Source of the DNA: Deltaproteobacteria bacterium
Lineage (GTDB): Bacteria; Desulfobacterota; Desulfuromonadia; Desulfuromonadales; Geopsychrobacteraceae
Assembly: GCA_024280335.1 (NCBI GenBank)
Contig: JAJRQI010000063.1
Location: 1-64,000 of the forward strand
Length of the DNA stretch: 64,000 nucleotides
Reading direction: 5' to 3'
Shown here in pieces: positions 1 through 64,000 of this stretch. The stretch's first letter is position 1, and every line of letters begins with the position of its first letter. Made by a program: the position numbers and the translations under genes. Below the pieces are notes generated by a model. It saw only the letters and a program-made list of their open reading frames with translations, was not told the DNA's origin and ran no database searches.

Positions 1-111
1 AGGGCCGCAATATTCGAGTACATCGAAGTATTCTACAATCGTCAGCGACTACATTCTTCTAACGGATATGAGTCCCCGCTGGTCTTTGAGATGTTGCAAA
101 AAGCTGCGTAA
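1..111 (+). CDS. IS3-family transposase, C-terminal end (partial)
   Basis: Frame 1 is open from the window edge to a TAA at 109-111 and ends with residues including [13 protein letters not shown] and [15 protein letters not shown]. This is the classic C-terminus of the IS3-family OrfB transposase (DDE integrase core, usual form YIExFYNxxRxHSxxGYxSP). Only the last 36 residues are inside the window, so whether the element is intact cannot be judged. It lies directly against the CRISPR array. Confidence 0.85.
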
Positions 112-141
112 TATTGTGTCCGGAAAAGTGTTGACACATCA
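1..141 (+). mobile_element. Right end of an IS3-family insertion sequence
   Basis: The transposase fragment is followed by about 30 bp whose reverse complement begins TGATGTGTCAACACTTTTCC. This looks like a terminal inverted repeat of the IS3 type, with a 5'-TG/CA-3' end. The CA at 140-141 is immediately followed by the first CRISPR repeat at 142. The exact end is uncertain by a few bases because the left end and target duplication lie outside the window. Confidence 0.7.
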
Positions 142-2244
142 GAGTTCCCCGCACTCGCGGGGATGAACCGTCGGTATTGAGAAACTCAGCCCGAATGATC
201 TCGAGTTCCCCGCACTCGCGGGGATGAACCGCAATTTCCACGGCGACTGGAGTCAGTTTGCAGGAGTTCCCCGCACTCGCGGGGATGAACCGTTCTCCTG
301 CTTTATGGTCAGCTTGCGTTCAGCGAGTTCCCCGCACTCGCGGGGATGAACCGCCTCACCAGTCGAACGAGAAAGCCAGGTCAGAGAGTTCCCCGCACTC
401 GCGGGGATGAACCGATCGCAAAAATGCGCGTGTCAAAAGTCGAGCGGAGTTCCCCGCACTCGCGGGGATGAACCGGTCGGACGTTTGACGGTCTGTTACA
501 GGATGCCGAGTTCCCCGCACTCGCGGGGATGAACCGCGGTCTGCCGCTATCACCTATCAGAACCTGATGAGTTCCCCGCACTCGCGGGGATGAACCGAAT
601 ACAACGACCGTTACAACAACGAAATGTACGAGTTCCCCGCACTCGCGGGGATGAACCGGTGCCAGACCGAGGTGTGGGGGACCCCTACCCGAGTTCCCCG
701 CACTCGCGGGGATGAACCGCAATCCCCGCCGGAAACTGGAACGCCAGACTCGAGTTCCCCGCACTCGCGGGGATGAACCGCATTAGCCAGTGGTGAAGAG
801 GGAGAGGCTGTTGAGTTCCCCGCACTCGCGGGGATGAACCGCGCGTTTTGTGTTTTTGAGCGATTGCTGTCGGGAGTTCCCCGCACTCGCGGGGATGAAC
901 CGCTTGTGCTAGAAAATCTTGAACGAGTAAAAGGGAGTTCCCCGCACTCGCGGGGATGAACCGTTCCCGTAACCTCTAATGCTCTAGCTGATGCTGAGTT
1001 CCCCGGACTCGCGGGGATGAACCGTTGCGAGGATTGGAATGGCGGTATTTGCGAAGGAGTTCCCCGCACTCGCGGGGATGAACCCGCAAACAGGATGCCG
1101 TCGCCACGTTCGTTATGGAGTTCCCCGCACTCGCGGGGATGAACCGCTGGTGCGCCACCGGCAGCGTCAGCGACTTCAGAGTTCCCCGCACTCGCGGGGA
1201 TGAACCGTTGCCGCAGTCTGGCCGTCACCGGACCCGAACGAGTTCCCCGCACTCGCGGGGATGAACCGCGAATGCTCGGCACCAGCGGAGATGTCCCTGC
1301 GAGTTCCCCGCACTCGCGGGGATGAACCGTGACGGGAAAAAGACGCCACGGTTAGTGTAAAGAGTTCCCCGCACTCGCGGGGATGAACCGAATAAACTTC
1401 GGGGGTTTCGCCTAATTCCGCCGAGTTCCCCGCACTCGCGGGGATGAACCGAATCGCTTTCTCTCCAATAACCACGTTTAGTAGAGTTCCCCGCACTCGC
1501 GGGGATGAACCGAATAAATTTCGGGAGTTTCGCCTAATCCCGCCGAGTTCCCCGCACTCGCGGGGATGAACCGTTGGTGTTTTATAAACATTGATTTCAT
1601 ATCTGGAGTTCCCCGCACTCGCGGGGATGAACCGTAAAATTTTAAACCGTCCTACAAACAGTAAAAGAGTTCCCCGCACTCGCGGGGATGAACCGAACCG
1701 TTTCGGACTAGGCAACTGGCCAGCGCTGAGTTCCCCGCACTCGCGGGGATGAACCTTTGACAGTTCAATCTGGATAACCGAATTAGCGGAGTTCCCCGCA
1801 CTCGCGGGGATGAACCGCCAGACTTGCAACAGTAGCTAAAGCCGCAATCGAGTTCCCCGCACTCGCGGGGATGAACCGTTCTTTGCTTGGGTGCGGTAAT
1901 TCTCCGACGTGAGTTCCCCGCACTCGCGGGGATGAACCGACCGTTAAAAGCCGTCATAAACTGCGCGGCTTGAGTTCCCCGCACTCGCGGGGATGAACCG
2001 GTCGATTGTTCGGCGGAGGAACAGAAAAATGGGAGTTCCCCGCACTCGCGGGGATGAACCGGCGCGATCGCCTGGCAGGTCAAGAGTCAATTTGAGTTCC
2101 CCGCACTCGCGGGGATGAACCGGTCGATTGTTCGGCGGAGGAACAGAAAAATGGGAGTTCCCCGCACTCGCGGGGATGAACCGCCCAGTCATGGCATTCC
2201 GCTTGTACCCCTGCCGAGTTCCCCGCACTCGCGGGGATGAACCG
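142..2244 (+). CRISPR. Type I-E-like CRISPR array, 35 repeats / 34 spacers
   Basis: A 29-bp repeat (begins GAGTTCCCCGCACTCGCGGG, ends GATGAACCG) recurs every 61 bp with no length variation, so every spacer is 32 bp. The repeat is of the E. coli type I-E class (GAGTTCCCCGC...GCGGGGAT.AACCG). In that class the leader lies 5' of GAG, so crRNA would be read left to right. Three repeats carry single changes: 996-1024 (C to G at position 11), 1057-1085 (last base C) and 1728-1756 (last base T). Spacers 31 (2001-2032) and 33 (2123-2154) are identical; spacers 21 (1391-1422) and 23 (1513-1544) differ at three positions. No leader remains because an IS end abuts repeat 1. No cas gene is present to the right. 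Short ORFs through the array are translation artefacts. Confidence 0.99.
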
Positions 2245-2273
2245 GTGAGTCGCTTGGTGTTATGCTGTCGGCC

Positions 2274-2303
2274 GTCGCCCCCACCCGGGGCGTGGATTGA
2301 AAT
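2274..2303 (+). repeat. Solitary degenerate type I-C-like CRISPR repeat
   Basis: Thirty bases after the last type I-E repeat there is a sequence starting GTCGCCCCCACCCGGGGCGT and ending GGATTGAAAT. It matches the type I-C repeat class (GTCGCCCCC...GGGGGCGTGGATTGAAAC), with a shortened stem and a changed 3' end. Its reverse strand encodes ISIHAPGGGD, the usual six-frame signature of I-C repeats. Only one copy is visible, so it cannot be an active array. It is read here as the relic of a second CRISPR locus. Confidence 0.65.
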
Positions 2304-2464
2304 GCGTATTGGCGGTACACTCAGGCCAAACCCGTTTGTCGATCTCCATACGGAAGGGAGAGTTGCTGCAATCACCAGCAAAAGAGATTTTCCTGCCCCT
2401 GGAAATCTTCCTTCTGTTAATCTTTAACAACAACTACCCATTCCACGCAATACGGAGCCACTTG

Positions 2465-3982
2465 ATGCCAAATAGTAAACAACCGATCTTCGTTGCCGGT
2501 GCTGGCGGTTATATCGGCGGACGCCTGGTGCCACGCCTGTTAGCCGCTGGATACCGGGTCCGTGCGCTGGCACGCAGTCCGGAAAAATTACGCAATCGGC
2601 GTTGGGGAAAGCACCCGCAGCTGGAAATTGTCCGCGGCGATATTCTTGACTACCCTAGCCTGCTGCAGGGTCTCAGGGGTTGCCGGGCTGCTTATTATCT
2701 GGTTCATTCGATGAACCCGGCGGTCGATGATTTCTCCCATACTGACCGAGTGGCGGCGATGCACATGACTAAAGCAGCGACCGCAGCCAAGCTGCAACAG
2801 ATCATCTATCTGGGTGGATTGGGCGAGGAGGGCAGCGGCCTGAGCCACCATCTGCAGTCTCGTAGCGAAGTCGGTCAACTGCTGCAACTGGGCGCGGTAC
2901 CGGTGACGATTCTGCGTGCGGCAATGATTATCGGTTCGGGCAGTGCCGCGTTCGAAATTCTGCGCTACCTGGTCGATCGCCTGCCGGTAATCCTGACGCC
3001 GCGCTGGGTCGATACTCCCTGCCAGCCGATCGGCGTACGAAATGTGCTGCACTATTTGATCGGCTGCCTTGAGTGCCCGGAAACCCTCGGCGAAACCTTT
3101 GATATCGGCCAGCCTGAAATACTCAACTATCACAAACTGATGGAGATTTACGCGGAAGAGGCCGGTTTACGCAAACGCCTGATCGTGCCGCTGCCGTTTC
3201 TCACCCCAGGCTTAAGTTCTTATTTGATTCACCTGCTGACGCCGATCCCGGCGGCTCTGGCCCGGCCCTTGACCGAGGGGCTGAAAAATCCGGTGATCTG
3301 CCATGACAACCGGATCGCCGAGCTGCTGCCGCAAGACTTATTTGATTGTCGCAAGGCGATCCACCTGGCACTTGAACGGCAGAAGGAGCACGAGGTGGAA
3401 AGTTCCTGGACCGATTCGGGACCGATCCACCCGGCGGAATGGAGTGTTCGCGGTGATCCATCCTGGGCGGGGGGAAAGATGTTTACCGATTCGCGGCGAG
3501 TGATCATCGATGCTGAACCGGCGGCTATCTGGCCGGCGCTGGCCGCGATCGGCGGCGAGGTCGGCTGGTATTACGCCAATTGGCTCTGGAAACTGCGCGG
3601 GATTATCGATCGAGTGTTAGGCGGGGTCGGTCTCAGTCGCGGTCGCCGGGATTCTCAGGAAATCTACCCCGGCGATGCGCTTGATTTCTGGCGGGTGATC
3701 GATGCGGAGCAACCGAAGAAACTGCTGCTGAATGCCGAAATGAAACTGCCGGGTGAAGCAGTGCTCTATTTCACGCTGCACGAACTGGATGACGGCCGCA
3801 CTGAATTGCGCCAGATCGCTCATTTTCTGCCGCGCGGTCTGCTTGGGCTGGTCTACTGGTACGCCGTGACTCCATTCCATAACTTTGTCTTTGACGGGAT
3901 GTTGTGCGGGATCGCTGCTGCGGCCAAGACACCGATCTGTTCGGGACCGGAACGCTTTCAGGAAGAAGAGAAGCCGGGGTAA
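2465..3982 (+). CDS. SDR-type NAD(P)-binding protein with C-terminal DUF2867 (YbjT-like)
   Basis: 505 residues. The N-terminus has an atypical-SDR Rossmann motif (FVAGAGGYIGGRLVPRLL, residues about 8-25), followed by NmrA-like features (AYYLVHSMN, IIYLGGLGEEG). The C-terminal half (about 330-490) resembles the DUF2867/SRPBCC-type domain of E. coli YbjT, with WYYANWLWKLRG and RELLGLVYWY-like stretches and PFHNFVFDGM near the end. The length fits the family (about 480 residues). The ATG at 2465 is chosen because the Rossmann strand starts at once; the open frame back to 2297 runs into the CRISPR trailer. The gene stands alone and faces the HDOD gene tail to tail with 3 bp between. Substrate unknown; the family is usually annotated as a predicted oxidoreductase or NADH-binding protein. 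Confidence 0.85.
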   Translation: MPNSKQPIFVAGAGGYIGGRLVPRLLAAGYRVRALARSPEKLRNRRWGKHPQLEIVRGDILDYPSLLQGLRGCRAAYYLVHSMNPAVDDFSHTDRVAAMHMTKAATAAKLQQIIYLGGLGEEGSGLSHHLQSRSEVGQLLQLGAVPVTILRAAMIIGSGSAAFEILRYLVDRLPVILTPRWVDTPCQPIGVRNVLHYLIGCLECPETLGETFDIGQPEILNYHKLMEIYAEEAGLRKRLIVPLPFLTPGLSSYLIHLLTPIPAALARPLTEGLKNPVICHDNRIAELLPQDLFDCRKAIHLALERQKEHEVESSWTDSGPIHPAEWSVRGDPSWAGGKMFTDSRRVIIDAEPAAIWPALAAIGGEVGWYYANWLWKLRGIIDRVLGGVGLSRGRRDSQEIYPGDALDFWRVIDAEQPKKLLLNAEMKLPGEAVLYFTLHELDDGRTELRQIAHFLPRGLLGLVYWYAVTPFHNFVFDGMLCGIAAAAKTPICSGPERFQEEEKPG

Positions 3983-3985
3983 ACG

Positions 3986-5230
3986 TCAATCAGCACTGCC
4001 CTTGAAAAAGAACTTGATCAGTTTTCTGAATTCGGCATCGACCTGGCGGATGGTTGGAGCGATAAGCTCTTCCTTCAAGTTGAGAACTTCCCATGCTTTT
4101 AGCTGAAACGGCGGGATTTCATTCACCAGGGTCACTTCATGGCCGGTTGCATGGGCCAGGAAATCGGCAATATGGGCCAGACAGGCTTCGGGTGCATAGT
4201 GGGCCGAGGCGGGAGAATGGTGCCCACCGATCATCCGCGTGATCGGGGTTGGCAATCGCCAGCGCATGGCGAGTAATTTACCGACGATACTGTGGTCGGT
4301 CTGCAGGGTTTCCTGTTCGGCGCGGTAGATCGGCAGATGCTCTGCCATCCCCTTGGCAATCGCACGGGTGTATTGTGCAGGCATCCGCTCAAGCATCACC
4401 AGTCGGCCGATGTCGTGCAGCAGTCCGCCGGTGAAATATAGTTCTTCACCCGGCAGGCAGAGGTGACCGGCAAGAATCCGCGCAAACAGGCCACAGCGGA
4501 TCGAGTGACGCCAGAAAGAATCCATATCGATCATTGCGGATGGAATGCCGTTGAACTGCTGCAGCACCTTCACGTCGGCCGCCAGATTGGTCAGGTCGTC
4601 GGTGCCCAGCAGGGAAACGGCGCGTGAGACGGAATCGATCTTTTCGGAAAAACCGTAGGCTGGACTGTTCACTATTCGCAGCAGCCGGATCGAAAGGTTG
4701 GCGTCTTTGCCGATCGCTTCGGCAATTTGCAAGGAAGATGATTTGGGGTCATTGATGGACTGGACGATTCGGGCATAGACGACCGGCAGGGAAAACAGCT
4801 CGACCTCGCCAAGCAAAAGCTGTGGGACGCTGAGCGGGGTCGAATCGGGATCGGGATCGGCAGGCAGCAGGTCGATAGAATATTCTGCCGGATCCCAGCC
4901 TTTTTGAAACCGTTCGGCATAACGGTGAACGCTGTGCCGATAAATGGTTGCAAGCGGTTCTTTATCCAGTTCGTTGTGTACAAAACGACGATAAAGATAG
5001 CCTTCAGCCCGATCGACAAATTTGGCGATTTCGGCCTGAAGTTGTTGGTACTCCTCACCCAGACTGGTGTCAGTGATCGCGACCTCGACAACCCCCCAGC
5101 CGTTCAGGCGCTGCAGATGGTCTGACAGCAGCGGCATCCCTTCGGCCAGCACAAAGAAACCCTTCGGCGTAAAGAGATCTTCGGCCAGAACCATCCCCTC
5201 GGTCAGATCATCGACGTAAACCAGAGCCAA
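3986..5230 (-). CDS. HDOD-domain signalling protein
   Basis: 414 residues from a TTG at 5230, which has AAAAGG seven bases upstream. The longer frame to 5344 is rejected because its first residues (IPAYAGTT) come from a dispersed repeat. Residues 1-55 form the small N-terminal domain often seen before HDOD/HD-GYP domains (DDLTEGMVLAEDLFTPKGFFVLAEGMPL, cited in part: GMVLAEDLFTPKG). The HDOD domain (about 160-370) contains SLPVVYARIVQSIND, LSIRLLRIVNSPAYGF, GGLLHDIGRLVMLERMP and IGGHHSP. HDOD proteins are non-enzymatic relatives of HD phosphohydrolases that act in signalling. This one keeps the HD pair (LLHDIGR), so residual activity cannot be excluded. A MITE-like repeat sits about 30 bp upstream and must contain or displace the promoter. 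Confidence 0.85.
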   Translation of the reverse strand: MALVYVDDLTEGMVLAEDLFTPKGFFVLAEGMPLLSDHLQRLNGWGVVEVAITDTSLGEEYQQLQAEIAKFVDRAEGYLYRRFVHNELDKEPLATIYRHSVHRYAERFQKGWDPAEYSIDLLPADPDPDSTPLSVPQLLLGEVELFSLPVVYARIVQSINDPKSSSLQIAEAIGKDANLSIRLLRIVNSPAYGFSEKIDSVSRAVSLLGTDDLTNLAADVKVLQQFNGIPSAMIDMDSFWRHSIRCGLFARILAGHLCLPGEELYFTGGLLHDIGRLVMLERMPAQYTRAIAKGMAEHLPIYRAEQETLQTDHSIVGKLLAMRWRLPTPITRMIGGHHSPASAHYAPEACLAHIADFLAHATGHEVTLVNEIPPFQLKAWEVLNLKEELIAPTIRQVDAEFRKLIKFFFKGSAD

Positions 5231-5262
5231 AGCGATACCTTTTGGAAAATGAAGGGAAAATA

Positions 5263-5393
5263 GAGCCTCTTGCAAGAGGCTGTAAAACCAAGAGCCTGTC
5301 GTTCCCGCGTAGGCGGGGATCCAGAAAATCTCGGGGACGATCAAAAAACTGGATCCCCGTTTTCACGGGGATGACGACTTTTGCAAGAGCCTC
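5263..5393. repeat. MITE-like palindromic repeat, family A copy 1
   Basis: The ends are GAGCCTCTTGCAA and TTGCAAGAGCCTC, enclosing two inner palindromes: GTTCCCGCGTAGGCGGGGAT and GGATCCCCGTTTTCACGGGG. Related copies lie at 15128-15254, 20389-20519, 26862-26937 and 51221-51290. Non-coding; its translation gives the common IPAYAGTT artefact. Confidence 0.85.
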
Positions 5394-5464
5394 AATATTC
5401 ATGAGAATGCAAAAGTATAGATAAGATTGCAGCGATGCACAAGCTTTTGATTAGTAAAATTTTA

Positions 5465-5496
5465 AAAAGGGACTTCTCCGCAGAAAAGTCCCTTTT
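5465..5496 (-). terminator. Intrinsic terminator of the SulP gene
   Basis: Perfect 11-bp stem (AAAAGGGACTT / AAGTCCCTTTT) with a 10-base loop, followed on the minus strand by a run of T. It lies 27 bp beyond the stop codon of the SulP transporter. Confidence 0.85.
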
Positions 5497-5522
5497 GATT
5501 CACAAGGTAAAAAGTGGAATTG

Positions 5523-7049
5523 CTAGGCCAGCTGGTCGGTCGCCACCCGGTAGCGTGGATCTTCCAGGTTGACCTCAATCATACTGCCGGCATTATCGAG
5601 CAGGGCGCGGCATTCTTCGCTCAAACCTTTCAGACGCAGGTTCTTGCCTTGATTCAGATAACGTTCCGTTAAATTACTGATCGCTTCCAGACCGGAGTGG
5701 TCACTGACCCGCGAACCGCTGAAATCGATCACCACCTGCTTCGGGTCATCCTGTGGGGTGAACTGGTCGTAGAAGCTGCTGATTGAGCCGAAAAACAGTG
5801 GGCCGTGCAGCCGGTAGGTTTTTGCCCCCTGTGCATCAATGCTGCTGTGCGATTCGATCCGCTTGGCACTTTCCCAGGCAAAAACCAGCGCCGAGACAAT
5901 CACTCCGACCGCCACCGCAATCGCCAGGTCGGAGACTACCGTCACGCCGGAAACCAGGATTAATACCAGGGCATCGCTACGCGGAATTTTGTGCAGGATG
6001 CGTAAGCTTGACCAGGCGAAGGTGCCGATCACCACCATGAACATCACCCCGACCAGCGCTGCCAGCGGAACCATCTCGATCAATCCTGAAGCTAGGACGA
6101 TAAATGCCAGCAGGCACAGGGCGGCGGTGATCCCGGAGAGCCGACCGCGACCGCCGGAGCTGATGTTGATGATGCTTTGGCCGATCATCGCGCAGCCGCC
6201 CATGCCGCCGAAGAACCCGGTGACCACATTTGCCAGCCCCTGTCCGACACATTCCTTGTTGCCGCGGCCGCGGGTTTCGGTCAGTTCATCGACCAGGGTC
6301 ATGGTCAGCAGCGATTCGATCAGGCCGATGGCGGCCAGAATGGCTGAATAGGGCAGAATGATCAGCAGATTCTCCAGGGTCAGCGCTACCATCGGGATAT
6401 GAAATTGCGGTAAGCCACCCGCTACGCTGGCCAGATCGCCGACCATCCGGGTGTCCAGACTCAAGCCGTGAGCCAGGGCAGTAACCACCACAATCGCCGC
6501 CAGTGACGAGGGGACCGCACGGGTCAGCTTCGGCAGAAAATGGATGATCGCCATGGTCAGCAGTACCAGCCCCAGCATCAGGTAGAGTTGTGTCCCCTGC
6601 AGCCACTGCTGGCTACCGGCGGCATCGGCAAACTTGAACTGCCCGAGTTGGGCGAGAAAGATCACAATCGCCAGGCCGTTGACAAAACCGAGCATCACCG
6701 GATGTGGGATCAGGCGCACGAACTTCCCCAGCCGCAGCACCCCGGCGCCGATCTGGATCATCCCCATCAGCACCACTGCGGCGAACAGGTACTCAACGCC
6801 GTGATCGGCAACCAGTGAGACCATTACCACCGCCAAGGCGCTGGTGGCACCGGAGATCATCCCCGGACGGCCGCCGGTGACGGCAGTGATCAAGCCGACG
6901 ATAAAGGCCGCGTAAAGGCCGACCAGCGGGTCGACCCCGGCAACAAACGAGAAGGCGACCGCTTCCGGCACCAGTGCCAGGGCAACGGTCAATCCGGAGA
7001 GCAGATCATCTTTGTAACTGATAGATTTTCGGGCAATAAATTCAAACAT
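5523..7049 (-). CDS. SulP-family anion transporter with C-terminal STAS domain
   Basis: 508 residues from an ATG at 7049 preceded by AAGGAAGCAG. A hydrophobic core of about 10-12 membrane segments (about residues 15-400) contains the SulP signature region (DLLSGLTVALALVPEAVAFS, GLYAAFIVGLITAVTGGRPG, ISGATSALAVV). The short C-terminal STAS domain (about 425-505) has KQVVIDFSGSRVSDHSGLEAI. SulP proteins move sulfate, bicarbonate or other anions across the inner membrane, and the substrate cannot be read from sequence alone. The short STAS and the N-terminal sequence recall the SulP group often linked with bicarbonate or sulfate uptake. It appears monocistronic with its own terminator. Confidence 0.9.
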   Translation of the reverse strand: MFEFIARKSISYKDDLLSGLTVALALVPEAVAFSFVAGVDPLVGLYAAFIVGLITAVTGGRPGMISGATSALAVVMVSLVADHGVEYLFAAVVLMGMIQIGAGVLRLGKFVRLIPHPVMLGFVNGLAIVIFLAQLGQFKFADAAGSQQWLQGTQLYLMLGLVLLTMAIIHFLPKLTRAVPSSLAAIVVVTALAHGLSLDTRMVGDLASVAGGLPQFHIPMVALTLENLLIILPYSAILAAIGLIESLLTMTLVDELTETRGRGNKECVGQGLANVVTGFFGGMGGCAMIGQSIINISSGGRGRLSGITAALCLLAFIVLASGLIEMVPLAALVGVMFMVVIGTFAWSSLRILHKIPRSDALVLILVSGVTVVSDLAIAVAVGVIVSALVFAWESAKRIESHSSIDAQGAKTYRLHGPLFFGSISSFYDQFTPQDDPKQVVIDFSGSRVSDHSGLEAISNLTERYLNQGKNLRLKGLSEECRALLDNAGSMIEVNLEDPRYRVATDQLA

Positions 7050-7200
7050 CTGCTTCCTTTGGGCGGAGATTTGGCAAAAGACGCCGACTATAGTCGCAAA
7101 AGGAGTGGCTGGCAAGCAGGAATTCCCAGGTGAGGCGAGGGGGATGAGATAATCGGGTGGGTTGTGTTGCCTGACGGTCGCTGGTTCTCGGCTGGCGGAG

Positions 7201-8250
7201 TTAAAATGGCAGCAGCAGTTGCCAGTTCGGCCCACGCAGGAAATGGCCGATGATAATCAGCACGACCTGACTGAGCAGCAGCAGGGCGAATGCCAGGTTC
7301 CAACGCCGGCGATCGGCAGAGAACCACTGGCCGCCGCAACTGCGACTACGATCGAGGAACGGGACCAGCAGCAGGAAGGCCGCCAGCAGCACAGGAATCA
7401 GGATGCCGCCGATAACCGCTGAATAGCTGACCAGTTCCTGAAAACCGACAAAGTACCAGGGGGCTTTGGCCGGGTTCGGCGGATGAGCCGGGTCGGCGCG
7501 CTCAAAAATCGGCGCATTGATCACCTGGGTCAAGCCGATCAGCGTCGCTAACACCGTCATGGCGACTGCCGCTTCCAGCCGGTAAAGCCAGGGCGCTGCG
7601 GGCAGCCGTTGCTCATCGGCAACCTCCGGCAACGCGAGCCCGCCATCTTTGCGCAGTCGCCAGAGGTGCAGCGAGACAAAGGCCAACAGAAGAAACGGCA
7701 GCACCCCGGCATGCAGCGCAAAGGAGCGCACCAGGGTTTCAGGGCCGACCTGCAGCCCGCCCAGCAAAAAGGTCTGCAAGGTTGGTCCCAGAATGGGGAA
7801 GTAGCTCGCCAGACTGGCCCCGACTTTGACCGCCCAGTAGGAGATCTGATCCCAAGGGAGCAGGTAGCCGGTGAAATTGGCAAACAGGATCAATAGCAAC
7901 AGCACCAAACCGTAAATCCAGTTCCTGCGCCGCTTTTTATAACTGCCCATGAAGAAGATCCGACTCAGATGCAGAACCGCCAGAACCAGCAGGGCATTTG
8001 CCGACAGGTAATGCAGGTTACGGATCAAACGGCCGAAATGTAAGGTGGTGCTGATGTGCAGAATCCGTTCGTAGGCCTGGGCATGGTCGGGCACGTAGTA
8101 TAGAAACAGCGTGAAGCCGGTGACAAACAGGGTGCCGAGGCAGGTCAGGGCGGCAATTCCGAAACCGCAGGTGGTCAGCGGATGCAACACCCGCAGACGA
8201 ACCTGTCCGCTATGCAGGTGGTTGAAAAAATTGCGCGACTTGCCGCTCAT
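7201..8250 (-). CDS. Cytochrome b of a bc-type quinol:cytochrome c oxidoreductase (fused b6 + subunit IV)
   Basis: 349 residues. The N-terminal half has the four-helix b6-type core with two heme-ligating His pairs: [15 protein letters not shown] (13 residues between) and [16 protein letters not shown] (14 between). The 14-residue spacing of the second pair is b6f-like. The C-terminal part carries subunit-IV-like helices, with [14 protein letters not shown] where other families have PEWY at the quinol-oxidising site. It is the last gene of a minus-strand operon. Its start overlaps the Rieske stop by four bases (ATGA), with GGAGTT upstream. It should take electrons from menaquinol, bifurcating them between Rieske and the b hemes; menaquinone is inferred from lifestyle, not seen. 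Confidence 0.9.
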
Positions 8251-8729
8251 GCTTTAACTCCGTTGTTTTTGTGCAGCGCTTTCCAGCTCGGCGTCTCCCG
8301 CAGGGCGACCGACTGGACCCAAACTTTGTTTTTGTTGATTTTGATCTCATGCCAGGGCAACGAACGGGTCGCCGGACCGGTGTAGACTTCGCCCAACGGC
8401 CCAAACTCACTACCGTGACAGGGGCAGAAAAAACCATCGTCAACGACATTCAGCAAACAACCCAGGTGGGTACATTCCAGACTGACCGCTGCCACCCGCT
8501 GCTTGTTTACCAGCAGGGCGACCCCCTGTTCGGGAAAGGGGAACACTCCGTCAGTGACCAATTCCTCCGCCAGCGCCAGACTGCGCCAGTGGGCGGATGA
8601 GAAACGCCCGGCATCCAGCCAGACATCCAGCAGGATCGCGGCAATCCCTCCCCAGCTGATCGACAGCCCGCCGATCAGCAAGGTCCGTTTGAGAAAACTG
8701 CGCCGCGGCGATTTTATGTCATTCTGCAT
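8247..8729 (-). CDS. Rieske 2Fe-2S protein of the bc complex
   Basis: 160 residues. An N-terminal twin-Arg-like and membrane-anchor segment ([20 protein letters not shown]) is followed by a Rieske fold with both cluster-binding boxes, [10 protein letters not shown] and CPCHGSEF (two Cys and two His ligands). The missing extra disulfide Cys residues fit a short bacterial form. It overlaps the upstream heptaheme cytochrome gene by 11 bp and the downstream cytochrome b gene by 4 bp, so the three are likely translated as one operon. It transfers the high-potential electron from quinol to the cytochrome c partner. Confidence 0.92.
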
Positions 8730-10380
8730 TTTTTGCCCTCGACAGCTGTCGAATTTTGTGGGTCAAACCCCAGGTTTCGTCAGTACTCAGCAGCTCAACA
8801 TGAGCCGGCATAGCGGTTCCCGGAATTCCATCCTGGATCGCTCTGGCGATCCGCTCATCACTGAAGGCGGCAAAATAGCGGCTGTTGGTGAGGTTGCGCG
8901 GACGGGGCAGATGTTGCTGCGATTCAGCCCCTTTGCCGTTGCCGCTGACACCGTGACAGCGCGAACATTGTTCCAGAAACAGGGTATCAATCGTCGCCTC
9001 AGGCAGATGGGCGGTATGCTCCGGCAGGGCGGGTAGCGCAATTTTATCCGTCGTTGCGATGCCGATGAAGGCTTTGAAGATCAAATTCAGAACCTGCTCG
9101 CGCTGTTCTGCCGAAATGATTTTCTTGTAGCCGGGCATTGAGGTGCCGGGAATGCCGGTTTCGATGCTCTTCAGCAGGCGTTGTTGATCGGCTTGCTGAA
9201 AGAATGTTGCATTGCCGTTAAAGGCCCGTGGAAAGTTTGCCAGGTTCGGCTGAATCGGCCCCAGGCCGTTCCCTTCTGCGGCATGGCAGGCTTGGCAGAG
9301 GCGCATAAACAACTGCTTGGCCGGTTCTTCGCGGCCCATTTTTTGCGCCAGCAGTTGCGACAGATTCTTCGGTGCCACCGCTTGGCCGGCCAGGTAGTCA
9401 ACCAGGCGGCTCTGCTCATCGGCCGACATCGGGACTTGCGGCATCACCGCACCCGGAATGTAGCGGGCCGGATTTGTGAGAAAGCCGGATATATATTCCC
9501 GCTCGCGCTGTGAGCCGACAAAACTGAGATCAGGGGCGATCCGGCCATTGACCGCACGAAACTGATGGCAGGCCAGGCACTGCTTTTCAAACAGCAGCTT
9601 TTCACCCGCCGCCAGCTCTCGCCCTTTAGGGGCCAGACTTACTTCCGGCAGTTTGACTTGTCCGGCCTGGATCTGCATCGGCGTGGCGTAGAAGGGTTGC
9701 TTGACGCGGCTTTTCAGGAAATAGGCGACGCTTCGTGCCTGCCCTTTGGAGAGGGGAAAGCGGGGCATAATCGAGTTGGCGAGATTGGCTTTCGGGTCAC
9801 GGATCGCCTGTTGCAACAGGTCGAGTCCCAACAACGAACCGATATGGCTCAGATCCGGCCCATAGCGTCCGCCGCGACCCAAACCGGCAATATGATGACA
9901 GGTATTACAGCCTCTGGCGAGAAAGGTCCGATAGCCTTTCCAGGCCTTTGTTGCTCCGGCGAGTGGGCCGACCCGGTGGCATTTAAAACAGCTGGCCTGC
10001 AGGTCCTTCCCTTTCAGGATGCTGCGGGCCCCAAGTCCGGGCAGCCCGTGAGAAATGTCGACATCCAGCGCCATCCCTTCGCCGAGGTGGCAACCGGTGC
10101 AGCCCAGTTTTTCCCACTGATGCGCACCGATATCGGGATGTTCCCGGACGGCTCTTTGTGCGAGGTCTGCTGATGGCCTGCTGCCGTCCGGGTGACAATA
10201 GGTGCAATGTTCACGAACCGGACCGGCACCGAGATTGATCTTCAGATCCGGGATTCGGTACTGTTTTTTCAGTGGATGCTGATCAAGCGAAAAATAGCTG
10301 GACAGACCCAGCGTAATCAGCAGAGCGAAAATAGCTGCACCATAGAAAATATTTATCCAGCCCGGCTTGCCACTTGCCAT
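8719..10380 (-). CDS. Membrane-anchored heptaheme c-type cytochrome of the bc operon
   Basis: 553 residues with an N-terminal membrane anchor ([20 protein letters not shown]) and seven CxxCH sites: CTYCH, CTGCH, CFKCH, CNTCH, CLACH, CQACH and CSRCH. The last three lie in mono-heme cytochrome c folds, each with distal Met candidates such as [18 protein letters not shown] and GTAMPAHVE. The first four resemble a multiheme domain. It therefore looks like a fusion of a tetraheme-like module with three class-I cytochrome c modules. It is the first gene of the Rieske/cytochrome b operon and replaces the usual cytochrome c1/f as electron acceptor, with extra hemes likely extending the wire across the periplasm. 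Confidence 0.9.
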
Positions 10381-10804
10381 GAATCTTCCCTGTCCATTCG
10401 CTTCTTGCTAAGGGGGAGTTGTTATTTATCATCGAATAACGCAAAATCCGAATAGGTCACCCCAGACATTTTTTAAACTGATTAGAATGAATCTTCAGTC
10501 CAACCCTTCTCCCTGAGGGAGAGGGGACGCATTCAGCGCATAGCTGTAGATTCGTTCTAATCAGGTTTTTTAATGTATAATCAATTTCATAAAAGATATC
10601 TGTACGAATTCTCTAAATGAAATTATCATAAACTTATGCTTCTTGCAAAAAACCTTGAGCTGAGAGGCGGACTAAACTTTACAGGAAGTAATTCTCCCGT
10701 TTGGAGGTGTGAAAGCCGGACCGGGCAGTCTCCAGTATCCGGTTTCTCCGGTTCTGGATAGACAGGCCGTATATTTTGTAGTGTTGTAAAACGAGGAGCC
10801 AGTT
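10381..10804. other. Intergenic region upstream of the ornithine cyclodeaminase gene
   Basis: It holds a palindromic repeat (10478-10564) and about 240 bp without a convincing ORF. An imperfect hairpin around 10731-10765 (CCAGTATCCGG / CCGGTTCTGG) could be a leader structure, but it has no T-run and I recognise no riboswitch class. The ribosome site of the next gene (GAGGAG, 10792-10797) is clear. Confidence 0.5.
10478..10564. repeat. Palindromic repeat, family B copy 1
   Basis: The ends form a near-perfect inverted repeat, CTGATTAGAATGAATCT against AGATTCGTTCTAATCAG (one mismatch). They enclose a hairpin CTTCTCCCTGAGGGAGAGG. A related element lies at 55298-55442. Confidence 0.75.
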
Positions 10805-11899
10805 ATGGGACCGATTATTCCTACCTATTTCCCCCCCGATTTTTCCAGCCCGGAACTGCTGAATGCACCTGTGGTTCAGACTCAGGCCGCGCCGTTGGAC
10901 GGGGTCGTGCCGGACAATTATCACGGCACCTCCAACTATCCTGAATACGTCCACTTGGGTGGCGGTAAATGGTTGCTGGCCCCGGAGAGTCGCATGGATT
11001 CGACCTTGGTTCTCAACGGGGAACAGTTGGATGTGGTCGAGGCGCGCCGGGTGAAACAAGGGGATGCGGTGGTGGTCGGGCGCACCGAAAATGGCGAAGA
11101 GGGGATTTATGTCCATACCACCGGGTTCGATCCCCCGGCAGCTGCCGCGGCCGACAAATTTGCCTTCCGTACCCGCGGTACCCGTGAGACGCCGTTTTCA
11201 CGTTGTTACGATGATCTCTACGAGGTGCTGCGACATGATCGCGAGCATGGCCATATCGCCTGGGTGCTCGGTCCGGCGGTCGCTTTTGACAAGGACAGCC
11301 GCGACGCCATGCAGGGGTTGATCGAAAACGGTTATTGCCATGCGCTGCTGGCCGGAAACGCTCTGGCAACCCATGATCTGGAAGCGGCCTATTTTCGCAC
11401 CGGTCTCGGGCAGGATATCTACACCCAGCACCTGAAACCGATGGGGCACTACAATCATCTCGATATTATCAACGCGGTCCGCAAAGCCGGTTCAATCAAG
11501 CAGGCGATTCACGATCTGCAGCTCAAAGACGGCATCATCTACGCTTGTGAAAAACAGCAGGTCCCCTATGTGCTGGCCGGTTCGATTCGTGATGACGGGC
11601 CGCTGCCGGAGGTGATTCCCGATGTCTACGCTGCTCAGGACGCCATGCGGGTCCACGCCCGGCAGGCGACCACGGTGATCGCTCTGGCCACCCAGCTGCA
11701 CTCGATCGCCTTCGGCAACATGGTGCCGAGCTACCGGGTGATGGCCGATGGCAGCGTCCGGCCGGTGTTCTTCTATATTGTCGATATGACCGAGTTCAGC
11801 GCCGACAAACTGGCCAACCGCGGTTCGTCGCAGGCGGTGGCGATACTGACCAACGCCCAGGATTTTATGACGAATCTGTGGAATAACCTGAAACAGTAG
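10805..11899 (+). CDS. LOR/SDH-domain ornithine cyclodeaminase-type protein (TIGR00300 family)
   Basis: 364 residues, start supported by GAGGAGCCAGTT before the ATG. I recognise the family by its overall sequence: an N-terminal LOR/SDH-like region (about 50-115) and a C-terminal Rossmann-like part with HIAWVLGPAVAFDKD, ALLAGNALATHDLEA and YVLAGSIRDDGPLPE. It matches the archaeal-type ornithine cyclodeaminase and the C-terminal half of cyanobacterial ArgZ/AgrE. Members convert L-ornithine to L-proline plus ammonia using bound NAD. The next gene is an arginase, which would supply ornithine, so the pair forms an arginine-to-proline route. It is unrelated in fold to the mu-crystallin-type ornithine cyclodeaminase. 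Confidence 0.75.
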   Translation: MGPIIPTYFPPDFSSPELLNAPVVQTQAAPLDGVVPDNYHGTSNYPEYVHLGGGKWLLAPESRMDSTLVLNGEQLDVVEARRVKQGDAVVVGRTENGEEGIYVHTTGFDPPAAAAADKFAFRTRGTRETPFSRCYDDLYEVLRHDREHGHIAWVLGPAVAFDKDSRDAMQGLIENGYCHALLAGNALATHDLEAAYFRTGLGQDIYTQHLKPMGHYNHLDIINAVRKAGSIKQAIHDLQLKDGIIYACEKQQVPYVLAGSIRDDGPLPEVIPDVYAAQDAMRVHARQATTVIALATQLHSIAFGNMVPSYRVMADGSVRPVFFYIVDMTEFSADKLANRGSSQAVAILTNAQDFMTNLWNNLKQ

Positions 11900-12045
11900 G
11901 GGCGAGGCGCTGCCTCGCCCGGGTTGATCCTGCGAGGCGCTGCCTCGCCCGGGTTGATCCTGCGGGTCGCCCGGGTTGATCCTGCGAGGCGCTGCCTCGC
12001 CCGGGTTGATCCTGCGGGTCGCCCGGGTTGATCCTGCGAGGCGCC
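11900..12045. repeat. Tandem hairpin repeats between the ornithine cyclodeaminase and arginase genes
   Basis: Starting at the stop codon, a 30-bp unit containing the perfect hairpin GGGCGAGGC-GCT-GCCTCGCCC plus GGGTTGATCCT alternates with a 22-bp unit that lacks the palindrome (GCGGGTCGCCCGGGTTGATCCT, cited in part: GGGTCGCCCGGGTTGATCCT). The order is long, long, short, long, short, partial. The first hairpin (11900-11920) could act as a pause site or RNA stabiliser. The array separates two genes of one pathway. Confidence 0.9.
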
Positions 12046-12062
12046 CCGCAAAGGGAATAGCA

Positions 12063-12953
12063 ATGAACAAAACCATCCGTATTATCGGCGTGCCGATCGA
12101 TCTGGGACAGAAACAGCGCGGCGTCAATATGGGGCCGAGCGCCATCCGCTATGCCGGGCTGTCGGATAAGCTCAAGCGGCTCGGTTTCAGCTTGCACGAC
12201 TCCGGCAACCTGTTCGTTCCGGTCCGTGAATCGCTTAGCGAAGCGGAACAGGGCAACTTTTTGCTGTCAATCCAGCAAGTTTGCCAGGCGGCCTACGAGG
12301 CAGGTCAGCACGCGGTGGCGGATGGTGATATCCCGCTGTTTCTCGGCGGCGACCATTCGCTGGCGATCGGCACCATCGGCGGCGTGACACACCATGAGCC
12401 GATCGGGGTGATCTGGGTTGATGCGCATGGCGATGCCAATTCAGAGCAAAGTTCGCCGTCAGGAAATATCCACGGTATGCCGGTTGCGGCGCTGCTCGGC
12501 GAAGGCTTTCCGGAGTTGGTCAATATCGGCCGCCCCGGCGCCAAACTGGAAGGCAGGGATCTGGTGATGATCGGCATCCGTGATCTCGACAGCGGTGAGC
12601 GGCAGTGGTTGAAGCAGAGCGGCATTTCAATTTATACCATGCGTGATCTCGATGAACGGGGGATGAGTGCGATTATTCATGAGGCGCTGCAGTGTCTGAA
12701 ACATCGCAGCAGAATCCACCTGAGCCTCGATATGGACAGTCTTGATCCGAACGATGCGCCGGGGGTGGGCACCCCCTCGCCGGGTGGATTGAACTACCGT
12801 GAAGCGCAGTTATTGATGGAGATTATCGCTGACAGCGGCAAGTTGGCCTCTGCCGATGTTGTCGAAATCAATCCGATCCTCGATCACGAAAACCGCACCG
12901 CGCGGATGGCTGTGGAACTGCTGGCATCGCTGTTCGGCAAGAGTATTTTGTGA
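12063..12953 (+). CDS. rocF: Arginase (ureohydrolase)
   Basis: 296 residues; the ATG at 12063 has AAAGGGA upstream. The binuclear-manganese motifs are present: GGDHS, DAHGDAN and SLDMDSLDP, plus GNIHGMP and GVGTPSPGG. The family hydrolyses L-arginine to ornithine and urea in the cytoplasm. Agmatinase and formiminoglutamase are relatives, but SSPSGNIHGMPVAALLG and the partner ornithine cyclodeaminase gene 160 bp upstream favour arginase. No urease genes are seen here. Confidence 0.88.
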   Translation: MNKTIRIIGVPIDLGQKQRGVNMGPSAIRYAGLSDKLKRLGFSLHDSGNLFVPVRESLSEAEQGNFLLSIQQVCQAAYEAGQHAVADGDIPLFLGGDHSLAIGTIGGVTHHEPIGVIWVDAHGDANSEQSSPSGNIHGMPVAALLGEGFPELVNIGRPGAKLEGRDLVMIGIRDLDSGERQWLKQSGISIYTMRDLDERGMSAIIHEALQCLKHRSRIHLSLDMDSLDPNDAPGVGTPSPGGLNYREAQLLMEIIADSGKLASADVVEINPILDHENRTARMAVELLASLFGKSIL

Positions 12954-12965
12954 TTCTGTGCTGAA

Positions 12966-13060
12966 AAATCCCCCCTCGCCCCCCTTTTTCAAAGGGGGGA
13001 ATTAAAACCTCCCCCTTTGAAAAAGGGGGATTGGGGGGATTGGGGGGATTGGGGGGTGGG
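12966..13060. repeat. G/C-run palindromic repeat at the arginase-fic junction
   Basis: Two nested palindromes (CCCCCCTTTTTCAAAGGGGGG and CCCCCTTTGAAAAAGGGGG, each cited within 20 bases or nearly so: CCCCCTTTTTCAAAGGGGG) are followed by three or four copies of ATTGGGGGG. The element lies between convergent genes and supplies the stop codon and last residues of the fic reading frame (PQSPQSPFFKGG). Confidence 0.8.
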
Positions 13061-14269
13061 ATTCTCCTCCAGCGGGAGTTCGGTTTTTTTAGCACCGTCT
13101 TCCTGGCCATCTTCCGGAGCAAACTCCTCCCGCTGGAAAATCTCTTTGGTGTAATCCCAATTCAGCTTATATTTCGTTGTCCTCCGTTCCCCCTCCATAG
13201 ACAGGAGCCCCTTTTCAACCAGATCAGCCAAGTCTCGTGTTACCGTGGCTCGACTGCCCTTAGACATGCCTCGATATTTCTTGGCCGTTAATCCGCCTTC
13301 AAAGCCATCCTCGCCTGCTTCCAGAAGCTTGCTGAGGGCCTTCCGCTGGCGGGTATTCATGTCGAGGTGCGAAACGTTCTGCCAGAAGCGTGAGATCCCC
13401 ATGACTTTGTTGATGGTGGTTTGGGATTGCCGCATCGCCTGTTCGAGGCAGCGCAAAAACCAGGTTAGCCACTCTGTCAGATCGCCTTCACCGTTCGAAG
13501 TGCGCGACAACACCTTATAGTAGCTGTCTCTGCTTTCCATAATCGTTGATGAGAGGCTGTAGCAGCGCTTTGTCGCCCCCTCGCCCTGCGCGAGAGCCAT
13601 ATCGGCCAGTGCCCGGCCAATCCGGCCGTTGCCATCCTCAAAAGGATGGATCGCCACAAACCAATAATGCGCGATCCCGGCGCGAAGAATCGGATCCACG
13701 TTTCCTTGTTCCGGATGACTTCCTTCCCACCAGGTCAAAAACGCTTCCATCTCATCGTTAACCCGGTCAGCGGGTGGTGCTTCGTAGTGAACCTTTTCCC
13801 GCCCGATTCGACCGGAAACGACTTGCATCGGTTCGGTGCGCCAATCACCCGTGATGATCTTGAAAAGGCCGGAATATCCTGTCGGGAACAGAGCGGCCTG
13901 CCATGCTTTCAGCCGCTCTGCCGTCAAGGGTTTATTGTCGCCGCTGGTCGCATCCAGCAAGACATCTACCAGTCCATCGACACTCCTGGAGGCCGCCGGG
14001 AGCCCACCGGTCGGCAGGCCCAAGCGGGTTGCAACGGAAGATCTGACTGAATCAGGGTTCAACAGCTCCCCCTCGATTTCGGCTGTCTTGACAGCTTCCT
14101 TTGTCAACGACTCAAGTTGCGTCTTCAGTTCCAGGTCAAGCCCAAGAGATTTCACCTGCTGATAGAGTTGCCCTTGCAGGTGTCGGCATCTGCCCAGTTG
14201 CGGGGTGAGCTGCTCGTAGTCCATTGTGAAAGTCGGCCAGGTCGGCTGCTGCCAAACATATTGAGGCAT
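12989..14269 (-). CDS. Fic-domain protein with N-terminal DUF4172
   Basis: 426 residues. The N-terminal DUF4172-like region (about 1-85) contains TAEIEGE, which fits the (S/T)xxxE(G/N) inhibitory helix of class II Fic proteins. The Fic core has HPFEDGNGRIGR (about 212-223), a full match to HPFx(D/E)GNGRxxR, so AMP-transferase activity kept in check by the helix is expected. A C-terminal winged-helix-like region follows (LTAKKYRGMSKGSRATVTRDLADLVEKG, cited in part: SKGSRATVTRDLADLVEKG), so it may also bind DNA. The last about 25 residues are odd: KKTELPLEE copies the end of the neighbouring Lrp protein, and PQSPQSPFFKGGG comes from a dispersed repeat. Target unknown. Confidence 0.9.
   Translation of the reverse strand: MPQYVWQQPTWPTFTMDYEQLTPQLGRCRHLQGQLYQQVKSLGLDLELKTQLESLTKEAVKTAEIEGELLNPDSVRSSVATRLGLPTGGLPAASRSVDGLVDVLLDATSGDNKPLTAERLKAWQAALFPTGYSGLFKIITGDWRTEPMQVVSGRIGREKVHYEAPPADRVNDEMEAFLTWWEGSHPEQGNVDPILRAGIAHYWFVAIHPFEDGNGRIGRALADMALAQGEGATKRCYSLSSTIMESRDSYYKVLSRTSNGEGDLTEWLTWFLRCLEQAMRQSQTTINKVMGISRFWQNVSHLDMNTRQRKALSKLLEAGEDGFEGGLTAKKYRGMSKGSRATVTRDLADLVEKGLLSMEGERRTTKYKLNWDYTKEIFQREEFAPEDGQEDGAKKTELPLEENPTPQSPQSPQSPFFKGGGFNSPL
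13063..13102. repeat. Left copy of a 40-bp direct repeat flanking fic
   Basis: Contains AGCGGGAGTTCGGTTTTTTT then AGCACCGT. About 35 of 40 positions match 14533-14573, the 3' end of lrp, with one base deleted here. On the minus strand both copies encode KKTELPL(E/D)E. Confidence 0.8.
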
Positions 14270-14521
14270 AAATGGCGCTCCTTTGCGTCAAACTATGAGG
14301 CAATGGTAGGCTCAGGATGAATCAAAAGGCAATCCTTTTTGCTTCACAATGTGAGGCAAAAAATATTTGATTATGTCTCATGAGAAAAAAATGAACCCCA
14401 GTTTTTCGTAGATCGGCCCCCTTACTCAACATAATCCGCTGAACAAAAACTGTCTTCAACGCCATCCTTTGGCGATTCGTATCCACAGCGGTATGTTATT
14501 GATCGGTTTCAGCAGTTTTAA

Positions 14522-15013
14522 TTACCTGGAACTCTCATCAAGCGGGAGCTCGGTTTTTTTAAGCACCGTTTTTAAGGCAAAGGATGATTGCACCCGCAGT
14601 ACTTCCGGCAGGCCGGTCAGTCGATTGTGGATGCGCATGTAATCCTCATTGTCACGGACGATGATGCGCAGCAGGTAGTCACTGTCGCCCGACATCAGAT
14701 AACACTCCATCACCTCCTGAACCTTGCCGATCGCCTTTTCAAACCGCTGCAGTTTCTCCTGCTGCTGTCCTTCCAGCGTCACGCGCACGAAAACCGTCCC
14801 CGGTTTACCGATTGCCGTCTGATCGATCAACATGACGTAGCGGTCGATGATGGCGGTTTTTTCCAGCAGTCGAACCCGGCGCAGGCAGGCTGACTCGGAG
14901 AGCCCGACCTGTTCTGCCAGCTGGACGTTGCTCAACCGACCGTCCTGTTGCAGGGCTGTCAGGATACGTTTGTCGATGGCATCTAACTGCAAGTGTTGTT
15001 GAATCTGTGTCAT
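14522..15013 (-). CDS. Lrp/AsnC-family transcriptional regulator
   Basis: 163 residues from the ATG at 15013 (a GTG at 15019 would add two). The N-terminal HTH contains LDAIDKRILTALQQDGRLSN, LAEQVGLSESACLRRVRLLE and a C-terminal RAM effector domain (GKVQEVMECYLMSGDSDYLL). It is divergent from alanine dehydrogenase with 267 bp between. Lrp-like regulators commonly control such a neighbouring amino-acid dehydrogenase and themselves, so ald is the likely target and an amino acid the likely effector (inference). The C-terminal KKTELPLDESSR is normal for the family and is the source of the tail copied into fic. Confidence 0.92.
   Translation of the reverse strand: MTQIQQHLQLDAIDKRILTALQQDGRLSNVQLAEQVGLSESACLRRVRLLEKTAIIDRYVMLIDQTAIGKPGTVFVRVTLEGQQQEKLQRFEKAIGKVQEVMECYLMSGDSDYLLRIIVRDNEDYMRIHNRLTGLPEVLRVQSSFALKTVLKKTELPLDESSR
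14533..14573. repeat. Right copy of the direct repeat flanking fic (inside lrp)
   Basis: Contains AGCGGGAGCTCGGTTTTTTT then AAGCACCGT; partner of 13063-13102. The two copies bracket almost all of fic plus its upstream region (about 1.47 kb apart). Confidence 0.8.
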
Positions 15014-15127
15014 ATTCACAGAATAGTCGAATTATCTGCGAATGTATGCAAAAAATGCTGTGGAGATTGCAGGAAAATTCTCCCGATCAGCTGGTAAACT
15101 TACAGCGATAACAGATTTCTACTGACC

Positions 15128-15254
15128 CTCTTGCAAAAGTCGTCATCCCCGTGAAAACGGGGATCCAGTTTTGGGATCGTCCCCGAAAACTTCTGGATCC
15201 CCGCCTACGCGGGAATGCCGGGCACTTGCTTATCCAGCCATTTGCAAGAGGCTC
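15128..15254. repeat. MITE-like palindromic repeat, family A copy 2
   Basis: Begins CTCTTGCAAAAGTCGTCATC and ends TTTGCAAGAGGCTC, with inner palindromes GTGAAAACGGGGATCC and GGATCCCCGCCTACGCGGG. It fills most of the lrp-ald divergent region, so at least one of the two promoters must overlap or border it. Confidence 0.85.
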
Positions 15255-15280
15255 TACTCCCTAAATTAAAGGAGCTTGTC

Positions 15281-16405
15281 ATGATCGTCGGAATCCTCAA
15301 GGAAATTAAAGCTGAAGAAAACCGTGTTTGCATGACCCCGGCCGGGGTTGAGGTGATGACGAGCAACGGTCATCAACTGCTGGTGGAAAGGACTGCCGGT
15401 GCCGGAAGCGGTTTTTCTGATGAGGAATACGTTGCCGCCGGGGCCGAATTGATCGCCGGACCGGCGGAAGTCTATGCCCGCGCAGATATGGTCATGCATG
15501 TCAAAGAACCGCAGCCGAGTGAATATCCACTGATCCGCGAAGGACAGATTGTTTTTACCTATTTCCACTTCGCCGCAGCGGAGGAGTTGACCCGGGCGAT
15601 GATCGAACGCAAGGCGGTCTGCATCGCTTATGAAACGATCGTCAACCCTGATGGCAGTCTGCCGCTGCTGACGCCGATGAGTGAGGTCGCCGGGCGGATG
15701 GCGGCGCAGCAGGGTGCTAAATACATCGAACGTTCGCAGGGCGGGCGGGGGATTCTGATGGGCGGCGTGCCGGGAGTGGCTCCGGCGACGGTGCTGGTGC
15801 TCGGTGGCGGCGTGGTCGGCACCCACGCGGCGCAGATGGCTTGCGGACTTGGCGCCAAGGTTTACCTGCTCGATATGAACCTCACCCGCTTGCGCTATCT
15901 ATCGGAGGTAATGCCTAAAAACTGCTTCCCGATGATGTCCTCACCGGCGACCGTGCGTGAGCTGGTGCAGGAAGCTGACGTGGTGATCGGTGCGGTGCTG
16001 CTGCATGGGGCCAAGGCGCCGAAGCTGGTGACCCGTGAAATGTTGAAAACCATGAAGAAAGGCGCGGTGCTGGTCGATGTCGCCATCGATCAGGGCGGCT
16101 GTTTTGAAACCTCGAAGCCGACTACGCACGGGGATCCGATCTACGAGGTTGATGGCATTGTGCATTACTGCGTTGCCAATATGCCGGGCGCGGTGCCGCT
16201 GACCTCAACCATGGCCCTGACCAATGCGACCCTGCCGTACGCCGTGACAATCGCCAATCAGGGCTGGAAACAGGTGGCACGCAACGATGTCGGGATCAAG
16301 GAAGGTTTTAACGTGGTTTCCGGTGCCGTCTGTTACAAAGGGGTGGCCGAGGCTTGCGGGATCGAGTATGTGCCGGTCGAAGAGCTGTTGAAAATCGAAC
16401 CCTGA
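15281..16405 (+). CDS. ald: Alanine dehydrogenase
   Basis: 374 residues; ATG at 15281 with AAAGGAG six bases upstream. It begins MIVGILKEIKAEENRVCMTP, the typical Ald/PntA N-terminus, and carries YFHFAAAEELTRAM, the NAD-binding VLGGGVVGTHAAQMACGLGA, and the signature DVAIDQGGCFETSKPTTHGD. It catalyses reversible NAD-dependent deamination of L-alanine to pyruvate and ammonia in the cytoplasm. The divergent Lrp-type gene is its likely regulator. Confidence 0.96.
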   Translation: MIVGILKEIKAEENRVCMTPAGVEVMTSNGHQLLVERTAGAGSGFSDEEYVAAGAELIAGPAEVYARADMVMHVKEPQPSEYPLIREGQIVFTYFHFAAAEELTRAMIERKAVCIAYETIVNPDGSLPLLTPMSEVAGRMAAQQGAKYIERSQGGRGILMGGVPGVAPATVLVLGGGVVGTHAAQMACGLGAKVYLLDMNLTRLRYLSEVMPKNCFPMMSSPATVRELVQEADVVIGAVLLHGAKAPKLVTREMLKTMKKGAVLVDVAIDQGGCFETSKPTTHGDPIYEVDGIVHYCVANMPGAVPLTSTMALTNATLPYAVTIANQGWKQVARNDVGIKEGFNVVSGAVCYKGVAEACGIEYVPVEELLKIEP

Positions 16406-16420
16406 ATCAGGTAAAAGAAA

Positions 16421-16460
16421 CAGCCACCATCATCGACATGAATAGCGGCGATGGTGGCTG
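16421..16460. terminator. Probable bidirectional terminator between ald and the acyl-CoA synthetase gene
   Basis: Perfect 11-bp stem CAGCCACCATC / GATGGTGGCTG with an 18-base loop, between convergent genes. There is no long T-run, so the efficiency is uncertain. Confidence 0.6.
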
Positions 16461-16510
16461 TATGTAAGTTCAAAGCGGGACAGGTTCTTCTGGCTCCGTG
16501 TCAGGTGACC

Positions 16511-18145
16511 CTATTGATACTTCTCGCGCAACGCCTTCTTGTTGACTTTGCCGACACTGGTTTTGTCGATTGTTTCGACAAACTGGACCTTCAGCAGCAG
16601 CACCTGTTTGGAGATAATCCCTTTATCGATAAAGCCGCGAATGTGCAGCAACAGCTCTTTCTCGCTGATTTCAATCTCGGGCTTTTTCACCACCAGCGCC
16701 AGCGGTTTCTCGCCCCATTTTTCGTCGCTCAGGCCGATGACCGCCGCTTCACCGACCGCTGGGTGGGTGCAGAGCAGATCTTCCATTTCCAGTGATGAGA
16801 TCCATTCGCCGCCGATCTTGATGACATCCTTGATCCGATCGGTAATTTTGATGTAGTTCTGTTTGTTGCGGTTGGCAACGTCACCGGTGTGCAGATAACC
16901 GTTACGCCAGAGGGTTTCCGAGTTGCGCTGATCCTTCAGGTAGCCCTGGGTCAGCCAGGGCGCGCGAACGACAATCTCGCCGACACTTTCGCCGTCGGCA
17001 GGGACATCCTCCATCTGTTCATCGACAATTCTGAGTTCAACCAGCGGGACCGGTCGACCGGTTTTACAGCGAACCTCCAGCTCCTCGTCGTCCGTTAAAT
17101 CCTCTTCCGTAACATGGGCGATGGTTAGGATCGGGCAGGTTTCCGACATACCGTAGCCGGAGTAAATATCGACCCCTTTTTTCAACGCTGCGACGCACAT
17201 CGCCTTGGGCAACGCGGCTCCGCCGATCAACACCTTCCAGTTGGTCAGGTCGATTTCGTTGAACAGCGGGTGGCTCATCAACAGGTGCAGAATCGTCGGC
17301 ACGCAGTGGGAATAGGTGACTCGCTCCTTGTCGATCAGCTTCAGCAGCATATCCGGGGTGTATTTGCCGGGGTAAACTTGTTTGATGCCAAGGGTGGTCG
17401 CCATGTAGGGAACGCCCCAGGCATGGACATGAAACATCGGCGTAATCGGCATATAGACATCTTTCTGGTGCAGACGTCCCTGCTCGGCACTGGTCCCGAG
17501 GGCCGCTAACCCGGCCAGCGTGTGCAGCACCAGTTGCCGATGGCTGAAATAGACCCCTTTCGGAAAACCGGTGGTGCCGGTGGTGTAAAAGGTCGTGGCG
17601 CGGGTGTTCTCATCAAAATCGGCAAATTCGAAATGATCGTCGGCAGCATCGAGCAGCGCTTCATACTCTCCGGCAAAGCTGAGCGAGGTTTCCACCGCCT
17701 GTTGGCCGTCCTGCAATAACAGGTACTCTTTGACCGTGTCGATCCGCCCCTTGATCTGTTCGAGGATCGGCAGAAATTCCTCGTTGACCAGGATATAATC
17801 ATCCTCGGCGTGATCAATCGTGTAGAGAATCTGCTCCGGCGACAGGCGGATATTGACCGTGTGCAACACTGCGCCGAGCATCGGTACCGCGTAAAAACAC
17901 TCCAGGTAGCGGTGGCTGTCCCAATCCATCACCGCCACCGTATCTCCCGGCTTGACTCCCATTTCGGTCAGCACGTTCGCCAGCTTGTTGACCCGCTGAT
18001 GGAACTCGGCATAAGTGAAACGCATCTGATCGCGGTAAACGATCTCCTGCTGCGGATCATCGACCGCCGGGGCCTGCAGCAGATTCTTAATCAGTAGCGG
18101 ATAGGTATAAGCGGACTGGGTGCGCTGGATGAGGTTATCGCTCAT
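16511..18145 (-). CDS. Acyl-CoA synthetase (AMP-forming, medium/long-chain fatty acid type)
   Basis: 544 residues of the ANL superfamily. The P-loop is [15 protein letters not shown] (about 187-201). Further motifs are [14 protein letters not shown], the hinge region [18 protein letters not shown] and the catalytic Lys context [14 protein letters not shown] near the C-terminus. The order and the [19 protein letters not shown] stretch match the FadD-like group that activates fatty acids, often medium or long chain; the chain length cannot be read. Located at the cytoplasmic membrane face. Monocistronic, convergent with ald. Confidence 0.9.
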
Positions 18146-18294
18146 AGGGAGTCTCCTGGAAAGTTTATCGATCCTGATTGAAAGATTGACGAAAGCAAAA
18201 CTATACGAAGACCGGCGGCAGATGGCAAGGGTTGATGCTTGTCTGGCAAGGGTTTGACCGCTAGAATGACGAATTCATCGTTCTGGAGGATAAA

Positions 18295-18987
18295 ATGCAA
18301 CTGCCCGCACCCCTGCTCGAAGGGATTTTACTGCAACGTTACAAGCGCTTTTTTACCGATATCGAACTGGCCGACGGCAGTGTCGTCGTTGCGCACACGC
18401 CGAACACCGGCAGTATGCAGCAGTGCGCCGTGCCGGGGCACCAAGTGTTGATCTCGAAAACTGATGATCCCAAGCGCAAACTCAAGTATACCCTGGAGTT
18501 GATCCGGGTCGGTGCACACTGGGTCGATACCCACACCCAGCGCAGCAACCGGCTGGTGGAAGAAGCGCTGCGCAATGGTTGGATCGCCGGGTTACGTGAC
18601 TATCGGGTGACCCCTGAATTCAAAATCGGCGACAGCCGCATCGATTTTTTGCTGGAAACAGCGGATGAAAAAGTGCTGGTCGAGGTGAAAAATGTCACTC
18701 TGCTCCGGGGTGAGACGACCGCCTGTTTTCCCGATGCCGTCACCATCCGTGGGCAGAAGCATCTGCGCGAACTACTGGCGGCCAGGCAACAGGGCTACCG
18801 GTCTGTGATCTTTTTCCTGGTTCAGCGTGGCGAAGCGACCGAGTTTTCCCCGGCCGACGAAATCGATCCCGAGTACGGCCGCCTGCTGCGTGAAGTCGTT
18901 GCCGGCGGGGTCGAGGCTCTGGCCTATAAAACGCTGGTGACCCCTGTGGAGAACCGGGTGCAGCAGCAGATCCCGGTGGTGTTGTAA
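18295..18987 (+). CDS. sfsA: SfsA family protein (DNA/RNA nuclease-like)
   Basis: 230 residues; ATG preceded by TGGAGGATAAA. Family hallmarks: an N-terminal OB-like part (LLEGILLQRYKRFFTDIEL), HTPNTGSMQQC, and a PD-(D/E)xK-type core with RIDFLLE, VLVEVKNVTLL and FPDAVTIRGQKHLREL. SfsA was named for sugar fermentation stimulation; later work points to nucleic-acid binding and nuclease activity. Full length for the family. Confidence 0.95.
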   Translation: MQLPAPLLEGILLQRYKRFFTDIELADGSVVVAHTPNTGSMQQCAVPGHQVLISKTDDPKRKLKYTLELIRVGAHWVDTHTQRSNRLVEEALRNGWIAGLRDYRVTPEFKIGDSRIDFLLETADEKVLVEVKNVTLLRGETTACFPDAVTIRGQKHLRELLAARQQGYRSVIFFLVQRGEATEFSPADEIDPEYGRLLREVVAGGVEALAYKTLVTPVENRVQQQIPVVL

Positions 18988-18989
18988 GA

Positions 18990-19070
18990 AAGTTTCCCCT
19001 CCCCTGGAGGGAGGGGATTAAGGTTACCCCCACCCCAGCCCTCCCCCCTGAAGGGGGAGGGAGTATTGAC
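18990..19070. repeat. Paired hairpins between sfsA and tmcAL
   Basis: Two palindromes, CCCCTCCCCTGGAGGGAGGGG (core CTCCCCTGGAGGGAG) and CTCCCCCCTGAAGGGGGAG, lie back to back in the 96-bp gap. They could end sfsA transcription, although neither has a T-run. Confidence 0.55.
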
Positions 19071-19083
19071 GAATCGAAATTAG

Positions 19084-20340
19084 ATGCGAACAGTCGGACT
19101 GATTACCGAGTACAATCCATTCCACAACGGCCACCTGCACCATCTGCAGCAGAGCCTCAAAGTTGCTGACGCCGATGTCGCAGTGGCGGTGATGAGCGGG
19201 CATTTTCTGCAGCGCGGCGAACCGGCGCTGGTCGATAAATGGCTGCGCACCGAAATGGCGCTGGCGGCCGGGGTCGATGTTGTTATTGAGCTGCCGCTCC
19301 CTTGGGCTTGCAGCAGCGCCCCCGATTTTGCCCGCGGTGGAGTTCAGGCGTTAACGGCCCTGGGTGGGGTGGATGTCCTCTGTTTTGGCAGCGAAGCGGG
19401 AGAATTGACCCCGTTGCAACGTTGCGCCGAAGTTCTTTTTCAGCAGGCAGCCGAAATCGGCAAGCAGACAGCAGCGCTGCTGCGGGATGGGATTAACTAC
19501 CCGCAGGCACGGGCGAAGGTGTTGGCCGAACGGTTGGCGGATGACGGTGTCAGCGAAACCCTGGCATCACCGAACAATATTCTAGGGATTGAGTATCTCA
19601 AGGCGCTGCGGCTGACCGGCAGCAATATCCGGCCGCTGACCATCCAACGGGTCGGCGCCGGGTTTCACCAGACGACGGTCGGGCAGGGGGGCATCGCCAG
19701 CGCCACCGGTATCCGCAAAATGCTTGCTGAAGGGCAGCCGATCAACGGGTTGATCCCGCCGCCGGCGCTTGCAGCGCTGCAAGCGGCCCTATCTACAGGC
19801 CAGAAATTCTCTGTCGAGCGTTATTTTGCTCTGCTGTTGGGACAGATTTTTCGTGATCCGAAAGAGTTGTCCACTTGTTGGCTGGTCGATAGCGGGATCG
19901 AAAATCGTCTGCTGGCGGTCGCCGAACAGGCAAACGATCTGGAAGGGCTGATTTCTGGAACTAAATCCCGTCAGTTGACTCGCACCCGGATCCAGCGAAT
20001 GCTGGTCGCCATCCTGCTCGGAATTCGTAAGTCAGCGGCCGCTTCATTATTAGCTGCGGGGCCGCGTTATCTGCATCTGCTCGGAGTCAGCGAAAAAGGT
20101 CAACAACTTCTCGCGGCCAGTCGCAAGCAGCGCAGCATCCCGTTGGTCCAGAATTTCTCCCGAGTGAACTCATCCCTCAAGCGTTTTTATGGAGTTGACT
20201 CGAACAGGCACAACTTGGCACTTCAGCAGCTGGATTTAGAGCTGCGGGCGACGAAACTTTACACGCTGTTGCTGAAAAACTGGCCGGGGGGGAAGCGTAA
20301 TCGGGATTTTTATGAAGAGATAAAGAAAGGGAGCAGTTAG
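19084..20340 (+). CDS. tmcAL: tRNA(Met) cytidine acetate ligase-type nucleotidyltransferase (TmcAL/YlbM)
   Basis: 418 residues. It begins MRTVGLITEYNPFHNGHLHH, with the HxGH nucleotidyltransferase motif in NGHLHH. It continues VMSGHFLQRGEPALVDKW, IELPLPWACSSAPDFA, LCFGSEAG and SPNNILGIEYLKAL, all typical of YlbM/TmcAL. The family activates acetate with ATP to acetylate C34 of the elongator tRNA(Met). Its length matches the Bacillus protein (about 415). The start has no strong ribosome site. A terminator overlaps the stop codon. Confidence 0.92.
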   Translation: MRTVGLITEYNPFHNGHLHHLQQSLKVADADVAVAVMSGHFLQRGEPALVDKWLRTEMALAAGVDVVIELPLPWACSSAPDFARGGVQALTALGGVDVLCFGSEAGELTPLQRCAEVLFQQAAEIGKQTAALLRDGINYPQARAKVLAERLADDGVSETLASPNNILGIEYLKALRLTGSNIRPLTIQRVGAGFHQTTVGQGGIASATGIRKMLAEGQPINGLIPPPALAALQAALSTGQKFSVERYFALLLGQIFRDPKELSTCWLVDSGIENRLLAVAEQANDLEGLISGTKSRQLTRTRIQRMLVAILLGIRKSAAASLLAAGPRYLHLLGVSEKGQQLLAASRKQRSIPLVQNFSRVNSSLKRFYGVDSNRHNLALQQLDLELRATKLYTLLLKNWPGGKRNRDFYEEIKKGSS

Positions 20341-20353
20341 TTTAACTGCTCCC
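20329..20353 (+). terminator. Intrinsic terminator overlapping the tmcAL stop
   Basis: Perfect 11-bp stem GGGAGCAGTTA / TAACTGCTCCC with a 3-base loop; the stop codon TAG lies in the stem-loop. A short T-run follows at 20364-20368. Confidence 0.7.
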
Positions 20354-20388
20354 CAGATTCAAATTTTTACGGCATTGGATTCTACCGA

Positions 20389-20519
20389 GAGCCTTTTGCA
20401 AAAGTCCGAAAATTCAATCACTCGTCATTCCCGCGCAGGCGGGAATCCAGGAGTTCTCCGGGATAGCCTAGAAACTGGATCCCCGTTTTCACGAGGATGA
20501 CGACTGTTGCAAGAGCCTC
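20389..20519. repeat. MITE-like palindromic repeat, family A copy 3
   Basis: Begins GAGCCTTTTGCAAAAGTC and ends CGACTGTTGCAAGAGCCTC, with inner palindromes CATTCCCGCGCAGGCGGGAA and GGATCCCCGTTTTCACGAGG. It lies between the convergent tmcAL and PEP-CTERM genes, four bases from the latter's stop. Confidence 0.85.
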
Positions 20520-20523
20520 CCGA

Positions 20524-22599
20524 CTAGACTTTTTTCCGTTTTCGTCCGTACCAGAACAGGCCGATTAGCCCACTGCCGAACAGCAGGATGGTGGCGGGCT
20601 CCGGAACCGGTTCGATAAATTGTTCTAAAGAAGAATAGGCGTAGTCAAAAGAAGCTCGGTTTTGCAAAGAGTTCTGATAGACGGTCAGGTCGGTCATGCC
20701 GACGAGGTCGTTGTAGAAAAACGCAAAAGACGTCCCGAGCAGATTATCAAGACCCAAGTCTGCCAAGAAAGGGACATCAGAAAGTGCAATGTACGGATTA
20801 AAGCTGCTGATTGGTCCACCACTGGTAGTGCCTCCACCAGCATCTTCCAATAAAAAGTCGAGATTGTAAAAAGATGCCACCAGGCCTGTCACTAATAAAC
20901 CAGCGTCGTCAAATAACGGCTGAAAATCAATGCCGAGGTTGTAAATACCAGTAACATCAAGCAAAAAATCAAAGTAGTTGGCATTTGCAGGGTCGTAATC
21001 CTTTAAAATTTCTAACAGTGAGTAACGGGCAAAACCATCCAGATAATCAACCCGCTCACTGTCGCCATCACTATTGTAATTGTTGGCCAGAAACCCATAA
21101 AGATCACCGTTTTCCGTGAAGAGATCTTTAGGTGCATTAGGGTCGGGTGTTGTGGCGGTATTTTCTTCTTTTTCTTTGATGATCGTGGAGAGATCATCTC
21201 TTGCATCAATACTGCTAGGTGCCACAATAAAAGTCTGATTCGTTTCATCGATAGCCTTGTCCAGCATGGAAAAGAGTTCAGAGTCGAAATTTAGCAAGAA
21301 GTTTTCCCCGGCAATATCCTGCCCAGAAATCCGCCAAGTTTCATCATAAACAGAGACGGAAGCAAGCTCCGTTTCAAAACGGTCCTCCCATAAGGAAATA
21401 TCTGTCCCCCAGGAGCTGAAACCATATCCTATATCGACACTAAGGTTACCTATTGCCAGATCGAGCCAGGCATCAATGTCTATATTTGAGTTGTTTGAGA
21501 CAGCCCATTCGAGAGAATAGGTCGTTGCAGTTCTGACCATTCGAGGGGTGATAATTTCGAGATCTGTACCTAAATCTGTTTCAATATGTGTTGTAACGAG
21601 AAATTCTCCATCTGCACCGACCCGTGCCCAGACGGGACGATCAAAGTCCAAGTGCACCTCAGGGTTCATTGTTACAGTGAAATCCTGACTGAGAGAGGCC
21701 ACTGCCCCGACCTCAGCCTGAATGAGAGAACCGCTGACGTCTAGACCAACTTCAAGAGTGTCGTTGTATAAATCGAACGAAACTTCCGTTGGCAGACCGG
21801 TAGCGTAGTTGAACGCTTTATCAACATCAAAACCGACACCTAGAATAGAATCGCTGCTGCTGTCAGAAGCAGTTAGAAGTGAGGAATTTACATCCCCTGA
21901 TAGCCCAGAGGCAGTATTAAAAGTGTCACTTGCGACAACATTTGGAATTTGCGCAGTAACATTGACAAGACCACCCAAAAGGGTTTCATTGACAGGGGCA
22001 GAATTTTGATCAATATCAATAATAGGAGTTTGGCTGAACTTTTCGTATTCAGCTTTACTACTAGAAGTACCAAACCCGGCGGCAGCTCCGACGTAATAAT
22101 TAAAAACATAGTCGGTAAGAAAGCTGACACCGAAATTTCCTTCTGTCCCCGATGTTTCGAAGCCAGCTCCAGAGAGGATTGAATAATCGGTACTGACAGT
22201 TGTTGTATAATTTTCTTTGGATGTCTGCATGTTGATATCCAGCGGAGCGTTGATATCCATGGTGCCGTAATCAAAAGCAGCTTCAGCAGTCAATCCAATT
22301 CTGCCACTGGTTGTAAAAGCGGCATAGTAGCCAAAGTCGCCCCATTCATCAGCAACGATATCGTTGTTGCCATAGGTTTTTCTGATCGGATCGTCATAAC
22401 TGCCCCACTCAACCCCCCAGAACTCATCGTCAATAATGTCGATTCGTTGACTATCACCGGGAGCCACGGTGCTGACATTATCGGCAGAAAAAGTAGCGGT
22501 GGTGTTGTAGTCGGCCGCAAGCCCTTGACCGGTGAAACAAAGGAGCATGAGGACAATGGATAAGGAAATGACGAAGTGGGGGAAACGTGGAGTTTTCAT
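20524..22599 (-). CDS. Large secreted PEP-CTERM protein
   Basis: 691 residues from the ATG at 22599, preceded by AGGAGG at good spacing. The longer frame to 22773 is rejected because it has no ribosome site and precedes a clean signal peptide (ISLSIVLMLLCFTGQGLAA, residues about 10-28). The C-terminus is a textbook PEP-CTERM sorting tag: VPEPATILLFGSGLIGLFWY followed by GRKRKKV. Such tags are cleaved by exosortase, giving surface or extracellular-polymer-linked proteins. The long middle (about 30-660) is rich in N, D, S and T and beta-prone, with no domain I recognise. No exosortase is in the window. It lies alone; function unknown. Confidence 0.88.
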   Translation of the reverse strand: MKTPRFPHFVISLSIVLMLLCFTGQGLAADYNTTATFSADNVSTVAPGDSQRIDIIDDEFWGVEWGSYDDPIRKTYGNNDIVADEWGDFGYYAAFTTSGRIGLTAEAAFDYGTMDINAPLDINMQTSKENYTTTVSTDYSILSGAGFETSGTEGNFGVSFLTDYVFNYYVGAAAGFGTSSSKAEYEKFSQTPIIDIDQNSAPVNETLLGGLVNVTAQIPNVVASDTFNTASGLSGDVNSSLLTASDSSSDSILGVGFDVDKAFNYATGLPTEVSFDLYNDTLEVGLDVSGSLIQAEVGAVASLSQDFTVTMNPEVHLDFDRPVWARVGADGEFLVTTHIETDLGTDLEIITPRMVRTATTYSLEWAVSNNSNIDIDAWLDLAIGNLSVDIGYGFSSWGTDISLWEDRFETELASVSVYDETWRISGQDIAGENFLLNFDSELFSMLDKAIDETNQTFIVAPSSIDARDDLSTIIKEKEENTATTPDPNAPKDLFTENGDLYGFLANNYNSDGDSERVDYLDGFARYSLLEILKDYDPANANYFDFLLDVTGIYNLGIDFQPLFDDAGLLVTGLVASFYNLDFLLEDAGGGTTSGGPISSFNPYIALSDVPFLADLGLDNLLGTSFAFFYNDLVGMTDLTVYQNSLQNRASFDYAYSSLEQFIEPVPEPATILLFGSGLIGLFWYGRKRKKV

Positions 22600-22932
22600 G
22601 GGGCAGCCTCCTGTATTGGTAGGTTGCAACAACGAAACATATAAAAACGAAACAAGAACCGAGAAGTTTTTGTGGAGGGATCTTATCCAAGTAAACGATA
22701 TTGAAAGGAAGGTTGAACCAGAACTACTCATTAAAGCAAGAAGCATTCCTTCAAGATAACTTGCTGAAATCATATCTTGATTTTATTTTATGAGTGTCGC
22801 CGTGGGTGGTTTGTAAGAATTCTCGACAAGAATAGTGGAAGATTGAATTGTGAATAAAATATGTAATAAAAGGCAGTGCCGCTGTCGCACCGCCTTTTAT
22901 TACAAGCTTGATCTGGTGAGAATGGTTCCGTA
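22600..22932. other. Intergenic region upstream of the PEP-CTERM gene
   Basis: AT-rich. I looked for a sigma-54 site reading left (GCA-N8-GTGCCA on this strand) because some PEP-CTERM genes use one, and found none. It contains only the terminator of the LemA/TPM operon near its right end. Confidence 0.5.
22868..22898 (-). terminator. Terminator of the LemA-TPM operon
   Basis: 12-bp stem AAAAGGCAGTGC / GCACCGCCTTTT with one mismatch and a 7-base loop, 35 bp beyond the last stop; the minus strand continues TTTTATTAC. Confidence 0.75.
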
Positions 22933-23568
22933 TCAGCTTTTCCCCTCAATAATCAAGTTCGGCAACTCATCGGTGTCATCCTCTTTAATCGGAAAATGCT
23001 CCTCCAGCAATTCACCGCAGCGTTCCACGGCCTTACAAACCGCAGTGCAGGCATCCTCTGATTTGAGCCCGGCGATGATCATTTCAACCAGTTCATCCCA
23101 GGTATCCTTCGGAACTTTGGCGTTGATGCCGCTGTCGGCCAAGACCTGTACCCGGCGCTCAAACAGTGAGATCAGTATCAGAATGCCGGTGCGGTCGCGG
23201 GTGTGGTGCAACTCCTGCTCAAGGAAGCTGACCAGCGCTTTTTCTCTGACCTCCTCGGTCAACTCATCCGGGTGGATCAGTTTGCGCTTCAGGTCGGGCA
23301 GCTTGCGGATCAGCTGCTGGAAAATAAAGAAGCCGACAATAAACACCGGCAGAAACCACCAGATTGATTCGCCGCCGACGGCCCAACTGACCAGCAGGCC
23401 AGTTGCCAGCGCCAGGGTGCCGCCACCGATCAACTCGGCGCGGGGGTATTCGTAGGAATTATCAACCACCATCGGCACAATTTCGCCACTGGTTTTTTGT
23501 TCAGCGGCTTTAACGGCTGCTTCAACCCGCTGTTTTTCTTCTGCTGTAAAAAACTCTGCTGCTTTCAT
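22933..23568 (-). CDS. TPM-domain membrane protein
   Basis: 211 residues from the ATG at 23568, which overlaps the previous stop (TAATG) and has GGGAGG upstream. It starts FFTAEEKQRVEAAVKAAEQK and TSGEIVPMVVD, the TPM (TLP18.3/Psb32/MOLO-1) pattern. One long membrane stretch (about 50-90) splits the TPM fold, and TGILILISLFERRVQVLAD resumes after it. Third gene of the lemA operon. Such trios (LemA, secreted TPM, cytoplasmic/membrane TPM) are common and poorly understood, with a suggested envelope role. Confidence 0.85.
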   Translation of the reverse strand: MKAAEFFTAEEKQRVEAAVKAAEQKTSGEIVPMVVDNSYEYPRAELIGGGTLALATGLLVSWAVGGESIWWFLPVFIVGFFIFQQLIRKLPDLKRKLIHPDELTEEVREKALVSFLEQELHHTRDRTGILILISLFERRVQVLADSGINAKVPKDTWDELVEMIIAGLKSEDACTAVCKAVERCGELLEEHFPIKEDDTDELPNLIIEGKS

Positions 23569-24284
23569 TACCAACCTCCCGAAGCGCCGCCGCCTCCTCC
23601 GAAACCACCGCCGCCGGAAAAACCACCGCCGCCGCCACCGAAACCACCACCGCCTATAAAGGGGGCACCGAAAAACATTCCGCTGCGGCGATGGCCGCGG
23701 CGTCGACCACCAAGACGCCCTAACAACGGGCCGAGGAAGAACAGCAGAAAGAGAAAGCCGAAGGGGCTGCTTTTTTTCTTCTTACCTGCGGTTTTACCGG
23801 TCCCGGTGTACTCACCGCGCACCGCCTCGGCCATGGCGACGACACCGCTGATGATACCGCCGTCGTAATCCCCCTGTTTGAAGCGGGGCGAGATTTCATT
23901 ACTGATGATCCGCCCGGAAAGCAGATCGGTCAGCCGTCCTTCCAGACCGTAGCCGACCTCAATGCGGACCTTCCGCTCCTGTTTGGCAATCAGCAGCAGG
24001 GCACCGTTATCTTTTCCCTGCTGGCCGATTTTCCAGTTTTCCAGTACCTTTAGTGAGTAAGCTTCCAGTGCTGCGCCATCGAGGGTCGGGATCGTCAGGA
24101 CCGTGATCTGGGTCGAATCACTCTGTTCGAAGCCGCGCAGGAACTGTTCAAGTTTCAGCTTGGTGGTTTGCGAAAGTAGCCCGGCCGTGTCGGTGACGTA
24201 ACCGGTTGCCGGCGGCACTTCGAGGGCAGCTGCCGGAACACTGAGCAACAGCAGTAGCAGGATGGTGCTTAACAGCGGCCGCAT
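23568..24284 (-). CDS. YgcG-type secreted TPM-domain protein with glycine-rich tail
   Basis: 238 residues: signal peptide (LLSTILLLLLLSVPAAA), TPM domain (about 25-165; VTDTAGLLSQTTKLKLEQFL, DNGALLLIAKQERKVRIEVG, YDGGIISGVVAM), a membrane helix (FGFLFLLFFLGPLLG), then an Arg-rich stretch and a Gly-rich C-terminus (GGGGFGGGGGGFSGG). This is the standard YgcG layout. Its start overlaps the lemA stop by one base. Confidence 0.9.
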   Translation of the reverse strand: MRPLLSTILLLLLLSVPAAALEVPPATGYVTDTAGLLSQTTKLKLEQFLRGFEQSDSTQITVLTIPTLDGAALEAYSLKVLENWKIGQQGKDNGALLLIAKQERKVRIEVGYGLEGRLTDLLSGRIISNEISPRFKQGDYDGGIISGVVAMAEAVRGEYTGTGKTAGKKKKSSPFGFLFLLFFLGPLLGRLGGRRRGHRRSGMFFGAPFIGGGGFGGGGGGFSGGGGFGGGGGASGGW

Positions 24285-24865
24285 CAGAACTTCACTTTCG
24301 GCGCAGTTTCAGCACCGGCATCCGCTTTGAACATCTCTTTGCGTTCCAGATTGAGCAGGAAGTTATTGGTCAGATTGTTGGGAAAGGTGCGGATCGAGCT
24401 GTTGAATTTCTGTACCGCCTTGTTGTAACGCTGGCGAGCGACGTTGATCCGGTTTTCGGTCCCTTCCAGCTGATTCTGCAGATCGCGGAAGTTCTGGCTG
24501 GCTTTCAGATCGGGGTAGCGCTCTGCGACCACCAGCAGGCGCGACAGGGCGCCGCTGAGCCTTCCTTGGGCTTGCTGGAATTGTTGCATGGCCGCAGGGT
24601 CACTCAATTTGTCGATAGAAATATTCATCTGCCCGACTTTGGCCCGGGCGTTGGTGACTTCGGTCAGGGTGTCCTTCTCGTGGGCGGCGTAGGCTTTGAC
24701 CGTTTCGACCAGGTTGGGGATCAGGTCGGCACGCCGCTGGTAGGTCGCTTCAACATTACCCCAGGCGGCAAACACCGCTTCCTCATTTTTCTGGATGCTG
24801 TTATAGCCGCAGCTGCTGAGCAGCAGCGGGGCCAGCAGCAGGGTCAGTAGTAAACGGAAATTCAT
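24284..24865 (-). CDS. LemA-family lipoprotein
   Basis: 193 residues with a lipobox-type N-terminus ([11 protein letters not shown], Cys at 19) and the LemA core ([74 protein letters not shown]). It is the first gene of the TPM operon, with GGAGA before the ATG. LemA proteins are helical and periplasmic; their molecular role is unknown. Confidence 0.94.
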
Positions 24866-25044
24866 AGTTGGTTCTCCTGAAATTCAAGTCGTTGAAAAGT
24901 AGTGGTCAGCCTTAATGAAGCCGCATCCTAGCACAGCGATCCGGGGGTGACTATGTGCTTTTCCGCCATTGTGGAGTGGTAATTTGCGCTGTATCGGTCG
25001 AACTAGGCGGGAGGTTGCGGCAGACGCGGGGTTTTCTCGATCTG

Positions 25045-26277
25045 TTAGCCGTTCAGGATCTCTTTGCTGCTGCCGGCGCCCAGCTCCTTGAACTTTCGTG
25101 CTGAAATCAGCACCCGGCTGTCGAGGGAGGCCATCCCCTTGTTATAACTGTCGACGGCGCGATCGAGACCTTTGCCCATCTGGCTGAAATGACCGGCCAT
25201 CGTCGCCAGTCGGTCATAAAGTTCGCGGCCGAGTTGACTGATCTCCGCAGCGTTTTCGCTCAGCTGCTCCTGCCGCCAACCGTAGGCGACCGAGCGCAAC
25301 AGGGCGATCAGGGTGGTCGGGGTGGCCAGCAGCACCTTCTGGTCGACACCGGCCTCAATCAGGCCGGGATCCTGAGACAGCGCGGCCGAAAAGAAGGTTT
25401 CCCCCGGCAGAAACAGGACGACGAATTCGGGGGTCGGCTGGAACTGCTCCCAGTAGTTTTTAGCCGAGAGCTTTTGCAGGTGATCGCGGATCTGCCGGGC
25501 GTGGTGGCTGAGGCAGCTTTTGCGCTCGGCGTCGTTCTCCGTTTCCAGCGATTCCAGATAGGCCTGCAATGGGGCTTTTGAATCGACAACGATGTTGCGA
25601 CCGTTCGGCAGCTTGATGATCATGTCGGGGCGCAGGCGGCCGCCGTCGGCTGTTTCCTGCTCGACGAAATCGCAGTAGTTGAGCATCCCGGCCATTTCGA
25701 CCACCTTGCGCAGCTGAATCTCCCCCCAGCGCCCGCGCACCGCCGGGGTCCGCAGCGCGCGCACCAGGTTGCCGGTTTCCGACTCCAGTTTGACCTGACT
25801 GGTCAACAGCGACTTGAGTTGTTCATCAAGGCGGGCGTAAGCACTGCTGCGGGCTTGTTCGAGCTGGCCGATCTTGCCGTCGACCTTCTGCAGCGACTCT
25901 TCCAGCGGCTTGACCAGCTGTTGGATGGCCTGCTGCCGGCTGTCGAGATCCCCCTTTGCCTGTTGCTGATAGCTGCCCAGGGTTGCTTTGGCCAGATCGA
26001 GAAAACTCTGATTGTTGGCGGCCAGGGCTTCTGCCGACAGAGCGCGGAAGGCGTTTTCGGTTTGTTGACGGTTGGCTTCCAGCAGAGCCAGTTTCTCCGC
26101 GGCAGACTTGCGTTCGGCGCTCAGTTGCGCCTCGCTGCTGGAGAGCTGTTGCAGCAGAGTTTCACGTTCCGGTTGTCGTTTTTTTTCGGCGTGCAGCTTG
26201 CCGATCAGAGCGCCGAACAGCAGGCCGCAAAACAGGGTGATCGCAAGCAGTATCCAGATTTCCAGCGGCAGGAGCAC
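25045..26277 (-). CDS. rmuC: DNA recombination protein RmuC
   Basis: 410 residues from a GTG at 26277 with AGAGGA upstream. An N-terminal membrane helix ([20 protein letters not shown]) is followed by a long coiled coil (about 30-140) and the RmuC nuclease-like domain ([78 protein letters not shown]). RmuC limits inversions at short repeats. Full length for the family. Confidence 0.95.
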
Positions 26278-26332
26278 GTTGATTTTCCTCTTCGATCGGG
26301 GGAGTGGTTGCTGGTTGTAATTTTGACTTCAT

Positions 26333-26713
26333 TTACCAGGCGTAGGTCAGCATATGTTTCAGATAGAGTGCCAGTCCGAAAATCGCAATGATCAGGCTGA
26401 CAACTTGAGTGGCGCGGATGTAATCACCTTTGCGCCGGAGCCTTTTGCTGTTGATATAGAGCCCTGACAGGCTGATCAGGCAGCAGACCAGCAGCATCAC
26501 GCCGATGTAGTTCATCAGGTTCATGTCCCAGTTCGGCCGGCGGTAGAGGTGGACGTTATAATAGCGGTCGAAGAAGGTCTCGATCTCCGGTTTTGCCAGC
26601 GCGGTCAGGCAAAAAACGGTAAACAGGGAGGCGGCGGCACCGACATTGGCAACCGTCAGCAGCCGCATCAGCGGGTCCGATTTTTTGCGACGACTTTGGT
26701 TGGAGTTGTTCAT
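26333..26713 (-). CDS. Small membrane protein, unknown function
   Basis: 126 residues with a basic N-terminus (QSRRKKSDP) and three predicted membrane helices at about 20-45, 65-88 and 100-120. I do not recognise the family. It lies 55 bp upstream of rmuC on the same strand and may share its transcript. No motif suggests an activity. Confidence 0.65.
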   Translation of the reverse strand: MNNSNQSRRKKSDPLMRLLTVANVGAAASLFTVFCLTALAKPEIETFFDRYYNVHLYRRPNWDMNLMNYIGVMLLVCCLISLSGLYINSKRLRRKGDYIRATQVVSLIIAIFGLALYLKHMLTYAW

Positions 26714-27347
26714 CGGTGTCGATCCTGGTGGCTATCTGCTACGCGTAGCTTGAACCGCTGCGCTTTGCCGGAATAGGTATTTTGTTCAAGTAATCAATCT
26801 ATCGAGATTCCGATAAGTTTACCAAGTTATTTTGTAATCTATTCAGCACAATTAATTAATCCGTCATTCCCGAGGGTGTAATCGGGAATCCAGACTGAAA
26901 ACCATGGATCCCCGATAGAATCATTCGGGGATGACAGACGTTTTTGCCAATCAGTTCAGTTTATGCTGAAGTTACGTTATTTTTTGCTCGAACACGTCTT
27001 TGTATAGAGAGGACTCAGGTTTTTTGGGGGCAGCCTGCTGGGCACTTTTAAAAACTTGACTAGTATGAAGAGATGTTGCATTCTGAGGTGTTGGCCATTG
27101 CGGAGTCTGGAATGCATTCTCCGACGTCGATGGCCTCTTTCCACAAAACACACACACCTATTCATCCATTTTTATCCGTTCAGACGCCATGCATAGTATT
27201 TTTTTCGCGCTATGTTTTGGTGCAGTTTCAGCCTGTCTGCAAGCTCATGATATTTATTTTTCATCAGAGCAAAGGTGGTAGTTTCTCCACCGAGACAGGG
27301 CTCTCCCCCCATTTCCCTGATTACTTCAGGCGATACCAGGAGTGTTA
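26714..27347. other. 634-bp region without a convincing gene
   Basis: Contains family A copy 4 (26862-26937). Minus-strand frames at 26972-27157 and 27172-27447 are open, but they lack ribosome sites and recognisable motifs, and the second overlaps the next gene's start. They may be remnants of a lost gene. The plus-strand ribosome site CAGGAG at 27335-27340 belongs to the cytidylyltransferase-like gene. Confidence 0.5.
26862..26937. repeat. MITE-like repeat, family A copy 4 (short form)
   Basis: CGTCATTCCCGAGGGTGTAA and TCGGGAATCC pair as one arm; GGATCCCCGATAGAATCATT and CGGGGATGACAG as the other. It lacks the TTGCAAGAG ends of the longer copies. Confidence 0.65.
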
Positions 27348-28247
27348 ATGTATAGTGACCTTTCAGAAGATGGTACCCCGGTAAAAACCGCTTTATTGCT
27401 GGCCGCCGGGATGGGGAGTCGACTCTCTCCGTTAACGGATTCATCACCCAAATGTCTTGTCGAAGTCAATGGAATCCCCATCCTCGAAAGGTTGATCCGC
27501 TCCCTGCGCAGTCACAAGTTCAAGCGTCTGGTGGTTGTCACAGGCCACCTGTCGGAAGTTATTCAGGACTATCTTGGCAACCGCTATGCGGATATTGAAA
27601 TAACCTATATCCACAGCCCACGCTATAAAACAACCAACAATATCTACTCGTTGTGGCTTGCCGGAAAGGTGATTGACGAACCTTTTCTCCTGATTGAAAG
27701 CGATTTGGTGTTTCACCCGGAGCTGCTTAAGCCGATGCTCCGACCTGACCGGATTGCTGTCTCCAAACTGCTGCCGTGGATGAACGGCACGACGGTGACG
27801 CTTAATGAGCGGCAACAACTCGCTGGTCTTTGGCTCGGCAATGTGAGTCGCAATGACGCCGCTCATTTCAAGACCGTAAACATCTACAGCTTCTCCCGTC
27901 GCACTTGGCAGGCGATCTGGGAACGACTGGATCGACACATTTCCGCCAAGAAGGTGAATGGATATTACGAGTCTGTTTTTGCCGAGCTGGTCGCTGAGGA
28001 GAATCTCACAGTTGCGCCGGTCTTCTTTAAGGCCGACCGCTGGTATGAGATCGACACCCTTGAGGATCTGAGCGCGGCGGAGAAAATGTTTCCTGCCCCG
28101 GCCCCGTTCCAAGTTGCCGCGCAGCAACTTCGACCGCTGGTTCAGAAGATTGCTCCGATTGCCGTTCGAAATATGGCTGAGATCAAGAATACCGTTATCG
28201 GGAAAAATCCGACGGCACCCTTCTCACCCTTAGCTACATCTGATTGA
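27348..28247 (+). CDS. Cytidylyltransferase-like protein (choline-P/ethanolamine-P/AEP cytidylyltransferase group)
   Basis: 299 residues from the ATG at 27348, which has AGGAG six bases upstream. It starts with a sugar-nucleotidyltransferase-type motif (ALLLAAGMGSRLSPLTDSSP, then KCLVEVNGIPIL) and has KTTNNIYSLWLA and FLLIESDLVF. These are shared with LicC-type phosphocholine and PntC-type aminoethylphosphonate cytidylyltransferases rather than glucose-1-P enzymes. It should activate a small phospho- or phosphono-alcohol with CTP. The next two genes encode a PLP enzyme and a CDP-alcohol phosphatidyltransferase, so the CDP-alcohol probably ends in a lipid. The C-terminal 60 residues are not recognised. 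Confidence 0.78.
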   Translation: MYSDLSEDGTPVKTALLLAAGMGSRLSPLTDSSPKCLVEVNGIPILERLIRSLRSHKFKRLVVVTGHLSEVIQDYLGNRYADIEITYIHSPRYKTTNNIYSLWLAGKVIDEPFLLIESDLVFHPELLKPMLRPDRIAVSKLLPWMNGTTVTLNERQQLAGLWLGNVSRNDAAHFKTVNIYSFSRRTWQAIWERLDRHISAKKVNGYYESVFAELVAEENLTVAPVFFKADRWYEIDTLEDLSAAEKMFPAPAPFQVAAQQLRPLVQKIAPIAVRNMAEIKNTVIGKNPTAPFSPLATSD

Positions 28248-28320
28248 CCCGCCCGCTTACGGACAGAAAATTTGGTTCTGAGATCCGTTTCTGATAGCGC
28301 TTAACGAAGGCAACAAATAA

Positions 28321-29433
28321 ATGACAGATCAGGATTGTGCTGCCAGAGAGCAGCAATTTGCAGCAATTGAAAGCCAGCATGGCGGCTATTGGCGTCATGA
28401 TTTTATCGACCACGCCTACCTGTATAATCTCTATTTTCCGCCCGAGCGTTTTTTTAAACAGTTGACCAGCCAAATCCATGAACTGGTGCTGAACTATCCC
28501 GTGGCGCAGAATGTCCTGGCCGGGCTAGTGGGCACCCTCATCGATCAACCGCCGGAACGGATTGTGGTGGGCAATGGAGCCGCAGAGCTGATCAAGATCG
28601 TCTCCGGCCATCTCGCCAGGAAGCTGATTGTTCCGGTTCCGTCGTTCAATGAATACGCCAACGCAGCACCGACAGAAAACGTTGTTGAGTTTGCGCTTGA
28701 TGCGCCTTCCTTCCAATTGGACGTGGATAAGTTTGCGGCAGAGGCGATCCGCTGTCGGGCCGACGTTGCGGTGGTGGTCTCGCCGAACAATCCGACCTCT
28801 CTGCTGGTGCCTAAAGCTGATCTTATCCGCCTGCTGGAGAAGCTGGCCGCGCACGACTGCATGCTCATCGTCGATGAATCTTTCATTGATTTTGCCGCCG
28901 ATCGTGATCGGGAAACCCTGGAAAGGGATATCGCCAGCTATCCGAATCTAGCGATCTTCAAGAGTATGAGTAAGGCCTACGGGATCTGCGGTCTGCGCAT
29001 CGGCTATATGCTGACAGCCAATGCACAATTTGCCGAGCAGGTTCGTCAGGGGCTGCACATCTGGAACCTCAACGGTTTTGCTGAAACCTTTCTGGTGCAT
29101 GCCCCTGAGTATCAAGAGGAGTTCCTCGCCAGTTGCGATCTGGTCCGGGCGGATCGAGATCAATTCTATCAGGAGCTCTGTGCCATCAGCGGACTGAAGG
29201 TCTATCGGCCTGACGCCAACTATATCTTCTGCCGCCTCCCCGACCATGCTTCTGCCGGCCCCGAAGTGGCCCGCAGGCTATTTGTCGAGCACAATATCTA
29301 CATCAAACACTGTCAGGGCAAGACCATGCCTGAATCTGACCGCTACATCCGCATTGCCAGCCGTACCAAGACCGAAAACAGCATTGTGGCCGAGGCTTTG
29401 GCTGCAATAGTTGGTTCGAAGAAAATATCATGA
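28321..29433 (+). CDS. HisC/CobD-like PLP-dependent enzyme (aminotransferase fold)
   Basis: 370 residues, fold type I, class I/II aminotransferase. Features: GNGAAELIKIVSG, SPNNPTSLLVPKADL, DESFIDFA, the PLP lysine in FKSMSKAYGICGLRIGY, and a substrate-carboxylate Arg in YIRIASRTKTEN. The group includes HisC, AEP transaminases and L-serine/threonine-phosphate decarboxylases (CobD-like). Lying between a cytidylyltransferase-like gene and a CDP-alcohol transferase gene (the latter overlaps by 4 bp), it may make ethanolamine phosphate by decarboxylating phosphoserine, or an amino-phosphonate. No phosphonate genes (PEP mutase) are nearby, which favours the phosphate. The exact reaction cannot be told from sequence. 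Confidence 0.75.
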   Translation: MTDQDCAAREQQFAAIESQHGGYWRHDFIDHAYLYNLYFPPERFFKQLTSQIHELVLNYPVAQNVLAGLVGTLIDQPPERIVVGNGAAELIKIVSGHLARKLIVPVPSFNEYANAAPTENVVEFALDAPSFQLDVDKFAAEAIRCRADVAVVVSPNNPTSLLVPKADLIRLLEKLAAHDCMLIVDESFIDFAADRDRETLERDIASYPNLAIFKSMSKAYGICGLRIGYMLTANAQFAEQVRQGLHIWNLNGFAETFLVHAPEYQEEFLASCDLVRADRDQFYQELCAISGLKVYRPDANYIFCRLPDHASAGPEVARRLFVEHNIYIKHCQGKTMPESDRYIRIASRTKTENSIVAEALAAIVGSKKIS

Positions 29434-30074
29434 GCGCATCACCGAACAACCCTGCGACTCCCCGGGCCATCCTCTGCTACGCGAAGGATCTGCCGAACAT
29501 TTGCTCGCTGGCCGGTCTCCTTGCTGCAATGCTCGGCATCTATTATGCTTTTCTGGGCAACTTTTCAGCCGCAATGATCGGCTTGCTCTGGGCGGTCTTT
29601 TTCGACTGGAGCGATGGCATTATCGCCCGCAAGATGAAAGGTCGAACCAAGGAGCAAGGAGAGTTCGGTGCCCAGCTCGACTCGTTGATCGATATTGTCA
29701 GTTTCGGTGTCTTTCCCGCGGTCATCCTGTTGAGCTATGGTGATTTCAGTCCCTGGTACATTCCCGGAGCCTTTGTCATTGTTGCAATCGGCGTGATCCG
29801 TTTGAGCTATTTCAATGTCTTCGGCCTGGTGGATAAATCGACCTACTGGGGCTTGGCGCTCGACAACAATGTTATTATCCTGGCCTTTCTGTTCCTGTTC
29901 GAGGACCTGGTCTCTCCTGCGGTCTTCGGCCCGGCTCTCTATGCCCTGCTGATGGCTCTCTCCGCTCTCAACGTTGCCCCGATCAAGACTCCTAAATTTG
30001 CCGGCCGCTGGTATTACGCCATCACTCTCTACACCCTGGTGTTGACCCTGGTCTACGGCTGGAAATTGTTCTGA
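29430..30074 (+). CDS. CDP-alcohol phosphatidyltransferase family membrane protein
   Basis: 214 residues with about six membrane helices. It carries the CDP-alcohol motif: WSDGIIARK, then G-x3-D-x3-D in FGAQLDSLIDIVSFG. The LDSLxDxVSFG form resembles phosphatidylserine synthase PssA. The spacer between AR and G is a little longer than the textbook eight residues. It overlaps the PLP gene (ATGA), so it is translationally coupled. It would transfer the phospho-alcohol head group between CMP and lipid at the inner membrane. Whether it uses CDP-diacylglycerol plus a free alcohol, or a CDP-head group plus diacylglycerol, is open; the upstream cytidylyltransferase favours the latter. Confidence 0.85.
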   Translation: MSASPNNPATPRAILCYAKDLPNICSLAGLLAAMLGIYYAFLGNFSAAMIGLLWAVFFDWSDGIIARKMKGRTKEQGEFGAQLDSLIDIVSFGVFPAVILLSYGDFSPWYIPGAFVIVAIGVIRLSYFNVFGLVDKSTYWGLALDNNVIILAFLFLFEDLVSPAVFGPALYALLMALSALNVAPIKTPKFAGRWYYAITLYTLVLTLVYGWKLF

Positions 30075-30134
30075 CCTGCAGGATACAGGCAGATTCAGGA
30101 ATATCCGCAATAATCACCGTGCCAAAGCTGAGGC

Positions 30135-31211
30135 TCATCGTGTCTGCTCTTTGCTTGCAACCCTCGTCCGATAATTGTCAGCCAGCCGGTCGAGGAGTTG
30201 GTGCCGTTCATTCTCCGGAAGATTTGCGATCGCTGCGCAACGCCGGTAGTAGCGCTCCAGGCTGTGACCTTCCTGCTCCTTCGCCAGCTGAAATGCCGGT
30301 AACCAACGGTGGTAATTGTCGATCGAGGCGAAGCGGGCGTTGTTGAGCTGGCGGAACCAGTTGTCATATCCCGAATAGCCCTGCCAGTCTTTCCGCAGTT
30401 TCTGATAGCTTTTTTGCATGCCGGAAAAAACCAATTGTTTCTCTTTGCGCATCTGTTGCTCGGGGATGTCGCGGCGGTAGAGAGCCGTCAACTCTTTCCT
30501 GGTGGTTTGTAACAGTTGGTGAAACTGTTGCTGGCGCACGGTCTGCCGCTGATAGCTGCTTTGCAGGGCCGGATCGTTCATTTTCTGCAGCCAGAGTTTA
30601 ATGCCGATCTGCGCTACGCTGCTGGCAAACGACTCATTGAAGCTGGTGTCATCCGGAATGTACAGTTTTTGGTGGGCCAACTCGTGAAAAATCAGTTTCG
30701 CGACCGAGGGTCCGGGCCAGTCGCTGAAGGTGCTGAGCACCGGATCATCAAACCAGCTGAGGGTCGAATAGGCCGGAACGCCGGTAATGATGGTGTCGAA
30801 ATCTTCTTCGGCGAGACTGTCGGCAAACTTTTGCGCCTTGGCCTTCTCAAAATAGCCGCGATAGCTGACCGCGCCGACAATCGGAAAGTTCCATCGCAGC
30901 GGTTCCAGAGAAAACTCCGGCGTGGCGACGACATTCCAGACGACGTAAGGCCGGTCAAGCTCAACATAGCTTCGGTAGCTGCCGTTGTCGGGAAGCAGCA
31001 GGCGCTGGCTGGCAAAATTTCGGATTGAGGAGATCAGTTCGAGTTGTTCCTGCAGTTCGACAGAGGTAGATTTTTTTGCCAGCAAAGAGCTGATCGTCTG
31101 TCGTTTGCTGAGGACTTCCAAATGCCCGGTGACCGAATGCAGATAGTAGTCGAGTTCGATGCAGGCGGAAAGGCCGAACAGAACGATGCCCAGAACCGCT
31201 AGCCGCCACAT
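30135..31211 (-). CDS. Predicted zinc aminopeptidase (Pfam Aminopep / COG4324 type), lipoprotein-like
   Basis: 358 residues. The N-terminus looks lipidated (LAVLGIVLFGLSAC). The zinc motif is FHELAHQKLYIP (HExxH) followed by FNESFASSVA, whose Glu is a likely third ligand. Other family marks are VSYRGYF and GVPAYSTLSWFDDPVL. The family is known only as a predicted aminopeptidase. Its ATG overlaps the stop of the upstream CBS/DUF294 gene by one base (TGATG), so the two are coupled. Confidence 0.85.
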   Translation of the reverse strand: MWRLAVLGIVLFGLSACIELDYYLHSVTGHLEVLSKRQTISSLLAKKSTSVELQEQLELISSIRNFASQRLLLPDNGSYRSYVELDRPYVVWNVVATPEFSLEPLRWNFPIVGAVSYRGYFEKAKAQKFADSLAEEDFDTIITGVPAYSTLSWFDDPVLSTFSDWPGPSVAKLIFHELAHQKLYIPDDTSFNESFASSVAQIGIKLWLQKMNDPALQSSYQRQTVRQQQFHQLLQTTRKELTALYRRDIPEQQMRKEKQLVFSGMQKSYQKLRKDWQGYSGYDNWFRQLNNARFASIDNYHRWLPAFQLAKEQEGHSLERYYRRCAAIANLPENERHQLLDRLADNYRTRVASKEQTR

Positions 31212-33121
31212 CAGAGGTACGCCTTGGCAAAATGTCGCCTGGTGGCATCCTGCAGTTTGCTGACGGCGTGGAATGATTCTTTCAAAAGCTCCTGTTCGCT
31301 TTTGGAGAGTTGCTGCGGATCGAGAAAGTGGTCCGGTCTTTGATCGTTTTCAAGTTGCTGGATTTCGTTTCGCAGGTGTAAGAAGTTCAATGCTTCCAAG
31401 GCGGCCTTGATATGTTCTGCGGTTTCCGCGGTAAAAACCTTGCGCTCGACCAGGCTGCTGAGCCGATCGAGGGTTGTCGTCTCCGGCAGGCCTTTTTCCA
31501 GTGCAAACATACGGATGCAATCGACAATGTAGAGACTGCCGCCCTGTTTGACAGAGAGCAAGCCTTTCTGTTCCCCTGATTTTTCCAGCAGAAACCGACC
31601 GAGCATGCCGAGCGGGACTTTATCACGCAGATCGCGGGCCAACAGCCGACAAAGGAGCCCGGTAAATTCGCGAATCTCGGCAAAGACGATCTCATGCAGC
31701 GACTGGGCAAGGTTCGAATCCCCATCCAGCGGAACAAAGTCAAAGAAGATCGACGCGTTGCTGACCTTCTGCGAGTCCGGGTTCTGCACCCAATCATGGA
31801 CCCGCCTGCGCCAGTCGCTCAGTCGTCCTCGCCACAACGGGTTGCTGGCCATCACCTGTCCCGCGCAGCGCGGGTAGCCGACCCGCTGCAGCGCTGCCAC
31901 CAGCTTTTCGCTGAAGGGCACGAAGAAATCCTCAATTTCCGCGAGTCGTTCATCACCGACATCCGCAAAGATAAAGCCGTTGTTCTGGTCGGGGTTGAGC
32001 AGCATCTCGCGCCGCCCGCCGGAGCCCAGCAGCAGAAAACAGTGGCGGATGGTCGGTCGTCGGTAGCCTTCGTCGAGCATCTGCTGGAAGCAGATCCGGT
32101 AGGTCTTTTTGATGATGCTGTGCTGGATGTAGGAAACGATCTCCATCACTTCCGGGGTCGAATGGGCTTCGGTCAGCAGGGTGCGGGCGACCGTGAGAAT
32201 CTCTTTTTTGATTGCGGCCAGCCCTTCTAGGGTTGTTTCCGCACCGACCGAGCCGACCAGCAGCATCGCTTTCGGGCTGCGGTAACGCGTCAGGTCGCGC
32301 AGGGTGACGATGCCGACCAGCTGACCGTTGTCGACCACCGGCAGATGCCGCAGCTGATGGGCGGTAAGGTAGGTCATCGCTTCATACATGTAGGTTTCCG
32401 GAGTAACAAAATGGGGGTGCGGGGTCATGATTTCGGCAGCGGTGATATCGTGGTAATTGATAGCGTCGGGGCTTAAGACCCTTTCGATCAGATCGCGCTC
32501 GGTGATGATGCCGACCGGCACCGATGTATTTTCGACAACCAGCAGTGAGCCGACCTCTTTTTCGGCCATCAGGCGGGCAATCTCTCTGGCGCTGCTGTCG
32601 GGCGGGCAGGTTTCCACCGGCGACGACATGATTTCGGACAGCCGTTTTTTGAACGGGTAGGCTTCCATCTGGGTGATCGCATTACTGGTGTGTTCCTTGA
32701 CAATTTCGGCGTACAGGCTGCGAACTCGTGTCAGGACGACGCTGGTAAAGTATTCACTGACCTGCGGGTAGTCGTGGGCCGCTTTTTTCAATGCAGCTTG
32801 CGGAATCAGAAAACAACTGGTTTCGGTCACCGTTCGGGCTCCGCCGGTATAGGGTTCGCCGGTGAAGATCGGTGTGCCGCCGAGAAAATGTCCCTCTTTA
32901 CGGTAGTCGACCACCATCTCGTCACCACCCGGCGTTGCTGCAGTAATTTCGATCATCCCTGCAGAGATGACATACAAAAAGCCGGTCGGTGGATCGTTCT
33001 GTTTGAAGATATGGCTGTTCGCGGCGAATACTTTTTTGATCGCACTCTCGCGGAGCTCCTGAAACAGGGCTTCCGGCAGGTGATTGAACGGCTCGGTCTC
33101 GCGAAGGTGGATAATACCCAT
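31211..33121 (-). CDS. Cyclic-nucleotide-binding / CBS pair / DUF294 nucleotidyltransferase-like protein
   Basis: 636 residues from the ATG at 33121 (CAGGAG eight bases upstream); the frame open to 33154 lacks support. Domains: CNB-like (about 10-125; HIFKQNDPPTGFLYVISAGM, FLGGTPIFTGEPY), two CBS motifs (about 160-290; GIITERDLIERVLS, LRHLPVVDNGQLVGIVTLRD), DUF294 (about 320-460; CFLLLGSGGRREMLLNPDQN) and DUF294_C (about 490-625). GSGGRRE is the GS-type motif of the nucleotidyltransferase fold, as in GlnD-like proteins. It is probably a nucleotide-sensing regulator; substrate unknown. Confidence 0.88.
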   Translation of the reverse strand: MGIIHLRETEPFNHLPEALFQELRESAIKKVFAANSHIFKQNDPPTGFLYVISAGMIEITAATPGGDEMVVDYRKEGHFLGGTPIFTGEPYTGGARTVTETSCFLIPQAALKKAAHDYPQVSEYFTSVVLTRVRSLYAEIVKEHTSNAITQMEAYPFKKRLSEIMSSPVETCPPDSSAREIARLMAEKEVGSLLVVENTSVPVGIITERDLIERVLSPDAINYHDITAAEIMTPHPHFVTPETYMYEAMTYLTAHQLRHLPVVDNGQLVGIVTLRDLTRYRSPKAMLLVGSVGAETTLEGLAAIKKEILTVARTLLTEAHSTPEVMEIVSYIQHSIIKKTYRICFQQMLDEGYRRPTIRHCFLLLGSGGRREMLLNPDQNNGFIFADVGDERLAEIEDFFVPFSEKLVAALQRVGYPRCAGQVMASNPLWRGRLSDWRRRVHDWVQNPDSQKVSNASIFFDFVPLDGDSNLAQSLHEIVFAEIREFTGLLCRLLARDLRDKVPLGMLGRFLLEKSGEQKGLLSVKQGGSLYIVDCIRMFALEKGLPETTTLDRLSSLVERKVFTAETAEHIKAALEALNFLHLRNEIQQLENDQRPDHFLDPQQLSKSEQELLKESFHAVSKLQDATRRHFAKAYL

Positions 33122-33322
33122 GCCGAGGACTCCTGGAGAGAGGAAAATAACCATAACCGTCTTTTATTCTAACACTGAAGTTTTTGCTTAGCCATCTTGT
33201 CCTTTCTGCGCGTGCAGCAAAATCGATTTCGGCAAAAAAAATGCTAAGAGGCATCTGTTTCCACGGTCCAGCCACGAATTCATTTCAATGACAATTGGCG
33301 GTAGGAGGGTATAGTTTTTATC

Positions 33323-33365
33323 AGTCGCGGTAGGGGCCCGGGGAACCGGTATCCCTACCGCGACT
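33323..33365. repeat. Perfect inverted repeat upstream of the signalling block
   Basis: 13-bp arms AGTCGCGGTAGGG / CCCTACCGCGACT separated by 17 bases, inside a 359-bp gap between divergent genes. It could be a repeat-family hairpin or an operator; there is no second copy in the window. Confidence 0.7.
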
Positions 33366-33480
33366 AAGGGTGCCATCGATCTTAACGAGGGATTTTTCAG
33401 ATTTTGAAAGCAATAAGATTATTGTTTGCTAAGATTGAACGGTGGCAAAGGAAATCTTTATGCTTTTCAAGGAGGAATTT

Positions 33481-34326
33481 ATGTCCGGAAAGTTTCAGAC
33501 TATTAATTTCGATTTGGATAAATTGCCGACCATGCCACTTGTGGCATCACAGATGATTGAACTGATCAATTCTCCGGAAACCTCAGCAAGCCAACTCGCC
33601 AAAGTGATTTCTAAGGACACCGCTGTATCTGCGCGGGTACTGAAAATTGCAAATTCATCTTTTTACAGCATGTCAAGGCAGGTGACGACTCTCTCTACGG
33701 CAATTGTCATTCTTGGCGAACGAACGTTGAAGAATCTGGTGCTGGCGGCAAGCCTGCGTGGCATGCACCAATCGTTCGGCAAGGTTGAGCAGATGCTTTG
33801 GGAAGACTCGATGGTTTGCGCTCTGGGTAGCCGCTTTTTGGCGCGTAAACTACATCTAGCTGATCCCGAAGAGGCTTTTATGGCCGGGCTGTTCCGCCAT
33901 ATCGGTAAGGTGGTGATTAATAATCAGAGTTCCGAGAAAAAAAAGCTGATATCAGAGATGGTCACGTCCGAGGACCGAACACTCGCTGCACGTGAACTGG
34001 CTGCGTTTGGGGCCACCCACGCCGAAATAGGCGCTGCAGTTTTGGAACACTGGCAACTGAGTGAGCCCCTGTCGTTGGTTGCCCTGCATCATTTTGATGT
34101 TGAGCTTTCCGGGATTGAAGATCAGAACATCATCAGTCTGATCTGTCTGGTCAATATTGCCAGTGAGTTTCCAGCGCTATTCGGTCTTTTAGGTGCCCCG
34201 CAAGAGATTGACTTGGAAACATTGCCCGGGGCAAAGCACTTGAACCTTGATGCTGACAACCTGGCTGGACTTCTGGAAGAATTCAAAAGTGTTTTTGAAG
34301 AGAATCGTGACGAGTTTCTCTCCTGA
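33481..34326 (+). CDS. HDOD-domain protein
   Basis: 281 residues from the ATG at 33481, which has a very good ribosome site (AAGGAGGAATTT). The HDOD domain fills the first two thirds (LPTMPLVASQMIELINSPET, SARVLKIANSSFYSMSR, ILGERTLKNLVLAASLRGM). The usual HD position reads FRHIGKVV, so the catalytic Asp is lost and the protein is almost certainly a non-enzymatic adaptor. It is the first gene of the signalling block, 11 bp before a histidine kinase gene, so it probably works with that kinase. Confidence 0.85.
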   Translation: MSGKFQTINFDLDKLPTMPLVASQMIELINSPETSASQLAKVISKDTAVSARVLKIANSSFYSMSRQVTTLSTAIVILGERTLKNLVLAASLRGMHQSFGKVEQMLWEDSMVCALGSRFLARKLHLADPEEAFMAGLFRHIGKVVINNQSSEKKKLISEMVTSEDRTLAARELAAFGATHAEIGAAVLEHWQLSEPLSLVALHHFDVELSGIEDQNIISLICLVNIASEFPALFGLLGAPQEIDLETLPGAKHLNLDADNLAGLLEEFKSVFEENRDEFLS

Positions 34327-34337
34327 TGAGGATGTAG

Positions 34338-35684
34338 ATGAACGAAGATAGACAGAATAGCTTGCTCGGTAAAGGAATGCCGCAGATTGACCCGTTAGTA
34401 TTGTTGCGGGCGATCGAGCAAAATCCCGCGTCCATCGTTATAACCGATCCGACCGGGGCGATTATTTACGTCAATCCGCGCTTTTGCGAATTGACCGGCT
34501 ATAGCCGGCAAGAGGTTCTTGGTCAGAATCCACGGGTTTTAAAAGGGGACGATGGGTTCACCGATTATAGACAAATGTGGCGGACCCTGGCTGCTGGAAA
34601 ATTGTGGCGGGGAGAATTTCATAACCGCAAAAAAAATGGCGATTTTTTCTGGGAACTCGCCTCAATTTCACCGATCCTCGATCAGCAGGGCAACATTACT
34701 CATTTTCTGGCAATCAAGGAAGATATCACTGAGCGTAAGCAGGCCGAAGAAGAGTTACAGCAGACCGTCGCCCAAGCAACACAATTGTCAGCGACACTCG
34801 AGTTTCAAAATGCCGAGATCGACTTGCAAAGACAAGAGCTGGACAGCGCCTACCAAAAATTGAAAGCCACCCAGTCACAGATGCTGCAGCGGGAAAAAAT
34901 GGCCTCGATCGGTCAACTGGCGGCCGGGGTTGCCCATGAAATCAACAACCCGATCGGTTTTGTCAGCAGCAACCTGCGCACTCTGGATAAATACACCAAG
35001 CGGCTGGCTGGTTACGTCGGGCTGCTGGAAAAATCTCTGCAAGGCAGCCCGGCTTGGGACAATTTGCAGGTTGAGCGGAAAAAGATCAAACTTGATTTTT
35101 TGCTGGAAGACACTGCCGACCTGATTGAGGAATCTCTCGACGGCTCCGAACGGGTGCGTAAGATCGTTCAGAATTTGAAAACATTTTCCCGGGTCGATCA
35201 AGAGGGTGAACAGTCAACAGATTTAAACGAATGTCTCGAGAGTACTGTTGCGATCGTCTGGAATGAGATCAAGTACAAGGCGACACTGGAAAAAGATTTT
35301 GCTGAAATTCCAGAGCTGGTTTGTAACCCTCAGGAATTGACTCAGGTGTTTACGAATATCCTGGTGAATGCCGCTCAAGCGATCGATAAAGATGGCCGGA
35401 TCAAAATCAGCAGCCGGTATGATGAGAAAAACATCATTGTCAGTATTCAGGATAACGGCAGTGGTATCGCTGAGGAGAATCTTGCCCGGATTTTCGAACC
35501 TTTTTTTACGACTAAGGAGGTTGGTAAAGGAACCGGTCTGGGGATGAGTATCAGTTACGAAATCATCAAGAAACATGGCGGGGAGATCCAGGTTCAAACA
35601 GAGGTCGGCGAGGGGACTTGTTTCACCCTGACCTTCCCATTAGAGCGAGACCTTGAGACTTCAGCAGGTTTGGTGGAGGGCTGA
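34338..35684 (+). CDS. PAS-domain histidine kinase, cytoplasmic
   Basis: 448 residues without membrane segments. The PAS domain (about 22-130) has [33 protein letters not shown] and the PAC end [20 protein letters not shown]; a coiled coil follows (135-190). The H-box is [20 protein letters not shown] (His in AHEINNP), with N ([10 protein letters not shown]), G1 (DNGSGI) and G2 ([10 protein letters not shown]) boxes. LVFLSG-like flavin Cys motifs are absent (NPRFCEL is not the LOV NCRFLQ), so the ligand is unknown. Its catalytic half is closely similar to those of the next two kinases. There is no REC domain. Confidence 0.92.
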
Positions 35685-35685
35685 T

Positions 35686-37893
35686 TTGCAGATACTGAAT
35701 ATGGTGAACAGGCGAATCAGTCTGAAAATAACTTTAACGCTGGTGGTCTGTCTGGCGCTCATTTTTGGAGTACTCAGCTGGTACCTGATTGAAAGTCGCA
35801 AGCAGGCCCTTGAGCAGGAGCTGTTTGCCAGGGGACGCTTGATGGCAATGACTGGGGCTCAGACCTTCAGTCAATTCCTTGAAGAAACGGTTGTCGGTGG
35901 TCACCTGACCCTGAAGGAAATTTTTGATGAAGATTACCAGCTGATCACTGATGGACCCTTGTCCGGCGCGAAGATCCCCAAGTATCACACTAAGTATGAT
36001 CAGTATTTCGACAAACACATTCAGGCGATTGAGGATACTTTTCTTGCCGACAGTATGGTGGTTTTTGCTGTTTTGGTTGACCGGAACGGCTACTTACCGA
36101 CCCACAACCGTGTTTACTCAAAACCCTTGGTCGGCGACCCGGATGCGGATCGGGTGGGAAACCGTACCAAGCGGATTTTCAACGATCCGGTCGGGCTTGC
36201 CGCAGCCAGGTTTAAGGGTGGCGAAGACCCGGTTTTAAAGCAGGTTTATCCCCGGGACACCGGTGTGCTTATGTGGGATCTCTCTGCTCCGGTTTTTATT
36301 AAGGGAAAACACTGGGGTGGATTTCGTATCGGCTTTTCGATGAAAGAAGCCTACGCCACTATACACCATTTGCGCAACACCATTATCTATGCCTCGCTCG
36401 GTTCTCTGCTCATCTGCGCGCTGCTGATCCCGTTTCTGGTGTCCCGGTATACCCGGCCGCTGCAGCTTTTGACCCGATCGGTGCAGGCGATCGCCAGCGG
36501 ACGACGCACAGAGGCGATCGACCTGCAGTCCAGCGATGAGGTAGGTGTTCTGGTCGATGCCTTTAACCAGATGCGTGAAGCCCTTGAACAGACAACGGTG
36601 TCGCGCGATTACTACGACATGCTGGTGCAGTCGATGCATGATCTGCTGATTGTCTCCGACCCTTTCGGAGCGGTCGTCAGTGTCAATCGAGCCACTTGCG
36701 AGGTTCTCGGCTTTAAAGAGGAGCATCTGCTTGTATACAAGATTCAGGAACTGATCAATCTGCGGGAAGGTAAGCAGGATTGGTTCTCTCAGCAACAGTC
36801 CGTCTTGCAGAATTACACCGCAGATGTATTTCTGGTCAATTGTCAAGGTGAACAGTTCCCGATGGCTATGTCGTGCAGCCCGTTGCTGGATACCGACAAA
36901 CAGTTGAGTGGATTCATTCTGCTGTTTCAGGAGAACAGTGCGCGGATTCAGGCCGAACTGGCCAGGAACAAGGCCTTCGATCAAGCCTCAAAGCTCAATG
37001 AGGAACTACGCCAGGTCAACGATGCGATGGAAGTGAAGAACCTGGAACTGGCGGATGCATACAAACAACTAAAGAACAGCCAGGTGCAGATACTGCAGCA
37101 GGAAAAGATGGCCTCGATCGGTCAGTTGGCGGCTGGTGTTGCGCATGAAATCAATAACCCGATGGGCTTCATTACCAGCAATCTTGGAACCTTGGGAAAA
37201 TATTTTGACCGGATGAATCATTTTCTGGAGCATCAGCAGGTAGCCATCAGCGAACACGTGGCGGAAGAAGGCCAGCAGAACATCATAGCTGAACGCAAAA
37301 AATTAAAGATAGATTATCTGCTCGAAGACAGTCGTGACTTGATTGAAGAATCTCTTGACGGCGCGGATCGGGTCAAAGCAATTGTGCAGAACCTGAAAAC
37401 TTTCTCACGCCTCGATCAAGACCATGAACAGGAAGCAGACATCAACCAGTGCCTGGAAAGTACTATCAGCATTGCCTGGAATGAATTGAAGTACAAAGCG
37501 ACTCTCGAGAAGGATTTTGGTTCATTGCCGAGGCTTCATTGCTATCCACAGAAACTTAATCAGGTGTTTCTGAACATGCTGGTCAATGCTGCCCAGGCGA
37601 TAAAAGAGAAGGGCATTGTTACGATCCGTACCTGGCATGAGCAGGACGATATATTTATTGCAATCAGCGATACCGGCTGCGGTATCCCTGAAAAGTCCCA
37701 GACCCGCATCTTCGAACCATTTTTTACCACCAAGGAGGTTGGTAAAGGGACCGGGTTGGGAATGAGTATTTCCTACGAAATCATTCAGGAACAGGGTGGA
37801 GAAATTAAGGTTGCCAGCGTTGTCGGGGAAGGGAGCACCTTTACCATTCGTTTGCCGCTCAAGGCAAATCCTGAGAAGGTCGAAGACGCATGA
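35686..37893 (+). CDS. Membrane histidine kinase: periplasmic sensor, HAMP, PAS, kinase
   Basis: About 735 residues. The TTG at 35686 has GGAGGG five to six bases upstream; the ATG at 35701 is an alternative without a ribosome site. TM1 is about residues 15-35. A periplasmic domain of about 200 residues follows (VLVDRNGYLPTHNRVYSKPL is Cache-like), then TM2 (NTIIYASLGSLLICALLIPF), HAMP (RPLQLLTRSVQAIASGRRTE), PAS, coiled coil, an H-box identical in pattern to its neighbours ([20 protein letters not shown]) and an ATPase domain ending [20 protein letters not shown]. It starts 1 bp after the previous stop and overlaps the next gene by 4 bp. Confidence 0.92.
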   Translation: MQILNMVNRRISLKITLTLVVCLALIFGVLSWYLIESRKQALEQELFARGRLMAMTGAQTFSQFLEETVVGGHLTLKEIFDEDYQLITDGPLSGAKIPKYHTKYDQYFDKHIQAIEDTFLADSMVVFAVLVDRNGYLPTHNRVYSKPLVGDPDADRVGNRTKRIFNDPVGLAAARFKGGEDPVLKQVYPRDTGVLMWDLSAPVFIKGKHWGGFRIGFSMKEAYATIHHLRNTIIYASLGSLLICALLIPFLVSRYTRPLQLLTRSVQAIASGRRTEAIDLQSSDEVGVLVDAFNQMREALEQTTVSRDYYDMLVQSMHDLLIVSDPFGAVVSVNRATCEVLGFKEEHLLVYKIQELINLREGKQDWFSQQQSVLQNYTADVFLVNCQGEQFPMAMSCSPLLDTDKQLSGFILLFQENSARIQAELARNKAFDQASKLNEELRQVNDAMEVKNLELADAYKQLKNSQVQILQQEKMASIGQLAAGVAHEINNPMGFITSNLGTLGKYFDRMNHFLEHQQVAISEHVAEEGQQNIIAERKKLKIDYLLEDSRDLIEESLDGADRVKAIVQNLKTFSRLDQDHEQEADINQCLESTISIAWNELKYKATLEKDFGSLPRLHCYPQKLNQVFLNMLVNAAQAIKEKGIVTIRTWHEQDDIFIAISDTGCGIPEKSQTRIFEPFFTTKEVGKGTGLGMSISYEIIQEQGGEIKVASVVGEGSTFTIRLPLKANPEKVEDA

Positions 37894-39866
37894 AGATGAC
37901 TCTCAGGTTGAAAACCATGCTGATTTTGGTGGTGACCGTGGTGGTCTCCCTCGGTGGCAGCGGTCTGTTTTTTCTCCAGTATTTTGAAAATGCGTTCCGC
38001 ACTTCCGTGTTTGAGACCCTCAATTCTGTTGCCCACGAGAATGCCAAAACTTTGTCCGATTATCTGCGGCAGCAGGAGGCAATGCTCCAACATATCGGTA
38101 CGATGCTACCGAGTGATGCTCTGGGCATAAAAGATTATCTCTGGATTGAATCTTACCTTGAAGATCATGGCCGAGATTTTAACTCATTTGAAAACGGTTT
38201 TTTTGTTTTGGACGAGAAGGGTGTGTTGCGCTCAGATCATCCGGCACATCCGGAAAAAAGGGGTAAGAACTATTCCTTCCGCCCCTATTTTCAACAGACC
38301 ATGGGCGAAAGGCGTGGTGTGATCTCTGTCCCCTATCGCTCATCGCGAACCGGGAAAGTGGTCATCACCTTTACGGCCTATCTGATCTCCCGGGATAATC
38401 GTCCCCTCGGGCTGCTCGGCGGCTCGATACGGCTGCTTGAAGATCCCGACCTGAAGCAGATTCGTACACAGAAAATCGGTGAAACCGGCTACCTTTACGT
38501 GTTTAATAAATCCCGCATGATGATTCTGCACCCGGATGAAAAACGGATTCTGACACGGGATGTTCCGCTTGGGGCCAACCTGATGTTCGATGCTGCGATT
38601 GAGGGGTTCGAAGGGGCTGCAGAGACGGTAAATTCGAAAGGGGTCGCGATGTTTGTTGCCTTTCATCCGGTCGCGGGCACCGACTGGATTGTCGCGGCCC
38701 AGCAGCCGGTGGCAGAGGCACTGGCCCCCCTGGCAGAAAGCCAGCGGCCGCTGACTCTGTTTATTGTTTTCGGCAGTATCTTTGCTGCAGCATTTGGAAT
38801 GATCATGGTCCACCGGAGTATGCGTGGGCTGGTAATGCTTGAAACCGTCACCGCACAGTTGGCAATCCCCGATGAAAACGATCAGCAAATCGAAGCTTCG
38901 TTGCAGGCTGAAACAGAAAAACTGGCCAAACTTTCCGAGCATGTTGAGTTTGGATCGCTGGCGATCACTATCAGTGAACTCTACTCCCGCCTTGGCCTGG
39001 CATTGGCAAAAACCCGCAAGATGGCCAATGAGCTTGATGGAACTTATCAGCAGCTCAAAGCGACCCAGTCACAGATTTTACAGCAGGAAAAAATGGCTTC
39101 TGTCGGTCAACTGGCCGCCGGGGTTGCCCATGAAATCAACAATCCGATGGGTTTTATCAGCAGCAATCTGAGTTCACTGGGGCGTTACCAGGCAAAACTG
39201 ACAACTTATCAAAAACAGCTGGAAGACTGGATAGAGCAACAGGCCGACGCGGAAACTCAGGCGCAGATGCAGGCAGTTCGGAAGAAGCTGAAGATCAATT
39301 ATGTGCTCGAAGATATTCAGGATCTGATTGCTGAATCGACCGAAGGCGCTGAGCGGGTACGTGAAATTGTCCAGAACTTGAAGAGTTTTTCCCGCGTTGA
39401 TCAGACCTCGTTCAGCGAAGTCGATATCAACGAATGCCTGGAAAGTACCTTGGCGATCGCCTGGAATGAGATCAAATATAAGGCGACGGTGGAAAAGGAT
39501 TTCGGCCAAATCCCGCCGTTATCCTGTTTTCCGCAGCAATTAAACCAGGTGTTTCTTAATATTCTGGTCAATGCAGCACAGGCTATCGAAAAGAATGGAG
39601 TCATCAGAATTCACACTTGGCAAGAGGGTGGCTGGCTCAAGGTTGCCATTAGTGATAATGGTTCAGGAATTCCGGAGGCGCTTCGAAGCCGGATTTTTGA
39701 ACCCTTCTTTACCACTAAAGAGGTCGGTCAGGGGACCGGACTTGGAATGAGCATCAGCTACGAAATCATCAAGGCGCATCATGGTGATATCGAGATTGAG
39801 AGTAGCGAAGGGCATGGGACGACCTTTACGATAAGGCTGCCACTGCAGAGGGAGGGAAAAGAATAA
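37890..39866 (+). CDS. Membrane histidine kinase with double-Cache sensor
   Basis: 658 residues. TM1 (LKTMLILVVTVVVSLGG) precedes a periplasmic dCache-type domain of about 250 residues (FFVLDEKGVLRSDHPAHPEK, YRSSRTGKVVITFTAYLISR, GETGYLYVFNKSRMMILHPD). TM2 (LFIVFGSIFAAAFGMIMV), a coiled coil and the H-box [20 protein letters not shown] come next, ending in an ATPase domain ([15 protein letters not shown]). The dCache probably binds a small organic ligand; which one is not visible. It overlaps the previous kinase gene (ATGA) and the next regulator gene by one base (TAATG). Confidence 0.93.
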   Translation: MKMTLRLKTMLILVVTVVVSLGGSGLFFLQYFENAFRTSVFETLNSVAHENAKTLSDYLRQQEAMLQHIGTMLPSDALGIKDYLWIESYLEDHGRDFNSFENGFFVLDEKGVLRSDHPAHPEKRGKNYSFRPYFQQTMGERRGVISVPYRSSRTGKVVITFTAYLISRDNRPLGLLGGSIRLLEDPDLKQIRTQKIGETGYLYVFNKSRMMILHPDEKRILTRDVPLGANLMFDAAIEGFEGAAETVNSKGVAMFVAFHPVAGTDWIVAAQQPVAEALAPLAESQRPLTLFIVFGSIFAAAFGMIMVHRSMRGLVMLETVTAQLAIPDENDQQIEASLQAETEKLAKLSEHVEFGSLAITISELYSRLGLALAKTRKMANELDGTYQQLKATQSQILQQEKMASVGQLAAGVAHEINNPMGFISSNLSSLGRYQAKLTTYQKQLEDWIEQQADAETQAQMQAVRKKLKINYVLEDIQDLIAESTEGAERVREIVQNLKSFSRVDQTSFSEVDINECLESTLAIAWNEIKYKATVEKDFGQIPPLSCFPQQLNQVFLNILVNAAQAIEKNGVIRIHTWQEGGWLKVAISDNGSGIPEALRSRIFEPFFTTKEVGQGTGLGMSISYEIIKAHHGDIEIESSEGHGTTFTIRLPLQREGKE

Positions 39867-40681
39867 TGGCTGAAATGATCAAAATCCTCTGTGTCGACGA
39901 TGAGCGAAACGTTCTCAAGGCACTGCGACGTTTATTCATGGATGAGGATGATTATGACATCATAATCGCAGAATCGGGAGAAGAGGGATTGCAGGCCCTT
40001 GAAGAGGAAAAGGATATTCGCCTGGGGGTGTCCGATTATCGAATGCCGGGGATGAACGGCGTTGAATTTCTGTCTCAGGTCTGTGAGAAATGGCCTGAAA
40101 CTATCCGGATTGTGCTCTCCGGTTATGCTGACACTGCAGCCGTCGTGGAAGCAATCAACCTGGGGCAGATCTACAAGTTCATTCCCAAACCCTGGAACGA
40201 TGATGAGCTGAAGTCCGCGATTTCGGCCGCCCTGCAGCATCAGGAACTGCAGAGGCAGAACAACCGTTTAAACGAGGAACTGCAGAAAAAGAATCAGCAG
40301 CTCGAAGAGATCAACGAAAACCTCGAACAGCTGGTGGTAAAGCGAACCGAGGCTCTGGAAATCCGTAACCGCGTCTTGCAGATATCACAAGGCGTACTTG
40401 ATGTGTTGCCGGTGGTGGTGTTCGGTATCGATCCTGAGCAGATGATTGTCCAGTGTAATGATTATGCCTGTGAACTGTTCCCTTTTGGTGGTATCGGACC
40501 CTTGGGCAATGATCGGCGTGAGGTTTTTTCGGTGGCGATCAACGCGTTGATTGACCGGCTGGAAACCGAGCGTGCGCCGAAGGCGCAGTTGACAGTCCAT
40601 GCCCGGAAATATCGGGCAGAGGTCAGACGCCTGCATGAAACCCTCACTCAGGGGATGGTGCTGGTGTTGATCCCGGAGTGA
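39866..40681 (+). CDS. Response regulator, REC plus coiled coil and PAS-like domain
   Basis: 271 residues. REC (1-125) has the acid pair in LCVDDERNV, phospho-Asp in VSDYRMPGMNG, Thr/Ser position LSGYAD and Lys in PKPWNDDEL. A long coiled coil (about 125-170) leads to a short PAS-like domain (VVVFGIDPEQMIVQCNDYAC). There is no DNA-binding output, so it probably relays the signal to another protein, such as the HD-GYP regulator encoded next. It overlaps the dCache kinase gene by one base, its likely partner. Confidence 0.9.
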   Translation: MAEMIKILCVDDERNVLKALRRLFMDEDDYDIIIAESGEEGLQALEEEKDIRLGVSDYRMPGMNGVEFLSQVCEKWPETIRIVLSGYADTAAVVEAINLGQIYKFIPKPWNDDELKSAISAALQHQELQRQNNRLNEELQKKNQQLEEINENLEQLVVKRTEALEIRNRVLQISQGVLDVLPVVVFGIDPEQMIVQCNDYACELFPFGGIGPLGNDRREVFSVAINALIDRLETERAPKAQLTVHARKYRAEVRRLHETLTQGMVLVLIPE

Positions 40682-40757
40682 TTTAACCTCGGGGGGGGGA
40701 CTGTGCAGTTTTCAGATTTGCTGATAGCTGCAGGTAACGCCACAGGAGGAGCTCAGT

Positions 40758-42104
40758 ATGAGTAGCGGTATCCCAGCCGATGTTACGATTAAGATCCTGC
40801 TGGTCGATGATGAAGTCAATATCACCAAAGCGCTGCGGCGGCTGTTGATGGAGTATGACCAGTACGACGTCTTTACCGTTGAATCTGGAGCGGACGCTGT
40901 GCTTCTGCTGGAAGAACAGTCGGATTTCGGCGTGATTATTTCCGATCAACGGATGCCGGGGATGACCGGTGTTGAGTTTCTTGCCCGGGCGCGAGAACTG
41001 ACCCCGGATGCGGTACGGATTCTATTGACCGGCTATGCCGATATTGAGGCTTCGATTTCGGCGATCAACCAGGGCGCGGTGTTCCGTTATCTGACTAAAC
41101 CCTGGAAAGATGAGGAACTGCTGCAGGTGGTGGCTGAGGCAGCCCATGGTTTCTGGTTGGTGGCAGAAAACGTGCGGCTGAATGCCCTGGTTACCAAGCA
41201 GAATAACGAACTGCAGGAGTGGAATTCGAGGCTCAAACAGCGGGTACTCGATCAGACCTCACAGATCCGGGCAAAAAGTGATGCCTTGGCCGAAAGCAAC
41301 CAACAGTTGCGCAGCAGTTTTGACGAAACCATCGAAGCGCTTGCAGGGTTGATCGAAATGCGTGATCGGCGGGCCCCCGGTCACAGTCGTAATGTCGCGG
41401 AACTGGTCACCGCCATGGCCGCCAAACTGGAGATCCCGATAGCGGAAAGCGACAAGTATCGTTCCGCCGGATTGTTGCATGACATCGGCAAAATCGCCAT
41501 GTCCGACAGTTTGCTGGTGAAGTCGCTTGAGGATCTTGACAAGAAGGAACTCAAGGAGTATCGCAGCCATGTTATTCGCGGTCAGGCTGCAATCGATACG
41601 GTTCCCGCCTTGCGTGATATCGGTGTGTTGATCCGCCATCATCATGAATCTTTTGATGGCCGGGGTTTTCCTGACAAACTCAAGGGTGAAGCTATTCCGC
41701 TTGGTGCCCGGCTGATTTGCGCTGCAGATATGTTTGAACGCTTGTTGCTTCAGTACCCGGAAACTGATGCGCTGGATTCGTCGCTTGAAGCACTTGCCCC
41801 CCAGTGGGGGAGGGCTCTCGATCCCGACTTGCGCCTTTCGCTTGAAGAGGGAGCCCGTGAAGTTTATGGCCATCTTGATATCTCAGCAGAAATTTTCGAG
41901 ACCAAAGTCAATCCTAAAGAGCTTGAGGTCGGTATGCAGTTGCGTCATGATTTGTACAGTGGCACAGGGATTATGATGCTGAAACAAGGAACAGTTTTTG
42001 ATGCAGCGGCTATTGCGGCGGTAAAGCGTTGCCTGACGATCGATCCATTTGAACGGGAAATTTCGGTGCTGATCGATCGGAGCAAGATGGAGAATGCTGA
42101 ATAA
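40758..42104 (+). CDS. Response regulator with HD-GYP-type c-di-GMP phosphodiesterase domain
   Basis: 448 residues; ATG after AGGAGGAGCTCAGT. REC (about 10-130) has LLVDDEVNI, IISDQRMPGMTG, LTGYAD and TKPWKDEE. After a coiled coil, the HD-GYP domain (about 190-380) has GHSRNVAEL, GLLHDIGKIAMSD, and HHHESFDGRGFPDKLKGEAI. The GYP triplet reads GFP, still compatible with activity. These enzymes hydrolyse cyclic di-GMP (some cGAMP). A C-terminal small domain of the GMQLRHDLYSGTGIMMLKQG type follows. Confidence 0.92.
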   Translation: MSSGIPADVTIKILLVDDEVNITKALRRLLMEYDQYDVFTVESGADAVLLLEEQSDFGVIISDQRMPGMTGVEFLARARELTPDAVRILLTGYADIEASISAINQGAVFRYLTKPWKDEELLQVVAEAAHGFWLVAENVRLNALVTKQNNELQEWNSRLKQRVLDQTSQIRAKSDALAESNQQLRSSFDETIEALAGLIEMRDRRAPGHSRNVAELVTAMAAKLEIPIAESDKYRSAGLLHDIGKIAMSDSLLVKSLEDLDKKELKEYRSHVIRGQAAIDTVPALRDIGVLIRHHHESFDGRGFPDKLKGEAIPLGARLICAADMFERLLLQYPETDALDSSLEALAPQWGRALDPDLRLSLEEGAREVYGHLDISAEIFETKVNPKELEVGMQLRHDLYSGTGIMMLKQGTVFDAAAIAAVKRCLTIDPFEREISVLIDRSKMENAE

Positions 42105-42113
42105 GATCTAGGT

Positions 42114-42269
42114 GGCTGTCCGAGAATACATGACCGGCTGCAAAGCCAGCTGTTTGGTCCATATTTCAGCTCCTTTTCGGCCCATAGCTACGGCTATGAG
42201 CTCTCAAACGAGCCAAAATCTGTTCTCAAACTTCTGACTTTTCGCTTCGGCCCATATTCTCGGACAGCC
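42114..42269. repeat. 156-bp MITE-like element with perfect 15-bp terminal inverted repeats
   Basis: The ends are GGCTGTCCGAGAATA and TATTCTCGGACAGCC, perfect over 15 bp. Inside lies CATAGCTACGGCTATG. No ORF. It fills the gap between two response regulator genes; no second copy is visible in this window. Confidence 0.85.
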
Positions 42270-42312
42270 TCCTGGCTGTAATCGGCCCCAAAACAGAACT
42301 GGAGGATGTCGT

Positions 42313-43464
42313 ATGAGTCGTTATGCCGAGTTGTTTCGCGCAATGTATCAAAACTCTATAGAGCGCACCTGCTACGACAGCACGGAACCACAATGTGTCT
42401 ACAGTTCATTCAGGATCCTGTTAGTTGATGATGAGCCTTCGGTGGTTAAATCGCTGCGCCGGGTTTTTCTTGATGAACCCTGCGAAATCCTCACCGCGAC
42501 CGATGCCCGGCAGGCGTTGCAGCTGCTGGAAGGTGAGACCGTGCAGTTGGTGATCTCCGATCATCGTATGCCGGGGATGAGCGGGGCTGAGTTTCTGTTT
42601 GAAGTGAAGCAGCGTTGGCCCGACATTCAGCGGATCATGCTCACCGGTTTTGCCGATATCGGCGCCGTGATGAAGGTCATCGAAGAGGTCGGTGTTTTCA
42701 AGTTTATTACCAAGCCGTGGAATGATGACGACCTGCGGCTAACCGCCCGATTGGCCTTCAAGCAGTACCAGTTGCAACTGGAAAACACTCGCCTGCGTGA
42801 AGTTAATCAGCGGCAGTGGGCCAAACTGAAGGACATATCGACACTCCTGCACGACAACCGCGAAGCTCTGACCAACCTGCTGCAAAATGCCGAATTACTC
42901 AATGAGCAGCACCTGCAGCAGGTCAAGCATGAACAGAATGAAAACGAACCCTTCCTCGACGCCCTGCTGCGACTCGACATCATCAGTGAAAAAAAACTGC
43001 TGCAGGCGTTTCAGACCCAGCTCAACCTGCCCCTCGCTGACCTGAAAGCCGAACCGCCGACGCTGGAAATGATCGATTTTCTTCCCCTGGAATTCTGTCA
43101 GCGGGGGCATCTGCTGCCACTCAAACTGGAAGGACGTTGTTTGACCATCGCGATGGCTGACCCGTCCGATATGCTGCTGCGCGAACATGTTGAACTATTG
43201 ACCGGCCTGCAGTTACGCCCGCTGGTTGCCAGTCGTTCGGCGATTGTCCGCTGTCTGGACAAAACATTGGATATGGAACTCAGCAGTTTGCCCGTGGTAG
43301 AGAGTGCGCCAAAGCCGACCGCACGACCGCGAATCCCGCAGTTGCAAGCGGGATTATCAGCAATCAGGCAGGGTTTGAATGCCGTAGAAAATGCTCTGCA
43401 GTCGATTGACAGAGCAGAGCCTAGGTGTCCGTTGTGCGGTGCTGATATGGATCCCATAACCTGA
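42313..43464 (+). CDS. Response regulator with MshEN-like (T2SSE-N) domain and terminal Cys4 motif
   Basis: 383 residues. REC (about 32-155) has LLVDDEPSV, VISDHRMPGMSG, LTGFAD and TKPWNDDDL. After a helical linker comes an MshEN/type II secretion E N-terminal fold (about 215-320; LLRLDIISEKKLLQAFQTQL, FLPLEFCQRGHLLPLKLEGR, LTIAMADPSDMLL). Some MshEN domains bind c-di-GMP; here the first RLGxxL-type half-motif is poorly kept, so binding is uncertain. The extreme C-terminus is CPLCGADMDP, half of a zinc ribbon. It follows the HD-GYP gene, so c-di-GMP could link them. Confidence 0.82.
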   Translation: MSRYAELFRAMYQNSIERTCYDSTEPQCVYSSFRILLVDDEPSVVKSLRRVFLDEPCEILTATDARQALQLLEGETVQLVISDHRMPGMSGAEFLFEVKQRWPDIQRIMLTGFADIGAVMKVIEEVGVFKFITKPWNDDDLRLTARLAFKQYQLQLENTRLREVNQRQWAKLKDISTLLHDNREALTNLLQNAELLNEQHLQQVKHEQNENEPFLDALLRLDIISEKKLLQAFQTQLNLPLADLKAEPPTLEMIDFLPLEFCQRGHLLPLKLEGRCLTIAMADPSDMLLREHVELLTGLQLRPLVASRSAIVRCLDKTLDMELSSLPVVESAPKPTARPRIPQLQAGLSAIRQGLNAVENALQSIDRAEPRCPLCGADMDPIT

Positions 43465-43543
43465 TAATTCGTTCAGGGGTGTTGATGGACAGTGGCAGGA
43501 GCTGGTTGTTTAGGTGAAGAGCCAAGTCATCAAAGGAGAACGA

Positions 43544-46500
43544 ATGAAGTTCCTCTTTTTGCTCATATTGGTCTGCTGCGTCTGTATGACTGGGGTTGCC
43601 CGTGCAGACCATCCAGCGTTTGACGCAAAGCATAAAAAGGTCACTCTGCAGTTGAAGTGGAAGCATCAGTTTCAGTTTGCCGGCTATTACGCCGCGCTTG
43701 AACAGGGCTACTACCGAGACGTCGGTCTTGAAGTAGAGATCGTGGCAAGAAAACCTGGTCCTGAAAGGCCTGCCGATACACTGCTGACTGGCGGCGCGAC
43801 CTACGCAATCGAGGGAGCCAATCTGCTAACCAGACGATTGCTGGGAGCCCCTCTGGTTGCGCTGGCGGCAATATTTCAACATTCTCCTACGGTAGCGATA
43901 GCCCTGCAGAAGAGCCATATCAACACAGCAAAAGATATGGTCGGCAAGCGAGTGATGTCTTTTGGGGACACAGATGCCGAACTGCATGCCATGCTGTTGC
44001 AGGAAGGTATTGAGCCGAATGATATCACTTGGCAGGCGACGTCGTTTCAGATCGCTTCATTGATCAATGGCGAAACTGACCTGTTTTCTGGATACTTGAC
44101 CAATGAGCCATTTTATCTTAAGCAGCGACAGGTTCCTTTTACGATTATTAACCCTATCAGTTATGGCACCGATTTTTACGGTGATATCCTTTTTACCAGC
44201 GAGCGAGAACTCAGTGAACATCCACGGCGGGTCAGGGTTTTTCGGGAAGCATCTCTGAAAGGGTGGGAATATGCACTGGCTCATCCTGAAGAGATCGTCG
44301 ATCTGATCCTGAATAAATACTCGCAGCAAAAAAGCCGGGAACATCTTTTGTTTGAAGCCGCAGAAACGATCAAATTGATCCAGCCGGATCTGGTTGCAAT
44401 CGGCCATATCAACCCTGGTCGTTTTTTGCATATGGCCACGTTACTGCAGCAACTGGGGCAGGTTGAAAAAATCGACAAGCTGTCAGGTTTTATTTACGAC
44501 GAAAAGGTCGCCGGACAATTTTCCGCGAAAGAAATTTCCTGGTTGGCACAACATAATAAGGTTCGGGTAAGGATTGCCAGTCTTCCACCGTTGGTTTTTT
44601 CCGAAGAGGGCCAGCCGTTAGGAATTGCCGCCGATTACCTTGACAGGGTTTCCCGTGACAGTGGGATTGAATTTGAATATCTGACCGCGCCGACACCCTG
44701 GCCGGAGGCGCTGCAAAGCCTGATCGATCATACCGGGGTCGATCTGGTCGCGGCAATCAGGTTCTCGCCGGAACGTCTTAAGCAAATGGGGATTACTGAT
44801 TCATACCTTGAAATGCCCTACGTAATTTTCACTCGTGAAGAGAGTGATGCAATTACTTCCATCTCTGACTTGATTGGTTTGAAAACAGTTGTCCCCAGGG
44901 GGCATCTAGTCCATAGCATTCTGGAAAGAGATTACCCCTACCTTGATTTACTTGTGGTTGACTCCATTGAAGACAGTTTAGAGTCCTTGGCTACGGGTCA
45001 AGCGGATGCATATATCGGTGAACTGATTATCGGTACCCACCATATCCGGCAGGCTGGATGGGGCAACCTGAAAGTGGCTGCTCCGGTTCCCTTCGACAGT
45101 CCGGATATGGCGATGGGGGTACGAAGTGACTGGCCGGAGCTGCGTTCGATCATCAATCGAACTTTGGGCAACATGAGCCTTGAAGAACACAATGCGATAC
45201 GTAGAAAATGGTTGGAAATTGAAATGGGCCAAGGAGTTCCGTTGGCGAAAATTGCTTTTTGGGCGATTGTCAGTGGCGCTGTTTTTCTGTTTTGTTTTGG
45301 ACTGTTCTGGTTGTGGAACCGGAGTTTGCAGAAAGAAGTCAAACAACGTAAGAGGACAGAAGGGGCACTGGCCTGTGCTGTTCAGCAGTACCAGCATTTG
45401 GTACAGACGATTCCACACGGGATTGTCGAAGTTGATCAGGGAATGCAGATCTCCTATTGCAATACCTCTTTCCCGGCCATGCTTGGTTTTGAGTCCAGCG
45501 AGTTGATCGGACGATCTATGGTCGATCTGATTGTAGATGATGAGCCGTTGTTGAAACTGAAGAGCCTGCTTCAGGGCAATATTGGGATCGGTGAGCATCA
45601 GAATATTCAGTTGCAGCTGTCCTGTAAACAGCAACAGACCCGTGATGTCCAATTAGATTACGACTTTAGTGGACAAGCTGCAGGGGATGTCTGGGTTTTC
45701 ATTGTAACTGATCTGACCCGACAGGAACAGGCGAGAAAAGCCTTACAGAAAAGTGAAGTTTTATATCGCAACACTTTTGAGAATATTCACGCAGGTGTTG
45801 CGCATTTGACGAGTGATGGCAATATTGCCCGGGCCAATCGGTTCATGGGCCGGATGCTCGGTTATTCTGTTGCCGAGTTGCTCAAATTGGATTTGTTTCA
45901 GATCACCTATCCAGAGGATCTGCAGATCAGTAAAGATTTGCTGCAACATTTACCTGAGACTGATTCAGAATCATCCCCCAGGGCGGTTCGCTGTTTGAAA
46001 AAAGACGGAACGTCGGTTTGGGGACTGGCCTCTGTGGCTCCGCTTCCGCAATTGGAAAAGAGTGCTTCTTCGGTTGTTGTTATCCAGGATATTCATGAAA
46101 TAAAGTTGCAGCAAAGAGAGGTTGCTGAAAAAGCACAAAATCTGGAAAGCATCATCGCGACCAGAACTGCAGAATTACAGCAGCGGGTATCTGAAGTTGA
46201 AGAGCTGAATAGTGCCATCCTCAACCTGGCTGAGGATCTGCGAGAGAGTCACCGGGAGCGGGCGTTAAAAACCGACGAAGTCGTGGCGACCAACAAAGAG
46301 CTGGAAGCCTTTGCCTATACGATTTCCCATGATCTGCGTGCACCACTACGTCATATCTCCGGTTTTGCTTCCGTTCTGCAGGATCGCGCAGATGATTGGT
46401 TTGACGGCGCAGCCCGAAGTCAACTTAAAAAAATAATATCCTCCGCAGAGAAGATGGGCAAAATGATTGATGATTTACTCACTTTTTCACGTGCTGGCCG

Positions 46501-46978
46501 TGACGAATTGATGATGGCGCCTGTGGATATGAATCTGTTGTTTCAGGAGGTCCGCAGGGAAATTGATGAAGACTACCAGTCGTTGTCGATCGATTGGCAG
46601 GTCGGCTTACTGCCTAAGGTGAAAGGCGATGTGACGGCCCTGCGCCAAGTCGTGATTAACCTGCTCGATAATGCCGCAAAATACAGCGCAAAGGAGGAAA
46701 AACCGCACATTGCGGTGGATGCGGAAGATATTTCAGGCGAGGTTGTTTTTACTATTCGAGATAATGGGGCCGGCTTCGACCCGGTATACGCTGAAAAGCT
46801 ATTCAACGTTTTTCAGCGTCTGCATCGGGATGAAGAGTTCACCGGAACCGGTATCGGTCTGGCGAGTGTTCGCCGGATTATTCTGCGACATGGAGGGTGG
46901 ATCAAAGGGGAGTCAGTGCCGGGACAGGGAGCCTGCTTCAGTTTTGGTTTGAAAGCGCCACAAGGAGATATGCAATGA
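43544..46978 (+). CDS. Hybrid sensor kinase with two solute-binding domains (NMT1-type and SBP_bac_3), two PAS
   Basis: 1144 residues from the ATG at 43544 (AAAGGAG upstream). Order: signal peptide (FLFLLILVCCVCMTGVARA), NMT1/THI5-like domain (about 25-290; LQLKWKHQFQFAGYYAALEQ, VEIVARKPG, YAIEGANLL), SBP_bac_3-like domain (about 315-560; IASLPPLVFSEEGQPLGIAA, DLVAAIRFSPERL, ATGQADAYIGEL), TM (IAFWAIVSGAVFLFCFGLFW), two PAS domains, H-box FAYTISHDLRAPLRHISGF, ATPase (NLLDNAAKYS, GTGIGLASVRRI). NMT1 domains bind pyrimidine-like or other small solutes. The kinase part is of the phytochrome-like class that pairs with Rcp1-type regulators; such a gene follows and overlaps by 4 bp. Confidence 0.92.
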   Translation: MKFLFLLILVCCVCMTGVARADHPAFDAKHKKVTLQLKWKHQFQFAGYYAALEQGYYRDVGLEVEIVARKPGPERPADTLLTGGATYAIEGANLLTRRLLGAPLVALAAIFQHSPTVAIALQKSHINTAKDMVGKRVMSFGDTDAELHAMLLQEGIEPNDITWQATSFQIASLINGETDLFSGYLTNEPFYLKQRQVPFTIINPISYGTDFYGDILFTSERELSEHPRRVRVFREASLKGWEYALAHPEEIVDLILNKYSQQKSREHLLFEAAETIKLIQPDLVAIGHINPGRFLHMATLLQQLGQVEKIDKLSGFIYDEKVAGQFSAKEISWLAQHNKVRVRIASLPPLVFSEEGQPLGIAADYLDRVSRDSGIEFEYLTAPTPWPEALQSLIDHTGVDLVAAIRFSPERLKQMGITDSYLEMPYVIFTREESDAITSISDLIGLKTVVPRGHLVHSILERDYPYLDLLVVDSIEDSLESLATGQADAYIGELIIGTHHIRQAGWGNLKVAAPVPFDSPDMAMGVRSDWPELRSIINRTLGNMSLEEHNAIRRKWLEIEMGQGVPLAKIAFWAIVSGAVFLFCFGLFWLWNRSLQKEVKQRKRTEGALACAVQQYQHLVQTIPHGIVEVDQGMQISYCNTSFPAMLGFESSELIGRSMVDLIVDDEPLLKLKSLLQGNIGIGEHQNIQLQLSCKQQQTRDVQLDYDFSGQAAGDVWVFIVTDLTRQEQARKALQKSEVLYRNTFENIHAGVAHLTSDGNIARANRFMGRMLGYSVAELLKLDLFQITYPEDLQISKDLLQHLPETDSESSPRAVRCLKKDGTSVWGLASVAPLPQLEKSASSVVVIQDIHEIKLQQREVAEKAQNLESIIATRTAELQQRVSEVEELNSAILNLAEDLRESHRERALKTDEVVATNKELEAFAYTISHDLRAPLRHISGFASVLQDRADDWFDGAARSQLKKIISSAEKMGKMIDDLLTFSRAGRDELMMAPVDMNLLFQEVRREIDEDYQSLSIDWQVGLLPKVKGDVTALRQVVINLLDNAAKYSAKEEKPHIAVDAEDISGEVVFTIRDNGAGFDPVYAEKLFNVFQRLHRDEEFTGTGIGLASVRRIILRHGGWIKGESVPGQGACFSFGLKAPQGDMQ

Positions 46979-47415
46979 AAAATGAAAGCTATGAAGTCCT
47001 GTTGGTTGACGATGATTGTAACGATATCGAACTGGCGATGCTTGCTTTTGAACGCAGTAACTTGGCCCCCAGGGTTCAGGCGTTCGATGATGGCGAGACG
47101 GCTCTACGCTGTTTACAGGATTGTTCCAGGACCGGGAATTCCCCGGATCGTCCACCGCGGCTGGTCATCCTTGACCTGAAAATGCCCAAGGTGGATGGTT
47201 TTGAGGTTCTGAAGGAGATTCGTCGTAGCGAAAAAATAGACAAGGTGCCGGTGGTGATTCTGACCTCATCGCGTCTGCCGTCTGATATTGAAAGGTCTTA
47301 TCGACTCGGCTGCAGCGCCTATGTTGTCAAACCGGTCAACCACCGGGAATACACCCGTACTCTGAATAGTCTTGTTGATTTCTGGTGCGGACACAATCTG
47401 ACACCGCTGGATTGA
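46975..47415 (+). CDS. Rcp1-type single-domain response regulator
   Basis: 146 residues, REC only: LLVDDDCNDIELAM, phospho-Asp in VILDLKMPKVDG, LTSSRLPSDIERSY, VVKPVNHREY. DDDxNDIEL and the long loop before ILDLKMP are typical of Rcp1-like regulators partnered with phytochrome-class kinases. The start (ATG in ATATGCAATGAAA) overlaps the kinase stop. No output domain. Confidence 0.93.
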   Translation: MKNESYEVLLVDDDCNDIELAMLAFERSNLAPRVQAFDDGETALRCLQDCSRTGNSPDRPPRLVILDLKMPKVDGFEVLKEIRRSEKIDKVPVVILTSSRLPSDIERSYRLGCSAYVVKPVNHREYTRTLNSLVDFWCGHNLTPLD

Positions 47416-47521
47416 ACCGGCCAAAGAAAAGTTGGAGAGGATTGAATCATACTGACCCTGACAATTGGTCTTCCTTCCTGAATTCTTGGCTAATTGTACT
47501 CGGAGAAAGGAGTATCAGACA

Positions 47522-48559
47522 GTGTGGCCATATCTCAGATCCTCTGTAATATCTCAGGCTTTCTCATCTTCCCTTCTGAAGCTGAATCACGGTCTACGAT
47601 TTGGTGCCGCCCTGATAGTTATTCTTCTGGGGTTCTCGGGGGCAGGGATGTCGACAGTGATAGAGGCTCATGCTCTTGATTTCGAGAGAATCGGCCCGCC
47701 CGATGTACATCGTCTGACCCAGGTTCTGCGTGATGAACTGGAACTTATCCGGCTGGAGATGGGCAAGCCGCTGGTTCCTCACCCCGCCGGACGTGTCTCA
47801 CGGGTCGCACCGCGCGAGGTTTATTTTCAGGCGTTGACCCTGTTCACCAAGGTCAATCGGCTGAGTTTTGCGTTGATGCGCGAAGCGGCCTCCGAGTTAG
47901 AGCCTCCGACTGGCGAGATCCGTCCGGTTCAGGTCTATGCCGTGGTTGAAAAGGCCCTGGCACAACTGCGGCGGGTTAAGCAGCAAATGGGAATTACTGA
48001 AATGGTTCCAGAGGGGTCCCATAACCCGAAGATGACGCCGACTGACGTTTTTCAAACTATCATCAAGGCAAATCGGCAGTTGAATACGATGCTGGCGCGA
48101 CGCTTCGATCCCAGTGATGTCTACCAGGAGATCACCAGAGCACTCTCCTATACTACCAGCCTGCGGGGACTTTTCCCCCAGCCCCGGATCCCGGACGGGG
48201 TTTCTTTTGAACGGCGCAAGGTGCCGGCAGATGTTTATCGAAAACTACTCGAAAACCTGGAGGTGGTTCGCGAGATTTTGGAACGATCGGGTTTTTACAT
48301 GATGGATTTTGAACCCCTGGAAACCGAAAGTATTACGCCGAGCGATGTTTTCGATGTTGCCTCATTGCTGGTTGCCGAGCTGGTGTTCTTACATTCTCAG
48401 GCCGAAGCTGCCGCGCCCCCACGCAAGGCATACCATCCAGGCGATAAGTTCCCTTCTCATGCTTATCAGCGTGCCGGGTTGTTATATGAGGCACTAAGTG
48501 ATTTGCTGGTTCAGGTACGGGGGAAACCAGACTGGTTACAGGGCAAAGAAGGGATATGA
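47522..48559 (+). CDS. Secreted protein made of 38-residue P-x-D-V-Y repeats, unknown function
   Basis: 345 residues from a GTG at 47522 with AAAGGAG nine bases upstream. A hydrophobic signal or anchor (FGAALIVILLGFSGAGMSTV, about 28-47) precedes a helical protein with regular repeats. The motif P-x-(D/E)-V-(Y/F/H) occurs at residues 59, 97, 135, 173, 197, 235 and 273, with a weaker PSHAY at 311. The spacing is exactly 38 residues except for one 24-residue step. Examples: APREVYFQALTLF, TPTDVFQTIIKANRQL, VPADVYRKLLENLEVVREIL. I know no named family. It follows one kinase/regulator pair and its stop overlaps the start of the next kinase gene, so it is probably a periplasmic partner of that sensor. 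Confidence 0.8.
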   Translation: MWPYLRSSVISQAFSSSLLKLNHGLRFGAALIVILLGFSGAGMSTVIEAHALDFERIGPPDVHRLTQVLRDELELIRLEMGKPLVPHPAGRVSRVAPREVYFQALTLFTKVNRLSFALMREAASELEPPTGEIRPVQVYAVVEKALAQLRRVKQQMGITEMVPEGSHNPKMTPTDVFQTIIKANRQLNTMLARRFDPSDVYQEITRALSYTTSLRGLFPQPRIPDGVSFERRKVPADVYRKLLENLEVVREILERSGFYMMDFEPLETESITPSDVFDVASLLVAELVFLHSQAEAAAPPRKAYHPGDKFPSHAYQRAGLLYEALSDLLVQVRGKPDWLQGKEGI

Positions 48560-50559
48560 TGACCGGGGCAGTGGTAGACACTACTGAGAAAGTACCTTTG
48601 TCGGCAACCAGAGGGCAGCCCACTCCTGGGACATTGCGGCGCCGGATCCTGTTTTCTCATCTTCAACTGGCCGGAATCGGCCTCTTGTCCCTGTGTGCCG
48701 TTTTGTTCGTTTCGATCTGGCAGCGGAACAACATCCGGACCCTTGTGCTCGAAAAGGGCCCGGCGGTTGCCGCAGCACTCAAGGTCAGAAGCGGCATCCA
48801 GCACTCGATATCGGATCTGCAAGGCTGGGTTGCATTGAATGACGCCGAGTTCAGAAAACGTCGCCGCAGGGTGTGGACAGAGCGAGTTGAACCGGCAACT
48901 GTTCTGCTCAAAACACTTAGTCGCAGCTGGGACAACCCAGGCAGGGTTGCAGTTCTCAACGAAGGGTTAAGGCTGGCCTACGAATTGAAAATATCACAGT
49001 GGTGGGTTGAGGATGTTGCCCATACACCCGGAAACCGCCCGGCACAAATAACCTACCAGACTCTATTGAAGCCGATGGAAAACACCCTGTTCTTGTCGTT
49101 AAAGGTTCTCATCAACGAACAGGAACAGAGTGTTTTGCGTGGTGCAAATCCGAAACTTTATCTGGCGATGATCCGATTGCGGGAAGAGTTGATGGCCTGT
49201 GCAGATGCCTTGGACGAAACCCTGGTGAATCTCCATCAGAAATATCCGAAAGAAGTTTTCTCGCGGCATTTCAGGGAAGTTGAAGAGCAGAGCGCGTTTA
49301 TCAGGTCGAGAGTCAGCCACCTCAATCCGGTCCAGCGCGATTCACTGGAGACTATCTTACATGAAATGACAGCCTACCAGAAATATGCAGAGAAACTATT
49401 CTCCATCTGGGAGGAGGGGCCTCTGGATATTGCGCTTCGGCGCATGACGACCGAGACGATTCCGCTGGCGACCAGAACTATGGAAATATTTGATGGTTTG
49501 TCGAATGATTTGGCGTTGCAGATGCGTAGTGAAGAAAATAGACTTCGTCTGATCAGCAATGCTTTTGCAGGTTTTCTGGCTCTCGGCATTATTGTTGTCG
49601 CTGCCGTGGCACTGGTGGTTTCTCGCCGTCAAGCTAAGCGGCTGGTGCAGCCGCTTACCGACCTGACCGCAGCAGCCACTCAGTTGGCCGAAGGGAAGCT
49701 CAGTAACTTGCTTGCCGTCGACTCCGATGATGAGCTGGGGCAGTTAACGCTTTCGTTCAACTCTATGGCGGTTCAGATTCAGAAGCGTACAGCACAACTG
49801 GATGTACGGGTCAAAGAAGCAGAAAAGCTGAATGCCGAAATGATGGAAGTCGTGGCCGATTTGCGGATCAGTAATCAGGAACTGGAGGCATTTACGTCGA
49901 CTGTTTCGCATGATTTACGAGCCCCTTTGCGGCATATCTCCGGGTTCGTCGCGATTTTGCAAGAACGGAAAGGGTTGCAGCTCGATGATGGGGCGCGAAA
50001 CTACCTGATGAAAATTTCCGGGTCAGCAGAAAAGTTGGGCACGATGATCGATGATCTGTTGGCTTTTTCACGTGCCGGTCGAACAGAAGTGATGATGGTG
50101 TCGGTCGATATGAATCAGCTTTTTCGTGAAGTGCGCACTGAAATCGATGAAATCTACCGATCACCAGTTATCAGGTGGCAGATCGGTGAACTTCCGCCGG
50201 TGAGAGCTGATGTCGGGACTTTGCGGCAGGTAGTGGTCAACCTGCTCGATAACGCTGCTAAATATAGTGAAAAGGAGGATAACCCGCAGATTGAGATCAG
50301 TGCGCAGATAGACTCCGGAGAAGCTATCTTTAAGATCCGTGACAACGGAGCCGGATTTGACCCTGCATACACTGAAAAGCTCTTTAATGTTTTTCAACGT
50401 CTGCATCGAAACGATGAATTCATCGGGACCGGTATCGGTCTGGCGAGTGTACGGCGGATTATTTTGCGGCATGGCGGATGGGTCAAGGCAGAGTCACAGC
50501 TTGGGCAGGGGGCCTGTTTCAGTTTTTCCCTGCCGTTTAAGAGGGGAGGAACTGAATGA
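48556..50559 (+). CDS. Membrane histidine kinase with long helical periplasmic domain
   Basis: 667 residues. TM1 (LAGIGLLSLCAVLFVSIW), a periplasmic, mostly helical domain of about 290 residues, TM2 (AFAGFLALGIIVVAAVALVV), HAMP (VQPLTDLTAAATQLAEGKLS), then a phytochrome-class kinase: FTSTVSHDLRAPLRHISGF, VVNLLDNAAKYSEKED, GTGIGLASVRRIILRHGG. The kinase half is strikingly like that of the 43544 protein while the sensors are unrelated. ATGATG at the start overlaps the repeat-protein stop. The next gene is its regulator. Confidence 0.93.
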   Translation: MMTGAVVDTTEKVPLSATRGQPTPGTLRRRILFSHLQLAGIGLLSLCAVLFVSIWQRNNIRTLVLEKGPAVAAALKVRSGIQHSISDLQGWVALNDAEFRKRRRRVWTERVEPATVLLKTLSRSWDNPGRVAVLNEGLRLAYELKISQWWVEDVAHTPGNRPAQITYQTLLKPMENTLFLSLKVLINEQEQSVLRGANPKLYLAMIRLREELMACADALDETLVNLHQKYPKEVFSRHFREVEEQSAFIRSRVSHLNPVQRDSLETILHEMTAYQKYAEKLFSIWEEGPLDIALRRMTTETIPLATRTMEIFDGLSNDLALQMRSEENRLRLISNAFAGFLALGIIVVAAVALVVSRRQAKRLVQPLTDLTAAATQLAEGKLSNLLAVDSDDELGQLTLSFNSMAVQIQKRTAQLDVRVKEAEKLNAEMMEVVADLRISNQELEAFTSTVSHDLRAPLRHISGFVAILQERKGLQLDDGARNYLMKISGSAEKLGTMIDDLLAFSRAGRTEVMMVSVDMNQLFREVRTEIDEIYRSPVIRWQIGELPPVRADVGTLRQVVVNLLDNAAKYSEKEDNPQIEISAQIDSGEAIFKIRDNGAGFDPAYTEKLFNVFQRLHRNDEFIGTGIGLASVRRIILRHGGWVKAESQLGQGACFSFSLPFKRGGTE

Positions 50560-50996
50560 ATCTATTCGATTGCGATGTTTTGTTGATTGATGATGATCCG
50601 AACGATATAGAGTTGGCACTGCTCGCTTTTTCTCGTTCTGACATTTCCTGTACTGTTCACACGCTCAATGATGGAAAGGAGGCGTTGGACTACTTACAGG
50701 GATGGGATGAAGGTCGCCGGATGGACGGTCGTCTTCCCCGACTGATAATCCTTGATCTGAAAATGCCCAAAATTGATGGTTTTGAGGTACTGACCACCAT
50801 CCGCCGTACTCCGCAGACTGCCGGCGTTCCGGTGGTGATTCTGACGTCCTCACGGATGCCGTTAGATATTGCCGAGGCATATCGTCGCGGTTGCAATGCT
50901 TATGTCGTAAAACCGGTTGATTATCGAGAGTATACGCGAACAATGGCTAACCTTATAGATTTCTGGGGAGAGTTGAATCTGACACCAATACACTGA
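50556..50996 (+). CDS. Rcp1-type single-domain response regulator
   Basis: 146 residues, same length and pattern as the 46975 protein: LLIDDDPNDIELALLAF, LIILDLKMPKIDGFEVL, LTSSRMPLDIAEAYRRGCNA, YVVKPVDYREYTRT. A clear paralogue. It overlaps the kinase gene by 4 bp and has GAGGGGAGGAACTG before the ATG. Confidence 0.94.
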   Translation: MNLFDCDVLLIDDDPNDIELALLAFSRSDISCTVHTLNDGKEALDYLQGWDEGRRMDGRLPRLIILDLKMPKIDGFEVLTTIRRTPQTAGVPVVILTSSRMPLDIAEAYRRGCNAYVVKPVDYREYTRTMANLIDFWGELNLTPIH

Positions 50997-51446
50997 TTTG
51001 CCGACAGGGGGAGGAGAATGTGAAAAAACGAATTTTTGCGCAGAACGATTTGGCCCGTCTGGAGAACTCTCCCCTTGTTGCCGGGAGCGCTATCAATTGC
51101 TGGGCTGGATGATCCTACTGCCTGAAATCTGCTGGCAAATTGGTATAGTCTATATTCGTTTCAGCACGCTAGTAAAAACTATGGACTTTAGTCCAAGCCT
51201 TTCAGGTGCTACTCGTTTGTCGTCATTCCCGCGAAGGCGGGAATCCAGTGTTTTTAAGAAGTGTGGAGCCCCGCTTTCGCGAGGATGACGGTCTTTGATC
51301 TTAGTTTTAAGGGATTTTCAGTCCCCATCAAACCTCTGCACTTTAGTGCAGAGTGGTTTAGTGTGCTGAATAAACAGGGCTTTTTACTTTGTGGCTATTC
51401 AATGTTGCGCTGTGCGTTCTCGATTTGTCCATAAAAAGGATCTGAC
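50997..51446. other. 450-bp gap between the kinase pair and the stressosome operon
   Basis: Holds family A copy 5 at 51221-51290. The rest has short AT-rich stretches and no credible ORF. The promoter of the rsb-like operon presumably lies at 51300-51430; AAAAAGGATCTGAC (51434-51446) gives the ribosome site. Confidence 0.5.
51221..51290. repeat. MITE-like repeat, family A copy 5 (short form)
   Basis: CGTCATTCCCGCGAAGGCGG with GAATCC, then GCCCCGCTTTCGCGAGGATG ACG. It lacks the TTGCAAGAG ends. Confidence 0.65.
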
Positions 51447-52322
51447 ATGACCAAGTTGATGACTGTTGCCGAACTGATGAAAGAAAAACAGGCTGAAATA
51501 CTTGAAGTATGGCTTGAGGTGATCGACAGTGAAACGGGTGCGGGTGCCCGGCGTACCGATCTGTTGATGAGCAAGGCAGAGCTGCGCACCGAGGCAAAAG
51601 GACTGGCCGATGCCTTGACGTTGGCCTTTGCCGCTGAAGATTACACTGATCTGGCTGCGCCGCAGTTTCAACCTGCGGTCCTTCTGTTGCGTGAAATCAG
51701 CGCTTCGCGCGCCCGTCAGGGCTTCAACCCGACCGAAACCGCGAGCTTTGTCATGTCGCTCAAATCCGCCCTGCTGCAGTTCATGCAGCAGGAGTTTAAG
51801 GGTGATCAGCAGCATCTGAACAATGAAATGACCAAGATGAACGTCATCATCGATCGGCTGGCGATGGTGACCTTTGAGACCTATGCCATCACCCGCGAAG
51901 AGGTGATAACCGAGCAGAGCCGTTCGCTGCTGGAGATGTCGACCCCGGTAATCAAACTGTGGGACGGCGTGGTTTTGATGCCGCTGGTGGGAGTGATCGA
52001 TACCCCGCGTTCCCAGCAGATCATCGCCAGCCTGCTCAAGGGCATCGTCGATTATCAGGCACAGGTGGCGGTGCTCGATGTGACCGGCGTGCCGATGATG
52101 GATACCAAGGTTGCCCAGCACCTGATCAGTGCGGTCGATGCTTCGCGCATGCTCGGTGCCGAAGTGGTGCTGACCGGCATCTCCGCCGATGCGGCGCAGA
52201 CCCTGGTGCGGTTGAGTGTCGACCTGTCCGGTATGCGCACTTCAGGTTTGCTCAAAAACGGGATCAAGGAGGCCTTGAGCATTATTGGTATGGCAATCAC
52301 CAGTAAGGACAGAGCATCATGA
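51447..52322 (+). CDS. RsbR-type stressosome protein (RsbRD-N plus STAS)
   Basis: 291 residues. The N-terminal helical sensor (about 1-150; KEKQAEILEVWLEVIDSETG, NPTETASFVMSLKSALLQFM) resembles RsbRD_N. The C-terminal STAS domain (about 170-285) has VIDTPRSQQIIASLL and LDVTGVPMMDTKVAQHL; the two Thr sites (in VIDT and MMDT) correspond to the RsbT-phosphorylated Thr residues of RsbR. It builds the stressosome shell with RsbS and sequesters RsbT. First gene of a six-gene operon with overlapping ends. Confidence 0.92.
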   Translation: MTKLMTVAELMKEKQAEILEVWLEVIDSETGAGARRTDLLMSKAELRTEAKGLADALTLAFAAEDYTDLAAPQFQPAVLLLREISASRARQGFNPTETASFVMSLKSALLQFMQQEFKGDQQHLNNEMTKMNVIIDRLAMVTFETYAITREEVITEQSRSLLEMSTPVIKLWDGVVLMPLVGVIDTPRSQQIIASLLKGIVDYQAQVAVLDVTGVPMMDTKVAQHLISAVDASRMLGAEVVLTGISADAAQTLVRLSVDLSGMRTSGLLKNGIKEALSIIGMAITSKDRAS

Positions 52323-52705
52323 AGATCGCCATCATGAAGCTGGGGGGAATACTGATCACTGCATTGCCGCTCGATCTGATCGATGAGGATGCGATGGAGT
52401 TTCAGGGTGACCTGCTCAATGAAATCAATGCTCACGATGCCAAAGGCGTGATTATCGATATTTCAGCCCTCGATCTGGTTGATTCATTTATGGCGAGGAT
52501 CATCAATGATTCCGCCACTATGGCCGGACTGCTCGGTGCCGAGGTGGTAGTCTGTGGCATGCAGCCGCAAATCGGGACCACTTTGATTGAAATGGGCCGC
52601 GAACTGCTTGGCGTAGAAACCGCTCTCAACCTTGATCTGGCGATGGCAAGGATACTCGCCAAGGTCAAGGCTGAGGACATGGAGCAAGCCGATGACGGAA
52701 CTTAA
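52319..52705 (+). CDS. rsbS: RsbS-type STAS-domain antagonist
   Basis: 128 residues, one STAS domain: LGGILITALPLDLIDEDAM, VIIDISALDLVDSFMARI (Ser in DSF is the RsbT target), LLGAEVVVCGMQP, GRELLGVETALNLD. Overlaps the rsbR-like gene by 4 bp. It should be the core scaffold that holds RsbT until phosphorylated. Confidence 0.93.
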   Translation: MKIAIMKLGGILITALPLDLIDEDAMEFQGDLLNEINAHDAKGVIIDISALDLVDSFMARIINDSATMAGLLGAEVVVCGMQPQIGTTLIEMGRELLGVETALNLDLAMARILAKVKAEDMEQADDGT

Positions 52706-53108
52706 AAACACCCAGCTGGCGATCAGCTCGCAGACCGATGTCATTGTTTGCCGCCAAAAGGCGAGAGAGGCGGCGGTTACGATGGGCTTCGGCCTGGCCG
52801 ACCAGACGCGACTGGCCACGGCGGTCTCCGAGCTGGTCCGTAATGCCTTAAGGCATGGCGGTGGCGGAAACTGTTTGATTCGTGACCTCGAGGAAAAAGT
52901 TCAATACGGCATTGAAATTTTGATTGAGGACGATGGCCCCGGTATCGCTGATATCGATCAGGCGCTGGAGGATGGTTATTCGACCGACAAGAGTCTGGGG
53001 TTGGGATTGCCCGCTGCCAAACGTCTGGTTCACGTGCTGCACATAGATTCGCAACCGGGCCGAACTTGCATCAGCATAAAGATGTATCTGCAGAAAAAGG
53101 CTGCTTGA
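52692..53108 (+). CDS. rsbT: RsbT-type serine/threonine kinase
   Basis: 138 residues of the GHKL fold: TRLATAVSELVRNALRHGGG (N box), EDDGPGIADIDQAL (G1), GLGLPAAKRLVH (G2). It phosphorylates RsbR and RsbS and, when released, activates the downstream partner. It starts inside the rsbS gene (14-bp overlap). Confidence 0.92.
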   Translation: MTELKNTQLAISSQTDVIVCRQKAREAAVTMGFGLADQTRLATAVSELVRNALRHGGGGNCLIRDLEEKVQYGIEILIEDDGPGIADIDQALEDGYSTDKSLGLGLPAAKRLVHVLHIDSQPGRTCISIKMYLQKKAA

Positions 53109-53590
53109 TGGCCGGCGCCAAATTAACGACATGCCCGGATCCTGAGGATTGCTTCCGCCGGCCAAGCTGCTTACCGGTGACTGACGAGCATCATGTGCAG
53201 ATTGTCCGCCGTCATGCCCTGCAGTGCACCGCGCAGCTTGGCATGTCCCGCCTCAGTTCTCATTATGTAGCTACCGCGGTCTCCGAGTTGGCCAACAACC
53301 TCTTTTTCCACACCAGCAACGGCGGTGAGATCCGGTTTTGCTGCCTGGACAAAGCGGGCAGAGTCGGCATTGAAATCATCGCCCAGGACGAAGGCCCCGG
53401 CATCGTGGATATTGCTGCGGCAATGACCGATGGTTTTTCGACCAATGGCGGCCTCGGTGCCGGCCTCGGCGGGGTACGACGCCTTATGGATGAGTTTGAG
53501 ATCAGCTCTAAGCCAGGTATCGGTACGCGCATTATCGCTCGAAAATGGCTGACGGAGGCCGAGCTATGCTGCGACCGCAAATCTCACTGA
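53108..53590 (+). CDS. Second RsbT/anti-sigma-type GHKL kinase
   Basis: 160 residues, overlapping the rsbT stop by one base (TGATG). HYVATAVSELANNLFFHTSN (N box), QDEGPGIVDIAAAM (G1) and GAGLGGVRRLMDEF (G2) mark it as an RsbT/RsbW-like ATPase. It differs from the first copy by a Cys-rich N-terminus (CPDPEDCFRRPSCLP). RsbT-RsbT'-RsbX orders are known in non-Firmicute stressosome loci, where the second copy may bind the phosphatase or another target. Confidence 0.88.
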   Translation: MAGAKLTTCPDPEDCFRRPSCLPVTDEHHVQIVRRHALQCTAQLGMSRLSSHYVATAVSELANNLFFHTSNGGEIRFCCLDKAGRVGIEIIAQDEGPGIVDIAAAMTDGFSTNGGLGAGLGGVRRLMDEFEISSKPGIGTRIIARKWLTEAELCCDRKSH

Positions 53591-54171
53591 ACAGGCGCGC
53601 CTATCCCGGCGAGGCCGATTGCGGTGATCAGCTCGACTGGTGGCAAGACGGCAAGCGGCTGTGCTGCTGCGTGGTTGACGGCCTGGGTCACGGTCCGCTC
53701 GCTAAAGTTGCGGGCTGTGAAATCCTGCAGTTCGTTGGCAGGCAACGTGCGGTATCACCCGAATCGCTGTTTACGACTTGCGATAAAGCGATGAACAAAG
53801 AGCGTGGTGGCGTAATGGCCGTCGCTTGGATTGAAGGCGATCAGCTGACCTATGCCTCGGTCGGTAATATCGCAGGCTACCTGGTGCATGTGGATGTCGA
53901 ACAGGAGACGCACCGGCTCGAACAGCTCAATATGGATCGCGGCATGATCGGCGGTGGTTTCAAAAGACTGACGGTGCAAAAGCTGACTCTAACTGCGGGT
54001 GATCTGTTGATCATGCATAGCGACGGGGTGAACCCGCTCTACAATCTGGAACCCTGGCAACCGGTAATCGATAACTGTGAAATGCTCGGCAGGGTCATCC
54101 TGGAAGATCAGGCCAAGCAGACCGATGACGCCTGTGTGCTGGTCTATCATCATCAAAGGGTGAAACCATGA
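53566..54171 (+). CDS. RsbX/SpoIIE-type PP2C phosphatase
   Basis: 201 residues; ATG at 53566 inside the previous gene, with GGAGG upstream. PP2C-like SpoIIE motifs: AYPGEADCGDQ, CCCVVDGLGHGPLAK (DGxGHG), VMAVAWIEGDQLTYASVGNI, LIMHSDGV and KQTDDACVLVY. It should dephosphorylate RsbR and RsbS and reset the stressosome. Confidence 0.9.
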   Translation: MLRPQISLNRRAYPGEADCGDQLDWWQDGKRLCCCVVDGLGHGPLAKVAGCEILQFVGRQRAVSPESLFTTCDKAMNKERGGVMAVAWIEGDQLTYASVGNIAGYLVHVDVEQETHRLEQLNMDRGMIGGGFKRLTVQKLTLTAGDLLIMHSDGVNPLYNLEPWQPVIDNCEMLGRVILEDQAKQTDDACVLVYHHQRVKP

Positions 54172-54653
54172 GTGCTGAAAAAAACCAGTTGTCCGACCTG
54201 TACACGCAACTTCTCCTGGAATACGTAAAAAACCTGGAAGAAGCCCCGCTCGCAGCTCTTGAAGCCCTGGGTGAGAAAATGATCGCTGCAGACATGCCGA
54301 ATGAGGAGGTCGGTGAAATCCATGACTGCGCCATGGCCAGACTGCTGGAAGCTGAAGATTTCAGTGCTGAAAAAATTCGCGCTGCATCACAGCCGCTGAT
54401 GCAGTTGCTCATTGTCTACAGTATTGCGGCGTATCGAGTGACAAACGCCAAGAAAAAAGCTGATCAGGAACTGGAAAAATACCGCAATCATCTGGAAGAG
54501 CGGGTTCGGGAGCGGACCGAAGAACTGCATAAGACCGTCAACCTGATGGCCGGGCGCGAGGTACGGATGGCGGAACTGAAAAAAGTGATTAAACAATTGT
54601 GCGCACAACTCGAAGATGCCGGGCTGGTTCCGGTGGCCGATGGCCATCAGTAA
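54168..54653 (+). CDS. RsbU-N-like protein ending in a signalling coiled coil
   Basis: 161 residues. The N-terminal about 85 residues resemble the RsbT-binding domain of RsbU (LYTQLLLEYVKNLEEAPLAA, LEALGEKMIAADMPNEEVGE, HDCAMARLLEA). Then comes a charged coiled coil (KYRNHLEERVRERTEELHKT, GREVRMAELKKVIKQL) of the kind that precedes a histidine kinase core, but no kinase or phosphatase follows in frame. It is therefore a possible link between released RsbT and a separate two-component kinase. Overlaps the phosphatase gene by 4 bp. Last gene of the operon. Confidence 0.82.
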   Translation: MSAEKNQLSDLYTQLLLEYVKNLEEAPLAALEALGEKMIAADMPNEEVGEIHDCAMARLLEAEDFSAEKIRAASQPLMQLLIVYSIAAYRVTNAKKKADQELEKYRNHLEERVRERTEELHKTVNLMAGREVRMAELKKVIKQLCAQLEDAGLVPVADGHQ

Positions 54654-54856
54654 ACAGGTTTCGGGCTCACTAAAAAGTGCCTCGATAATCAAACATTTCC
54701 CATCACTAGTGTCGGATAAAAGAAGTAAATCCATCTGGTTAGAGATTGGCGGCTCTGGCTTCCCAATTCCGTAATTACCTTAGAATGGCGCTAGTTTAAG
54801 GCCCTCTAGCATGGGGAAGCAGCTGAAAATATTGGCTTGAAATGGCATAATTGGCC

Positions 54857-55281
54857 ATGAAAAATACAACGCCAATGCTTCCAGGATTTCACTTGCAGAC
54901 CTTGCGTCGAAAGCCCCGTTCTGCCCAGCAGAAACTTGCAGGAAAAATGGCTTTGTTGAAACAAAAGTCCTTCAAGCAGATCGGCAAGGTCTTGGAAAAG
55001 TTCATCCCCAGTTCTCTTCTCAAGCATGAACCTGAAGGTGAAGAGCTATCTGGGCACCTCACGCAACGGCGTGATGATTCAACTCTGGATTGCCCGTGCG
55101 CCTATCTGGTGCTGGCGTTTTGAAGTTTCAGTCGAAAATTGGGCACTCCATGCAGCAAATGTTGCGGTTATTACAGTTAACTCTGTTTGAACGGCGCGAT
55201 TTCATGGAGTTATTTGCGCCGCCAGGCAGTTGTCGCTCATTTGAAACTACGGGACAGCAGTGGTATAGTTTTTATTCTTGA
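54857..55281 (+). pseudogene. IS4-family transposase remnant with internal deletion and frameshift
   Basis: The first about 55 residues (PGFHLQTLRRKPRSAQQKLA, FKQIGKVLEKFIPSSLL) look like the N-terminus of a DUF4372-type IS4 transposase. They jump directly to the C-terminal conserved stretch in another frame (NLKVKSYLGTSRNGVMIQLW), and after a further frame change KFQSKIGHSMQQML and LFERRDFMEL close the protein. Most of the catalytic core is gone. The remnant occupies the gap between the stressosome operon and the hybrid kinase gene. Confidence 0.75.
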
Positions 55282-55297
55282 TTGCAACTTATTAACC

Positions 55298-55442
55298 AAT
55301 TAGTACGAATCTTCAGCTAGTCCTTCTCCATGTGGGAGAAGGTGGCCGAAGGCCGGATGAGGGGGGCTTTTCGAACGTTTCCCCTGCCCCTGCCCTCTCC
55401 CACAGAGAAGATCTTACCACGTAGCTGAAGATTCGTGTTGAT
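55298..55442. repeat. Palindromic repeat, family B copy 2
   Basis: The ends are AATTAGTACGAATCTTCAGCTAG on the left (core ACGAATCTTCAGCTA) and TAGCTGAAGATTCGTGTTGAT on the right (core TAGCTGAAGATTCGT), a perfect 15-bp inverted pair. The interior hairpin CCTTCTCCATGTGGGAGAAGG is like that of 10478-10564. It ends 21 bp before the hybrid kinase gene. Confidence 0.8.
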
Positions 55443-55463
55443 AAGGATAGATTAGGACCATAG

Positions 55464-58175
55464 ATGGCAGAACCTCTGAATATCCTTCACCTTGAAGATA
55501 ATCCCAATGATGCTGAACTGGTGCGTTACGCTCTTGACAAGGCAAAGATCGTCTGTCGTATCGAGTGGGTTTCGGGAGAACAGGAGTTTCTACGTGCTCT
55601 CGACGAACAGAGTTTCGATATTGTCTTGGCTGACTATTCTCTCCCTGATTACGATGGTTTAGCTGCACTGGTTGAGGTGCAGCAGCGTGACCTTTTGATC
55701 CCCTTCGTTCTGGTGACCGGCGCCTTGGGTGAGGAACGAGCAATTGAAAGCATCAAGGCGGGGGTTACCGATTATATCCTGAAAACCAATTTGCTTCGCT
55801 TACAAACAGCTGTTCCGCGAGCGATCGAAGCCGCTCGTGAAAATTTGCAGAAAAAGCTGACCTTGGAAGCCCTGCGGTTAAGCGAAGAACGCTTTGATCT
55901 GGCGGTTCGTGGCTCGGGGGCTGGAATCTGGGATTGGGGCGATGTCTCAAGCGGTCAGATGTGGTGGTCTCCGCGGATCTATGAAATCCTTGGATTTGAA
56001 GATGGGGAAATCCCGGCAACCAGAGACCAGTTGTATGAAATGATTCACCCGGATGATGTCGGCACTTCCCGACGGGCAATGCAGAGCCATTTTATCGAAC
56101 ATAAACCCTATGATGTCGAATTTCGCTTGAAGCATAAGCTTGGACATTATATCTGGATACGCTCGCGCGGACAGGCGCTTGTTGATGCGGAAGGTAGGCC
56201 GACCCGCATGGCTGGTTATGTTCAGGACATCAGCGATCGAAAACTGGCTCAGAAGGCGTTGCGGGCAAGGGAAAAAGATTTGTTGCGTGCCCAACAGGTC
56301 GGGCATGTCGGATCCTGGTATCTGGATATCGATATGGACTGTCTACGCTGGACGGATGAGACCTATCGTATTTTTGGTTTCGAGAACCATGAAGATTTTG
56401 GCGGAACAATAGAGGCATTTCTGGGCAGGGTGCATCCGGATGATCGGGAGCGGGTTGAACAAGCTTGGAATGCCGCTTTGGCGGGGCAGACCTACGATAT
56501 AGAACATAGAATTCTGTTGCCGGATGGTGAAATCAGGCATGTTCGAGAAATGGCAGAAATCGAGTTTGATGACAAGTCACAGCCTGTCAGGGTGATCGGT
56601 GTCGTGCATGACCATACCGAGCAGCGGCGAGTTGAGGAGGAAAAGCGCAAGGCCGATGAAATCTACCAGATTATTTCTACGACTGCCCAAGAGGCGTTCG
56701 TGATGATCAACGCGGCCGGCTTGGTGACGTTCTGGAATCCGGCGGCAGAAACGATTTTTGGTTACAGCGAACATGAGACCCTTGGACAAGAGATTCATCA
56801 GCTACTTGCCCCGGAAAACATTCGTCCGTTTGCCATGAAAGCTCTGAGGATGTTCGCTTTGACCGGGGAAGGGGCGATGCTCGGAAAAATAATGGAAGTT
56901 GAAGGGCGGACCAAACAAGGGGAATTGATCCCACTGGAGGTTTCCCTGAGCGGGATTTATCATGACGGTGAATGGCAGGCGATCGGCGTGCTGCGTGATA
57001 TTTCTGAGCGTAAAGATGCAGAGGCTGAACGGCAGGCGTTGGAACAGCAGTTACGCCAGGCGCAAAAAATGGAAGCTATTGGCACCCTGGCTGGTGGGAT
57101 TGCCCATGATTTCAATAATATCCTGGCAGCAATTCTGGGTTATGCTTCGATGGTCGAGCGACGGTTGCAGGTGAATAGCAGGGAACGGCAAGATCTGCAG
57201 GAGGTACTCAAGGCTGCGGAGCGAGCCAAACAACTGGTCCGTCAGATTCTCACTTTCAGCCGCAGGAGTAGTTTGGAGAAGGAACCGGTTTACCTGGATC
57301 TGGTGATCAAGGAGGTTTTGCACTTGCTGCGTGCGTCGCTGCCCGCGACCATTAATGTCGTCACTCGCCTGCAGGTAGAAGGAGAGACAATTCTCGGTGA
57401 TGCAACACAGGTTCATCAGGTTTTGATGAACCTCTGCACAAACGCCTACCACGCTATGCCGAAGGGGGGAACCTTGACCATTGAGCTTGCTAATAAGTTG
57501 CTCGATGAAGGAAACCTCTGTGGACTTCGTTCTGGATGCTATTTGGAACTCGTGGTTTCTGATACAGGAACCGGGATCAATCCAGAGATTATGGATCAGA
57601 TTTTTGATCCCTACTTTACTACTAAAGATGTGGATAGCGGAACCGGCCTTGGTTTGTCGGTGGTCCGTGGTATTGTTGCCGGGCTGGGTGGCGAGGTTCG
57701 GGTGCAGAGCAGTTTGGGAGAAGGAACCCGCTTCTGCCTGTTGTTCCCTAGTGTTCAACCGCAGGGACAGGCGAAACAAATGGAGGGGACAACTGCCGAC
57801 GTCGGTGGGTCTGAACGTATCCTGATCGTTGACGATGAAGTCAGCCTGGCGCAGCTTGGTAAGGAGTTTCTTGAGGACCTTGGTTACCGGGTAGCCTGCC
57901 AAACCAGCAGTTTGGGGGCCTTGCAGCAAGTGAAAACGGCACCGCAGGCATTTGACCTGGTGATCACGGATCAGACCATGCCACAAATGACCGGGATTGA
58001 ACTGGCAAAACAGTTAAAAATTATAGCTCCGGATCTGCCGGTGATCCTCTGCTCCGGGTTGCATTATTCTCTTGATTCCGAAGGGGTGTCTGAGACGGCC
58101 ATTTGTGAAGTGTTACTGAAAACGGAGTTGCTAGATCGTGTACCACAATTAATTAGGGAGATTTTTGACCAGTGA
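55464..58175 (+). CDS. Hybrid histidine kinase: REC-PAS-PAS-PAS-kinase-REC, cytoplasmic
   Basis: 903 residues, no membrane segment. REC1 (5-125) is of the Rcp1-like type (LHLEDNPNDAELVRYAL, VLADYSLPDYDG). There are three PAS domains (about 140-260, 265-390, 400-520; WWSPRIYEILGFEDGEIPAT, LRWTDETYRIFGFENHEDFG, VTFWNPAAETIFGYSEHETL), H-box AIGTLAGGIAHDFNNILAAI, ATPase (GTGLGLSVVRGIVAGLGG) and REC2 (about 785-900; ILIVDDEVSLAQLGKEFLED, VITDQTMPQMTG). It overlaps the following REC-kinase gene by 4 bp. PAS ligands unknown. Confidence 0.93.
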   Translation: MAEPLNILHLEDNPNDAELVRYALDKAKIVCRIEWVSGEQEFLRALDEQSFDIVLADYSLPDYDGLAALVEVQQRDLLIPFVLVTGALGEERAIESIKAGVTDYILKTNLLRLQTAVPRAIEAARENLQKKLTLEALRLSEERFDLAVRGSGAGIWDWGDVSSGQMWWSPRIYEILGFEDGEIPATRDQLYEMIHPDDVGTSRRAMQSHFIEHKPYDVEFRLKHKLGHYIWIRSRGQALVDAEGRPTRMAGYVQDISDRKLAQKALRAREKDLLRAQQVGHVGSWYLDIDMDCLRWTDETYRIFGFENHEDFGGTIEAFLGRVHPDDRERVEQAWNAALAGQTYDIEHRILLPDGEIRHVREMAEIEFDDKSQPVRVIGVVHDHTEQRRVEEEKRKADEIYQIISTTAQEAFVMINAAGLVTFWNPAAETIFGYSEHETLGQEIHQLLAPENIRPFAMKALRMFALTGEGAMLGKIMEVEGRTKQGELIPLEVSLSGIYHDGEWQAIGVLRDISERKDAEAERQALEQQLRQAQKMEAIGTLAGGIAHDFNNILAAILGYASMVERRLQVNSRERQDLQEVLKAAERAKQLVRQILTFSRRSSLEKEPVYLDLVIKEVLHLLRASLPATINVVTRLQVEGETILGDATQVHQVLMNLCTNAYHAMPKGGTLTIELANKLLDEGNLCGLRSGCYLELVVSDTGTGINPEIMDQIFDPYFTTKDVDSGTGLGLSVVRGIVAGLGGEVRVQSSLGEGTRFCLLFPSVQPQGQAKQMEGTTADVGGSERILIVDDEVSLAQLGKEFLEDLGYRVACQTSSLGALQQVKTAPQAFDLVITDQTMPQMTGIELAKQLKIIAPDLPVILCSGLHYSLDSEGVSETAICEVLLKTELLDRVPQLIREIFDQ

Positions 58176-59428
58176 CAGAACTGAAGAAGAAAATCTTGGT
58201 GGTTGATGATGAACTCTCTATCTGTCGTCTGCTGAAGAGAATATTGATCGAAAATAATTATGCGTGTGACTACGCACTAAGCGCTGCGGAGGCACTGCAA
58301 AAAATAGCCGCAGTGTCCTTTGATCTGGTGGTGACCGATATCAAGATGCCGGAGATGGATGGGTTGCAGTTGATCGAGAAGTTGCGCGTGCAGTTTCCGG
58401 AGTTGGCGATCCTCGTATCCACTGGGGTGAATGAACGAGAGGTCGCTCTTAAAGCGTTGGAACTGGGTGCCTACGGTTATATGCTCAAGCCATGTGATGA
58501 CTTTGAAGTGATGATTCATGTAGCAACGTCCCTGCGTCGTGCAGAGCTGGAAAAAATCAGTCGCTCTTACCGACAGGAATTGGAATCCCAGGTCGCCGAG
58601 CGGACAGCTTCACTTGAAGCGGCGAACCGGACCCTGGAAGAAACCAATCGGTTACTGCGGCAGCAGGAGAAACTGGCATCGATCGGACAATTGGCTGCCG
58701 GGATCGCCCATGAAATAAAAACGCCGACCGGTTTTATTGCCAGTAATCTGGGAAGTTTGAAGAAATATCAGGAACGCTTGCTTGAGTATATTGCTGTGCA
58801 AAAACAGATGCTGGATGAATCCGGTTCAAAGGAGCAGCAGGCAGAACTTAAATCCTTTGCCCGTAAGTTGAAAATCGAGATGATTCTCGATGATGCAGTC
58901 GAACTGGTGGAGAATTGCCTGGATGGGACTGGTCGGATCAATGCAATTATCCATGGTTTAAAGGATTTTTCCCGTCAGGACCAGATCGAAGCGGATATCC
59001 TTGATCTGAATAAGGTGATCGAGGACAGTTTGCTGCTCGTTCGTAATGAATTGAAATACAAAACAGAAGTGCAGACCGAGCTGACTGAAATTCCAAAGTT
59101 CCTTGGTTATCAACAGCGCCTCGGTCAGGTATTTATCAACCTTCTGGTCAATGCTGCCCACGCAATCAAGAAACAGGGAGTCATCACGGTGTCGACCCAT
59201 GTGGAAAATAACGAGGTCATTGCCACGGTTACCGACGATGGTTGCGGGATTCCGGAAGGAAATCTGCAAAAAATTTTTGAACCCTTTTATACCACCAAAG
59301 AAATCGGCGTCGGTACAGGATTGGGCTTGAGCATTATTAAGGATATTATTGATCAGCATCAAGGGGGGATCGCTGTGGAGAGTACGGTCGGCAAAGGGAC
59401 GACCTTCACCCTTCGCTTTCCAATCTAA
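58172..59428 (+). CDS. REC-histidine kinase
   Basis: 418 residues from a GTG overlapping the previous stop. REC (1-120; ILVVDDELSICRLLKRILIE, VVTDIKMPEMDG, LKPCDDFEVM) is joined by a coiled coil to a kinase core, H-box [21 protein letters not shown] box NLLVNAAHAI, G2 GVGTGLGLSII. The core is related to those of the 34338-39866 kinases but HEINNP reads HEIKTP. With REC at the N-terminus it is a relay element, likely fed by the hybrid kinase. A strong terminator follows. Confidence 0.93.
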   Translation: MTELKKKILVVDDELSICRLLKRILIENNYACDYALSAAEALQKIAAVSFDLVVTDIKMPEMDGLQLIEKLRVQFPELAILVSTGVNEREVALKALELGAYGYMLKPCDDFEVMIHVATSLRRAELEKISRSYRQELESQVAERTASLEAANRTLEETNRLLRQQEKLASIGQLAAGIAHEIKTPTGFIASNLGSLKKYQERLLEYIAVQKQMLDESGSKEQQAELKSFARKLKIEMILDDAVELVENCLDGTGRINAIIHGLKDFSRQDQIEADILDLNKVIEDSLLLVRNELKYKTEVQTELTEIPKFLGYQQRLGQVFINLLVNAAHAIKKQGVITVSTHVENNEVIATVTDDGCGIPEGNLQKIFEPFYTTKEIGVGTGLGLSIIKDIIDQHQGGIAVESTVGKGTTFTLRFPI

Positions 59429-59463
59429 AAAAATTGATTTCAGCGATATGAAGTCAGCATTTC

Positions 59464-59496
59464 AGGGCAACATCTAACGATGTTGCCCTTTTTCTT
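59464..59496 (+). terminator. Intrinsic terminator of the signalling block
   Basis: Perfect 11-bp stem AGGGCAACATC / GATGTTGCCCT, four-base loop, followed by TTTTTCTT. Confidence 0.92.
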
Positions 59497-59558
59497 GGAT
59501 CGGATAATTCAGGATTAAATTTAAGTTTTCAGCAGGTTCTCTCTGGGCGTCCATTTCT

Positions 59559-60173
59559 TCAGCCGAAAGTCGGCCAAAATATGGTTTTCAATAGTGCTGC
59601 CGCGGTAAACGTGGAAGAGGACAGCTGTCGCTGGAGCTGTTGAAGTTGCATCCAGTCGATGACCTGCAAGGCTCCGGTAGGACATTCGCGTAAACAGGCC
59701 CGGTTCGTGAAATCACCACAGCCGTCACACTTTACGGCCTGCTTGCGGCTGGATGCGCTGCGGTTTTTTAGGTGTTTCTGCAGTGTGGCGGGGAGGCAGG
59801 CGATGGCGGCAAAGGGGCAGGCCGGCACGCAGCGGCCACAGCCGACACAGTGTTCGTTTGCCACTTGTGGGCTGCTTTGCCCCGGCTGTATCGCCTGTTG
59901 CGGACAGCTCTCTTCGCAGGCCGGGTGTGCGCAGCCCTGGCAGACCGGCATGATGGCATGTTTGTCTGTACTGTCGGTAGTAAGCGGCAGGCTGCGCCAG
60001 CGTCGCTCTGCGTGTCGGCGTTCACAGGCCAGCTAGCAGGCTCCGCATTCCAGACAACGTTTCAAGTCCCGGATCATGATTTGTCGACAACGGTTCACGA
60101 TTAACCGTTCGCTGACCCCGCTTTTTGCGGAGAGCACTTCTTGATCAGAGGCGCTGGTAGCAAGGTGTTCCAT
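59559..60173 (-). pseudogene. 4Fe-4S ferredoxin-like electron transfer protein interrupted by one in-frame TAG
   Basis: Read from the ATG at 60173 (AAGGA six to seven bases upstream) to 59559, the frame is 204 codons with a single TAG at codon 47 (60035-60033). On both sides the protein is intact. Cluster motifs: CLECGAC-TAG-LACE before and through the stop, then CQGCAHPACEESCP, CVGCGRCVPACP and CDGCGDFTNRACLRECP. This is the four-cluster pattern of CooF/HycB/NrfC-type subunits. The TAG occupies a variable position in the first CxxCxxCx3C motif. Either a recent nonsense mutation or read-through; the ORF from the internal ATG at 59951 would lack the first cluster. It is the last gene of the multiheme cytochrome cluster. 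Confidence 0.8.
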
Positions 60174-60217
60174 CTGTCATCCTTGGGTTGTTACCTGGGT
60201 GATAATTGACTGCTCCT

Positions 60218-60257
60218 GCACCTCCTTTGATTCAATTTATATGCCAATAGGAGGTGC
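60218..60257. repeat. Inverted repeat between the diheme cytochrome and ferredoxin genes
   Basis: Perfect 9-bp arms GCACCTCCT / AGGAGGTGC with a 22-base loop in the 112-bp intergenic gap. It could attenuate expression of the ferredoxin gene; no T-run on either strand. Confidence 0.5.
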
Positions 60258-60285
60258 CAGAAGGTTGTTGCAGGAGAAGTTTTCG

Positions 60286-61191
60286 TCAGTGAAATTGGGG
60301 GGCAAACAGAAGAACCACAGCGATATGCAGATTCAAGAACAGCAGAAACCCGATGCTGAGTCCGGTGTGGACGGCGGTCCAGAACGGGGCGCTGGTTTCG
60401 TAGATATTCAGCAGCAGCAGATTTCGCTGTAGAATCAAGTGTTTGCTGAAGGCCTCCGGCGGCGCCCTGAAGTGGCCGGGGCTGTCGAGCTCTCCACTGA
60501 ATTGTGCCGGGCTATGTTTGCACCGCCGCTTGTCCGGCAACGGGTACCCCTTCTGGGTCGCCCGCTTAAGCACCCAGAGAATCTGTAAATCCCGAAAAAA
60601 GTAGCGTACCATCTGCTCCACCTGCGGTGGCTGATCGAGTGGGTCTTCCTGCAGAATCTGTTGCAGGCGCTGCCGTTGAGCACGGCTTAAAAAGAACAGC
60701 GCGGCAGTGTGATTCCAATCGTAACGGGCGTTAAGCTCTTCGAGCAGTCGCAGCCGCCGGGTGCGGGCGACCGCGCAACGGGTAGCGAGAAAGCGGGCCA
60801 GGAAGCCGCTGATAACGGTGGCCCACAGCGCCAGATTAACCAGCCCCTTGATGCCGAGCAGCTGGCTGTGGGCGTGACCGATGAGCAGCAGCGGCCCGAG
60901 GGTTCCGAGAAGGATATGCAGGTTGAGCCAGTAGCGCTTCGGTCCGGAACCCTGCAGAGGTGGTAACCGCTTGCGAAGAACGTAGAGCAGTATCGACAGC
61001 AGGCAGAGCAGTGTGCCGACGATTCCCAGCAGCAGGCCGGTCCCTTTGCCGGGGAGCAGCGGCCCCAGCAGTCCCGTCAGTAAAAACCAACCCTCAACGG
61101 CCGGGGATGGTATGGCGTCAGTTCCTGCCCATGGAATGAAAACGGACGTTCTGCCAGGTATCGGTGAAATGGCATTTGGCGCAGGGTTCAT
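60286..61191 (-). CDS. Diheme b-type membrane cytochrome
   Basis: Up to 301 residues with at least four membrane helices. Two helices each carry two His with 13 residues between: HILLGTLGPLLLIGH and HTGLSIGFLLFLNLH. That is the bis-His pattern of a diheme b cytochrome. A hydrophilic loop of about 130 residues (LEELNARYDWNHTAALFFLS to KHLILQRN) separates the pairs. The start is uncertain: the ATG at 61191 has no ribosome site and overlaps the multiheme gene by 74 bp, and no better start is seen before the first helix. It should pass electrons between the quinone pool and the periplasmic multiheme cytochrome. Not a recognised named family. Confidence 0.75.
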   Translation of the reverse strand: MNPAPNAISPIPGRTSVFIPWAGTDAIPSPAVEGWFLLTGLLGPLLPGKGTGLLLGIVGTLLCLLSILLYVLRKRLPPLQGSGPKRYWLNLHILLGTLGPLLLIGHAHSQLLGIKGLVNLALWATVISGFLARFLATRCAVARTRRLRLLEELNARYDWNHTAALFFLSRAQRQRLQQILQEDPLDQPPQVEQMVRYFFRDLQILWVLKRATQKGYPLPDKRRCKHSPAQFSGELDSPGHFRAPPEAFSKHLILQRNLLLLNIYETSAPFWTAVHTGLSIGFLLFLNLHIAVVLLFAPQFH

Positions 61192-63334
61192 GACCGTGCA
61201 GATGCGGCACGGTGTGATCAGGCATGTCGCCGTCGGGGTGCGGGTGTCCGGGGTGCAGCGGTCTGGGGTGGCAGCCGCTGCAACGGCTGGCGTTCAGGTC
61301 GTAACGATTGCCGCCGACATGGCAGGCATTGCAGCGCATGGCGTTGTTGTGCGGCCCGGCCAGCAGGTAAAAGGGGTGGTTGTAGCGCGCCCCCTGCCAG
61401 GCCGAGGTATTGTGGCATTGTCGGCAGTCGCCGTTGATCCCGGCGTTTGGATGGCTGGGATTGCGGCTGCGGCGCAGGTCGTCGTTATGGCAACTTTCGC
61501 AGTCGATCGGGGTGTTACGGTAGTTGCGTCCGGGGTGGCAGCCCCGGCAGTTTGTGCTGCGATGGCGACCGTCAAGGATAAACCCGGCGCTGATGTGGCG
61601 GAAGGTCGGCGGCAGCCAGCCGCTCGGGGCATGACAGCGGTCACAGTTGCGAGAACCGAACTGGTTGCGATGGGGATCCCGATGACAGGAGGTGCAGTCG
61701 CTGTTGAGGCGGACCAGCCGGTCGTCGCGATGGCACTGGTTGCAGGTCAGGCGGGCGTGGCGTCCTTCCAGCGGAAAAGGCCCCTCGCTGTGGCTGCTCA
61801 AGTCGAGATCCCAGCCGCGCGGATTGTGGCAGCGGATGCAGTCGGCGCCCCGCAGTCCTGAATGTGGATCCAGATGGCAGTCGGCGCAGCCTTGACTGGC
61901 CCTGCCGCGAAAGCGTCCCTCGCTGTGGCAGGCATTGCAGTCGGCTTCTAGGTGGTCGCCTTCGAGCTGAAATTTGGCCCGCTCATGCTTAAAACGATCG
62001 GGACTCCAGCTGCCTGCGGCACTGTGGCAGTCAGCACAGGGGGTGGCGGCGAACTGCCCCTGATGTGGTTCCAGATGGCAATCGGCGCAGCCTTGATTTG
62101 ATCTGCCGCGAAAGCGCCCATCGCTGTGGCAATCGCTGCAGTCGGTCTCTTTATGGGCGCCTTCAAGCTTAAATTTTGCCCGCTCATGCTTGAAAAGATC
62201 CGGCGTCCAGCTGCCGGCGGCGCTGTGACAGTCGGCACAGGGGGTGGCGGCGAACTGCCCCTGGTGCGGCTGCTGATGGCAATCGGCGCAGCCTTGATTT
62301 GATCTGCCGCGAAAGCGCCCATCGCTGTGACAATCGCTGCAGTCGGCCTCTTTATGGGCGCCTTCAAGCTTAAATTTGGCCCGCTCATGCTTAAAACGAT
62401 CTGGCCTCCAGCTACCGGCGGCACTGTGGCAGTCAGCACAGGGGGTGGCGGCGAACTGCCCCTGATGCGGCTGCTGATGGCAATCGGCGCAGCCTTGATT
62501 TGATCTGCCGCGAAAGCGCCCATCGTTGTGGCAATCGCTGCAGTCGGCCTCTTTATGGGCGCCTTCGAGCTGGAATTTTGCCCGCTCATGCTTGAAACGA
62601 TCGGGCGTCCAGCTGCCGGCTGCACTGTGGCAGTCGGCGCAGGGGGTGGCGGCGAACTGTCCCTGATGCGGCGGCTGGTGACAGTCGGCGCAGCCCTGCT
62701 TGGCCCGACCGCGAAAGCGTCCCTCGCCATGACAATCGCTGCAGTCAGCTTCGCTGTGGGCGCCTTCAAGCTTAAATTTTGCCCGCTCATGCTTGAAGCG
62801 ATCCGGCGTCCAGCTGCCGGCTGCACTGTGGCAGTCGGCGCAGGGGGTGGCGGCGAACTGCCCCTGATGCGGCGGCTGATGGCAGAAAACGCAATCGGTT
62901 TGCTGTTGCAGATAGCTGCGCTCACGGTGGCAGCTGTTGCATTGCAGAGCGGCATGTGCTCCGTCCAGCGGAAAGCCGGTGCGCTGATGGCGGAAAACCT
63001 CCGGTTTCAGCAGTTCGCGCGGGACGATGTCGAACTTTCGTCCGGCATGATCGGGGTGGCAGGCAAAGCATTTTTTCTCGAGTTGGGCGTGATAACCCAG
63101 GTTCTGTTCAGTTCGGGTCCGAAGCTGCTTGTGGCAATCGAGACAGAGACGGTCAGGGACTCCGCCGCCGATGCTGTGACACTTGAGGCAGTCGCTGTCG
63201 TACCGGGCATGCAGCGCGGTCAGGGGACCGGGGCTGGCCAGCAGCGAAAGCGATTCAGGAACAGCCGCCTGAATTTCACCCGACAGGGCCGGCAGCAGCA
63301 GGATAATCAGCAGGATCAGTCGTTTGATCATCAA
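61118..63334 (-). CDS. 30-heme c-type cytochrome with five tandem triheme modules
   Basis: 738 residues. A signal peptide (LILLIILLLPALSGEIQA) is followed by 30 CxxCH motifs that I counted one by one. Residues 148-482 are five tandem copies of a 67-residue triheme unit (CADCHQQPHQGQFAATPCAD, GSWTPDRFKHERAKFKLEG, CSDCHSDGRFRGRSNQG); two to three diverged units follow. FxHxxxxFxLxGxH before the third heme gives candidate distal His ligands. The repeat layout suggests an extended wire. Secreted, periplasmic or surface-exposed. Neighbours (a beta-barrel C-terminus, a CxxC protein, a diheme b cytochrome, a ferredoxin) point to a transmembrane electron conduit. Confidence 0.95.
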   Translation of the reverse strand: MMIKRLILLIILLLPALSGEIQAAVPESLSLLASPGPLTALHARYDSDCLKCHSIGGGVPDRLCLDCHKQLRTRTEQNLGYHAQLEKKCFACHPDHAGRKFDIVPRELLKPEVFRHQRTGFPLDGAHAALQCNSCHRERSYLQQQTDCVFCHQPPHQGQFAATPCADCHSAAGSWTPDRFKHERAKFKLEGAHSEADCSDCHGEGRFRGRAKQGCADCHQPPHQGQFAATPCADCHSAAGSWTPDRFKHERAKFQLEGAHKEADCSDCHNDGRFRGRSNQGCADCHQQPHQGQFAATPCADCHSAAGSWRPDRFKHERAKFKLEGAHKEADCSDCHSDGRFRGRSNQGCADCHQQPHQGQFAATPCADCHSAAGSWTPDLFKHERAKFKLEGAHKETDCSDCHSDGRFRGRSNQGCADCHLEPHQGQFAATPCADCHSAAGSWSPDRFKHERAKFQLEGDHLEADCNACHSEGRFRGRASQGCADCHLDPHSGLRGADCIRCHNPRGWDLDLSSHSEGPFPLEGRHARLTCNQCHRDDRLVRLNSDCTSCHRDPHRNQFGSRNCDRCHAPSGWLPPTFRHISAGFILDGRHRSTNCRGCHPGRNYRNTPIDCESCHNDDLRRSRNPSHPNAGINGDCRQCHNTSAWQGARYNHPFYLLAGPHNNAMRCNACHVGGNRYDLNASRCSGCHPRPLHPGHPHPDGDMPDHTVPHLHGHEPCAKCHFTDTWQNVRFHSMGRN
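61889..62893. repeat. Five tandem 201-bp repeats inside the 30-heme cytochrome gene
   Basis: GGGGGTGGCGGCGAACTG recurs at 201-bp steps near 62040, 62240, 62442, 62643 and 62845. The copies are highly similar at DNA level, as expected for recent amplification or homogenisation by recombination. The unit equals 67 codons, so copy-number change keeps the frame. Confidence 0.95.
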
Positions 63335-63357
63335 TTCTATCCGTTCTTCGCTTGATT

Positions 63358-63915
63358 TCAGGGTGCGGACCAGATCAGCGGCACGCCGTGATAGGGGCAG
63401 AACAGGTAACTGTCCGGAAACTTGGCCTGATCCAGCGGGCAGCTGCGGACTTGGCCGATCGATTTTTCGAAGCGGATTTTAATGATATCGCGGAGCTTGA
63501 TCTTCTGCTCTTTGAGGGTTTGACCGGTGTCGGGCAGGGTGTAGCTCAGCGATCCCCGATCGAAGTAGGCGTCGCTCAGCATGCGGACTTCACCGTTTCT
63601 GAGCAGCAGGGTCAGTATGCCGGTTTGCGGCACATACTTGGAATGTTGATAGACGTAATTGACCTCGCTCGTCAACAGGTTCAGTTCCAATGCTTCGCCG
63701 ACCGGAATACTGACCGTTTTCTCGGCCTCGCGGCCGACAATCAGATCATCCTTGCGCAGTGGCTGCAGAAAGCGCGTCACGTTGAACTGACGACCGTCCC
63801 GGGTGTAGATCGTGCCGCCGACATAACTGCGCGCCGCGGCTGTGCCGGGAACCCAGACGAGAAGCAGGCTTACCACCAGAAGGTAGCTCATTCGTATCAA
63901 GTGATATTGCGGCAT
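63358..63915 (-). CDS. Secreted protein with C-terminal paired-Cys motif, unknown function
   Basis: 185 residues; ATG at 63915 with GGAGG upstream. Signal peptide (YLLVVSLLLVWVPGTAAA). The middle is beta-rich with no family I recognise (GGTIYTRDGRQFNVTRFLQP, GILTLLLRNGEVRML). The C-terminus CPLDQAKFPDSYLFCPYHGV resembles half of a zinc ribbon, or a heme-less Cys site. It lies 23 bp before the 30-heme gene and 12 bp after the beta-barrel gene, so all share an operon; a structural or assembly role in the conduit is a guess. Confidence 0.75.
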   Translation of the reverse strand: MPQYHLIRMSYLLVVSLLLVWVPGTAAARSYVGGTIYTRDGRQFNVTRFLQPLRKDDLIVGREAEKTVSIPVGEALELNLLTSEVNYVYQHSKYVPQTGILTLLLRNGEVRMLSDAYFDRGSLSYTLPDTGQTLKEQKIKLRDIIKIRFEKSIGQVRSCPLDQAKFPDSYLFCPYHGVPLIWSAP

Positions 63916-63927
63916 AAAGACCTCCGG

Positions 63928-64000
63928 TTAAAAGCGGTACGCGAGAAAGAGCGAAAAATTATGGCCGTCGGCCCGGTCCGGGGTTGAAGTCGGATCGCCG
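63928..64000 (-). CDS. C-terminal end of a probable outer-membrane beta-barrel protein (partial)
   Basis: The minus-strand frame enters from the window edge and ends GDPTSTPDRADGHNFSLFLA then YRF-stop at 63928-63930. Alternating hydrophobic residues with a terminal aromatic Phe are the signature of the last strand of outer-membrane barrels recognised by BamA. Only 23 residues are visible, so the identity (porin of an electron conduit or other) cannot be fixed. Confidence 0.6.
   Translation of the reverse strand, partial: GDPTSTPDRADGHNFSLFLAYRF

Follow-up and report, generated by a model that had tools for sequence, protein, structure and literature searches.

The Hmc complex of sulfate reducers combines a large periplasmic multiheme cytochrome with a membrane b cytochrome and a polyferredoxin; it has 16 hemes and no outer-membrane barrel. 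Structures of HmcA are 1h29 and 1gws. GSU1996-type cytochromes contain 12 hemes in tandem c7-like triheme modules, and 3ov0 is the structure of a triheme 'nanowire' cytochrome of this type. PCC3 is a putative porin-cytochrome conduit (He et al. 2017, PMC5566968), which also features in a Gallionellaceae pangenome from 2023 (PMC10734462). Its periplasmic cytochrome has a median of 21 hemes, and its inner-membrane protein bears two WX3HX13H motifs (PMC5566968). In Gallionellaceae, versions of the cytochrome with 21, 24 and 27 hemes occur (PMC10734462). He et al. proposed that the inner-membrane protein exchanges electrons with quinones. Two H-x13-H helices also occur in quinone-reactive b cytochromes (PMC5566968). 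A literature search returned no paper naming PCC3 together with a term beginning with Desulfuromon.

The window, i.e., the whole stretch of DNA analysed here, comprises 64,000 nucleotides (C71:1-64000) of an 81,720-bp contig that is part of a 3.59-Mb genome. The five genes at its end are genuine and make up a single operon on the minus strand. Their order is outer-membrane barrel, 185-aa secreted protein, 30-heme cytochrome, diheme b cytochrome and ferredoxin. They are spaced by 12, 23, -74 (an overlap) and 112 bp, the largest gap lying before the ferredoxin. An earlier note on this DNA had described a run in a single direction with small gaps, which is borne out. Its gene set, hemes and barrel end also stand, while the CxxC motif of the secreted protein, the extent of the ferredoxin and the start of the b cytochrome need correction. 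The operon is best read as a trans-envelope electron conduit, given that both its 30-heme cytochrome and its diheme b cytochrome have homologues among the PCC3 parts. More specifically, we find it reasonably likely that the operon is a rare hybrid variant of the PCC3-type conduit. Its GC content is mildly high (59.6% vs 54.1% for the contig). A NUDIX/ubiE pair borders it on one side and two kinases on the other. The kinase gene next to the operon is convergent with it, and an inverted repeat of 11 pairs (59464..59489, unstranded, listed on the plus strand with a T-rich tail) lies between the two; by this tail, it resembles a terminator of the kinase gene. The count of such sites in the region was not above that of shuffled sequences.

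The five-gene order recurs at a different chromosomal site in a second genome of the same genus, G082 (L016 4480-10313), and this conservation makes it more than chance. The first four proteins are 58-78% identical to their G082 counterparts. The earlier note had proposed a check of the gene order across Desulfuromonadales; among 136 genomes of the order, it was found again in G082 only. Close homologues of the b cytochrome, the 185-aa protein and the barrel were likewise limited to these two genomes (2/136), and the barrel was found in only 2 of 277 class genomes. A profile of the 185-aa protein matched nothing besides the window's genome among 395 phylum genomes, and the barrel had no match in plasmids. 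The operon is absent from eight other genus members searched. Where the NUDIX region of genus mates was read, it does not contain the operon; in G078, for instance, the NUDIX and kinase homologues lie a few kb apart with no operon between them. The patchy presence and the different locations suggest that the operon moved between sites. No mobile element was identified with it. The dN/dS ratios against G082 are 0.13 for the cytochrome, 0.24 for the barrel, 0.26 for the 185-aa protein, 0.28 for the b cytochrome and 0.40, the highest of the five, for the part of the ferredoxin after its stop codon; selection is thus measured on one pair, since only two genomes carry the operon.

The cytochrome gene (61118..63334, minus strand) has 738 codons and encodes 67 His, a signal-peptide-like N-terminus and exactly 30 CxxCH motifs, the number claimed earlier. 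As the ORF opens with TTG-ATG, translation probably begins at the ATG at 63331. An HMM built from 13 PCC3-type sequences, with the window's cytochrome left out, matches the protein with an E of 8.7e-151; shuffled controls in the PCC3-type HMM searches gave E values of about 1 or worse. The cytochrome keeps all 21 PCC3 CxxCH motifs, which do not vary across 15 aligned sequences, and the distal His, whose columns are conserved. By these comparisons, the protein is homologous to the periplasmic cytochrome of PCC3, with 21 ancestral and nine added hemes (21+9). The surplus corresponds to three extra 67-aa triheme modules, which arose by tandem duplication. Indeed, a tandem array with a 201-bp unit in 5.0 copies (61873..62884, minus strand) encodes five such modules, where G082 has two. 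The modules are 81-94% identical within the window's cytochrome and 74-80% identical to those of G082, whose own pair is 91% identical; copies are more alike within each genome than between the two. The arrays of five and two modules imply that the heme wire grows in triheme steps. A 24-heme version is found at the loci L024 and L044. In the PDB, the cytochrome profile finds wire-like or multiheme relatives (3ov0, 1z1n), the best being 3ov0 with an E of 3.3e-07. The DmsE-family decaheme model TIGR03508 reached only 28.1 bits, against a cut-off of 192.2. The earlier note had counted a soluble, periplasmic 30-heme protein against a conduit. Homology predicts exactly such a protein, yet this is compatible with a wire spanning the periplasm. 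No further multiheme ORF is present in the window from 52000 to 64000 or in C71:64000-80000, so that an extracellular cytochrome is not encoded nearby.

In G069, the 21-heme gene (L021:7332-9071) is divided into open frames of 7 and 14 hemes by a stop that may be genuine or an assembly error. The window's own genome holds, on contig C57 (L071:3107-14626), a single 3839-aa ORF with 24 CxxCH motifs, the N-terminus of which resembles that of a 1247-aa, 35-heme ORF on C72 (L072:5286-9029).

The b cytochrome ORF (60286..61191, minus strand) encodes 301 aa with the motifs YW-x3-H92-x13-H106 and W271-x3-H275-x13-H289. The four His do not vary across 10 aligned members of the family, in line with the diheme protein with two H-x13-H helices that had been claimed. 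An HMM of the PCC3 inner-membrane protein, built without the window's sequence, matches it with an E of 4.9e-27, and by this profile the two are homologous. The SGXXG motif of the fourth PCC3 transmembrane helix (TM4) is missing; the residues read S128-G129-F-L-A in the window and SGLLA in G082. Together with its G082 homologue, the protein forms a separate clade (100/99) outside the PCC3 group; the exact position of this clade in the tree is unsure because of long branches. The AlphaFold model is moderate (mean pLDDT 75). It places the His in helices 85-107 and 245-300 and predicts four to five long helices with uncertain boundaries, the PCC3 protein having five transmembrane helices. A Foldseek search with this model gave no match at E<=0.001. 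The VIA-align rows include Dcytb (5zle; Z 8.9, 3.2 A over 124) and the QFR C chain (2bs4; Z 7.1), both with a Z within the helical-bundle background.

Such diheme b proteins and the helix pair that is common among quinone-reactive b cytochromes (PMC5566968) would fit a quinol oxidase, as He et al. saw the PCC3 protein. The wire would then drain the menaquinone pool, and the ferredoxin would serve another enzyme. The ferredoxin gene, preceded by the largest gap of the operon (112 bp) and broken in the window's genome, also agrees with this explanation. We nonetheless consider it rather unlikely, as the neighbours of the b-cytochrome family argue against it. Related b cytochromes were gathered from the order and from named genomes of Alpha-, Beta- and Gammaproteobacteria, Bacteroidota and Myxococcota; their neighbourhoods were HMM-scored and duplicate contigs counted once, which gave 26 loci in three classes. 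The PCC3-type loci (21-24-heme cytochrome), which pair their cytochrome with a barrel too, include a FeS + pyridine-nucleotide-oxidoreductase flavoprotein of ~437 aa in 17 of 20 cases, and two of the three loci without it are cut by a contig end. All four heptaheme-type loci contain a ~640-aa FAD/NAD/2Fe-2S protein, with a 7-heme cytochrome where read, and both window-type loci the four-cluster ferredoxin. A cytoplasm-facing FeS or flavin protein, of one of three kinds, thus adjoins the b cytochrome in 23/26 loci. This synteny suggests a cytoplasmic electron partner and not quinol alone. The b-cytochrome family may exchange electrons directly with ferredoxin or NAD(P)H, instead of or besides quinone. 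In the earlier note, the conduit spanned the quinone pool, the periplasm and the outer membrane. The conduit is supported by the PCC3 homology; the quinone-pool end is unproven, the recurrent neighbour being a cytoplasm-facing FeS or flavin protein, with the ferredoxin interrupted here. A wider generalization is speculative: the diheme b family could be a common inner-membrane adaptor. On its cytoplasmic side, one of several exchangeable donors would dock (polyferredoxin, FeS-thioredoxin-reductase-like flavoprotein, FAD/2Fe-2S reductase); on the other, triheme-repeat cytochromes that can vary in length would lead on to unrelated outer-membrane barrels, and such modular wires would bypass the quinone pool. 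The operon in the window would be the ferredoxin version.

Several related clusters were encountered. On contig C35 (about 7981-22931; L017/L051), the window's own genome carries a complete PCC3 set with flavoprotein, ankyrin, b cytochrome, AMIN-like protein, an 847-aa porin and cytochromes of 21, 12 and 49 hemes. With the window's operon and this complete set, the PCC3-type core extends to Desulfuromonadales-type genomes. The same genome (C69:33440-37203, L018) and the loci L025, L035 and L048 show a second cluster type, spanning several phyla, with a ~640-aa FAD/NAD + 2Fe-2S protein, a short diheme b cytochrome and a 7-heme cytochrome. In Ulvibacter antarcticus (L038, Bacteroidota), a PCC3-like set consists of a b cytochrome, a flavoprotein and cytochromes of 23 and 22 hemes, after which comes a 549-aa protein. 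At L023, L046 and L047, a near-identical PCC3-type sequence is binned as both Methylococcaceae MnB_9 and Desulfuromonas MnB_14; hence, one of the two bins is probably wrong.

The ferredoxin gene (59559..60173, minus strand) has 204 codons and encodes a four-cluster protein of the HydN/AegA-N-terminus/DmsB-like family, with an in-frame TAG at codon 47. In the first 4Fe-4S motif, three Cys precede the TAG and the fourth follows it (RCLECGAC-stop-LACERRH). The 130 aa that had been taken for a ferredoxin-like protein (listed ORF 59559-59951) are only the 3' part of this gene. In G082, the ORF is intact (204 aa), with GAA (Glu) at the TAG site, four Cys motifs and no signal peptide, so that the ferredoxin is probably cytoplasmic. 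PF13247 scored 18.8 bits, below its cut-off of 26.2, and was not listed for the intact G082 protein; the HmcB model gave 33 bits against a cut-off of 420. Readthrough of the TAG as pyrrolysine was ruled out, the PylS model reaching 20.6 bits against a cut-off of 178 and G082 having Glu. Since no pyrrolysine synthetase scored above the cut-off, the TAG is either a nonsense codon or a wrong base.

The b cytochrome also has an atypical start. In G082, the gene opens with an ATG right behind the stop of the cytochrome gene; the aligned codon in the window's genome is ATA, and the listed ATG sits 74 bp inside the cytochrome gene, which leaves no clean start. Due to these two defects, the inner end may be impaired in the window's genome, or another donor (another ferredoxin, quinol) may feed the conduit. 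A more drastic explanation is a decaying operon: the window's genome would be losing the conduit, and what is left of it (cytochrome, barrel and small protein) would no longer be supplied with electrons. The nonsense codon, with no pyrrolysine synthetase above the cut-off, the loss of the ATG, the high dN/dS of the ferredoxin, the absence of the operon from the eight genus members and the separate complete PCC3 cluster on C35 all fit decay. However, the three upstream ORFs are intact, and the cytochrome, at the low dN/dS given above, has lengthened its array in frame without losing a heme. Furthermore, AUA or an upstream ATG could start the b cytochrome, and a single-base assembly error is possible. 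Decay is therefore doubtful in our judgement.

Only the last 73 bp of the barrel gene (63928..64000, minus strand) are inside the window. Beyond 64000, where the earlier note advised looking for the identity of the barrel, the gene continues to a complete ORF of 569 aa (C71:63928-65637), which confirms the claimed barrel end. Its C-terminus, NFSLFLAYRF, has hydrophobic residues at -1, -3, -5, -7 and -9, as in an outer-membrane beta-signal, and the protein is 58% identical to the G082 barrel. A barrel is predicted from this signal, the composition and low-confidence predicted strands. The AF2 model from two sequences (pLDDT 31.7) is too poor for a strand count, and a crude strand count was not above that of shuffled sequences. 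The protein does not belong to a known porin-cytochrome family by sequence: it matched nothing above the cut-off in Pfam, MtrB/PioB included, and a comparison with seven PCC3 porins, a sequence test only, gave an hhalign probability of 0.5% and an hmmsearch E of 0.16. A PCC3 porin and MtrB are ruled out on these grounds, and the role of the barrel stays an inference. The barrel N-terminus (C71:65300-65637) is basic, with a hydrophobic stretch ending in NWC and a Pro-rich linker of ~110 residues before the barrel. It has no clear signal-peptidase or lipobox site, and the anchor looks uncleaved. This N-terminal architecture, the missing homology to conduit porins (PCC3, MtrB and others) and the operon's lack of a surface cytochrome would suit a transport or surface protein unrelated to electron transfer, with the cytochrome as a periplasmic electron store. 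Such a role is improbable, as the barrel-first order is kept in both genomes despite their different sites and PCC3 clusters also join this cytochrome to a barrel.

Next to the barrel, the 185-aa protein (63358..63915, minus strand; 76% identical in G082) has a signal-peptide-like N-terminus and CP-x12-CP near the C-terminus. The earlier note had called it a secreted CxxC protein. The N-terminus agrees with secretion, but the only Cys are Cys159 and Cys173 (C-x13-C), and there is no CxxC. No match was found in Pfam or NCBIfam. A weak orphan relative in G123 has neither Cys nor cytochrome neighbours.

In the hybrid PCC3-type conduit that we favour, the cytoplasmic four-cluster ferredoxin would reduce the diheme b cytochrome in the inner membrane, which would pass electrons to the 30-heme, wire-like cytochrome crossing the periplasm. 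The dedicated outer-membrane barrel, presumably holding the cytochrome, would lead them to the outside, and the 185-aa secreted protein would be an accessory. With reduced ferredoxin as the donor, outward seems the more likely direction of electron flow. PCC3 is a candidate conduit of wide occurrence, and its core of b cytochrome and long cytochrome is joined here to another barrel and another inner carrier. Moreover, its heme wire grows by whole triheme steps, from 21 to 30. The nearly constant cytoplasm-facing FeS or flavin partner of the b-cytochrome family makes the question of quinol versus a cytoplasmic carrier addressable on the purified b cytochrome.

No named conduit with exactly this gene set was known to the earlier note; a close named relative does exist in PCC3 and, by gene content, in PCC4. 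Like PCC3, the operon has a homologous periplasmic multiheme cytochrome, a homologous diheme b protein of ~300 aa and a barrel in the cluster. In contrast to PCC3, it has 30 hemes (three extra modules), a barrel without detectable homology, no extracellular giant cytochrome, and a polyferredoxin and the 185-aa secreted protein instead of flavoprotein and ankyrin genes; its b cytochrome reads SGFLA for SGXXG and forms its own clade. As in PCC4, a barrel, a periplasmic cytochrome and an inner-membrane protein occur without an extracellular cytochrome. An Fe-S gene adjoins the inner-membrane gene; in PCC4 subgroup II, such a neighbour is present too and belongs to PF13247 (PMC5566968), a model for which the window's ferredoxin scored below the cut-off. 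However, PCC4 has three small cytochromes (4, 5 and 10 hemes; PMC5566968) in place of one 30-heme protein, and its inner-membrane protein shows no overall homology to the PCC3 one, of which the window's protein is a homologue. Strictly, the operon is therefore neither PCC3 nor PCC4, as its porin and one tested motif differ and no extracellular cytochrome accompanies it. MtrAB, MtoAB and PioAB do not apply either, with TIGR03508 below its cut-off and no MtrB/PioB Pfam match for the barrel. GSU1996-type cytochromes have no operon partners of this kind, but their tandem c7-like triheme modules are common to the window's cytochrome. The Hmc complex consists of the same three kinds of part as the inner portion of the operon, i.e., multiheme cytochrome, b cytochrome and polyferredoxin, with weak profile similarity.
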